Below, piece after piece: positions 1-39,744 of a stretch of 39,744 bases of DNA; within the stretch, counting starts at the first letter, position 1, and each line of letters opens with the position of its first letter. The stretch is from Desulfobacteraceae bacterium (GTDB lineage: Bacteria; Desulfobacterota; Desulfobacteria; Desulfobacterales; JAABSP01), in contig JAABTM010000011.1 of the NCBI GenBank assembly GCA_011389855.1, positions 1 to 39,744 on the forward strand, given 5' to 3'. The translations under genes and the position numbers were made by a program. A model generated the notes under the pieces. It saw nothing but the letters and a program-made list of their open reading frames with translations, searched no databases and was not told the origin of the DNA.

Positions 1-1095
1 ATGGACATCCCCGACGGCACGCCGGTGCTCCTGGACGCCGACATCGGCAACATCTACGTCCGGCCCGGCGGAGAGGTCCTCAAACGGTTCGAAACCCGGC
101 GGGCGGCCCTCTCGGCCGCCGCCCCCCTGGCGGAGACCATGTCCCCCGAAACCCATACCCGGGACGGGGTCCGGGTTCATCTCATGGCCAACATCAACCT
201 CCTCAGCGAACTTGCCGCGGCCCGGGATCTCAAGGCCGAAGGCATCGGCCTCTACCGGACGGAATTCCCATTCCTCATCCGGTCGTCGTTTCCGTCGGAG
301 GCGGAGCAGTATCCCATCTACCGGCGCCTTTTCGACGAGATGACCGAAAAGCCCGTGACCATCCGGACCCTGGACGTGGGCGGCGACAAGGCCCTGGCCT
401 ACGCCGACGCCGCGGCCGGAGAAAACCCGGAGCTGGGTCTGCGCTCCATCCGGTTTTCCCTGCGCCATCGGGACATCTTCGAAGGCCAGATCCGGGCCAT
501 TCTCCGGGCCGCCGCCGATGCCCGGGACGTGAGGATCATGTTTCCCATGATCTCCTCCATCGACGAATTCCGGGAGGCCAAATCCGTGATCCGGACCTGC
601 AAGGCGTCCCTGGAGCGGGACCACCTGCCCTTCCACCCGTCTCCCTCCGTGGGGATGATGGTGGAGCTGCCGGCGGTGCTGGGGATCCTGGAGGGGTTCG
701 CGGAGGAAGTTGATTTTTTCTCCGTGGGCGCCAACGATTTCATCCAGTACATGCTGGCCGTGGACCGATCCAACGAAAAGGTGGCCGATTATTACCGGCC
801 CTATCACCCCTCCGTCCTCCGGGGCCTGTCGGCCATCGTTAAAGCGGCCGACGCGGGCGGAATACCGGTCTCCATCTGCGGTGAAATGGCCCATGAACGC
901 CGGTATCTCTCGTTTCTCATCGGCATCGGCTTCCGGACCATATCGGTGGATCCCAAGTTCCTGCCGACCGTCCAGGCCCACATCGCCGGCCTGACGGCGG
1001 CCAAAGCCGAGGCCCAGGCAAAGACGCTGCTGGCGGAAAACACCATCCGCGGGGCCCTGGCGGCCCTTGAACATTTCGAGGACCACGCCGAATGA
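1..1095 (+). CDS. ptsP: PtsP-like enzyme I of the nitrogen PTS, C-terminal part (5' end outside window)
   Basis: Cytoplasmic phosphoenolpyruvate-protein phosphotransferase, which takes phosphate from PEP and passes it to an HPr-type carrier. The visible 364 residues cover the PEP-binding TIM-barrel half of enzyme I: GIGLYRTEFPF near residue 80, RTLDVGGDK near 122, ANDFIQYMLAVDRSNEK near 244 and the active-site cysteine in SICGEMA near 295. FPSEAEQ followed by RTLDVGGDK and an ENPELGLRSIRF stretch resembles PtsP (EI-Ntr) more than sugar-PTS PtsI. In PtsP an N-terminal GAF domain and the phospho-histidine domain would lie upstream, outside the window. The reading frame is open from base 1, so the ATG there is probably internal. 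A mannose-type EIIA encoded about 5 kb downstream is a plausible partner in the same regulatory PTS. PtsI is the alternative. Confidence 0.85.
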   Translation: MDIPDGTPVLLDADIGNIYVRPGGEVLKRFETRRAALSAAAPLAETMSPETHTRDGVRVHLMANINLLSELAAARDLKAEGIGLYRTEFPFLIRSSFPSEAEQYPIYRRLFDEMTEKPVTIRTLDVGGDKALAYADAAAGENPELGLRSIRFSLRHRDIFEGQIRAILRAAADARDVRIMFPMISSIDEFREAKSVIRTCKASLERDHLPFHPSPSVGMMVELPAVLGILEGFAEEVDFFSVGANDFIQYMLAVDRSNEKVADYYRPYHPSVLRGLSAIVKAADAGGIPVSICGEMAHERRYLSFLIGIGFRTISVDPKFLPTVQAHIAGLTAAKAEAQAKTLLAENTIRGALAALEHFEDHAE

Positions 1096-1112
1096 GCGCC
1101 GCTTCGGGCGCC
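1096..1112 (+). terminator. Possible hairpin after ptsP
   Basis: GCGCC and GGCGC can pair as a 5-bp GC stem around a six-base loop directly after the ptsP stop codon. There is no clean T-run after it, so it is only a weak candidate terminator. Confidence 0.25.
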
Positions 1113-1121
1113 GTTCTATGG

Positions 1122-1189
1122 TTTATGATTTATGATTTATGATTTATGATTTATGATTTTTCAATACAGTTTATTATGATTTTTCAATA
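1122..1189. repeat. AT-rich short tandem and direct repeats
   Basis: Five perfect head-to-tail copies of the heptamer TTTATGA occupy 1122-1156. The 16-mer TTATGATTTTTCAATA occurs at 1151-1166 and again at 1174-1189, a 23-bp offset. The block lies in an AT-rich gap inside GC-rich DNA, between ptsP and the sigma-54 promoter of the kinase gene. It may be a slippage-prone tract or a set of binding sites. No open frame of note crosses it. Confidence 0.85.
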
Positions 1190-1297
1190 ATTTTATAGGG
1201 CGAATCCAATAAACCAACCGGTTCAGCATTTTCCATAAAACTCACAAACAACTGATTTTTAAACATATTTAATTTTTTTCGACTTTATGTAACAAAG

Positions 1298-1313
1298 TGG
1301 CACGGAACTGGCA
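1298..1313 (+). promoter_or_regulatory. Sigma-54 (-24/-12) promoter for the two-component genes
   Basis: TGGCACGGAACTGGCA matches the RpoN consensus TGGCACG-N4-TTGCW at all but one defined position. The GG (1299-1300) and GC (1311-1312) are exactly ten bases apart. Transcription would begin near 1324, about 205 bases before the preferred start codon of the kinase. The second gene downstream encodes a GAFTGA-type sigma-54 activator, so an autoregulatory loop is plausible. Confidence 0.75.
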
Positions 1314-1325
1314 TTTACAATCAGC

Positions 1326-1462
1326 GTAACTCGGTTTTGGTCCATTCCATACCTTCAAATGGCTAAAATCGGCCTTATCAACAACACCACAAAAAATCCC
1401 CCCTCATCTTTTGTAACGTTTATCATCAAACCACTGAAGCAACCATGCCAAAACCGAGTTAC
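1326..1462. repeat. 15-bp perfect inverted repeat spanning the kinase leader
   Basis: GTAACTCGGTTTTGG at 1326-1340 is exactly complementary to CCAAAACCGAGTTAC at 1448-1462, with 107 bases between. The left arm starts about where the sigma-54 promoter predicts the transcript to begin, so the mRNA leader could close on itself in a long-range stem. Other readings are a pair of activator sites or the ends of a tiny relic element. Confidence 0.8.
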
Positions 1463-1529
1463 ACTCCCCCAAAACATGCACCGCCGGCCTGAACACCGAT
1501 CACTTTCCCCGTCAACAACGGATAGCGCC

Positions 1530-3317
1530 ATGAAGTTGCCTACGAAAATCAGCGGCATCCTGCTGCTGTGTTTTTTCATTCAGGGGGCGGTGAGTTTCGC
1601 CGTCCACCACCTGCCCATCCCCTTCGACCCGTCCGTCTCCGGCGGGGAAGACATCGGCAAGGTGATCCATTACACGGCCTACAGCCGCGGGTGGATCCCC
1701 GAGGTTCTCTCCGCGCTGGTCCTGGCGGCGCTGCTGATTTTTTTTTCCCGGCGCGCCCTGGGGAAGCATATGGAACGCCTGGCGGAGAGGGAACGCAACT
1801 ACCGGTCGATCCTGTTCGGCCTGAACGACGAGATCATCGTACTGGACCGGGACTACCGCATCCGGGACATCAACCGGGAGAAAATCCCCGATACCGACAT
1901 CTCCAGGGAAGCGGCCATCGGCCACTATCCCTTCGAGGTCTTCTCCGGGGGATCGGCCGTCTTCAGGAACGGCGAGACCGAGGAGATGGTGGCCGCCGTT
2001 TTCCGGACGAAAACGCCCCGCCAATGCCGCCACAGGGCCGTGACCGAGGACGGTCGCGAGATGTGGAAGGACATCCGGATCACCCCCATGACGGCGGAAA
2101 ACGGAGAGACGACCCACGCCATTCTGACCGTGCGGGACGTAACCCGTGAGGTGGGGATGCAGGGGCAGCTGCGTCAGTCCCAGAAGCTGGAGGCCATCGG
2201 CGTCCTGGCCGGGGGCATCGCCCACGATTTCAACAATCTGCTGATGACCATTCTCCTCAACATCGAATATGTGCTGGCCAAATCCGCCGAGGAAAGCGCC
2301 GAGCGGGAGTCCATGGAAATGGCCCTGGAGGCGGGCCGCCGCGCCTCCGACCTGGTGGACCAGATCCTCACCTTCAGCAGGACAAACAGGATCGCGAAGA
2401 AGCCGCTGGCGCTCGTCCCCCTGGTCAAGGAGATCCTGAAGATGCTGCGGGCCTCCCTTCCCGCCACCATCGAGATCCGGCGGGAGATCGTCGCGACCTC
2501 GGAGATGGTGCTGGCCGACCCGTCCCAGATCCAGCAGATCCTCGTCAATCTATGCACCAACGCCGCCGACGCCATGAACGGCGGCGGGGTCATCACCGTA
2601 GGGCTGGCGCCCCACCGCATCGGCCCGGAAGATCCCATGGCCGACCCCATCGCCGACCCCGACCTCCGGCGCCGGGACTTTCTGCGGCTGACGGTGGCCG
2701 ACACCGGCGCCGGCATGCCCGAATCCGTCCAGGACAAGATCTTCGACCCCTTCTTCACCACCCGCCCCTGCCAGGCCGTCGGGATGGGCCTCTCCACGGC
2801 CCACGGCGCCGTCAAGGGGATGGAGGGCGCCATTCTCGTCCGGAGCGCCCCGGAAAAGGGCAGCCGGTTCGACATCCTGCTGCCCGTCCACATTCCCGAA
2901 AAAGCCGGGGACGAGACGGCGCCGTTGAACGGCGACGGCCGGGCCGCCGGCCGCATCCTGGTGGTGGACGACGATAACACCGTGGTCCAGATCCTGACCA
3001 AGACCCTGACGGAAGTAGGGTACGAAGTGACCGGAGAGACGGACGGCGAAGCGGCCCTGAACCGCTTCAAGGCGTCCCCGGACGCATACGACCTTATCAT
3101 TACCGACCTGACCATGCCGGGCATGACGGGCATCGATCTCAACCGCGAAATACAGGCCATCCGCCCCGACCTTCCGGTGGTGATGACCACCGGTTACGGT
3201 GAAGTGCTCTCCCCCGGGGAGGCCCGCCGATTGGGCATTCGGGAACTCATGGCAAAACCGGTCTCCGGGGTCCGGCTCCTGGCCCTCGCCAGCCGAATTC
3301 TGGGGAAAGAAAATTAA
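1530..3317 (+). CDS. Membrane-bound hybrid sensor histidine kinase with C-terminal receiver
   Basis: Sensor kinase of 595 residues. Residues about 8-27 and 57-73 are membrane segments enclosing a short periplasmic loop. A PAS-like region covers about 88-205. The dimerisation/phosphoacceptor domain has the H-box GGIAHDFNNLL (His232), and the ATPase domain has NLCTNAADAM (N-box), DTGAGM, FDPFFTTR and GMGLSTAHG. From about 474 there is a receiver domain with VVDDDN and phospho-acceptor Asp526 in IITDLTMPG, so phosphate may be passed internally or on to the next gene. ATG 1530 is preferred: it sits just before the first hydrophobic segment and has a GGA upstream. An in-frame ATG at 1359 would add 57 poorly protein-like residues and lies very near the predicted transcript start. 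The ligand is unknown. The NtrC-type regulator gene follows by 220 bp. Confidence 0.88.
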   Translation: MKLPTKISGILLLCFFIQGAVSFAVHHLPIPFDPSVSGGEDIGKVIHYTAYSRGWIPEVLSALVLAALLIFFSRRALGKHMERLAERERNYRSILFGLNDEIIVLDRDYRIRDINREKIPDTDISREAAIGHYPFEVFSGGSAVFRNGETEEMVAAVFRTKTPRQCRHRAVTEDGREMWKDIRITPMTAENGETTHAILTVRDVTREVGMQGQLRQSQKLEAIGVLAGGIAHDFNNLLMTILLNIEYVLAKSAEESAERESMEMALEAGRRASDLVDQILTFSRTNRIAKKPLALVPLVKEILKMLRASLPATIEIRREIVATSEMVLADPSQIQQILVNLCTNAADAMNGGGVITVGLAPHRIGPEDPMADPIADPDLRRRDFLRLTVADTGAGMPESVQDKIFDPFFTTRPCQAVGMGLSTAHGAVKGMEGAILVRSAPEKGSRFDILLPVHIPEKAGDETAPLNGDGRAAGRILVVDDDNTVVQILTKTLTEVGYEVTGETDGEAALNRFKASPDAYDLIITDLTMPGMTGIDLNREIQAIRPDLPVVMTTGYGEVLSPGEARRLGIRELMAKPVSGVRLLALASRILGKEN

Positions 3318-3537
3318 TATTTCCATTTTTCGCCAAATCTGCTACCATCCCTCCATATTCACAGTCTATATCCATCCGCCGCGGACGCCTCCGGGCGCCC
3401 CCCTTTTCGGGCGGCGTCCTTCATGGACGGCCCGTATCCGCGGGCGGACCGCTTCACCGCCATTCGCACAGCAGGTTGCGACCATTGTGGAACGATCGAT
3501 TGACATCCTGACGCCGGAAAAGATAGAAACATCCGAC

Positions 3538-4983
3538 ATGGCACATTTGCTCATCATCGACGACGACCGGATGATCTGCCGCACCATGGCGCGGTTTTTC
3601 ACCGAAGCCGGCCATGAGGTGGATCAGGCCCAGACCCTGTCGGAAGGGATGGAAAAGGTCGAAAACGGGGACTTCGACGTGGTGTTTCTGGACGTCCGTC
3701 TGCCCGACGGCGACGGCCTGCGACACCTGCCCGCCATCCACGACGCCGCGTCGTCCCCCGAGGTGATCATACTGACCGCTTACGCCGACCCGGACAGCGC
3801 CGAACTGGCCATCAAGGGCAATGCCTGGGACTACATCAAAAAGCCGGCCAGCAGCGAGTCGCTCTTCCAGACCCTGACCCAGGCCCTCCAATACCGCCAG
3901 CAGCGGGAGACCAGCCGACCCTATCCCGAAGCGGTCCGCCACGACATTATCGGCCGGAGCCCCAAAATCCAGGCATGCCTGGACGTCCTGGCCCGGGCGG
4001 CTCAGAGCCGGACGAACATCCTCGTCACCGGCGAAACCGGCACCGGAAAGGAAGTCTTCGCCAGGGCGATCCACGCCAATTCGGAGCGGGCCGACCAGAA
4101 TTTCGTGGTGGTGGACTGCGGGTCGCTCCCCGAAACCCTCATGGAGAGCCTCCTTTTCGGCCATACCAAGGGCGCCTTCACGGGCGCCGACCGGGCCGAG
4201 GAGGGGCTGATCAAGCACGCCGACGGCGGCACCCTCTTTTTCGACGAGATCGGGGAGCTGACCCTGTCGGCCCAGAAGTCCCTGCTCCGGGTGCTCCAGG
4301 AACGGCGGTTCAATCCCATAGGGTCCACCAAAGAGATCGAAAGCGATTTCCGCCTGGTGGCCGCCACCAACCGGAACCTGGAGGAGATGGTCCGGGACGG
4401 CCGGTTCCGGGAGGATCTGCTCTTCCGGCTCCGATCCGTCACCCTGGAACTGCCCCCGCTCCGGGAACGCACAGGCGACATCCCCCTGCTGGCCGAGCAT
4501 TACATCCGGAAACTCTGCGACACCCACGGCATGCCCGTCAAGACCTTTTCCTCCGAATGCCTTCAGGAGCTGGAGGCATACACCTGGGCGGGAAACGTCC
4601 GGGAACTCTTCAGCGCGCTGGAATGGGTCATGGCCCACGCCCTTTACGAGAACGTGCTTTTTCCCAAGCACCTGCCCCCCCAGATTCGGGTCCAGGTGGT
4701 CCGATCCGCCTTTGACTCCGAATCCTCCCGGGACGCGGACGCCCTCTCCTCCCCCTGCAACGATCCGCCGTCCATGACCGCCGGGACGGCCGCCGCAACG
4801 CCCGGGAGCATCCTCAAATGGAAGGAATACCGCCGTTCCCTCATCGAAAAAGGCGAAAAAAACTATTTAAAAGACTTGATGGCGGCCTCCAACGGCGATA
4901 TTAAGGATGCAGCGACCCTCTCGGGGCTCTCTTTGCCCCGGGTCTACGAACTGCTGAGAAAGCACCAGATCTCCCCGCGATAG
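3538..4983 (+). CDS. NtrC-family sigma-54-dependent response regulator
   Basis: DNA-binding transcriptional activator of 481 residues, probably the partner of the kinase upstream. An N-terminal receiver begins LLIIDDD, with phospho-acceptor Asp52 in FLDVRLPDGDG and a switch Lys in YIKKPA. The central AAA+ domain has Walker A GETGTGKE (165-172), the sigma-54-contacting loop GAFTGA (212-217), Walker B TLFFDEIGEL and the arginine-finger region REDLLFRLR. The C-terminus ends in a Fis-type helix-turn-helix (DIKDAATLSGLSLPRVYELL). It would remodel RNA polymerase-sigma-54 at -24/-12 promoters, including possibly the one at 1298. ATG 3538 places the start at the receiver domain, although its ribosome binding site is poor; an in-frame GTG lies about 50 bases upstream. 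The longer open frame reaching back into the kinase gene is not supported by protein features. Confidence 0.9.
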   Translation: MAHLLIIDDDRMICRTMARFFTEAGHEVDQAQTLSEGMEKVENGDFDVVFLDVRLPDGDGLRHLPAIHDAASSPEVIILTAYADPDSAELAIKGNAWDYIKKPASSESLFQTLTQALQYRQQRETSRPYPEAVRHDIIGRSPKIQACLDVLARAAQSRTNILVTGETGTGKEVFARAIHANSERADQNFVVVDCGSLPETLMESLLFGHTKGAFTGADRAEEGLIKHADGGTLFFDEIGELTLSAQKSLLRVLQERRFNPIGSTKEIESDFRLVAATNRNLEEMVRDGRFREDLLFRLRSVTLELPPLRERTGDIPLLAEHYIRKLCDTHGMPVKTFSSECLQELEAYTWAGNVRELFSALEWVMAHALYENVLFPKHLPPQIRVQVVRSAFDSESSRDADALSSPCNDPPSMTAGTAAATPGSILKWKEYRRSLIEKGEKNYLKDLMAASNGDIKDAATLSGLSLPRVYELLRKHQISPR

Positions 4984-5030
4984 GCGGGCGGATTCGGCGC
5001 TCTGTCTGAAATCCCAAGCGGAGACATTGT

Positions 5031-5960
5031 ATGCGTAAAAAGTTCACGCTCTTCATCATGAGCAATACCGGGGGACGCCCCCGCCAATGGACGATCTCCG
5101 GGGCCTTTGTGGGGTGCCTGTGCCTCCTGACCCTGGCAGCCGCCGTCCCCATCGGCCACTGGATCCACGGTTACCATCAACTCAAGTCCCTGATTCCCGA
5201 AAATCAGCGGCTGCGGGCCGAGATCGAGACCCAGCGGTCCCGGATGACCGACCAGTCCACCCACATCCGCCGGTTCGCCGCCGACATCGGCGATCTCAAG
5301 GAGCGCATGGCGGCCCTCAACGGGTTCGAACACAAGATCCGGATTCTGGCCAGCCTCGACACGCCGGACAACAGCCGGTCCTACCTGGGCATCGGCGGCG
5401 CCATGCCCTCGGATCTGGACCCGTCCGCCTCCCTGACGGAAAAGCAGTCTGTCCTCATTCGGGAGATGCACGGCCAGGTGGACCATCTCCAGGGCGCGGC
5501 CGCCGTTCAGGAATCGGATCTCCGGTATCTCATGAAAGGGGTCATCCGGAAGCAGAACTTCCTGGCGGCCACCCCCTCCATCCATCCGCTGAAAGACGGA
5601 TGGGTCACATCCAATTTCGGCAACCGGAAATCGCCCTTCACCGGCCTCCGGGAGTTTCACACCGGGCTGGACGTGGGCGCGGCCGAAGGCGCGCCGATCC
5701 TGGCGCCGGGCAACGGCACGGTCACCTTCGCCGGGACAAAGGGACTCTACGGCAAAATGGTCATCCTAAACCACGGCCACGGCATGGCGACCCGGTACGC
5801 CCATCTTTCCAAAATCCTGAAAAAACGCGGCGAAGCGGTGAAGCGCGGCGACGTCATCGGCCTGGTGGGCGAAACCGGCCGCTCCACCGGGCCCCATCTC
5901 CACTACGAAGTCCGCCTCAACGGCACGGCCGTGAATCCGAAGGATTACATCCTCAATTAG
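5031..5960 (+). CDS. M23-family (LytM-type) cell wall endopeptidase
   Basis: Membrane-anchored periplasmic peptidoglycan hydrolase or activator of 309 residues. One membrane segment lies at about 21-45, followed by a coiled coil at about 50-105. The C-terminal M23 domain has the zinc ligands His210 and Asp214 in FHTGLDVG and His291, with catalytic His289, in GPHLHYEV. The core is intact, so activity is likely. The charged N-terminus (MRKKFTLFIM) before the membrane segment is usual for this architecture. The start is supported by GGAG seven bases upstream. It lies 47 bp after the response regulator on the same strand and ends at a strong hairpin, so it may share that transcript. Roles in cell division or envelope remodelling are typical of the family but not shown here. 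Confidence 0.9.
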   Translation: MRKKFTLFIMSNTGGRPRQWTISGAFVGCLCLLTLAAAVPIGHWIHGYHQLKSLIPENQRLRAEIETQRSRMTDQSTHIRRFAADIGDLKERMAALNGFEHKIRILASLDTPDNSRSYLGIGGAMPSDLDPSASLTEKQSVLIREMHGQVDHLQGAAAVQESDLRYLMKGVIRKQNFLAATPSIHPLKDGWVTSNFGNRKSPFTGLREFHTGLDVGAAEGAPILAPGNGTVTFAGTKGLYGKMVILNHGHGMATRYAHLSKILKKRGEAVKRGDVIGLVGETGRSTGPHLHYEVRLNGTAVNPKDYILN

Positions 5961-5970
5961 GCCCATCCGG

Positions 5971-5997
5971 CCGCGGGGGAGCGCAACTCCCCCGCGG
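5971..5997. terminator. Strong hairpin between convergent genes
   Basis: A perfect 11-bp stem (CCGCGGGGGAG pairing with CTCCCCCGCGG, loop CGCAA) lies 10 bp after the M23 gene and 18 bp before the end of the zinc-ribbon gene on the other strand. The T-run is weak, but the position suits a bidirectional terminator. Confidence 0.7.
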
Positions 5998-6015
5998 GGC
6001 CTTGATCACCTTGTC

Positions 6016-6225
6016 TCAGCAGGTCGAAAACACCTGCCCCGCCATGTGATTTTGAATCCCCGCCATGACCGGCAACACCGGGTATCGACCATAAAACCGG
6101 TCCTGTTCCACCGGCATCAGACATCCCTCGCACGAATAACTCGGTTTGTCCCCGATGCCGACATTGAATGCCTGGTCGGCCTCGAACCGCTTTCCGCATC
6201 TGCTGCATTGCACCAACGACGCCAT
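6016..6225 (-). CDS. Small zinc-ribbon protein
   Basis: Protein of 69 residues starting MASLVQ. Two CxxC pairs (CSRC at 7-10 and CEGC at 32-35) fit a single zinc-ribbon or rubredoxin-like knuckle; no other domain is present. The start is well supported by AAAGGAGG eight bases upstream of the ATG. It is the second gene of a unit with the EIIA gene, 23 bp downstream of it, and ends at the hairpin shared with the M23 gene. The function is not recognised. Co-transcription with an EIIA suggests a regulatory or adaptor role, but this is an inference from position only. Confidence 0.75.
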   Translation of the reverse strand: MASLVQCSRCGKRFEADQAFNVGIGDKPSYSCEGCLMPVEQDRFYGRYPVLPVMAGIQNHMAGQVFSTC

Positions 6226-6248
6226 GATTCCGCCTCCTTTTGATCCGT

Positions 6249-6692
6249 TTACAAACAGTTTAGATTGACGGGACACCCCGCCCCCTGGTTTCCATCCAGA
6301 ACGCCCACCGCCCGGAAGATGTTGCGTTTGCCGCAGGATTCCAGGCAGTTCATCAGCTCTGTAAATCCCATTCGGTCCCGGGCGTCGATGGCCCGGAGCA
6401 GGATGGGCAGATTGACGGCCGAGATCACTTCCACATGCCCCTTTTGGATAAAGGACAGGCTCAGATTGCAGGGCGTGCCGCCGTACATATCGGTCAGGAT
6501 GACCACTTTCCGCCGGCCATTGACCGATTCCATCGCTTCCGACACCTTGTTCCGCAGATCCTCCTGTTTGCCGGTTTTGCCGTCTATGGAAACGGCGACC
6601 ACGCGGTCGGGCCGCCGGCCATTGATGGCGGCGGCGGTTTCGATCAGCGCTTCTCCGAGCGATCCGTGGGTGACGATGACAATTCCAACCAT
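6249..6692 (-). CDS. PTS EIIA component, mannose family
   Basis: Cytoplasmic phosphocarrier of 147 residues. It begins MVGIVIVTHGSLGEALIETA, where the histidine at position 9 in VTHGSLG is the expected phosphorylation site. DMYGGTPCN at about 69-77 is the conserved turn of the EIIA-Man fold. No IIB, IIC or IID gene is nearby, so this is probably a stand-alone regulatory EIIA phosphorylated through the enzyme I at the left edge and an HPr not seen here. It leads a two-gene unit with the zinc-ribbon gene and has its own strong promoter (TTGACA, 17 bp, TTATAA) at 6762-6734. It is transcribed divergently from the XRE/S24 repressor gene, which suggests control by that protein. Confidence 0.9.
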   Translation of the reverse strand: MVGIVIVTHGSLGEALIETAAAINGRRPDRVVAVSIDGKTGKQEDLRNKVSEAMESVNGRRKVVILTDMYGGTPCNLSLSFIQKGHVEVISAVNLPILLRAIDARDRMGFTELMNCLESCGKRNIFRAVGVLDGNQGAGCPVNLNCL

Positions 6693-6732
6693 AATTATTG
6701 CCTTTTTCCTGTTGCATTCTTTGTTGAGTTCA

Positions 6733-6784
6733 TTTATAACGAAAATTAAAGGTTATTGTCAATGTTTTTTCGTAATAAATAAAT
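6733..6784. promoter_or_regulatory. Divergent promoters with a palindromic operator
   Basis: Minus strand: TTGACA (6762-6757), a 17-bp spacer and TTATAA (6739-6734) fit a strong sigma-70 promoter for the EIIA gene. Plus strand: TTGTCA (6756-6761), a 17-bp spacer and ATAAAT (6779-6784) give a weaker promoter for the repressor. The two -35 boxes overlap. An imperfect inverted repeat, TTATAACGAAAA (6734-6745) and TTTTCGTAATAA (6767-6778), matches at 11 of 12 positions, and each arm covers or abuts one -10 box. That is the layout of an operator repressing both directions. Confidence 0.65.
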
Positions 6785-6816
6785 TTTAATGTTAACCCCT
6801 TGATAAGACGTGAATC

Positions 6817-7551
6817 ATGACAGACATCCCCAAAATCACCCTCTGCTTCAGAGCCGCGTTCCGGCACTGCCTCAAGACGTCCCATTTGAAAACCCAAAAA
6901 GAGGTGGCCCGGAAAGCCGAAATCGCCGACAGCACCCTCAGCGAGATGATGACCCACAAAGCCTTCAGCATCGCCACCCAGAACAAGATCGCCAATGCCT
7001 TTGGTTATGATCTGATGGATTTTCTGATGCTGGGCCGGAAGGTGCTGGAGGGGATCGACGAACCGACCATGGGCATGGTCATCCAGGTGGGCTCGGCGGC
7101 CGATAAAGATCAAATGGAAACGGACATCGACCTGTTCAGGGGGATCCCGCTGTATGAATCCGGGAAGCTGGCCGCCGGAGAAAGCGGGGTGATCTTCGAT
7201 CCGTTTGAAGCGCCGGCGTCCAGCATCGTGCTCAATCAGCGGGATCTGACCGGGCGAAAAAACCATCGGCTGGTGGGGCTCAAGGTCGGCGGGCAGAGCA
7301 TGGTTCCGGTGATCCCCCAGGGATCGGTGGTCATTATCGATCTGGACGACCGCCGGTTCGCCGACAACAAAATCTTCGCCGTCAATTACGAAGAGAATAT
7401 CGCCGCCGTCAAGATGGTCCAGAAATGGAAGCACGGATTCGTGCTGATCAGCAGCGCTCCGGAGTATCCGCCGGTGTTGAGCGATCTGGACTGGTCGGAG
7501 CTGTGCGTCGGGAGGGCGGTATCGGTTTGGAAGCGTCTGGATGGGGTTTGA
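6817..7551 (+). CDS. XRE helix-turn-helix repressor with S24 (LexA/CI-like) peptidase domain
   Basis: Transcription factor of 244 residues. The N-terminal helix-turn-helix (TQKEVARKAEIADSTLSEMM, about 27-46) is XRE-like. The C-terminal half has the S24 signature GQSMVPVIPQGSVVIID with the presumed nucleophile Ser, and the presumed general-base Lys in AAVKMVQK. Together these are the Ser-Lys pair of LexA and lambda CI relatives, so self-cleavage on a stress signal is possible. The ATG start gives a sensible N-terminus, although the upstream ribosome binding site is weak. It faces the EIIA/zinc-ribbon unit across a palindromic control region and probably regulates both. No phage genes lie nearby, so it is more likely a chromosomal regulator than a prophage repressor. 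Confidence 0.85.
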   Translation: MTDIPKITLCFRAAFRHCLKTSHLKTQKEVARKAEIADSTLSEMMTHKAFSIATQNKIANAFGYDLMDFLMLGRKVLEGIDEPTMGMVIQVGSAADKDQMETDIDLFRGIPLYESGKLAAGESGVIFDPFEAPASSIVLNQRDLTGRKNHRLVGLKVGGQSMVPVIPQGSVVIIDLDDRRFADNKIFAVNYEENIAAVKMVQKWKHGFVLISSAPEYPPVLSDLDWSELCVGRAVSVWKRLDGV

Positions 7552-7763
7552 GGGCGGGAATTTCCTTATGGCGCATGCTTAACGCCTGGTTTGCATTGTT
7601 GACAGCCAGCCACGCCGGTATGTTCCCGCGATGGCCGGCGTTCCATTTGGTGAATTTCAGTCTCATCATGCTTTTGCGTTTTTCACCCGATCAACACCAA
7701 CCCTGAAAGCGATCCCATGGGCACGGATTCCGGATCGGTCTCGCTGGTTATCCGGTCCATGTT

Positions 7764-8158
7764 CTAGCCGGCGATTTTCGTCAGTTTGGGCACATTGACG
7801 CCATAACCGGACATCGACGCCCTTGCGCTATCGGGATGTCATGGAGCAACTGGAAGACCTCCCGCCGATCCTCGGATCCGGAAATCAGGATCTCCGTCGG
7901 GACATCGATCTTGAAAAAAACAGCGCGATCATATCGCTCCAGCAGCTTCCGAAAGCCATCCGGACCCGAAACATGCGGCGGACAGCTTTTGGAAAGCCCG
8001 TAGCTTTCGCATTTCGGATCCCGGCACATCCCGGCCAACCGGTCTTCCACCCCGATGTCTCCGGTTGAAATGATTTTTGCGTCGGTCGCGCCGTTGTGGA
8101 GCGCATACTCGATGAGTTCCGACATCCTCCCACCGGCCTGTGTTTGAGATTGACTCAT
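7764..8158 (-). pseudogene. DUF2284 metal-binding protein, internally deleted and frameshifted
   Basis: The first about 105 residues from ATG 8158 match the DUF2284 pattern: CRDPKCESYGLSKSCPPHV followed by a FFKIDVPTEIL core and REVFQLLHDI. After that the frame runs into unrelated sequence and stops at 7781. The family's usual C-terminus (ARASMSGYGVNVPKLTKIAG) continues in another frame and ends at TAG 7764-7766. The middle, which in relatives carries the second cysteine cluster, is absent. This is therefore one ancestral gene with an internal deletion and frameshift. It lies just after the flavoprotein remnant on the same strand. The remaining gap up to the repressor gene (7552-7763) holds only a 25-codon frame (MDRITSETDPESVPMG...) that I do not recognise. 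Confidence 0.75.
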
Positions 8159-8177
8159 TTTTTCACCCAGCGGCACT

Positions 8178-8465
8178 CTATTGTAAAGGTTCCATCGCCG
8201 CGGCCTCGCGGCCGGCGATGCGTCCGAACACGATGCATTCCGGCAGCGCGCACCCGCCGAGGCGACTGGCGCCGTGAACGCCCCCGGAAACCTCCCCCGC
8301 GGCAAAGAGACGCGGGATGGGCCGGCCCCGCAGATCGATCACCTGGGCGCTGCCATCGATGCCGAGTCCCCCGGCATACGCTTTCCCCAGGACGCCATCA
8401 TCCAACCGGGGTTTCTGCCGCATCCGGAACACCACATCGGCATGTTCATTGGACACATTGGTCAT
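8178..8465 (-). pseudogene. Flavoprotein (fumarate reductase/FAD oxidoreductase type), C-terminal remnant
   Basis: The 95-residue frame contains GLGIDGSAQVIDLRGRPIP, then LFAAGEVSGGVHGASRLGG and ECIVFGRIAG. This is the classic FAD-binding C-terminus of fumarate reductase/flavocytochrome c-type flavoproteins, in which AGEV-GGVHGANRLGG contacts the flavin. A complete protein would have roughly 450 more residues upstream, but the DNA beyond 8465 (8466-8753) shows no flavoprotein sequence and no other gene. The first about 30 residues (MTNVSNEHADVVFRMRQKPR) do not fit the family well. It ends 19 bp before the DUF2284 remnant; both look like what is left of one lost operon. Confidence 0.7.
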
Positions 8466-8753
8466 TCGGCATCCTTTCGGGTTTGTGTTGTCATCAAAAT
8501 CATTACCATATCAAAAAGCCGATGTAACACAAAAACAAAATCTTTTAGGGTTTCAAGAGCAGCGACGATAACATGTTGTCATGCCGCTTCCACCATGCTA
8601 TTTTGAAATGCGCTGGGAGATGCGATTCAAAGTTCTACAAAGAAAAAGGGGAATCTACGATGATCAGTCGCGTGGTCTTCAACAAGAAATCCAGCCCAAC
8701 ACCCTGTAAACAGGGATAATCGGCCTTTGGTCATCACAAAAAAGGAGGATTTC

Positions 8754-11700
8754 ATGGAAAAGGCAAACAGCAACGTTGGAAGGATTTTGTTTGCAACCGC
8801 GTGCCTGCTGGCAATGGCGGCCTTGATCGGCTGCGGCGGAGGCGGGGGCGATTCCAGTTCCGGCGGACCGGTCGGGGATGACGCGCTGACCGGCGTGTTC
8901 CTGGACAACGCCGTGGAGGGGCTGATGTTCAAAACCCCCACCCAATCCGGCAAAACCGACGAGGACGGTACGTTTTATTACATGGACGGGGAAACCGTGA
9001 CGTTTTCCCTTGGCGGGGCCCGCATTGGACAGGCCCCGGGCGCGCCCATTGTCACCCCCCTGGACCTGTGGGCGGACGCGGCCGGCGCCACCGATCCGCG
9101 GGTCACGCGGGTCTGCCAGTTGTTGCAGGGGCTGGACGACGACGGGGATTTGACCAATGGCATCCACATTTCCGATGGCGTTTCAAAGACCATCGATCTG
9201 TTGGGCTTCAATGAGAACGTGGTCGAAAGATACGATAAATTCAACGATTTTGTCGATGAGATCAAAAAAGCCGAAACGGTGGTGAAACAGTTTTCCCTGC
9301 CTTCGGAGCAGGCGGCGCGGGATCATTTGCGGCAAACCCTGGCCACCTTCGTGCATCCCATTGACGTTGCGGGCAAACCCTCCCGTTTTGTGTCCGCCCA
9401 TCCGGGCGACGCCGTCTGGGACGGCGCGGAAAAAGCCGACGACGCGTTCACCCCGCCGGAAACCGATGACGAGACGGATGGCGGCGACGCGGCCCGGGAA
9501 ATCGAGGAGGCCGACATCATCAAAATCGACGGCGACCGGCTGTTCATCCTCAACCAGTACCGCGGCCTGATCCTATGCGACATCCTGACCCCGGACCGGC
9601 CGGCCATCACCGGACGGCTGCCGCTCACGGGCGAGCCTCTGGAAATGTACATCCGGGACAACCGGGCCTACATCCTGGCCCGGATATACGGCGGACCGGT
9701 TTATGGATACGGCGCTCCCGAAACAACCGACGCCGCCATCGCGCCGCCGTCCCCCGAGGTCCGGAGCCGCGTCTATGTGGTCGATATCGGCGATCCGAAC
9801 CGGCCCAGTCTGGCCGGCCAATTTGATCTCACGGGCGACGTCATCGATTCCCGGATCGTGGGGGATGTTTTATATGTGGTGTATTCGGAAACCTTTTGGT
9901 TCTGGCCCATGCGGGACGATGTATTCGTGGATGGCGTGCCCGAAGCCCCAAACGCCGATTTGCCGGAAGACGGCCCGGACGTGTTTGTGGCCTCTTTTAA
10001 CGTATCCGACCCGGAAGACATCCGGGAAGTGGACCAGGTTCAATTCGACGGCTCGGCCCGGCACATCCACGTCACGGAAACCGCGGTGTTTGTGGCCGGC
10101 GTTGAAGAAGACGCCTGGGGCGGGGACACCCGGATCACGTACGTTGACATCGCCGACCCCAACGGCGCGGTCCGCCGCCGGGGGGACGTCGTGGTGAACG
10201 GTCAAATGGCCGATGAATTCAAAATGGATTTTTACAACGATCATTTGCGGGCCGTCACTTACCTGTGGGAAAACGAAGGGGAAAGCCTGTTGTCCATCAT
10301 CGACGCGTCCAACCCCGACGCTTTGACCGCCGTGGGCGAAATCACCCTGGGCCAGGGCGAGCAATTGTTCGCCACCCGGTTTGACGGCCACAAGGGGTAT
10401 CTGGTTACTTACGAACGGAAAGACCCGCTCTGGGTCCTGGACCTGAGTGATCCCGCCAATCCAAAGGTGGAAGGGGAGCTGATCGTGCCGGGCTGGTCCA
10501 CCCACATCGAGCCGCTGGGCGACCGGCTGGTGGCCCTGGGCGTGGATGACGAGAACGGCTGGAAGGTGGCGGTGTCCCTGTTCGACGTGTCCGACCCGAC
10601 CAATCCCTCGCTGATCAACCGTCTTTCTTTTGGAGAGGAAGACGGATGGAGTCACACCGCCGGCTACAACGATGTCAAAGCCTTTACCGTGCTGGAAGAC
10701 CTGGGGCTGATCCTGCTGCCCTACACGGGAAGCGGCTACGCGGACGGGACCTATCAGACCGACCACCGGCTCCAACTCATCGATTATTCCCCGGAACAAC
10801 TCGTGGAACGCGGCTGGGTGCGCCAGAAAGGCGACGTGTTGCGGGGCCGGGTCCAAGAAGACCGTCTGTTTTCGGTGTCTTCAGACGAACTCCAGGTCAT
10901 CGACGCCGCCGACCGGGACCATCCCCAGGTCACGGCGACCCTGGCCCTTGCCGCCAACATCTCGGATTTCATGCCGCTTGACAACGGCCACGGGGTCCAG
11001 GGCGTGTACGAGGACGCGACGACCTACCGGCTGCAATCCGTTCCCCTGTCCGACCCGGACAGCCTGTCGCCCGTGGGAAGCGTCACGTCAACCGACGCAG
11101 CGGTTGCCGGGCTTTTTGGAAACGGGCATTTCATTTACCTCGCTTCCAACCCATACAACGCCTACCCGGCGGCCATGGATGAAAAAGTTTATGGCGACGG
11201 CGCGACACGGCTGACGGTGTATGATTTTGAAAATCCCGACAATCCGATTCAGCGGGGAAGCATCGACATTTCCGGCGGCAACGTCCGCCCCGTGCCCATG
11301 CCAGCCGACGCTAACGCTGCTGGCGCTGCGGCGATGTATCCTTATTATGGGGGCGCGGATTTGATCCAGGTGAAACCGGACGTGATGGCCCTGATTCAGG
11401 GCGCCTATGATCATGGGTATTACATGGAAAACGGCGAAACAACCGGGCCGCAACTGACCACCATCGATCTGTCCGATCCCGACGCCCCGGCCCAGGCCGC
11501 GCAAACCACCCTTGACGCGCCCGGGGCCACGGCCTGGTTTGCCCGGAACAACATCCTGTATTTCAGCTATCCGGGCGAAAGGGAAACCAACGACGACAAC
11601 CGGACCCTGGCCCGGTACTACCTGGGCCGCGTCGATTTGACCGACCCGGCCAACCCGGCGGTCCTGGCCCCCGTCAACATCCCCGGCGTGTGCGTGGGCA

Positions 11701-12179
11701 TGGAAGGGTTCGGCCCATACATCTACACCATCGACCGCCAGTGGATCCCCAACGGCGGCTGGGAAGTCTCCTTCAACAGTTTGAAACTGGTGGACGGCGA
11801 AGCCTATCTGCTGGACGGGATCACCCTTGAGAACCAGGATCATTTCGCCATAATCGCCGACGGCCTGGCCTGGCTGTCCTCGGCCGGCTACATGCGGGAT
11901 GGCGGCGGACTGACGGTCGTCGATCTCACCGACCCGGAAAACCTGGCGGCCCACAAGCATTCGGTGACGGGGTCCTACCCCCGCGTCATCGGCGCCAGCG
12001 GCGCCAAAGCATTTGTCAACGTCACGGGCGGCACGGCCTGCTACGACGCGTCGGTCCCCGCCGACCTCCGCTTGGACGCCTTCAAAAGCCACGGCGGCTG
12101 GTCCGACCGGATTCGATTTAAAGACGACCGGGCCTATCTGCCCTTGGGGTATTTTGGGGTGTGGGCCAGGGATTTGTAG
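8754..12179 (+). CDS. Large beta-propeller lipoprotein
   Basis: Exported protein of 1141 residues. A signal peptide with lipobox (AALIGC, Cys near residue 27) is followed by a glycine/serine linker, indicating a lipid-anchored envelope protein. Residues about 40-200 form an N-terminal region of the type DNAVEGLMF...GKTDEDGTFYY common in bacterial surface lipoproteins. From about 240 come beta-propeller-like repeats (EEADIIKIDGDRLFILN, RVYVVDIGDPNRP, LWVLDLSDPANPKVEGEL, LQVIDAADRDHPQVT, LTVVDLTDPENL), matching the secreted 'Beta_propel' type. Each repeat pairs an x-V-x-D-h-x-D-P strand with a following strand. The start at 8754 has GGAGG six bases upstream; an in-frame TTG 27 bases earlier is less likely. 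The ligand or partner is unknown. A hairpin follows. Confidence 0.85.
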   Translation: MEKANSNVGRILFATACLLAMAALIGCGGGGGDSSSGGPVGDDALTGVFLDNAVEGLMFKTPTQSGKTDEDGTFYYMDGETVTFSLGGARIGQAPGAPIVTPLDLWADAAGATDPRVTRVCQLLQGLDDDGDLTNGIHISDGVSKTIDLLGFNENVVERYDKFNDFVDEIKKAETVVKQFSLPSEQAARDHLRQTLATFVHPIDVAGKPSRFVSAHPGDAVWDGAEKADDAFTPPETDDETDGGDAAREIEEADIIKIDGDRLFILNQYRGLILCDILTPDRPAITGRLPLTGEPLEMYIRDNRAYILARIYGGPVYGYGAPETTDAAIAPPSPEVRSRVYVVDIGDPNRPSLAGQFDLTGDVIDSRIVGDVLYVVYSETFWFWPMRDDVFVDGVPEAPNADLPEDGPDVFVASFNVSDPEDIREVDQVQFDGSARHIHVTETAVFVAGVEEDAWGGDTRITYVDIADPNGAVRRRGDVVVNGQMADEFKMDFYNDHLRAVTYLWENEGESLLSIIDASNPDALTAVGEITLGQGEQLFATRFDGHKGYLVTYERKDPLWVLDLSDPANPKVEGELIVPGWSTHIEPLGDRLVALGVDDENGWKVAVSLFDVSDPTNPSLINRLSFGEEDGWSHTAGYNDVKAFTVLEDLGLILLPYTGSGYADGTYQTDHRLQLIDYSPEQLVERGWVRQKGDVLRGRVQEDRLFSVSSDELQVIDAADRDHPQVTATLALAANISDFMPLDNGHGVQGVYEDATTYRLQSVPLSDPDSLSPVGSVTSTDAAVAGLFGNGHFIYLASNPYNAYPAAMDEKVYGDGATRLTVYDFENPDNPIQRGSIDISGGNVRPVPMPADANAAGAAAMYPYYGGADLIQVKPDVMALIQGAYDHGYYMENGETTGPQLTTIDLSDPDAPAQAAQTTLDAPGATAWFARNNILYFSYPGERETNDDNRTLARYYLGRVDLTDPANPAVLAPVNIPGVCVGMEGFGPYIYTIDRQWIPNGGWEVSFNSLKLVDGEAYLLDGITLENQDHFAIIADGLAWLSSAGYMRDGGGLTVVDLTDPENLAAHKHSVTGSYPRVIGASGAKAFVNVTGGTACYDASVPADLRLDAFKSHGGWSDRIRFKDDRAYLPLGYFGVWARDL

Positions 12180-12201
12180 AATTTGTGAAATGAGGGCGGG
12201 G

Positions 12202-12225
12202 CGGGCCGCGTTTTGGGGCGGCCCG
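12202..12225 (+). terminator. GC hairpin after the beta-propeller gene
   Basis: CGGGCCGC (12202-12209) pairs perfectly with GCGGCCCG (12218-12225) around an 8-base loop, 23 bp after the stop codon. It has no clear T-run, so termination is plausible rather than certain. Confidence 0.45.
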
Positions 12226-12235
12226 TCATGCGGCC

Positions 12236-12265
12236 TTGACAAGAAAACTTCGAGCGGTTTACCAT
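12236..12265 (+). promoter_or_regulatory. Sigma-70-like promoter for the small exported protein
   Basis: A perfect TTGACA (12236-12241) is followed after 18 bp by TACCAT (12260-12265), four of six matches to the -10 consensus. The start codon at 12320 lies about 48 bases past the expected transcription start, with AGGAGG just before it. Confidence 0.45.
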
Positions 12266-12319
12266 TTTTAATGACAGCTCAAGTTTAATCACCATTGAAG
12301 ATGTTCGAGGAGGTTTAGA

Positions 12320-12838
12320 ATGCATGCAAGAGACTTGGCAAAAAGCCTGACGATTCTGATGAGCGTACTGTGTCTTCTTCTGGTTCCTTCCCTCGCGGAT
12401 GCGTCGGATTACAAGGATTGGATTCCCCTGCTTCCCGACAGCATCGGGGGCCTGAGCAAATCCGGTGATCCGGATGGCGCCAACATGGAGATGAGCGGAC
12501 AATCATGGTCCACGCTTCAGCAACGGTATGCTCAAGACAACGGAAACGACATCGAACTGACGATTGTCGCCGGCGCCATGGCCCCGCAAGTGAGACAGTT
12601 TCAATCCATGCGGAATTTTGACCTGGAAACAGATGAAAAAATCGCCCAAACATTGAAGATCGCCGGCCGGCCGGCGTTTTTCGAACTTTACAAAGGAGGG
12701 GGCAAGGGCACTCTCGGCATCGCGTTGCAGGAAAATGCCGTGATGGCGATCGAAGCCGACGCGGTTGAAAGCAAGGACGGACTGATCTCACTGGCCGACG
12801 ATGTCCCGCTTGAAGACATCGCCGCTCAGATTGACTAG
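12320..12838 (+). CDS. Small exported protein of unknown function
   Basis: Protein of 172 residues with a typical signal peptide (hydrophobic 8-24, likely cleavage after SLADA). The mature part starts DYKDWIPLLPDSIGGLSKSG and has alternating polar/hydrophobic strands (DIELTIVAGA, GTLGIALQENAVMAIEAD) but no cysteines or catalytic motif I can name. The start is firm, with GAGGAGG six bases upstream. The gene has its own candidate promoter and converges with kdsB; a 19-bp duplication at its end separates the two stop codons. Probably a periplasmic protein; I do not recognise the family. Confidence 0.8.
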   Translation: MHARDLAKSLTILMSVLCLLLVPSLADASDYKDWIPLLPDSIGGLSKSGDPDGANMEMSGQSWSTLQQRYAQDNGNDIELTIVAGAMAPQVRQFQSMRNFDLETDEKIAQTLKIAGRPAFFELYKGGGKGTLGIALQENAVMAIEADAVESKDGLISLADDVPLEDIAAQID

Positions 12839-12868
12839 GAACCGGCGTCTTGACTAGGAACCGGCGTC
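12831..12868. repeat. Perfect 19-bp tandem duplication at convergent gene ends
   Basis: TTGACTAGGAACCGGCGTC occurs twice head to tail (12831-12849, 12850-12868). Each copy contains CTAG, which reads TAG on both strands. Copy 1 gives the stop of the exported-protein gene (12836-12838); copy 2 gives the stop of kdsB (12854-12856). With a single copy the two genes would have overlapped at this tetranucleotide. Confidence 0.95.
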
Positions 12869-13609
12869 GCCTTGTCCGGAAAGGATCGCCGCCACCTCCC
12901 GGACATCCCCCGGCCGGTCCACCCCCACGCTTTTGAAATCCGTCTCGACCACGTGGATGGGGATGCCGTTTTCCAGGAGCCGGAGCTGCTCCAGTTTTTC
13001 GGTCCGTTCCAACCGGCCTGTGCCGAGGGAGACAAAAGTCTCCAGGGTTTTCATTCGGAAGGCGTAGATGCCGATGTGGCCGAAAAAATTGCCTCCCTCC
13101 CCGTCCCGGGGATACGGCACCAGGGCCCGGGAAAAATAAAGGGCCCGGCCATCCGCGTCGAAAACCGCCTTCACGAGGTCCGGGTTCCGGGCCTCGTCGG
13201 AGGAAATCCGCACCACGGGGGTGGTCACCATCACCTCGGGCGACGAAAAGGGTTCCAGCAGACGGGTGAGCACCGAGGGTTCCAGAAGCGGTTCGTCCCC
13301 CTGGATGTTGACCACCAGCGCGCCGGCGGGCGCCCGAAGGGCCCGGGCCGCCTCCATGACCCGGTCCGTGCCGCTTTCGTGATCGAAACGGGTCATGACG
13401 CAGGGCACGCCCAGCTCCTCCGCGGCCCACATGACCCGGTCGTCGTCGGTGGCCACCACGACGGATGTCAGCAGGGGGCACCGGCTTGCCCGGTCCCACA
13501 CGTGCCAGAACATGGGTTTGCCCAGGATGTCGGCCAGGGGTTTGCCCGGAAACCGGGTCGATCCGTAACGGGCCGGAATAATGCCGAACGTCGGTGGAAG
13601 TTGCGCCAT
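12854..13609 (-). CDS. kdsB: 3-deoxy-manno-octulosonate cytidylyltransferase (CMP-Kdo synthetase)
   Basis: Cytoplasmic enzyme that activates Kdo with CTP to CMP-Kdo for lipopolysaccharide inner-core synthesis. The 251-residue length is normal for KdsB. Landmarks are IIPARYGSTRFPGKPL (nucleotide-binding loop, about 10-25), VATDDDRV, MTRFDHESGTDRV (family motif), VVNIQGDEPLL, and the late GNFFGHIGIYAFR and TEKLEQLRLLENG, all intact. It is translationally coupled to waaA: the waaA stop TAA overlaps its ATG (TAATG). CMP-Kdo made here is the substrate of WaaA encoded upstream, so the two genes form a functional pair. Confidence 0.96.
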   Translation of the reverse strand: MAQLPPTFGIIPARYGSTRFPGKPLADILGKPMFWHVWDRASRCPLLTSVVVATDDDRVMWAAEELGVPCVMTRFDHESGTDRVMEAARALRAPAGALVVNIQGDEPLLEPSVLTRLLEPFSSPEVMVTTPVVRISSDEARNPDLVKAVFDADGRALYFSRALVPYPRDGEGGNFFGHIGIYAFRMKTLETFVSLGTGRLERTEKLEQLRLLENGIPIHVVETDFKSVGVDRPGDVREVAAILSGQGDAGS

Positions 13610-14889
13610 TAGGGTATCGTCTTTCTTTTCTGACGGTTGAGATAGTCGCGGATGACGGCGCAGGCCCGGTCCGCGCCGCCCTGGCGGCGGCGGACATAGG
13701 CCATCGCCCGATATCGAATCGCTTCGCGGTCGGCGGGATGGGTCAAATCTTTCAGAAGAGTCGCCGCCACGCCGGCGGCGTCCGGCCGGACCCGCACCAG
13801 CCCGTTATCGACAACCTCCCGGCCGACCCACGCGAAATTCTCCCAGGAAGGGCCGATGGCCGGCCTCACCCCCGCCATGAGGGGCTCCAGCACGTTCTGA
13901 CCGCCCAGCGGCGCGAGGCTCCCGCCCACAAAAGCGGCCGAGGCCCGCTCGTAGGCCGCGAACAGTTCGCCGAAGACATCCCAGAGGAGGACGGTTCCGG
14001 GCCGAACCGGGTCCCGGGTCGCCGACCGCAACCGCCAGGGAACCCCCATCCGGTCCAGGACCGCCTGCCAGTCCGGGATCCGCTCCATGTGCCGGGGAAA
14101 GAGCCCGATCACCGCCCGGGGACAGTCCCGAACGAGCCGGCCGACGATCTCCGCCGCCGGCCCTTCCTCCTCACGCCGCACCGAACCGAGCACCGCGAAG
14201 GGGACGGCTTCCGGAATCGCCGACGCCGCCGACGAGGCCCCGCCGGCGACCGGGACCGCGACCCGGTCGAACTTCATGTTGTCCATCACCGACACCCGGT
14301 CGGCCCCGAACAACCGGGAAAACCGGTTCGCGTCGCTTTGGGAAATGGCCAGAACCCGGTCCGGGGCCAGGGATCGCCAGATGGCGGGCCAGATCCGGTA
14401 CCGTTTCAGGCTCCGCTCGGTCATCCGGCCGTTGACGATCAGGACGGCATGGCCCCGCCGCTTCAGGGCATACAACAGTCCGGGCCAGATCTCCGATTCC
14501 AGCAGCACGACTGCTTTGGGGTTCACGGCCCGCACCGCCCGGTCCATGACGGCGGGATGATCGAAGGGGAAATAGGCCGTGGAGACCGACAATCGGTCGC
14601 CATCCCCCGACGACGCCCCTGCGAATCCCTCCAGAATCTCCATCCCCTGCCGGGTGTTGGCGGTGGCCAGGGTCCGTGGAAGCCCATCCGCCCCTATCCG
14701 GGAAAGGAGCTGGACCGCCAGATACGATTCCCCGGCCGATGCCCCCTGAATCCACAGGTCGGCCCCGCCGGACGGCCAATCCTTTAAAATCCGCTGCTCG
14801 AATCCTTCCTGCAAGCGGGGATTCCGGGCCAGAAAAGGCATGGCGAGCCGCCACCCCAGACCGTAAAGCCGAAACGCGGCTCTTTCCAT
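13609..14889 (-). CDS. waaA: Kdo transferase (3-deoxy-D-manno-octulosonic acid transferase)
   Basis: Membrane-associated glycosyltransferase of 426 residues that adds Kdo from CMP-Kdo to lipid A precursor. Characteristic stretches are WIQGASAGE near the N-terminus (the conserved G-A-S-x-GE), TTANTRQGMEI-like ATANTRQGMEILEG, the DHPAVMDRAVRAVNPKAVVLLESEIWPGLL segment, NGRMTERSLKRYR, and, in the C-terminal half, FVGGSLAPLGGQNVLEPL and GPSWENF, which are diagnostic for WaaA/KdtA. ATG 14889 is preferred, with GGTGG upstream; a TTG six bases earlier is possible. The stop overlaps the kdsB start. A 27-codon open frame with a good ribosome binding site ends two bases before this ATG and may couple its translation. 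Confidence 0.95.
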   Translation of the reverse strand: MERAAFRLYGLGWRLAMPFLARNPRLQEGFEQRILKDWPSGGADLWIQGASAGESYLAVQLLSRIGADGLPRTLATANTRQGMEILEGFAGASSGDGDRLSVSTAYFPFDHPAVMDRAVRAVNPKAVVLLESEIWPGLLYALKRRGHAVLIVNGRMTERSLKRYRIWPAIWRSLAPDRVLAISQSDANRFSRLFGADRVSVMDNMKFDRVAVPVAGGASSAASAIPEAVPFAVLGSVRREEEGPAAEIVGRLVRDCPRAVIGLFPRHMERIPDWQAVLDRMGVPWRLRSATRDPVRPGTVLLWDVFGELFAAYERASAAFVGGSLAPLGGQNVLEPLMAGVRPAIGPSWENFAWVGREVVDNGLVRVRPDAAGVAATLLKDLTHPADREAIRYRAMAYVRRRQGGADRACAVIRDYLNRQKRKTIP

Positions 14890-14891
14890 TA

Positions 14892-14975
14892 TCAATCCAC
14901 CCGACCGGCGCCGATCAGCCGCTCATCGACCCATTTTCGGACTTCGGGGGCCAGCCATCGGATATGTCGGTTCAT
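14892..14975 (-). CDS. Possible 27-residue leader peptide coupled to waaA
   Basis: ATG 14975 is preceded by GGAGG at six-base spacing and opens a 27-codon frame (MNRHIRWLAPEVRKWVDERL...) ending in TGA just two bases before the waaA ATG. The peptide is basic and would be amphipathic. It could be a translated upstream frame that couples ribosomes onto waaA, or the shrunken start of a lost gene. No homologue is recognised, and the length alone could be chance. Confidence 0.35.
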   Translation of the reverse strand: MNRHIRWLAPEVRKWVDERLIGAGRVD

Positions 14976-15046
14976 CGTGCGCCTCCGGTTCTCGTTCAGA
15001 CCGGATCATTACAGAAAAAAGGCGCCGACCACAAGGGAAAATCGTC

Positions 15047-15074
15047 TTGCCTTTTCGGCGGATTCTGATAATCT
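15047..15074 (+). promoter_or_regulatory. Candidate promoter for argF
   Basis: TTGCCT (15047-15052), a 16-bp spacer and TAATCT (15069-15074) give four of six matches in each box. The start codon follows 42 bases later. No ARG box is evident. Weak support. Confidence 0.3.
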
Positions 15075-15115
15075 TTCCCCTTTTCTTCAAACGATTCGGA
15101 TTCGGGAGGATCCCT

Positions 15116-16051
15116 ATGGACATCGAACACTCATCCCTGGCGGGCAAGAACCTCATCGCCATCCACGACCTGTTCCTGTCGGAGCTGGACCTCATCTTCG
15201 ATACCACGGCCAAACTCAAATCGGTCGGACGGCCCCTGGACGTCCTCAAGGGCAAGACCCTGGCCATGATCTTTGAAAAATCATCCACCCGGACCCGGGT
15301 CTCTTTCGAGGTGGGAATGTATCAGCTCGGCGGCGCGGCCCTGTTCCTGAACACCAGCGATCTACAGTTGGGACGCGGCGAGACCATCGCGGACACGGCC
15401 CGGGTCCTGTCCCGGTACGTGGACGGCATCATGGCCCGGACCTTCGCCCACCAGACCGTGGTGGATCTGGCCGAAAACGCGACCGTGCCGGTGATCAACG
15501 GCCTCACCGACCTCCTTCACCCCTGCCAGGCACTGGCGGACCTTTTCACCATTATGGAAAAGAAAGGCAAGCTGGCCGGACGGAAGCTCGCTTTCGTGGG
15601 CGACGGCAACAACGTGGCCCATTCCCTGATGGTCGCCTGCGCCAAAATGGGGATGCACTTCACCCTGGGATGCCCGGAAGGGTATGAGCCCAACGCGGCG
15701 GTGGTGGCCCAGGCCAGGGAAGACGCCGAGGAGACCGGCAGCGAAATCCGGATTCTCAACGACCCCGTCGCCGCTGCGGCCGATGCCGACGCCATCTACG
15801 CCGACGTCTGGACCAGCATGGGCCAGGAGGCGGAAAAAGCCGAACGCCTTGCCAAATTCGCCCCCTACCAGATCAACAGCGACCTCGCGGCCCACGCCAA
15901 ACCCGACCATTTGATCATGCACTGCCTCCCCGCCCATAGGGGCGAAGAGATCACCGACGAGGTGCTCGACGGGCCCCATTCAGTGGTGCTGGACGAAGCG
16001 GAGAACCGGCTGCATGTTCAGAAGGCGATCATGGCGTTGACGATGATCTGA
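15116..16051 (+). CDS. argF: Ornithine carbamoyltransferase
   Basis: Cytoplasmic arginine-biosynthesis enzyme that makes citrulline from ornithine and carbamoyl phosphate. The 311-residue length is normal. The carbamoyl-phosphate loop is SSTRTRVSFEVG (near residue 50), followed by HPCQALADLFT, the ornithine-side DVWTSMGQE and the catalytic HCLPAHRGEE. All are intact and the family signature FEKSSTRTR is exact. ATG 15116 is supported by GGGAGG six bases upstream; the frame extends 23 codons further without a ribosome binding site. It converges with the cyanophycin operon, whose polymer contains arginine. That makes a metabolic link plausible although the genes are on opposite strands. Confidence 0.96.
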   Translation: MDIEHSSLAGKNLIAIHDLFLSELDLIFDTTAKLKSVGRPLDVLKGKTLAMIFEKSSTRTRVSFEVGMYQLGGAALFLNTSDLQLGRGETIADTARVLSRYVDGIMARTFAHQTVVDLAENATVPVINGLTDLLHPCQALADLFTIMEKKGKLAGRKLAFVGDGNNVAHSLMVACAKMGMHFTLGCPEGYEPNAAVVAQAREDAEETGSEIRILNDPVAAAADADAIYADVWTSMGQEAEKAERLAKFAPYQINSDLAAHAKPDHLIMHCLPAHRGEEITDEVLDGPHSVVLDEAENRLHVQKAIMALTMI

Positions 16052-16085
16052 ACCATCCCCCGGCGTCATCCGGCGAGAGACGACC

Positions 16086-17384
16086 CTATTCATCGATGTC
16101 GCTGAACTCGAAATTGAGTCCTTTCAGGATCTGCTCGTAATTCCAGAGCAGCGAGGAGAGCTTGTTGGCGCCCATCCAGATGTGGGCCGCGGCATAGCTG
16201 TAGGCGTCCTGCTCCGGCAGATCCTTGAGGCGCATGCCCTCTTTCACCTGGGGAGCGATCCGCGTGCCGTGAACCCGGGCCGCGACCGCTTCGATCTCCT
16301 CGGGCGGCGGCACGCGCGCCGCCGTCGCATCGGCGAAGAAAACCCGATAGAAGAAGTTGGCCGCGACCTTGTAGGCCCCCTCCCCCCGGGGCATGTCGGG
16401 ACGCCGGCCAAGGCCCAGATCGACCGTCACCTGCTGGTGGCTCAGGCCGTCCACCTTCTCGAACAGGTCGCAATGGGCCTGGGCGATGCGGGTGTTGATT
16501 TCCAGGAGCCAGATCTGGTCCTGAATCTCGTCCCAGAAAAATTCGATATTGAAGGCCGAATTGTCATAGCCGGTATGGGCCATGACCGTTCCGGCCAGAT
16601 CCCGCATCTTCTTCTGGACCCTTTCGGGAAGCTGGGACGGATAGAGGTAATAGAAAAAACTCAGAACCTGCGGGTAACGGATGGAATCGACCATGGCGTA
16701 ACACGTCACGACGCCGTCCTGGACATAGCCCTCCAGGGTGCATTGCCGCCCGCCGATCACCTGCTCGGCCATGCAGCAGCCGCCGTTCGCTTCGCGGATC
16801 CCGTCCGGCAGGTCCGCCTTGCCGAGCACATAGTCGAAGGGCTCGGCGATGGAGCCGATTTCCTCCCTGAATTGGGTTACGGCGTGATCGAAATCCTCGG
16901 GCGAGTCGATCCGGAACCCCAGCCGGGAGCCCGACGACTTGATCGGTTTGACGAAAAAAGGAAACGCCAGCCCGGCGGCGCCGATCCGGCCGAGGGCCTC
17001 GTCGTCAAAGGGATCGAAATAGGTGAATTTGGGGACGTTGTCGGGGATCACCTCCCGCTGGACCACGCGGCTCCAGTACTTGTGCTCGCATTTCAGAAGC
17101 GCCTCCAGCGAGACCGAGCGCGTCCCGAATTTCCGGCACAGGAGGGGCAGCATGGTGGAGACCGGAAAATCCATGTACCCGACGATGGCGTCGATGGTCC
17201 CGTCGAACGCGTTGAGCTGTCGTTCGGCCGTCTCGAGCATGGCGGGAATGTTGAAAGTTTCGGTTTCATAGATAAGCGCGGGATCGATCACCCCGTGAAA
17301 GTCGATCTCGTCCGCGCCGCGCAGCCGTTGCAGCCGTTCGCGGTTGATGTCGTTCAGACCGATAACGAAGACGTTTTTTTTCAT
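16086..17384 (-). CDS. ATP-grasp domain protein, third gene of the cyanophycin operon
   Basis: Protein of 432 residues with an N-terminal Rossmann-like segment (KNVFVIGLNDINRERLQRL) and an ATP-grasp fold. PFFVKPIKSSGSRLGF near residue 150 is the nucleotide-binding loop, and FNIEFFW...IWLLEINTRIAQAHCDLFEKVDG holds the metal-binding E-x-N motif (about 285-310). Enzymes of this type join a carboxylate to an amine using ATP, but the substrates here are unknown. The start has AAAGGA seven bases upstream. It follows cphA by 29 bp on the same strand. It is not a second cyanophycin synthetase, as it lacks a Mur-ligase half. Position suggests it makes or modifies a peptide related to cyanophycin, or a precursor; this is inference. 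Confidence 0.8.
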   Translation of the reverse strand: MKKNVFVIGLNDINRERLQRLRGADEIDFHGVIDPALIYETETFNIPAMLETAERQLNAFDGTIDAIVGYMDFPVSTMLPLLCRKFGTRSVSLEALLKCEHKYWSRVVQREVIPDNVPKFTYFDPFDDEALGRIGAAGLAFPFFVKPIKSSGSRLGFRIDSPEDFDHAVTQFREEIGSIAEPFDYVLGKADLPDGIREANGGCCMAEQVIGGRQCTLEGYVQDGVVTCYAMVDSIRYPQVLSFFYYLYPSQLPERVQKKMRDLAGTVMAHTGYDNSAFNIEFFWDEIQDQIWLLEINTRIAQAHCDLFEKVDGLSHQQVTVDLGLGRRPDMPRGEGAYKVAANFFYRVFFADATAARVPPPEEIEAVAARVHGTRIAPQVKEGMRLKDLPEQDAYSYAAAHIWMGANKLSSLLWNYEQILKGLNFEFSDIDE

Positions 17385-17413
17385 CTGGGTTCCTTTCGAT
17401 ATAGTGTCCCGGC

Positions 17414-20044
17414 TCAGACAGCCGTCGGCGCGGGCGTTCGGAAGCTGCGCCCTTTAAGGCGCTGGACCACGCCGTCGATGTCGTCCACCAGCAGCAGAAG
17501 AAGGTCGCCTTCCGAAGCCGCGTCCATGGCCCGATCGATCGCATCGTCTTCTTTCATGACGATTTCGGCCTCGCAGGTCCCGGCCGCCTCGGCCCCGCGG
17601 CGTATCAGTCCTGCGGCCTCGCCGGGTTCACGGCCGCGCGGGTCGGATTCGCAGACATAGAGACGATTCACCATCCGGGCGAGCTGCGCCCCGAGCGCCG
17701 TCAGGTCCTCGTCGCGGCGGTTGCCGGGGGCGCTGGCCACGCCGATGCGCCCAGCCGGGCCCAACCCCGCCACCAGCGGTTCCAGGGCGGTCAGGGCGGG
17801 GACGTTGTGGCCGTAGTCGATCAGACAGCGGATCCCGTCGGCCTCGATCAGGTTGGTGCGGCCCGGCAACATGCCCGGCGTCGGATGGAAAGTTTGCAGC
17901 CCCATCCCGATATCGCCCAGCGTGAGCCCCAGCGCATATCCCGCGGCCGCCGCCGCCATGGCGTTTTGCACATTGAAAGGCGCGTGCCCTTCGAAGGCGA
18001 TGGGCACGTCGTTGACCTCGACGATCTGGGCTTCCACCTTTCCCTGGCGCATGATGATCCAGCCGTTCTTCACCGTGAAGACGACGCCGTATTCGGCCGC
18101 ATGATCCGCCAGGTCGGGATTGTCGGGGTTCATGGTGAAATAAAGAATGCGGCCCCGGGACCAGTAAGTCCCGTGCTCCATCACCAGGGGGTCGTCGGCG
18201 TTGAGTACGCAGGCGCCCTCGGGCTTCACCGCGTCCACCACCACGGTCTTGCACCGCGCCAGTTCCTCCAGGGTATGGATCTCGCGCTCCCCCAGGTGAT
18301 CGCTGGCGATATTGAGCAGCACGCCCACGTCGCAGGCGTCGAACCCGAGACCGCGGCGGAGGATGCCGCCCCGGGCCACCTCCAGCACGGCGTGCTCCAC
18401 CGTCGGCTCCTTCAGCACCGTCTGGGCGGCAAGCGGGCCGCTGTAGTCGCCCCGCATGATGACATGGTTGTCGATCTCGATGGTCCCGGTGCAGGCCATG
18501 CCCACCTGCCGCCCCGAATGACGCAGGAGATGGGCGATCAGCCGGGTGGTGGTGGTCTTGCCGTTGGTGCCGGTGACGGCGGTGATGGGGACGCGTCCGT
18601 TGTCCTCGACATCGGGAAAGAGCATCGCCGCCACCGCGTCGCCCACCGGCCGGCCCTTGCCGTGGGTGGGGGAGAGGTGCATCCGGAACCCCGGACCGGC
18701 GTTCACCTCCACCACCCCGGCGGACTGCCCGTCGAGGGGTTTCGTCAGGGTCTCGGCCAGGAGGTCGATGCCGATGATGTCAAGCCCGATAAGCCGGGCG
18801 ATGCGCTCGGCCGCGTATTTCACATCCGGGTGGACGTCGTCGGTGAAGTCGGTGGCCGTGCCGCCGGTGGAGATGTTGGCCGTGGATTTCAGCCAGACGA
18901 TCTCGCCCGCGGGGATGACGCTGTCCAGGGTCAGCCCCGCCCCCTCCACCATCCGCTCGGTCTGTTCGTCGATATGGATCTGGGTCAGCAGATTTTCGTG
19001 CCCCACGCCCCGGCGGGGATCGGCGTTCTCTTTGTCGATCAGCTCCCGAAGTGTGGATTTTCCGTCCCCGACCACATGGGCCGGCCGCCGGCGCGCGGCG
19101 GCGACGAGCTTGCCGTCGATGACCAGAAGCCGGTGATCCTCGCCCTTGATGAACTGTTCCACGACCACCGAGTCGTGGTGCCGGAGGGCGGCGTCGAATC
19201 CTTCCCGCAGCTCCTCTTCCGCGGCGATGCCGGTGGTGACGCCGCGTCCGTGGTTTCCCGACAGGGGCTTGGTCACCACGGGATAGCCGATGTATGCCGC
19301 CGCCTCCAGGGCTTCCTCCAGGCTGTAGCAGATCCGGCCATAGGGGACCGGGACGCCGGCGTCGCCTAGTATTTGCTTGGTCCAGTCCTTGTCGTCGGCG
19401 ATGCCGTGGCCGAGGATGGAGGTCTTTCCGGTGACGGTGGCCTGGCAACGCTGCTGACGGCAGCCGTGGCCGAGCTGGATGTAGCTGGTGTCCTCGGTCA
19501 GGCGATAAAAAGGGATGTCCCGGCGCCGGGCCGCCTCGACGATGGAGGCGGTGGAGGGACCCAGCATGTTGTCGTCCCGCACCCTCTTCAGCCGAGCGAT
19601 CACCGCCGGCATATCGATGTTTTCGCCGTTGAAGAGCCCTTCGACGATGGCCACGGCTTCCTCACCCGCGGCCAGACCGCAGGCCTCGTCGCGGTAACGG
19701 TAGACCACGTTGTAGACGCCGGGTTCGTAACTGTCCACCGTCTTGCCGTAGCCGACCGAAAAACCGATCTCGTTCTGCAACTGGATGGCCACATGCTCGA
19801 CCATGTGTCCGGCGTATGTGCCGTTTTGGACCCGCTGGAGGAACCCCCCCGGCTCTCCGACGGAACATCGGTGTTCGTAAATGCCCGGCAACATCTCTTT
19901 CAGGCGGTCGGCGATCCCGGAGATCCCGTCGCTCGGCATGTGTTCGAGGTCGCCGATGTCCAGCCGCATGTAAACGGTCAGATAGCGGCTGTAATAATTG
20001 GGGCCGCGAAGCGCCCTGTGCTCAAGTATCTCCATTGTCTTCAT
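17414..20044 (-). CDS. cphA: Cyanophycin synthetase
   Basis: Cytoplasmic ligase that builds the storage polymer cyanophycin (an aspartate backbone with arginine side chains) without a ribosome, using ATP. The 876 residues are the usual length for CphA1. The N-terminal domain (LRGPNYYSRYLTVYMRLDIG) precedes an ATP-grasp domain (about 205-475, with KPLSGNHGRGVTTG and the metal motif VVEVNAGPGFRMHLSP). A C-terminal Mur-ligase-like domain follows, with P-loop GTNGKTTT (492-499) and IASDHLGEREIHTLEELARCK. Both active sites appear complete. The ATG at 20044 overlaps the end of cphB by 23 bp; an in-frame ATG at 20035, with AAGGA at better spacing, is equally likely as the true start. It lies between cphB and the ATP-grasp gene in one operon. 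Confidence 0.95.
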   Translation of the reverse strand: MKTMEILEHRALRGPNYYSRYLTVYMRLDIGDLEHMPSDGISGIADRLKEMLPGIYEHRCSVGEPGGFLQRVQNGTYAGHMVEHVAIQLQNEIGFSVGYGKTVDSYEPGVYNVVYRYRDEACGLAAGEEAVAIVEGLFNGENIDMPAVIARLKRVRDDNMLGPSTASIVEAARRRDIPFYRLTEDTSYIQLGHGCRQQRCQATVTGKTSILGHGIADDKDWTKQILGDAGVPVPYGRICYSLEEALEAAAYIGYPVVTKPLSGNHGRGVTTGIAAEEELREGFDAALRHHDSVVVEQFIKGEDHRLLVIDGKLVAAARRRPAHVVGDGKSTLRELIDKENADPRRGVGHENLLTQIHIDEQTERMVEGAGLTLDSVIPAGEIVWLKSTANISTGGTATDFTDDVHPDVKYAAERIARLIGLDIIGIDLLAETLTKPLDGQSAGVVEVNAGPGFRMHLSPTHGKGRPVGDAVAAMLFPDVEDNGRVPITAVTGTNGKTTTTRLIAHLLRHSGRQVGMACTGTIEIDNHVIMRGDYSGPLAAQTVLKEPTVEHAVLEVARGGILRRGLGFDACDVGVLLNIASDHLGEREIHTLEELARCKTVVVDAVKPEGACVLNADDPLVMEHGTYWSRGRILYFTMNPDNPDLADHAAEYGVVFTVKNGWIIMRQGKVEAQIVEVNDVPIAFEGHAPFNVQNAMAAAAAGYALGLTLGDIGMGLQTFHPTPGMLPGRTNLIEADGIRCLIDYGHNVPALTALEPLVAGLGPAGRIGVASAPGNRRDEDLTALGAQLARMVNRLYVCESDPRGREPGEAAGLIRRGAEAAGTCEAEIVMKEDDAIDRAMDAASEGDLLLLLVDDIDGVVQRLKGRSFRTPAPTAV

Positions 20045-20882
20045 CCTTGTCCGCCCGGATGATCTCCCCGGGCTGGAGAAAGCGGCGGCCCTTCACGTCG
20101 TAGCCGAAACCGCTGGTTAATGCGTGTATGATCACATGCTCCACCGCCACGGGCTCCCCTTCGGAGAGGCTCGCCACATTGGACGACCTGAGGCGGGAAC
20201 TGTCCACCACGATCACATGGCCGGAGCCGATGGCTTCGAGCACCGGGCCGTCGTGGACGATCACCGCGGCATCCTCGCCGATGCCGATCCCCAGAAATTC
20301 GGGATTGGCCGCGCCCACCTCGATCAGCCGCGTGAACCGGCCCCGTTCGAGGAAATGGCTGTCGATCACCACCCCCTCCACGAAGCCGAACCCCGCGCTC
20401 ATCTTGACCGCGCCCTTGCGGAGCGCCTCGGCGGCCGAGCCTTCGTAAATCATGGTGGTCGATTGGACCGCGGCCCCGGCGCTGGTGCCGGCCACCACGG
20501 CGCCGCCGGCGAGCCGCTCGCGCATGGCATTCAGAAGCGGCGATCCGCCAAGGATATGGGTCAGCCGGAGCTGGTCGCCGCCGGACATGAAAATCACGTC
20601 GCACCGGCGGAGAACGTCCACAAACCGATCCTTGATCGCCCCGTTCCGGGTCCGCACATCGATGTGGTGGACCGTCGCGGCGCCGAGCTGGGTAAACACC
20701 TGCTCATAGGTTGGAAACACCTCGTCCGGGATGCTGCTGGCGGTGGTAATAACGCCGACCTCATGATTGTCCGAGGGCGAAAGCTCCAGCACGCGCTGTA
20801 AAATTTCCGACTGCGATGTCTTGTCTTCAGCCCCGCCGATGGCGACGAGGACGCCTTTGCCTGCTGTGGTCTGACTGGTCAT
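20022..20882 (-). CDS. cphB: Cyanophycinase
   Basis: Serine exopeptidase of family S51 that cuts cyanophycin to beta-Asp-Arg dipeptides. 286 residues from ATG 20882. GVLVAIGGAEDK near the start is typical, the nucleophile elbow is AGTSAGAA (Ser134), and FMSGGDQLRLTHIL, AGFGFVEGVVIDSHFLERGRFTRL and GIGIGEDAAVIV are family signatures. Frames reaching back to 20996 run through the -35 box of the operon promoter, so 20882 is preferred. It is the first gene of the operon and overlaps cphA. Degradation and synthesis genes are thus co-transcribed, as in many cyanophycin loci. Confidence 0.95.
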   Translation of the reverse strand: MTSQTTAGKGVLVAIGGAEDKTSQSEILQRVLELSPSDNHEVGVITTASSIPDEVFPTYEQVFTQLGAATVHHIDVRTRNGAIKDRFVDVLRRCDVIFMSGGDQLRLTHILGGSPLLNAMRERLAGGAVVAGTSAGAAVQSTTMIYEGSAAEALRKGAVKMSAGFGFVEGVVIDSHFLERGRFTRLIEVGAANPEFLGIGIGEDAAVIVHDGPVLEAIGSGHVIVVDSSRLRSSNVASLSEGEPVAVEHVIIHALTSGFGYDVKGRRFLQPGEIIRADKDEDNGDT

Positions 20883-20967
20883 GCCGGGTATTTCACCGCC
20901 TGAGCGGCGCCTTCTGGAAGTGGAAAACAACTGTGGCGATGAACCGAATTTCTTCGGAGAGTTGATG

Positions 20968-20996
20968 AGTCTAGATAGGAAGAGGGCTTTTGTCAA
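20968..20996 (-). promoter_or_regulatory. Sigma-70 promoter of the cyanophycin operon
   Basis: On the minus strand a perfect TTGACA (20996-20991), a 17-bp spacer and TAGACT (20973-20968, four of six) lie about 80 bases before the cphB start codon. The position decides against longer cphB reading frames. Confidence 0.55.
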
Positions 20997-21059
20997 TGAA
21001 AATGTGGAAAAAATTGCTCTAACGCTTCGGGATGCTTTCCAGACGATCCCGAGCGATGG

Positions 21060-21374
21060 TCATAGAGAAGCGCCTGAAAGTTTGGAGAATCGTTCAAGGG
21101 CGGATCGGTGCATATCATAGGTTGCGCTCCATTCAAAAAAATCCGCCTCATCTCCCAGTTCTCCTTTGTGGAACCGGTCAAAAAAATTTTCAGATGACAT
21201 TTTGTAGCGGGTTTCAAAGGATTTCAGTGAGGCTTTTAGCTCGGCCAAATCACATCGGGCGTTGTCTATCTCCAGTTGGATCAGTTTGTCCAATACGCGA
21301 TTCGCCATATCGGACTCGTATCCCTTCTGATAAATGGCTTCAAGCGTCTGAAGTTTGCTTTTAGCGTAGGTCAT
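21060..21374 (-). CDS. Small conserved protein of unknown function at the island edge
   Basis: 104 residues from ATG 21374 (MTYAKSKLQTLEAIYQKG), almost entirely charged helix. The middle is a helical hairpin and the C-terminal half carries SFETRYKMSSENFFDRFHKG, then ELGDEADFFEWSATYD. I know this SxxFxxxFxxGELGDDxDFFEW style from short proteins in archaea and proteobacteria that often sit beside toxin-like genes, so an antitoxin-like role is possible but not shown. An upstream in-frame ATG at 21437 would overlap the radical SAM gene and add a hydrophobic stretch. A frameshifted relative lies at 29.5 kb on the same strand. It follows the radical SAM gene by 53 bp and may share its transcript. 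Confidence 0.65.
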   Translation of the reverse strand: MTYAKSKLQTLEAIYQKGYESDMANRVLDKLIQLEIDNARCDLAELKASLKSFETRYKMSSENFFDRFHKGELGDEADFFEWSATYDMHRSALERFSKLSGASL

Positions 21375-21427
21375 GGACAACGGTTTCCGGGTCGGAAATT
21401 GAAATTTTATCAGGGCAAATATGATTA

Positions 21428-22540
21428 TTATGGACATGGAACAGCATCGATCGCCGCATCAACCAAGGTTCGGGATATTGGAGCGCCCATTAATGGATCT
21501 TTGCGCTTCCGGGTCAGGAAAGATTCAGCTTTGCACCCACCTCCGCAGATGGAAAAAATCGGACATCCTCTGCAGGGTTCGGGCATAAACCACCGCCATT
21601 TGCGCAGTGCTTCCGATTCTAAAATCGCTTGAATTGAATCGGACAAAACATTCCCGGCAATTACTTTTGAATGATTGCAAGGCCTTACGTTTCCCCATGG
21701 GTCGATGGTGATAAAGGAAGCGCCAGCGCCGCACACCGCTGCAGATGAGGGGAAAAAACAGTGTGGGATCGCCGCTCCGGTTCTGATTCTCGCCCCTTGG
21801 GCGCTGAGGGATGCAATGTTTCTTAAAGCGGACAGCGCCTGTTCCGGCTTGGGTTCGAGGCCGCTTTTTTCAGAACCGATAAGACGATTGAAAGACACCC
21901 CTTCTGCGCCCAAATAACGCGCCAGCGTACATATCTTTGAGACAAGATCGCAGTTGTAAAGCGTCATTACCGTTGAGAGGACAACCGGCAGCCCGGCAGA
22001 AACGGCCAGATTTATGTTTTCAATGGTTTCACGGTATGATCCCGGCGTTTGCGTGAAGGCTTCATGACTGAAATCGTCAGCCCCGTGGAGGGAGACGACC
22101 AACCCTTTCAATCGTCGTTTTCGACTCAGGGCATCGATAACTTCCGTTGAATCCGCCCAGCGAGCATTGGTGAAAATCGTGTAATTGACTGAATAGGCGT
22201 CGATCACATCCAATATCTCGAAAAACTGGGGATGAAGCGTGGGCTCTCCGCCGGTAATAACGACATGAGAGACGTGTGGAATCAGCGTTTCACACACTTG
22301 AGCCCAATCATCTCCAGATAAAAATGGCTTACAAATGACACATCTTTCTTCAAAGACGTTTCCGCATCCTGGGCAACTATTGTTGCACTCCGGGGTAATT
22401 TCACAATAGACGCTTTTTAAAGCCGCTTGAAAGCCGCGTTCTTCGTTCAGAATGTAAGGATACCGCCCACAGTCGCATTGGTATGCGATTTCGTCAAACC
22501 AGTTCCGCAGGCCCTCGCTTTCCAATTCCACGTTCAACAT
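21428..22540 (-). CDS. Radical SAM enzyme with C-terminal SPASM-like domain
   Basis: 370 residues. The [4Fe-4S]/SAM motif is CNNSCPGC (Cys52, 56, 59), followed by VVITGGEPTLHPQF (the GGE motif) and LVVSLHGAD. The C-terminal third has a SPASM-type cysteine set (VCGAGASFITIDPWGNVRPCNHS, then PCRGCPIFSICGGGCKAES), expected to hold auxiliary iron-sulfur clusters. Such enzymes typically modify peptides or act as sulfatase-type maturases. An N-terminal extension (about 1-45) contains an extra CDC pair. It overlaps the upstream TPR-ATPase gene by 7 bp, so the two are almost certainly co-translated. No obvious substrate peptide lies between the genes; the small protein just downstream, or an NTPase partner, could be modified instead (inference). 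Confidence 0.9.
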   Translation of the reverse strand: MLNVELESEGLRNWFDEIAYQCDCGRYPYILNEERGFQAALKSVYCEITPECNNSCPGCGNVFEERCVICKPFLSGDDWAQVCETLIPHVSHVVITGGEPTLHPQFFEILDVIDAYSVNYTIFTNARWADSTEVIDALSRKRRLKGLVVSLHGADDFSHEAFTQTPGSYRETIENINLAVSAGLPVVLSTVMTLYNCDLVSKICTLARYLGAEGVSFNRLIGSEKSGLEPKPEQALSALRNIASLSAQGARIRTGAAIPHCFFPSSAAVCGAGASFITIDPWGNVRPCNHSKVIAGNVLSDSIQAILESEALRKWRWFMPEPCRGCPIFSICGGGCKAESFLTRKRKDPLMGAPISRTLVDAAIDAVPCP

Positions 22541-25281
22541 CCTTTCGGGTCATCGGCTGGGTAATCATCCAGAGTCGCTGGGGTTATCCCTTTTAATGCC
22601 AAGCGGGTAACATGTTTATCCACAAAGGCCATCAATCTGGGAAACTTATTATCGGCGCCTTGGCTTCCCCAGTAGTTTTTTAATCTTGCACAGCAGGAGG
22701 ATTGATGATTTTGCTTCAGCTCATTGATTTTGCTCTCTAAACGGTCAAGTTCCTTGTCAACGGTGTAATCCCCATAGCCACCGTGTTGGGCTATCAAGAG
22801 CAAGCCCTTGCCATATTCCTGAAAGGCCTTAGCGTAGTTCTTTTCTTCATAAGCGACATCGCCTATAATTCTTTTCATCCTTCCAAAAAACAACGGAAAA
22901 TTATAGCCTGTTTTTTCAAATTTTTCAAACATTTCCCTGGCGTGTAACTTCACTGCGCTAAAGTTTCGATCTTCTAAATCAAATTCCGCCTTTTTCACCA
23001 AAGCATTGATGGCATAATAAATGTCATGTGAAGACAGCGCCCTTTCAAAAGCCTCATCATTGACTTGCCGGGCTTCCTTTTGCTTACCCAACAACCAATA
23101 AACAGAGCCAAGTTCGTGAAGCGCGCGAGGCAATTCTTTAGGGATATCAAACTGCCTTGACAACTGAATCGATTGCTCAAATGAAGCAGCAGCTTTGTTT
23201 AAAAGCGCACGTTCATCGTCAGTAAAATTTCTATTATCACCTGTAATCAGTTGGTACCATTGAGCATACCCTAAATAAAAATATCCTTCAGCGCGATTCT
23301 CATGATCGATTTCCTCGAATTCGCCTATGGCTTTGTTAATTCCATCGACGATTCCTTCTTTAAAGCCCTTTCTTCTCAAAATATCCCACCTAATAATCCG
23401 GGCTTTTGCCGTTCGTTTTGGTGCGTTTAAATTCTCCAGGATCCCAATCGCTTGTTCAATATAGTCCTTTCCAACATCAGATTGTCCAGAAATGCCGTAT
23501 GCATATCCTATGTTGGCTAAGATATCGGCAATGCCGCCCAATGCATTTCTTTTCTCCTTATCATCTATTTGATTCAGGTTTTTCATAGCCGATTGATGCG
23601 CTTTTTTAAAATATTCAACCGATTTTTCCCAATTTCCCATTAAAAGATAAACTTCGCCAAGCGCCTGTTCCTCAGTCGGTATTCTATCGTTAATGCAGTG
23701 GAATTTGCTCAATGCAAGACTTTTCTCGTGATATTTCAGCGCTTCCTGGTATTGGCCCATTTTCATGGCTGTGGCGCCAAGCGCATTATAGATGTATGGC
23801 GTCCTTTCCGGATCTTTCGGGTTCGTCTCCAGCAGCTCTTCAAACCGCTTTTGCACGCGTTTTACGGCGCCCATATCCCTTAACCATCGGCCTTCCTGAA
23901 GCATGAAGTGATATCTTTGGGGTTCCGAAAGATCATTAAGGTTAAATCGAACGGCTGAGAGCAATAAGGATGAAAAGCCATACTGGTGATTTTCCCGAGC
24001 AGCCTGGAATTCGCGCTGAAATTTTTTCATTCCTTTTCCGGGATCAATAAATATTTCATGGAATAATTTCGATGCTTTCGCTCTTTCTACTGCGATTTTA
24101 TCACCTCTTCTCGCTGCTTCATTTATTTTATCATTATAATACGATAGCATTCGCTTACTGATATCTATACGCGACTGTTTCCATTTTTCTTTTTCGACGT
24201 CCTGATCCCTGAACACATGTTTGTGAAAAAGGGACCTCAATTCATCCTGGAACCAATACGCCAGGGGGTTGCCAACAGGAAAACCCTTAACAAAAGATGT
24301 TTCGTCAAGATTTTTCAGAACTTTTCTGATTTCCAGAAAACCGGGCAATAAAACTTTCAACATCTTTTCGTTTAAAGGTTCTATGATATGGGCCATTGCG
24401 GGCAGAACCAATCTTTCAGGAGGAATGTCAATGCCTGGCTGCTCGCCCGCCAGCATCGGCAGCCTTTGAACCAAATTTTTCTCAAAAGATTTCCGATCCA
24501 CCCCCTCCACCAGCGCCCCAATATCTATGGTTGGAAAAAAATCATGCTCCATCATCCAGTCGGCGCTCAACGCAAGCAGCAAAGGCTTTTTCCTGGATAA
24601 ATCAAACAGTTTATCATCAATTTTTTCTTCCTGAACAGCACTCCATAGGCCCCTTTCCTCTAAATATTCGATAGCTTCTTCTGTGGAAAACTCATTCACT
24701 TTTTCTGGAACAACCAAATCTTTTATATTGTCTGGAAAATCGATTTCATCAGGGTTCTGTCGCCCCGATATGACCACCACGGCGGATTGCAATTCAGGCA
24801 GCCAGTCGTTTAACATCCGAATCCCCACGAGGGTGTAACGGACTTCCTCGAAGGTGTCGAATATCAAAACCCCCTTTTTTCCCTCGTCCGCAATTCGCTT
24901 CGCCCAGGATGAAAGATCTTTTATAAACTGTTGTTTATATTCAATACCTCGTTCATGAGGCGGTTTGCCTTTATACGCATCCCTAACCGCTCGATATGTT
25001 TTCATCGGATCCGATTCTGCTGTTTCTGTCAAATCGCCGGCGATTTTCATTTCTACGGCGCTCAACCGGGAACTCATTTCAAAGCCGTACAAATCGATAA
25101 CGCTCGTATGAGGCATCTTTCTTTCGTCGCACAACTCCTCAATTTTTTGCAAAATTTTCGTCTTGCCGATGCCGCCCGGCCCATATAAATTGAGGATGAA
25201 AGGCCCGCCATCAGGGGCGTCAAGCATCTGAGTAAAGGTCTCTAAATAGCGTTTTCGACCAATGAATAGCTTTTCCGGCAT
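22534..25281 (-). CDS. STAND-like NTPase with TPR repeats
   Basis: 915 residues. The N-terminal P-loop NTPase module begins FIGRKRYLETF and has Walker A GPGGIGKT (34-41), Walker B VLIFDTFEE (138-146) and a sensor-like VVVISGRQNPDE. A winged-helix-like region follows. From about 480 on, a TPR superhelix is visible (YIYNALGATAMKMGQYQEALKYHEKSLAL; GEVYLLMGNWEKSVEYFKKAH; ALHELGSVYWLLGKQKEARQVNDEAF). NTPase plus repeat sensor is the plan of STAND signalling ATPases, in which the repeats detect a ligand and drive oligomerisation. The gene lies 19 bp after another STAND-like gene and overlaps the radical SAM gene. DNA here is visibly AT-richer than flanking genes. Confidence 0.85.
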   Translation of the reverse strand: MPEKLFIGRKRYLETFTQMLDAPDGGPFILNLYGPGGIGKTKILQKIEELCDERKMPHTSVIDLYGFEMSSRLSAVEMKIAGDLTETAESDPMKTYRAVRDAYKGKPPHERGIEYKQQFIKDLSSWAKRIADEGKKGVLIFDTFEEVRYTLVGIRMLNDWLPELQSAVVVISGRQNPDEIDFPDNIKDLVVPEKVNEFSTEEAIEYLEERGLWSAVQEEKIDDKLFDLSRKKPLLLALSADWMMEHDFFPTIDIGALVEGVDRKSFEKNLVQRLPMLAGEQPGIDIPPERLVLPAMAHIIEPLNEKMLKVLLPGFLEIRKVLKNLDETSFVKGFPVGNPLAYWFQDELRSLFHKHVFRDQDVEKEKWKQSRIDISKRMLSYYNDKINEAARRGDKIAVERAKASKLFHEIFIDPGKGMKKFQREFQAARENHQYGFSSLLLSAVRFNLNDLSEPQRYHFMLQEGRWLRDMGAVKRVQKRFEELLETNPKDPERTPYIYNALGATAMKMGQYQEALKYHEKSLALSKFHCINDRIPTEEQALGEVYLLMGNWEKSVEYFKKAHQSAMKNLNQIDDKEKRNALGGIADILANIGYAYGISGQSDVGKDYIEQAIGILENLNAPKRTAKARIIRWDILRRKGFKEGIVDGINKAIGEFEEIDHENRAEGYFYLGYAQWYQLITGDNRNFTDDERALLNKAAASFEQSIQLSRQFDIPKELPRALHELGSVYWLLGKQKEARQVNDEAFERALSSHDIYYAINALVKKAEFDLEDRNFSAVKLHAREMFEKFEKTGYNFPLFFGRMKRIIGDVAYEEKNYAKAFQEYGKGLLLIAQHGGYGDYTVDKELDRLESKINELKQNHQSSCCARLKNYWGSQGADNKFPRLMAFVDKHVTRLALKGITPATLDDYPADDPKGC

Positions 25282-25300
25282 GATGTAGCCCTCACTTGCG

Positions 25301-26722
25301 TTATAGATGTTTCTTTACAACCTCGATAATTCTTTCGTGGTTTCCCCCCAGAAGCTCGTGCAACTCTTCATCATTTTTAAATTCTTCATAAAAATGATTT
25401 TTTTCACGGTATTTGTATTTTTGAAAATTCTCCAGAATCAGTTCTTCAAAGTCTTCGATGCGGTGTTGAAAATCCTTTTCAGCAATTTGATGCGATATAT
25501 CGTGAAAAATAAATTCCACCAAATATAAGACGCTTTGAGGGGAACTGGAATCTTTGGCCATCGTGGTTTTCATCTCGTCATGATAAAAGGACGCCATGTG
25601 TCTATGAATGGCCATGTAAGTGTCTTTTTCTTTGTACTTCATCGATAGGGCCAGCAGCCTTCGGACGGCATTGTCAGTGGAATACCCCATTTTTTGACTG
25701 TTCCACGTCACCAAGTGAGTGGAAGCCGACATCTCCCGAATGTATCGGAGTGTCTCGATGGTATCGACGTTATCCTCTTGAGGGTGAAGATACCTTAGCA
25801 AATCAAACAGGATGTCGTTGTCAAACCGACGAAGCGGGCTTGTGATTTTCAAAAGGTTTTCAAGAAAACGACGGTTGTCCTGATCCGGTATGTCAATGAG
25901 GATAAATTGGGTCAGAATCGTGTCCGTGAGCGATAAAACCAGATCCGTTTCTCTCTCCGTCAATTGCTGGTAAAACTCAGGGGCGGCACCGCTTAAATTG
26001 TCGCCCATCCATTCAATGGCCTGGACGCTGGCAAGGGGGTATCCGCGCGTAAGCTGATAAATCTTGTTGCTCAGGCGATCATCCTTTGGCGCGATGATCA
26101 GTTTGTCTGTTTCCTCTTTATCAAAATGTTTCAAGGCGATGCGATGGGTTCGTCTTCGAAGCTCGAAACTTCGCCATCGTAGGTCCGATCTTCCCGCCAA
26201 AATCACGAGCAATTTATTCAAACGGGCGACGCGCTCCATAACGCCTTCCAGTAATTTCCGCTCCAATTCGTTTAAGCGGTGACTGTCGTCAATCATCAGA
26301 ACCGTTGGGTGGTCTTTCAGAAAATGAATCAAATGCTGCGAATAATGATTTAAAAGATTCCTCTGCTGATCTTCATTCAGTTGGGGCAGAGACAAGAGTT
26401 TCCCTTGAATGCTTTGAATCGCCTCTTTTTCAAAGCATTTTTCCGCAATTTCATTGAACATGTAAAACGGCGCTTTTTTTTCGGCCAAATTTTTTCCTAG
26501 GGAAACAACGATATGCTGAACTCCTAGCTCACCGGCAATTCCGGCGGTTTTTTCCAGCAACGTCGTTTTTCCGATGCCGGGTATGCCCGACACCGTGGTG
26601 ATGAACTGGAACAGGCTTGCGCCCTTGGCAAGCGGCTCAAGTTTTTCTGTCTTAATCGTTTTCAGCTCATCAATCCGATTGATGAATTGGGCGGTTTCGA
26701 TTCGCCGCGACGCCGGTGTCAT
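25301..26722 (-). CDS. STAND/AAA-type NTPase
   Basis: 473 residues. An N-terminal FINRIDELKTI segment leads into Walker A GIPGIGKT (46-53). Walker B is VLMIDDSHRL (141-150), with a sensor-1-like LLVILAGRSDLRW just after. The C-terminal half is helical with no recognised sensor repeat and no clear effector. GIGKT followed by a DD Walker B fits the STAND/AAA ATPase group. The ATG overlaps the stop of the preceding ATPase (ATGA) and has GGAGG at the right distance, so expression is coupled. It and its downstream neighbour share the phrasing of the P-loop start, which suggests partner subunits of one complex (inference). Confidence 0.8.
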   Translation of the reverse strand: MTPASRRIETAQFINRIDELKTIKTEKLEPLAKGASLFQFITTVSGIPGIGKTTLLEKTAGIAGELGVQHIVVSLGKNLAEKKAPFYMFNEIAEKCFEKEAIQSIQGKLLSLPQLNEDQQRNLLNHYSQHLIHFLKDHPTVLMIDDSHRLNELERKLLEGVMERVARLNKLLVILAGRSDLRWRSFELRRRTHRIALKHFDKEETDKLIIAPKDDRLSNKIYQLTRGYPLASVQAIEWMGDNLSGAAPEFYQQLTERETDLVLSLTDTILTQFILIDIPDQDNRRFLENLLKITSPLRRFDNDILFDLLRYLHPQEDNVDTIETLRYIREMSASTHLVTWNSQKMGYSTDNAVRRLLALSMKYKEKDTYMAIHRHMASFYHDEMKTTMAKDSSSPQSVLYLVEFIFHDISHQIAEKDFQHRIEDFEELILENFQKYKYREKNHFYEEFKNDEELHELLGGNHERIIEVVKKHL

Positions 26723-28275
26723 GATGCGACCTCCTTTTTGGTGTGAACGTATGTTGACAGTCCCTTATCCACGATTTTGAAATGAGATTGAATCAGGCCG
26801 GCGTCCTCCCATTGCCTTGCGATTTCCTGGGCTTGAATTTTCGATACGCCCAAAAATCGGATCACATCGTCAATCGTAAAATCGGGATATTCAAATCCGC
26901 TGTCTTCCCGCCATTTTTGCGTGATTTCCTTGCCGGAAATCCCTTCCGTCTTGAAAGAAATGCGGGGGTCTTCTTCGATCAATGATTCTACCGTTTTCCG
27001 TTCGGAAAGATCCAACCGACCGAGATTGGAAATAATTTCATGCCCTCGGGACCGCCATTCAATCTGCTCTTCAGCGAAAATGCCAAGCGCTCTCATATAG
27101 GTTTCATCGCTGATCTTCTCTTCGATGCCGTTATCGAAAACATTTTTGGTATGTTCGTCAATAATGCGTTTTGCCAGTTTCAGCATGTTTCTGGGGGAGC
27201 TGTCAGAATATCGAACGATGTCGTCTACAACGGTTTCGCTTTTATTTTGAAACAATCGGGCAAAGCTTCTGCGAGCTTCCATATCGTCGGATTGGCAGAA
27301 TGCACCCAATCGATTCTCGAGCATTTTTTTCAAATCAAATTCAGACCAGGCATAGGAATAGGCGTCCAGTCGATCAGATCGCAAATTTTGAAGCAGTTGA
27401 GAACGGTATTCCAGAGGCAAAAAGAATTTAAACACAAACCCGGGCAGTTCCAAAAGTGGTATGGTCTCCACCATAGGTCGAATGAGCTGCACTGCTTTTT
27501 CCACATCGTGAATTTCACAATATTCATCGATGCGATCAATGAATATGTAAATTTTTCCAATTTCAAGCTCTTTTGCTATTTCATAGACGCATGACATCAA
27601 TTCCAGCGGAGAGCGTTCTAATTTCGGGATATCCTCCGCTTTAAAAGGTGTGCCGACAAAGGTTGATAGCGCCTGGGTTAACAGCCCTACGCCCGGAATA
27701 TACTGCTCCAAAAACTTTGCTGGCATCTCTATCAAACCCTTTGCAATCGTGCTTTTTTCTTTATCGGACATGCCCTTGATGTTGCGGATCTGTTTTTGAA
27801 CCGCCTCCGAATAAAGCCGTTCAGGATAGTGTGCAAGAAACCAGACCAAATCGTACATGGCGTTTTTGGAAAGCTTATCCAACCGGTCGTGTTTCACCCC
27901 CACTTCCAGTAAGCGGGGGACGAGTTCTCGCAGAATCCCGTCCACATGATTCTGAAGAGTAACATTTTCTTTGTGGATCAGTCGATGAAAATCAGTATAA
28001 GTAATCGGCAGACGAACCTCGGCTCCGGGGTCGCCAGCGTCCAGAGTTTTTTCACACCGGCTGGTTAGTAAAACGCGATTGGCGCTTTTTCCGGTGCCTC
28101 TGGGAAGAAAGAGAAATGTAGTTTTCGGTTTCTCAATCTCTTCAAAATAGCTGAATTCCTGAAAATAATCTTCAAGATGCGGATCATTTTCCGCAGCAAG
28201 GATTTCAAAAGGATGCGCTCCATCCTCGAACCCTTGATATTCAAGCCAGCTTTTTGGGGTGCTCAATCTTTTCAT
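26719..28275 (-). CDS. P-loop ATPase with C-terminal winged helix
   Basis: 518 residues. N-terminal region FEDGAHPFEILAAENDPHLE is followed by Walker A PRGTGKSANR (58-67) and, late, Walker B IYIFIDRIDEY (242-252) with VFKFFLPLEYR after it. The GxGKSAxR-type P-loop resembles stand-alone ATPases that occur in defence loci. The last about 70 residues (FTIDDVIRFLGVSKIQAQEIARQWEDAGLI) look like a winged helix, so DNA or partner binding is possible. It is the first intact gene of the four-gene run. A frameshifted gene ends 58 bp upstream on the same strand. The ribosome binding site is weak. Effector or sensor function is not evident from sequence. Confidence 0.8.
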   Translation of the reverse strand: MKRLSTPKSWLEYQGFEDGAHPFEILAAENDPHLEDYFQEFSYFEEIEKPKTTFLFLPRGTGKSANRVLLTSRCEKTLDAGDPGAEVRLPITYTDFHRLIHKENVTLQNHVDGILRELVPRLLEVGVKHDRLDKLSKNAMYDLVWFLAHYPERLYSEAVQKQIRNIKGMSDKEKSTIAKGLIEMPAKFLEQYIPGVGLLTQALSTFVGTPFKAEDIPKLERSPLELMSCVYEIAKELEIGKIYIFIDRIDEYCEIHDVEKAVQLIRPMVETIPLLELPGFVFKFFLPLEYRSQLLQNLRSDRLDAYSYAWSEFDLKKMLENRLGAFCQSDDMEARRSFARLFQNKSETVVDDIVRYSDSSPRNMLKLAKRIIDEHTKNVFDNGIEEKISDETYMRALGIFAEEQIEWRSRGHEIISNLGRLDLSERKTVESLIEEDPRISFKTEGISGKEITQKWREDSGFEYPDFTIDDVIRFLGVSKIQAQEIARQWEDAGLIQSHFKIVDKGLSTYVHTKKEVAS

Positions 28276-28332
28276 ATTTTTTCACTTATTAACCTGTTAT
28301 CGTTTGAATCCCTAAAGATAAAGTTTTGGATA

Positions 28333-28787
28333 TTAAATCAAAAGAACAATTCTTCTCCCCACCTCTCTTATGTACTCCCATCTGACGCCGTTGAATTCAA
28401 TGGCGGTTGCATTTAAGTCAATGGGCTGAAAAAAATAGAAAAACTCAGGTTTTACTTCCTTCAGATTGACTACTTTGGATTGGATAAAGCATGTGGAATA
28501 AAGAACAATAAACTCTTTAACCTGCTCATTGGAAAGCGTTTGTTTGTCATTTACCCAAAAAGTGTTTGCATCGTTTCTTGAAAGAACCCAAAATGCGCAA
28601 GAGTTGTAAGAAAAGCCCTCAATGACCGCTTGACCACATCCCGGTCCCCGTATGCCTTCACCATGGATTTTGACAGTAGAGGAACGGAAAACCTGTTTGA
28701 GCTGTCAATGCTGACCATCATCTTTTGAACAATGAACCGCGCGATTTCGTAATCAATTAATATTTTAATAAAAAACAATGGTTTCAT
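28333..28787 (-). pseudogene. Frameshifted gene of unknown family upstream of the ATPase cluster
   Basis: From ATG 28787 one frame reads MKPLFFIKILIDYEIARF..., with a good protein-like FSVPLLSKSMVKAYGDRDVV and FLTTLAHFGFF, and stops at 28551. The -1 frame then carries a long protein-like stretch (ANTFWVNDKQTLSNEQVKEF, then FIQSKVVNLKEVKPEFFYFF and NGVRWEYIREVGRR) to TAA 28333-28335. The two reading frames overlap for over 100 bases. The total of 455 bp is one short of a multiple of three, so one lost base in an ancestral gene of about 151 codons explains it. I see no classic slippery heptamer, so programmed frameshifting is unlikely. Family not recognised. It may once have been the first gene of the ATPase operon. 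Confidence 0.6.
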
Positions 28788-28791
28788 GTAA

Positions 28792-29065
28792 TCAAGCGTA
28801 TGATGCCGCGCCCAATTGATAAAAAGATGATTTTATTTTTTTCCCCTCATCCCGGCCTAAAATGCCGAGCAGCTTGAATCTCATGTTGTCCGCTTGGGCC
28901 AGCAACGTGTTCAGTTCCACTTTTCATCACCTCCAGTTCATAGAAAAAATTTGCGCTGCCTTTTATGCACACCGTATCAATATCCAGCGACGCCATCAAC
29001 CATAAACATGCCGCTGACCCATCCGTTTGTTTCTGGACTTCAAAAATGAGAAAAGGGTGATACAT
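28792..29065 (-). other. Gene remnants upstream of the ATPase cluster
   Basis: Two overlapping partial frames lie here. One (28847-29065) contains ACLWLMASLDIDTVCIKG and NFFYELEVMK. The other (28792-28920) starts at a GTG with GGAGGTGA upstream and encodes 42 residues (VELNTLLAQADNMRFKLLGI, then LGRDEGKKIKSS). Each reads like part of a real protein, but neither is complete and I cannot assign a family. The surrounding AT-rich gap 28276-29200 holds no other intact gene. Confidence 0.35.
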
Positions 29066-29101
29066 TGATATTAAAGCATTAGGGGTTCAGAATTTATTAA
29101 A

Positions 29102-29129
29102 GTAGGGGCGAAAAATTTTTCGCCCCTAC
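29102..29129. repeat. 28-bp perfect palindrome
   Basis: The half-site GTAGGGGCGAAAAA (29102-29115) is followed without spacer by its exact complement. This is the look of a dispersed REP-like miniature repeat and could fold into a cruciform or a two-way terminator. It is GC-rich outside and AT-rich in the centre. Confidence 0.9.
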
Positions 29130-29200
29130 GCGCGGTATGGTGATATTGAACTTTTCAATATCCCTTAATGCAATTTAAAACCGTCACCCGATGTAAAAAC

Positions 29201-29431
29201 TCACTCCCGGCTGCTTTCTTTGACGAACCCATAATTGGCCAGATACCCTTCTTTCAGGCTCGCTTCAATTTCTTCCTTCTCCTTTTCAAGCAAGCTTTCA
29301 GAGATCAGCCGGCGGATCAGTTCGCTTCTGCTGGATTCAACCTTCCGGGCCAGATTGTCGAGCTTGTTAACAATCGGCTCCGACAATTCGATGCTGATTC
29401 TTTTTCTTTTGCAAGTCAGATCCGTTTCCAT
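29201..29431 (-). CDS. Ribbon-helix-helix (CopG-type) antitoxin-like protein
   Basis: 76 residues. KRISIELSEPIVNKLDNLAR is a CopG/Arc-type beta strand with the first helix, and SSRSELIRRLISESLLEKEK gives the second helix of a ribbon-helix-helix DNA-binding dimer. Such proteins are usually antitoxins or plasmid-type repressors. The start at ATG 29431 has GGGGG six bases upstream; an in-frame GTG 6 bases earlier is possible. No toxin frame follows on this strand, only the palindrome and gene remnants, so it is an orphan or has lost its partner. Confidence 0.7.
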   Translation of the reverse strand: METDLTCKRKRISIELSEPIVNKLDNLARKVESSRSELIRRLISESLLEKEKEEIEASLKEGYLANYGFVKESSRE

Positions 29432-29513
29432 TCCCACCCCCTTTGCAGCACACTATATTTGACATAGAATGACAATATCGCCATCGGGCATTCCCAGCAA
29501 CTCGAACAGCCCG

Positions 29514-29653
29514 CTACCGCTTCGGCGGTTCCGCCTCATCGTCATCCACTTCTTCTCTGTGGAACCGGCGAAAAATTCTCCGGAAAACATTTTACAGCGG
29601 GTTGCAAAGGATTCCAGCGAGGATTTCAATATCAACATACCGATCCTTTTCAA
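29514..29653 (-). pseudogene. Frameshifted relative of the small protein at 21.1-21.4 kb
   Basis: One frame carries ILKSSLESFATRCKMFSGEFF, matching LKASLKSFETRYKMSSENFF of the intact gene. Continuation of the match (RRFHREEVDDDEAEPPKR, compare DRFHKGELGDEADFFEW) needs a shift of one base, and the second frame stops at 29514. The nucleotide alignment shows a single missing base in a run of A/T beside the shift. DNA at 29558-29627 and 21167-21237 is clearly related. Confidence 0.65.
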
Positions 29654-29721
29654 GTATGATCATCTTGCCATTTTTGTTGGTTATGATACCCTATTTCGAA
29701 AACGCAAAAGGAGCCCCCCTT

Positions 29722-29970
29722 ATGATTCCAGAAAAATTCTGGTCAAAAAACCGGTTTCCCATCGTTTATCAGGATAACGAACCCAAAGCCGTCATGGTGG
29801 ACATGGCGTCTTTTGACAAAATCGAGTTGATTTTAGACAACCTTACGCGCAGGGAAGCGGAACCCGAAGATGCTTTTCTGGCCGCGTCCGGTCTGTTGGA
29901 AAAGCTTATTGAAGAAGCCAAAGCCTCTCCCGTCTCGCAAGATTGGGTGAAAGATCTCGATGCCATTTAG
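29722..29970 (+). CDS. Type II antitoxin (Phd/YefM-like)
   Basis: 82 residues starting MIPEKFWSKNRFPIVYQDNE. The PKAVMVDMASFDKIELILDN core is of the prevent-host-death kind, in which a short strand-helix region binds DNA and the C-terminal tail (LEKLIEEAKASPVSQDWVKD) wraps the toxin. AAAGGAG is eight bases before ATG 29722; the longer frame back to 29602 runs through sequence with no ribosome binding site. The stop overlaps the start of a damaged RelE-like toxin gene (ATGCCATTTAG), the normal coupling for such pairs. Confidence 0.75.
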   Translation: MIPEKFWSKNRFPIVYQDNEPKAVMVDMASFDKIELILDNLTRREAEPEDAFLAASGLLEKLIEEAKASPVSQDWVKDLDAI

Positions 29971-30174
29971 CATCCACTTCGGCGAATCCTTTAAGCGTTG
30001 CATCAAAAAGCTTCGAAAGCGATATCCTTCCATCAAGAAAGATGTGGCGGTCGGCATCGAGGCGTTGATCGGGAGAACCATCAAATTTTCTTGCTCTTCC
30101 TGTATACAAAATCGGACAGGGAAACCGTGACAATCCAAGAAATTAAAAACCTTATGGACGCCGACATCAACTAA
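29960..30174 (+). pseudogene. RelE/ParE-like toxin, internally deleted
   Basis: The start MPFSIHFGESFKRCIKKLRK is a typical RelE-family N-terminus. The frame then runs into IEALIGRTIKFSCSSC and stops at 30128-30130. The family C-terminus (FLLFLYTKSDRETVTIQEIK, then NLMDADIN) follows in another frame to TAA 30172-30174. The middle is missing, so the toxin is expected to be dead while the overlapping antitoxin remains intact. Confidence 0.7.
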
Positions 30175-30217
30175 TTTTTAAATTCGCCGGAAACCAAGGT
30201 TCACGGCGAAACCTTTT

Positions 30218-33200
30218 TTACCGCTTTGGCGGCACCGCCTCCCGAATTACCGCCCCATGCTCCTCATTCAACACCAAGATGGCGAATTTTTCAACATTAT
30301 CCAGTTCATCCGTGCTCAGCGAAACAAAATCGAACCGCCCCCGGAGATCGGTGTAGCCGTCTTTATAAAACCGCACGTCGCCGCCTTTCATACGAGCGTA
30401 GACCTTCACGTAAGTCATGGGCAGGGGTTTTCGGGTCAGGTCGTGGGCGACCTGTAGGTGGCCGTAGTCGCCAATGATCCGGACGTCCAGGGAGTTGGCG
30501 TAGTAGGTTTGGGATTTTCGGATGCCGCCGGCCGTGGCCTCGATCATTAGGTTGCTGCTACGGTACTGCTCGGGCAGGTCCACGGTGTGGACCGACCCTC
30601 CGGCCGGCAGATCCACGGTCTCCGTTTCGCTGGGGCGGATGTAGCCGAAGTGGTCGGCGTCGTCCGTCACGAAGGGGTTCCGGGAAAAGAGCAGTTCGAT
30701 GTCCATGGGGTAGTAGCGGATGCGGCATTCCTCAATGTTCCGGTACCGGATCGTGATCCGGCGGGATTCCACCGAGAAGTCGAGGCTGGGCGCGGTGGCC
30801 GCAAGTCGGGACTGGACCTGGTCCCGATCCTTGTCGTCCGCCACGGTCGCGGCGCCGCCTTCCATCTCCGCCAGTTGATCCGCGGCCTGCCGGAAAAAGT
30901 TTCGCCAGCGCGGGACCGGGTAATCGGCATACGCCGCCGCGGCCTTGCGGGTCCGGTCCAGGTCGCCCGTGTAAAAATCGATGTAGGTCTGGAGATAGTC
31001 GTACTGGAGCCGCGTCGCCAGACGTTTGGGCTCGATCCGCTGGAAAAAGGCGATGGCCTCGGCCACGCGGTCCTGGAGCAGCAGGTAGTAGACCACGGCG
31101 GTCAGGTCCGCGTCGTCGAGATGGGGCCGGTAGGACAGCACCGACATGAAGTCGTGATACTGTTCGTTGAACCGGTCGTTCAGGATCTTCCGCTCGTCCC
31201 CAAGGGTATGGGCCCGGGCGTTGACCAGGGGCCTGTATTCCAGGTGCTGGTACGTCTTCCGTTCCACCGGATCGACCGTCAGCAGGGCCGTGTCGATGGC
31301 GTAACCCACCCGGTCGGCGTACTCGGAATGCTCCAGGTACTCCCGGATGGCCGGTTCGGCCCCATGATGGAGCCCATAGGACCAGAGCGTGTGATCGTAG
31401 ACATGCCGGGACCGGAGCAGGTCCAGGGCCGCGTCGAAGAATTCCCGGTCCTTCATCCGGAAGGCGATCTTGGACAGGTCGATCCGGTTGAGGTTGTGGG
31501 ATTTCATAAAGGCGAGGACCGCCTCGGGATCGCCGTTCTGGGACACGTAGGCCCAGGATTCCGTGTCGATCTTCGTGAGCCGGGCCACCACGTTCAGGTT
31601 GGACGGTTCGGCCCCGGCCACGAAGGCCTCGTTCCGGGCCACCTGCACCGGGTAATGGCCGAAGGTTCCGGCGGCCGGAAAATAGAAATGGTATTCATAG
31701 GTCTGGGTGGCGTAGGGTTCCAGCGCGACGTGCTCCCCTTCGGTATAAAACCCCTCCTTCAGGGGCATGGCGCCCAGCGGGATCCGGAGCAGGAGCCGCA
31801 GCTTCCGTCGCGAGGACGTCGGATTGCTCAGCACCACCTGGCACCCGTAAGGCGTCTGGAGCAGGAACTCGTCGGACACGAACTTGTCGAACCGCTCGTT
31901 GCCCTCGTACCGGTACCGGTCATCGGGACGGAAATACCGCTGGGTCACCATCATGGGCAGCGGCGTCTCGGCCGCCGGGGCCGGCCGGATCTCCTGGTGG
32001 AAGGCGATCAGCGGACTGCCGGCGGTCAACGAAAAGCTCCGGTCGTCGGCGTCGGTTTTGTGGGTTTTGGATTCGAACGGCAGATCCAGTACCGACAGGG
32101 CCAGCATCATTTCGGCGAAATTGGAAACCGCCTCGGAAAAGGCCTCGGAGAAAAACGGCGCCGCCGCGTCGCTCAGGGCGTAATCCTTCCAGAACCCGTT
32201 CACGGTGATCAGATCGGCGTCCTGCTCCGCGATGGGCAGATGGTAATAATTGTTCTCGGCCCATTCCCTGGTTTTGTCGAGCTTCCGGAAGAACGGCCGG
32301 GCCTTTTGACGGGCCTCCCGTCGCGCCCGTTTCTTGAACGCCCGCCCGCTTTCCGGGGCCGGCGGCGGCGCGGCCGACCGGGCGGCCATAGTCTTGGCGG
32401 CGCCCATGGCATCGCTGCGGATCGCCGGGGCGGGGGCCATCGCCTCGGTTTCCATGGCCATATCGAAGGCCAGTTCTTTCATGGGCGCTTCGCCGTCTTT
32501 ATCCCGCAGCACCGCCTTGAGATCGTCGATCCCGAAAGCGTCCTCCTCCAGGGCGCTGCCCCGCAGGGCCGTGTCAAAGGCCCGGTTGAACCGCTCGACG
32601 TCCGGCGGGATCATCTCGAACCGCTCCTTCACGAACCGGCCGATTCGGCCATGGTCCCCCGGTCCTCCCCGGGCCAGCAGGATCTTTTCCACGATGTTGA
32701 GCCGCGAAAAGGCCCACGGATCGAGATACGGCGTCAAGTCCGCCCCCAGGAGCCAGTGGTCCATGAAGGTCTTGTCCTTCTTGTTTTCCAGGTAGGGCCA
32801 GATCACCCGGTCGAAGAAGGGCCGGTCTTTGTGGTACAGGAAGAAATTGAGTTCGTGGCAGGCGAATTCGGCGTATTTGTCGGCTTTTTCCGCGTCGTCC
32901 ATGTCGGGCCAGCGGAGGATGAAGCTGAATTTTTCCAGGGTGGCGTCCCCGCTCAGGGTCGCCATGAGCCGGTAGACCTTGCCCAGGGTGTCGAACACCT
33001 CGAACTCGGCCGTGGCGATGTCCGAAATCCGGAGCGTCTCGTCGGCCGGAACGATGGAGATTTCCTTCTGCTCGGTGAAATGGATCGTGGGATCGAGCTT
33101 GTCCCGGAGCCGGAGATCCCGCCGGGCGATGTCCGTGGCCGGCAGGGCAACCTCCCGGTAGACCGTGGACAGGGGATCGACGGCCACCAGCAGAATCAGC

Positions 33201-36200
33201 GAATGGTCGCCGATCTCTTTCCGGTCGATGGTCACGCGGCCCTTTTTGTCGGGCTTCAGGTTCACCAGGACCGCCGATGAATGGGCCAGGAAATCGAGGT
33301 TGCTGAAATCCGACGCGGCCTCCTCCCCCCTGAACCGGGTACCGGGTTCCCGCACCATCGCATCGGCGCCGGGCCGGGCGCTCTCGTAGGCCGTGCCGGC
33401 CCCGGCCTGATCGGTGGCGGTTTCGGTCTTCCGGACCTCCCAGGGGTTGAGCAGCAGCTCGGGCCGCCGGAGCATGTTGCCGGGGAACTTTTGGGCGTAT
33501 TTCCGGTCCAGGATGTACCGGTATTCGTCGCCGATGTCCCGCCCGGCCACGTACTGGGATTCGGGACGGGACGGCCGGAAGACATAGGGGGTCGGCAGGC
33601 CGACCCCGTGGAGCCCGGCGAAAGGATCGAAAGCAGGCGTCATTCGGGTGGCGAAAACATGAAGGCGCGCGGACGGCGTCGCATTTCCGAGGGAAACCTC
33701 GATCGTTTTATCCGACGCCTTTACGCCGGAGATGGAAAGCGGCCCGCCGGGGCTCGCCTCCAGGACCCGGGAATCGGAGATCACCACGCCGGCCTTTTCC
33801 TCGCCCGCGGTCATCCGGATGTCGATGCGGCGGCCTTCGTCCCGGAAAAAGAGGGCGTAATCCCCCGGTTGCAGCCCCTCCATCTGTAAAAACCCGTTTC
33901 CGACCGACAGGGCGTCGGTGCGGTCGGCCGCGAACGTGGTCATGCGGATCTCCAAAAGCGTCAATCCTTTGATTTCGTCTTCCGCATAGGGCAACTGGAG
34001 GGTCTCGCCGGCCCGTCCGTGCAAGACCTGCGGCATCTGGCTTCGGTCCGCCGGGATGGGCCAGGTCCGGGAAACCTCCCCCGGCCCCCGGGCCGTCACC
34101 CGGTCGATGCCGTCGAGGGGTCCCAGCCGGATCAGTCCCTTGTCGTCCGTCTGGAGCACCGCATGGGCGGGCTCACGGAAATACCGGTGTTTGAAGTCGA
34201 ATTGAACCGGCCGGCCCGCCGCGGGCTCGCCGTTTTTGCCCAGCACATGGACGACGTGGTCGTCCCCGTCCCGCCCGAGGAACAGATCGTGGACGTGGAG
34301 GGTGGCGTCGATGCCGTTGATCTTGCAGCCATATTCGGCGGACAGCGGCTGCTTTTCATTTTGGCTGATGTTCCGGATCTCCGCCTTAAGGGTAAACCGA
34401 AGGGCGGCCAGATTCTCCGGAACCTGGAATTCATGGACCGATTCCCGGTCTTCGTGGAGGGCGAAATCCGACGCGTCCTGGGTCGTGGAGACGCCGTCGC
34501 CGTCGATCGACTCGACCGACAGCCGGACCCCTTCCAGCAGGGACAGGGCCGCGGGATAACCGTTGACCGTCAGCTCGGGCCGCACCAGCACCTTGGCCCT
34601 CATGCCTTTGAGCAGCGATTCCCGGTCCACGTAAAATCCCGCCGACAGGCGATATCGTTCCGCCTGGTGCTGGAACCGGGCCAGGGAGCAGAGATTTCCC
34701 TCCCTCAGCACCACTTTTTGATCCCTTGGGTTCGTGGAAAAGGGGACGATGATCGCGCCGTCGGGTTCGGGCGCGTACTCCCGGCCGGAGAGCCACAGGG
34801 TCGCGTCGGGCCGGTGGCGGTTCAATTCGTCGTAGATGCGGAATTCGTGGCCGGCCGGGCCGATGGTCTCGGTGAAAAAGAGCTTCCCCTTGCGGATCAC
34901 GGCCCGGGAGCTGCGGCCGTTGCCGATGAACTCCACCACGTAGACGCCCGGCGCTTCGATCTCCGGAAATTCAAAATGCCTGCGGACCCGCCGGAGGGGC
35001 GGCGCGTCGTAGGTTTCCGTCCGCTCCCAGGTGGCGGAGAGGCCGTCCAGGTTGATGGCGGTGTCGATGTCTTCCTTTTTGTCCGTGAAATAATTGAAGG
35101 CGTTCAGCTCGAAGATCTTGACGATGAGGGTTTCGACGTTTTTCACGAAGAGATCCAGGGAGACCGGTGTCTCGCGGGTGAAAAACCGCGGGTTGGTATG
35201 GGCGAAGGCCAGATCCACCCGCTCCTTGAGGCGGCGGTACTGGTTGGGGTCCATGAGGGAGTACCACTGTTCCATGTCGCCGACGCCGTTGACGATTTTG
35301 GTTTCGACGAAGATGTTTTGGAGATAATCGTTCCGGATGTATTTGGCGAAGGCTTTGAAATCCCTGGCGTCGATGAAATAATGGGCGAGGTAGTCCCGGA
35401 CCAGCGCGTCGTCGGACCCGATGGGCGCCATGCGGGTGGCGGAGGAAAAATCGGCGTTCAGGTCCGCCTCCCGGTTGCGGAACTCCCGGCGGCGGATGTA
35501 ATCGGGGTCGATGTACTGGACCCGCCGGGGAAGCTGGATGTAGGTCATGAACAGATCCCGGGCCGCGTCGTACCGGCCCCGGCGCTGTTCATCCTCGAGG
35601 ATGCCGTACAGCACATGGGCCTTGAGGGAATTGTGCGCCGGCGCCAAATCCTTGACAAAGGCCCATATCCGGTCCAGGTGGGCCCGCCGCTCTTCGAAGT
35701 TCGACGTGAGATCGACGTCGCCGGAGGGGGCGAGCTTGGTGAGATAGACCTGGATGAACCGGGAGTTGTCCCGCAGGTCGGGCATCAGACGCAGGCATTC
35801 ATCGAGCTGGTCCTTGAGCAGATCGCCGTGAATGGAATGGGCGCCGAATCCGCCGCTGTGCTTGTGCTTCAGGTCCGCCGTCACCAGCTCGGGCAGGTTC
35901 GGGATGTCGGGCCGCCGCAGCCGGTTGAGCAAATCCCGGCGGCGCTCCGGGTCGAGTTGCCCGATGGGCAGCGCGTAAAGCCCGGCGTCCTCGACGCCCT
36001 GGAGGTTTCGGTATCGCGCGAAGGCGGTCTGGATGAACCGGGGTCGGGAGATAAGATTTTGGTCGAGGGACGTGGGGTAATCGGTCCGGCGGTCGGTGGT
36101 CTCGCGCTGGTGGTCGAACCGGAGGTCGAGGGCTTTCCGGATGTGTTCGAGGGATTTTTTGGGGTTTTTCTGGTATTCCAGAAGGGCCTGCCGGTTCAGG

Positions 36201-36469
36201 ATTTCGTTGACCTGGGCCGTGTAGCCCTCCCGCTTGATCCAGTTTTTCAGCAGGTCGTTGACCTTGGCGTAGTCGCCGGCGTGCTGGGCGTGGAGGCAAC
36301 TGTAGAAATAATACTCGGTGGTTCCCGGAACCAATCCCTTCAACGCCTCGGCCCGGTCCCCGGCCAGGGCGAAGTCTTCCACGAAGCCGATCTTCTGGGC
36401 GTTAACCTGGGGGGCGGCGATGAGGAACCAGCAGCAGATGATGATGATGAGGATGGCGATGAGTTTCAT
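30218..36469 (-). CDS. Very large exported protein with macroglobulin-like regions
   Basis: 2083 residues with a clear N-terminal signal sequence (MKLIAILIIIICCWFLIAAP, predicted cleavage near VNAQ). Residues about 30-420 are helical and TPR-like. From about 430 to 1150 there are beta-rich macroglobulin/MG-like stretches (VVHVLGKNGEPAAGRPVQFD, LVNLKPDKKGRVTIDRKEIG). A second helical part and a C-terminal MG/carboxypeptidase-regulatory-like unit follow (KPLPMTYVKVYARMKGG, KDGYTDLRGRFDFVSL). The order is reminiscent of alpha-2-macroglobulin-type envelope proteins, but no thioester CxEQ motif is visible, so it is not an active A2M. Start supported by AGGAGA before ATG 36469. Expected in the periplasm or outside the cell; the partner is unknown. 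It lies downstream of the NACHT-FGE gene, behind a large inverted repeat. Confidence 0.8.
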   Translation of the reverse strand: MKLIAILIIIICCWFLIAAPQVNAQKIGFVEDFALAGDRAEALKGLVPGTTEYYFYSCLHAQHAGDYAKVNDLLKNWIKREGYTAQVNEILNRQALLEYQKNPKKSLEHIRKALDLRFDHQRETTDRRTDYPTSLDQNLISRPRFIQTAFARYRNLQGVEDAGLYALPIGQLDPERRRDLLNRLRRPDIPNLPELVTADLKHKHSGGFGAHSIHGDLLKDQLDECLRLMPDLRDNSRFIQVYLTKLAPSGDVDLTSNFEERRAHLDRIWAFVKDLAPAHNSLKAHVLYGILEDEQRRGRYDAARDLFMTYIQLPRRVQYIDPDYIRRREFRNREADLNADFSSATRMAPIGSDDALVRDYLAHYFIDARDFKAFAKYIRNDYLQNIFVETKIVNGVGDMEQWYSLMDPNQYRRLKERVDLAFAHTNPRFFTRETPVSLDLFVKNVETLIVKIFELNAFNYFTDKKEDIDTAINLDGLSATWERTETYDAPPLRRVRRHFEFPEIEAPGVYVVEFIGNGRSSRAVIRKGKLFFTETIGPAGHEFRIYDELNRHRPDATLWLSGREYAPEPDGAIIVPFSTNPRDQKVVLREGNLCSLARFQHQAERYRLSAGFYVDRESLLKGMRAKVLVRPELTVNGYPAALSLLEGVRLSVESIDGDGVSTTQDASDFALHEDRESVHEFQVPENLAALRFTLKAEIRNISQNEKQPLSAEYGCKINGIDATLHVHDLFLGRDGDDHVVHVLGKNGEPAAGRPVQFDFKHRYFREPAHAVLQTDDKGLIRLGPLDGIDRVTARGPGEVSRTWPIPADRSQMPQVLHGRAGETLQLPYAEDEIKGLTLLEIRMTTFAADRTDALSVGNGFLQMEGLQPGDYALFFRDEGRRIDIRMTAGEEKAGVVISDSRVLEASPGGPLSISGVKASDKTIEVSLGNATPSARLHVFATRMTPAFDPFAGLHGVGLPTPYVFRPSRPESQYVAGRDIGDEYRYILDRKYAQKFPGNMLRRPELLLNPWEVRKTETATDQAGAGTAYESARPGADAMVREPGTRFRGEEAASDFSNLDFLAHSSAVLVNLKPDKKGRVTIDRKEIGDHSLILLVAVDPLSTVYREVALPATDIARRDLRLRDKLDPTIHFTEQKEISIVPADETLRISDIATAEFEVFDTLGKVYRLMATLSGDATLEKFSFILRWPDMDDAEKADKYAEFACHELNFFLYHKDRPFFDRVIWPYLENKKDKTFMDHWLLGADLTPYLDPWAFSRLNIVEKILLARGGPGDHGRIGRFVKERFEMIPPDVERFNRAFDTALRGSALEEDAFGIDDLKAVLRDKDGEAPMKELAFDMAMETEAMAPAPAIRSDAMGAAKTMAARSAAPPPAPESGRAFKKRARREARQKARPFFRKLDKTREWAENNYYHLPIAEQDADLITVNGFWKDYALSDAAAPFFSEAFSEAVSNFAEMMLALSVLDLPFESKTHKTDADDRSFSLTAGSPLIAFHQEIRPAPAAETPLPMMVTQRYFRPDDRYRYEGNERFDKFVSDEFLLQTPYGCQVVLSNPTSSRRKLRLLLRIPLGAMPLKEGFYTEGEHVALEPYATQTYEYHFYFPAAGTFGHYPVQVARNEAFVAGAEPSNLNVVARLTKIDTESWAYVSQNGDPEAVLAFMKSHNLNRIDLSKIAFRMKDREFFDAALDLLRSRHVYDHTLWSYGLHHGAEPAIREYLEHSEYADRVGYAIDTALLTVDPVERKTYQHLEYRPLVNARAHTLGDERKILNDRFNEQYHDFMSVLSYRPHLDDADLTAVVYYLLLQDRVAEAIAFFQRIEPKRLATRLQYDYLQTYIDFYTGDLDRTRKAAAAYADYPVPRWRNFFRQAADQLAEMEGGAATVADDKDRDQVQSRLAATAPSLDFSVESRRITIRYRNIEECRIRYYPMDIELLFSRNPFVTDDADHFGYIRPSETETVDLPAGGSVHTVDLPEQYRSSNLMIEATAGGIRKSQTYYANSLDVRIIGDYGHLQVAHDLTRKPLPMTYVKVYARMKGGDVRFYKDGYTDLRGRFDFVSLSTDELDNVEKFAILVLNEEHGAVIREAVPPKR

Positions 36470-36505
36470 GGGTGGGTCTCCTGTTTTTGTCGGGTTGTAT
36501 AGACT

Positions 36506-36598
36506 GTCTGAACCGGGATGGCCGGGATTAAGGGATTGATGGGATTGTGAGCGGGTTCATCCTGGTCATCCTTTAATCCCGGCCATCCCGGTTCAGAC
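36506..36598. repeat. 26-bp perfect inverted repeat between the NACHT-FGE gene and the exported-protein gene
   Basis: Positions 36506-36531 (beginning GTCTGAACCGGG) are exactly complementary to 36573-36598. A G:U pair and four more pairs extend the stem to about 31 bp, around a loop of about 31 bases. A T7 run (36601-36607) follows on the plus strand. It starts 36 bp after the stop codon of the NACHT-FGE gene. It is probably a dispersed repeat acting as terminator or attenuator. A role as the hairpin that aids retrohoming next to a DGR variable region is possible but unproven. Confidence 0.9.
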
Positions 36599-36633
36599 CA
36601 TTTTTTTATCCAGAGTGCCAGAGTCCAGAGTAA

Positions 36634-39600
36634 TCAGAGGCCAGAGGTATTGGGAGCGCACACACACCGAAAACCGATGAACGAGTACCGGTCGTCCGGG
36701 TTGAACCTGAGCCGGTAGGCGCACCGCGCGTCGTCCGCAGTGTCGCTGAACGCGCCGCCCCGCAACACACGGACGATATTGTCATCGGCATCTTCGCTTT
36801 CGCGACCCCAATCATTTGGATCATAAGGATATTTGAATTCAAGCTTTCCGCGTTTCCCCCAAAGACTGCGCGTCCATTCCCACACATTTCCGGCCATGTC
36901 AAAGCACTCGAACGGCGTTTTTCCTTTTGGAAAGCAGCCAACGGGGCTCGGATCGCCGATGCCGGTTTCATCGTAATTCGCCCGATCCGGCCCCGGTTCT
37001 CCATTCCAGGGGTAGATTCTCCCATCTTCCCCCCGCGCCGCTTTCTCCCATTCCGCCTCGGACGGCAGGCAAATCCGCCGGTTCTTCTCCCGGAGCAAGG
37101 TCGCTAACGGTTCCGGCGTCCCTTCCCATTCTCGCAGTCTGTCGGTCAGCCAACGGCAATAAGCCATAGCATCATGCCACGTCACCCGAACCACCGGGCG
37201 ATTGTCGATGCCTCGCAGACTACTCGGATTTTTGGGCCGATAACCGCTGTCTTCCGTAAACGTCCTGAACTGCGCTACTGTGACGGGATACCTCGCCATG
37301 TAAACTGTCGGCAAATCGACCTGATGTTGGGGCATCTCATCCTCCCTGGCATCCGGATCTTTTGCCTTGTCGCTGCCCATGATGAACGGACCAACAGGGA
37401 CTTCCACAAACCCCAACAGCGGCTCATCCGGCAAAAACCATGCATCCGCCCGAAACCGGGGATCTCCCAGCTTTCCCAGCACATTACCGGCTTCAACCCG
37501 CTCCACGGGACTGAGCCGCCCCAACCGAAGCAGCTCCGCCAACCGATCCGGAACCCGACCCATGAATTCCCTTCCCGATTCCCGGTCCCGGACCCGGTTC
37601 AACCCCATCTCCAGCAGCACTTCCCCGGCCAGCCAAGCCTTCCGCCACGCCGGTTCGGCATCTGCCGCCTCTTTCGGGCATAACTCCCCAACCAGCCCCA
37701 GCGGCTTGTCGACGTCGCCCACCAGGTAGACCAATCGGCCCACCGCCAGCAGGACCACTTCCCGCCAGAACGCGCCCTCATCGGCCAGATTGCACCCTTC
37801 TTTCACAAATGTCCCCAAAGTGGACAGGTGGGCGCCGGCCAGGTATTCCTGAAACGTCCGGTGCGGGAAGCTGTAAACGCCCGGCTCCCGCTCCAACAGC
37901 AGCCCGGCGCGCATTTTGATCGCATCGATGACCTGGCGGGCCCAGTCGAGGCTCTTTTTCGGGTGAAGATCCGCCAGCCCTTCGACGAGCCGCCATTCCC
38001 GGATGTCGGCCAACCCTTCGCCGTCCGAATCGCCGGTTTCGCCGTGGACGTCGAAGGCCAGTTTCCACAGCATGGCCTTCAAATCCGTCTCTGCCCGGCC
38101 GGCGTCAAAAAGCAATTCCCGCAGACGAGGGATGGTTTCCTCGCCCGCCGACTTGATTTCGTCCCACCGCCAGAGCAGGATGTCCACCGTCTCTTCGTAC
38201 AGCATGGCCCGGGCCTGGGGCAGGCGGCCCCGATGGGCATGGACCAGGGCCATGACCGTGAGCAGCAGCGGATTGGGCGCCAGTCGCCACAAGTCCGGCC
38301 TTCGGACCGCGGACCGCAGGCGATCAGCCAGCAGGCGGGCTTCGGCTTCCGTCTTCACCTCCCCGATGCGGAACAATTCCGCGTACCATGCCGAAATGAA
38401 CCCCTCGATTTTCTTTTCATCAAAGGGGGCCAGTTCAAATGACGGGAAATTTTCAAGTTGCCACTCCGGATTTTGGTAGGAAAGGACCCGGCAAGTGACC
38501 AGGAATCGGCTTTTCGAGTAGCGACCGGCAAAGGTCTCGACGGCGCACTTGACCAGGGCCTTGGCGCGGTCTCCCGGAATTTCGTCCAGACCGTCCAGGA
38601 GGACGATGGCCTTTCCGCCTTCCAGGGCATCGTGAAGCGGATCGGCCGCGGGGCCGAGGCGCTGGGCCTCCAGCCTGTGCGCGATAAAGTCCCACAAAAG
38701 GGAGGGTTCGGCCTTGCAATCGGTATCCGGCAGCCATCGCGCGAAATCCCGGAGGATCACGATGATCGGTACCAGTTCGGCCTCTGATCGGGGCCAGCCT
38801 TCCAATGAGTCGAGCCAGCCCGCATTCGGCTGAACCACATGGGCAGCAAGGCATAACGTCAAATGGTTAATGAAAGTCGATTTCCCCGAACCGGGATCGC
38901 CGAGGAGCACAACTCTTTTGTTATTTGCCACCGCTTTTATCGCACTGAGACCCCGCTCAATCCTAACTGAAGTCTCCAGTCTTGCCATGCCCGGGTCGTA
39001 CTTTGAATCATCTTCTTTATGTTCTTCGACAGTTTCTTTGCTTGTTGTATTCAGTTCTACATAAACCTTCGCCAAATCCATCCGCTGCTTGCCGCTCCCC
39101 GGATCGCTCGCCCCCAGATCGATCCCCCTCAGCGGCAAATGACGAATCCCATTCGCCAGCACCTCCCGGTAAACCCGGAGCGCCTTTTCGGGATCATCCC
39201 AATCCCGGCCCGTCACCATGACGCCGCTCACCACATTGTTCGCATGGATAATGTGGGCATGAATGCCGCCCTTTTCGGCGTAATCGGCCCGCCCCGCCCC
39301 GGCATCGCCGGCCCCCCGGACCGCCGCCATCTGACGCCGGAGGTCGTTCTCCCGCCGTTGCAGCGCCGCCAGCGTGATCTCGATCACATCATCCGGCAAT
39401 GTCCCCCGGAACTTTTCCTGCTGCTGAATGGCCGCCAGAATCCGGTTCAATTCTTCCGCCAACTCGGATGCATCTTCCTCCGGCGAAAATTCAATCAAAC
39501 TCCGATCCCGCCTCAAAAACAGATCCGAGGCCCGGTTCGCGAAAAGCGACGCGGTTTTGGCGTCCAGCCAAAACAACATCGGCGTTTCCAGCCCGATCAA

Positions 39601-39744
39601 CAGCTCCCTGGCGTAATTGATCTCCTGAAGCACCTCGCCGTCCGACAAACGGACCAGTTCGCCGAAATTGAGAATCAACAACCCGTCCGGTTTCTGTTCG
39701 GCCTTATCCCGGATGCGCTGGAAGAAATTATCCCGGTTGTCGGA
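36634..39744 (-). CDS. NACHT-FGE protein, likely DGR-diversified (5' end outside window)
   Basis: At least 1036 residues; the frame is open to the window edge, so the start is not known. Counting from the first in-window ATG at 39681, residues 1-160 are an N-terminal helical part and the NACHT domain has Walker A GDPGSGKSTF (261-270) and Walker B VLLDGLDEIP (360-369). A helical region follows. From about 760 the C-terminus is a formylglycine-generating-enzyme (FGE)/C-type-lectin fold, with PVTVAQFRTFTED, LPSEAEWEKAARG, FDMAGNVWEWTRS and RVLRGGAF. The final about 35 residues before GFRCV are the usual place of a DGR variable region. NACHT plus FGE is a known architecture for such targets, and the FGE end is thought to sense ligands. 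No reverse transcriptase lies in the window. Confidence 0.88.
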   Translation of the reverse strand, partial: SDNRDNFFQRIRDKAEQKPDGLLILNFGELVRLSDGEVLQEINYARELLIGLETPMLFWLDAKTASLFANRASDLFLRRDRSLIEFSPEEDASELAEELNRILAAIQQQEKFRGTLPDDVIEITLAALQRRENDLRRQMAAVRGAGDAGAGRADYAEKGGIHAHIIHANNVVSGVMVTGRDWDDPEKALRVYREVLANGIRHLPLRGIDLGASDPGSGKQRMDLAKVYVELNTTSKETVEEHKEDDSKYDPGMARLETSVRIERGLSAIKAVANNKRVVLLGDPGSGKSTFINHLTLCLAAHVVQPNAGWLDSLEGWPRSEAELVPIIVILRDFARWLPDTDCKAEPSLLWDFIAHRLEAQRLGPAADPLHDALEGGKAIVLLDGLDEIPGDRAKALVKCAVETFAGRYSKSRFLVTCRVLSYQNPEWQLENFPSFELAPFDEKKIEGFISAWYAELFRIGEVKTEAEARLLADRLRSAVRRPDLWRLAPNPLLLTVMALVHAHRGRLPQARAMLYEETVDILLWRWDEIKSAGEETIPRLRELLFDAGRAETDLKAMLWKLAFDVHGETGDSDGEGLADIREWRLVEGLADLHPKKSLDWARQVIDAIKMRAGLLLEREPGVYSFPHRTFQEYLAGAHLSTLGTFVKEGCNLADEGAFWREVVLLAVGRLVYLVGDVDKPLGLVGELCPKEAADAEPAWRKAWLAGEVLLEMGLNRVRDRESGREFMGRVPDRLAELLRLGRLSPVERVEAGNVLGKLGDPRFRADAWFLPDEPLLGFVEVPVGPFIMGSDKAKDPDAREDEMPQHQVDLPTVYMARYPVTVAQFRTFTEDSGYRPKNPSSLRGIDNRPVVRVTWHDAMAYCRWLTDRLREWEGTPEPLATLLREKNRRICLPSEAEWEKAARGEDGRIYPWNGEPGPDRANYDETGIGDPSPVGCFPKGKTPFECFDMAGNVWEWTRSLWGKRGKLEFKYPYDPNDWGRESEDADDNIVRVLRGGAFSDTADDARCAYRLRFNPDDRYSFIGFRCVCAPNTSGL
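36676..36762 (-). other. Candidate DGR variable region in the FGE domain
   Basis: Codons for RGGAFSDTADDARCAYRL to YSFI are mostly of the form NNC (TTC, AGC, GAC, GAC, GAC, TGC, TAC, CTC, TTC, AAC, GAC, GAC, TAC, TTC) at the positions that vary in DGR target proteins. That is the trace expected when template AAC codons have been mutated at adenines. The conserved framing residues (RGG before, GFR after) are in place. The matching template repeat was not found in the window. Confidence 0.65.

Follow-up and report, generated by a model that had tools for sequence, protein, structure and literature searches.

A putative ATP-grasp peptide ligase that accompanies one clade of cyanophycin synthetases in saline bacteria

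Cyanophycin is widespread outside cyanobacteria, and in the Ngg/AsnO osmolyte system osmoadapted bacteria are known to pair a hydrolase with a ligase of the ATP-grasp type. In the cyanophycin clusters described by Sharon et al. in 2023 (PMC10206079), cphA and cphB are adjacent, often with iaaA or iadA. The same study characterised the IaaA of the Roseivivax halodurans cluster and proposed a CocE-like gene of NZ_SJEY01000003 as a possible isoaspartyl dipeptidase, and an ATP-grasp partner has 0 occurrences in its main text. We found no description of an ATP-grasp partner of cyanophycin, or of an ATP-grasp/CocE pair, in the literature covered, which was mostly that available without subscription.

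The cphB-cphA-G3 operon

The window (the whole stretch of DNA that we analysed, 39,744 nucleotides of a contig from a Desulfobacteraceae bacterium) contains cphB, cphA and a third gene, here called G3, with argF at their far end.

15116 to 16051, plus strand: argF, ornithine carbamoyltransferase, converging on G3 (TIGR00658, 430.6 bits)
16086 to 17384, minus strand: G3, ATP-grasp ligase of 432 amino acids (PF13535 ATP-grasp_4, 39.5 bits)
17414 to 20044, minus strand: cphA, cyanophycin synthetase 1 of 876 amino acids (TIGR02068 over residues 5 to 864, 1116 bits against a cut-off of 850)
20022 to 20882, minus strand: cphB, cyanophycinase of 286 amino acids from the ATG (TIGR02069, 239.8 bits against a cut-off of 126.6; PF03575)
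20968 to 20996, minus strand: candidate sigma-70-type promoter for cphB-cphA-G3, TTGACA-17-TAGACT (consensus scan only)

Coordinates, strands and family scores agree with the sequence-only reading, which had described complete cphB, cphA and ATP-grasp genes packed with a 23-bp overlap (20022 to 20044) and a 29-bp gap (17385 to 17413). The cphB product is a peptidase S51 with a GTSAGA motif. G3 matches no NCBIfam equivalog above cut-off and is recognised only by general ATP-grasp families. A single promoter for the three genes, also claimed by that reading, is plausible from the consensus scan: the candidate matches the consensus at 10 of 12 positions and lies ~85 bp ahead of the cphB start codon (ATG), and no other minus-strand promoter-like site was found between 15000 and 21500, but the scan returned 3 sites in all against 1.5 expected. 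The supposed Desulfobacterota host fits the nearest named relatives, a Desulfobacteraceae MAG (L004, G3 97% identical) and a Desulfobulbaceae MAG (L005, 89%).

The convergence of argF is borne out, its end lying 34 bp from the G3 stop. The argument built on it, that storage is tied to arginine supply, does not hold generally, because no genomes other than the host's (the window included) and that of one congener have argF next to G3. It is a genus-specific neighbour outside the conserved module, and we rejected it as a part of the system on that ground.

G3 and its hydrolase partner

We scanned 84,980 species genomes for G3. The best 80 of 495 relatives (64 to 97% identity) belong nearly all to alphaproteobacteria and Halomonadaceae whose names point to saline or marine habitats. 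With three loci from the window's own genome and the window itself, these 80 make up a set of 84 loci. Neighbour clustering places an S15/CocE hydrolase of ~675 amino acids in 75 of the 84, nearly always directly downstream of G3. The layout is IaaA< CphB> CphA> G3> CocE> in 27 loci, from alphaproteobacteria; IadA< CphA< CphB< G3> CocE> in 16, from Halomonadaceae, in which G3 and the hydrolase diverge from the cph genes; and G3> CocE> alone in 28. The adjacency of cphA and cphB and the frequent iaaA or iadA neighbours are common to the cphA-bearing G3 loci and the CphA1/CphB clusters of PMC10206079. The order cphB-cphA-G3 is found with no hydrolase in view in the window operon, in its congener and in two alphaproteobacterial loci, and no IaaA-type dipeptidase was found in the genomes of the host and the congener.

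The host genome carries three copies of G3. The two beyond the window (50 to 54% identity) each lie beside a hydrolase, one adjoining a complete gene and the other its C-terminal end at a contig edge. Homologues at 36 to 45% identity, among them one from a further genome of the phylum to which the window belongs, mostly still adjoin the hydrolase (L089 and L095 are exceptions). One Rhodobacteraceae contig (L096) bears two G3-hydrolase pairs within 16 kb, at 2286 to 6207 and 14547 to 17860; one is inside a cphA operon, and the other is distant (39% identity) and has its hydrolase upstream. Distant G3-like proteins (31 to 37%) are also encoded on plasmids of Sphingobium, Sphingomonas and Paraburkholderia (L109, L110 and L111). 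In Sphingobium and Sphingomonas they are preceded by a gene of the vitamin K epoxide reductase family and by an RND efflux set, copper or heavy-metal genes lie near, and no S15 hydrolase is annotated. The plasmid relatives at 31 to 34% identity, which are located in metal-resistance regions, give no hint of a substrate.

The partner hydrolase has Peptidase_S15 and PepX_C domains and an invariant Ser125/Asp246/His272 (numbering of L015), and its best PDB match is cocaine esterase (1e-33). Both domains and the Ser-Asp-His residues are common to it and to the cocaine esterase and S15 X-Pro dipeptidyl-peptidase family, from which it differs by a C-terminal extension of ~100 residues and by its constant pairing with G3. 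Its AlphaFold2 model was poor (mean pLDDT 69.8) and was set aside. The CocE-like gene of NZ_SJEY01000003 very probably corresponds to the hydrolase just downstream of G3 in one of our loci (L018, from that record), and Roseivivax halodurans (L014) likewise carries G3 and the hydrolase. In contrast with the proposal of PMC10206079, an isoaspartyl dipeptidase role for the hydrolase is unlikely: about half of the 84 loci already contain IaaA or IadA, in some together with the hydrolase, and the hydrolase comes after G3 in genomes that lack cphA as well.

The AlphaFold2 model of G3 has a pLDDT of 94.4. Its closest fold by VIA-align is the L-amino acid ligase BL00235 (3vot; Z 31.1, 382 residues, 3.3 A), to which G3 is also related by sequence profile (E 7e-9). 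Further matches are BacD/YwfE (3vmm, Z 28.3; 3wnz, 28.1) and RizA (4wd3, 27.5), with phosphoribosylglycinamide synthetase (28.5) tied with BacD and PurK, PurT and the biotin carboxylases at 24 to 27. Residues K146, E281, E295, N297 and R299, the nucleotide, magnesium and acyl-phosphate residues to be expected in a functional ATP-grasp site, are invariant in the family alignment of 43 homologues. By this model, the closest fold class of G3 is that of the L-amino-acid (dipeptide) ligases. G3 has in common with BL00235, BacD/YwfE and RizA the whole-chain fold and the ATP-grasp active-site residues; it differs in sequence (~16% identity) and in genomic setting, with an S15 hydrolase beside it, and peptide ligation is a prediction.

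The profile search also placed urea carboxylase and biotin carboxylase among the best sequence matches, as would be expected if G3 were an ATP-grasp enzyme of carboxylase type, attaching bicarbonate to an amine instead of making a peptide bond. However, the match to carboxylases lies mostly in the C-terminal half of G3, an L-amino acid ligase is nearest in whole fold, and the Glu of the R-x-Q-V-E-H motif, which serves biotin carboxylases as general base (E296 in Escherichia coli), is replaced by Ala or Ser in the G3 alignment. We therefore rejected a biotin-type carboxylase and regard bicarbonate fixation by G3 as very improbable. The N-acetylglutaminylglutamine amide (NAGGN) system was excluded too, because G3 has no match to TIGR03103, the GNAT plus ATP-grasp model for Ngg. 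The likeness of the G3-hydrolase pair to Ngg/AsnO is one of function only: G3 lacks the acetyltransferase domain, and we saw no AsnO-type gene in its conserved neighbourhood.

Co-occurrence of G3 with one CphA clade

The window CphA aligns end to end with the solved SuCphA1 (7LG5) and keeps Cx19HxxEH in the N domain, the His of NHGRG in the G domain and the Asp-His of SDHLG in the M domain. With all three active-site signatures, it should be a complete, primer-independent CphA1. In two class-wide draws (327 and 312 genomes), CphA identity to the window protein was bimodal, at least 71% or at most 45%, and the CphA tree splits the G3-linked clade from other CphAs with 99% support; by these sequence measures, the window CphA is in a distinct CphA1 clade of saline bacteria. 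Most, though not all, sampled clusters of the other CphAs have a second CphA-like gene in tandem (L102 to L104, L106, L127 to L129, L131 and L132, all clusters without G3). This gene is alpha- or gammaproteobacterial, is 31 to 40% identical to the window CphA and is absent from the G3 clade. In one Halomonas genome (G313, contig C50, 4241 to 6816), cphA apparently occupies two adjacent reading frames, possibly a decaying or mis-sequenced copy.

Among 151 Halomonadaceae genomes, 62 carry a G3 that is 62 to 68% identical to that of the window (subfamily I), and 27 carry one at 37 to 44% (subfamily II). Positions 144, 151 to 154, 237 to 241 and 306 of G3 are specific to subfamily I. Every one of the 44 cphA-bearing genomes has subfamily I, and the 89 genomes that lack this subfamily are all without cphA (Fisher p 7e-24, phylogeny not taken into account). 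For subfamily II there is no association with cphA (Fisher p 0.16, phylogeny ignored). In 24 of the 44 genomes the two genes are unlinked, lying on different contigs in 19 and 0.3 to 2.9 Mb apart on the same contig in 5, so the association is more than operon membership. On the G3 tree of the Halomonadaceae, cphA switches between presence and absence at least 6 times, more than a single event could account for. Beyond this family, the four Rhodobacteraceae genomes (of 248) with subfamily I all have cphA, and seven others have cphA without G3. In the class-wide draws, each of the four genomes with a CphA at least 71% identical to that of the window has subfamily I, unlinked in two, while none of 17 tested alpha- and gammaproteobacterial genomes with other CphAs (at most 45%) has G3. 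Among 29 searched genomes with G3 and no local cphA, 18 have cphA elsewhere. G3 subfamily I thus tracks one CphA1 clade. The sequence-only reading had looked for separation of the ATP-grasp gene from cphA in relatives as a point against their connection. Separation is what we found in 24 Halomonadaceae, and these genomes strengthen the functional association rather than weaken it. The view that G3 belongs with cyanophycin is upheld both by the conserved gene order and by this co-occurrence.

These counts bear on the possibility that G3 and its hydrolase form an independent module of saline bacteria, whose co-occurrence with CphA comes from shared lineage or transfer and not from chemistry. Nearly all bearers among the best 80 of 495 relatives are saline by name or source, G3-hydrolase pairs exist without cphA, and genes that are adjacent, as they are in alphaproteobacteria and in the window, would be transferred together. 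However, within the Halomonadaceae, a family treated as uniformly halophilic, cphA is confined to subfamily I genomes, more than half of them unlinked; its presence has changed repeatedly on the G3 tree, and subfamily II has no such link. We consider an independent module unlikely.

Another alternative has G3 working directly on cyanophycin, either by attaching a residue or cap to the polymer or by supplying this CphA clade with a primer or building block, and the hydrolase removing the modification. The CphA clade is never seen without subfamily I, even where the genes are unlinked, as for an obligate partner, and G3 could take the place of the tandem CphA-like gene that its clade lacks. In opposition to this, 18 of the 62 Halomonadaceae genomes with subfamily I keep it without cphA. 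The dN/dS of G3 is 0.09 to 0.19 in two cphA-less groups, compared with 0.17 in a cphA-bearing pair of the same group. Such purifying selection in the cphA-less genomes tested suggests that G3 keeps a function without cyanophycin and, on this sequence evidence, is not simply an accessory of CphA. Subfamily II, moreover, pairs with the hydrolase without any link to cphA, and in many clusters IaaA or IadA is already there to deal with the dipeptide. A primer supplied by G3 would be unnecessary, since the window CphA carries Cx19HxxEH, the N-domain motif required for primer generation by CphA1 (PMC9262961). An action of G3 on the polymer is therefore rather unlikely, and the earlier claim that G3 mainly modifies or feeds cyanophycin fares badly, given the hydrolase as the constant partner, the selection on G3 without cphA and the primer-generating signature of CphA. 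The 18 genomes without cphA argue instead for cyanophycin as a store joined to a G3-hydrolase pathway.

A proposed make/break pair and the origin of the cassette

The reading that we prefer, and hold to be evenly balanced between right and wrong, is that G3 and the hydrolase make and break a small amide, in a metabolism connected with the pool of Asp and Arg that is kept as cyanophycin. Two observations speak against it: the window operon has no hydrolase gene of its own, and the plasmid relatives of G3 lie among metal-resistance genes without one. Cyanophycin is made by CphA and cut by CphB. G3 would use ATP to convert a carboxylate to an acyl-phosphate, and attack by an amine would then give a small, probably dipeptide-like amide, a step that we infer from the fold model. 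The cytosolic S15/CocE-type serine hydrolase, encoded by the next gene in most bearers, would break that amide; in the window organism this role would fall to a hydrolase gene elsewhere in the genome. The pair could work without cyanophycin, which would feed or buffer its Asp, Arg or beta-Asp-Arg. The Asp/Arg nature of the substrates is suggested by the association with CphA. Because the CphA clade is never found without G3 and the pair would work without cyanophycin, the polymer is best read as a store for the pair.

The product of G3 may serve salt-adapted cells as a solute or as a carrier of nitrogen, a possible role for which the basis is the habitats suggested by organism names. The more specific proposal that the pair makes and breaks such a peptide-like metabolite, drawing on amino acids that cyanophycin keeps in store, and that the cyanophycin of this clade is thereby a reservoir for more than growth nitrogen, is possible but doubtful. 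If it is true, cyanophycin in this clade would serve metabolite supply rather than growth nitrogen only. A ligase that stays with one CphA clade even when unlinked, and that has a hydrolase of its own, suggests that a pathway linked to cyanophycin has been missed in salt-adapted bacteria and makes G3 a candidate new peptide ligase.

In both trees, G3 and CphA of the window are nested among sequences of saline alphaproteobacteria, and a draw of 297 genomes from the window's phylum contained G3 in only 2, the host included. The nesting and this rarity suggest horizontal gain, and the cphB-cphA-G3 cassette was most likely acquired from saline alphaproteobacteria. Directly upstream of the operon, G+C drops from ~0.6 to 0.43 to 0.46 between 22000 and 30000. 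This low-G+C block, which is likely an island, includes the following genes.

21428 to 22540: radical SAM/SPASM protein
22534 to 25281: AAA/TPR protein
25301 to 26722: AAA_16 protein

Farther along, a minus-strand open reading frame of 2083 amino acids (30218 to 36469) has no Pfam or PADLOC match and is overlapped by long antisense open reading frames. A protein of 1015 amino acids (36634 to 39681) combines an FGE-sulfatase domain with a weak NACHT-like match.
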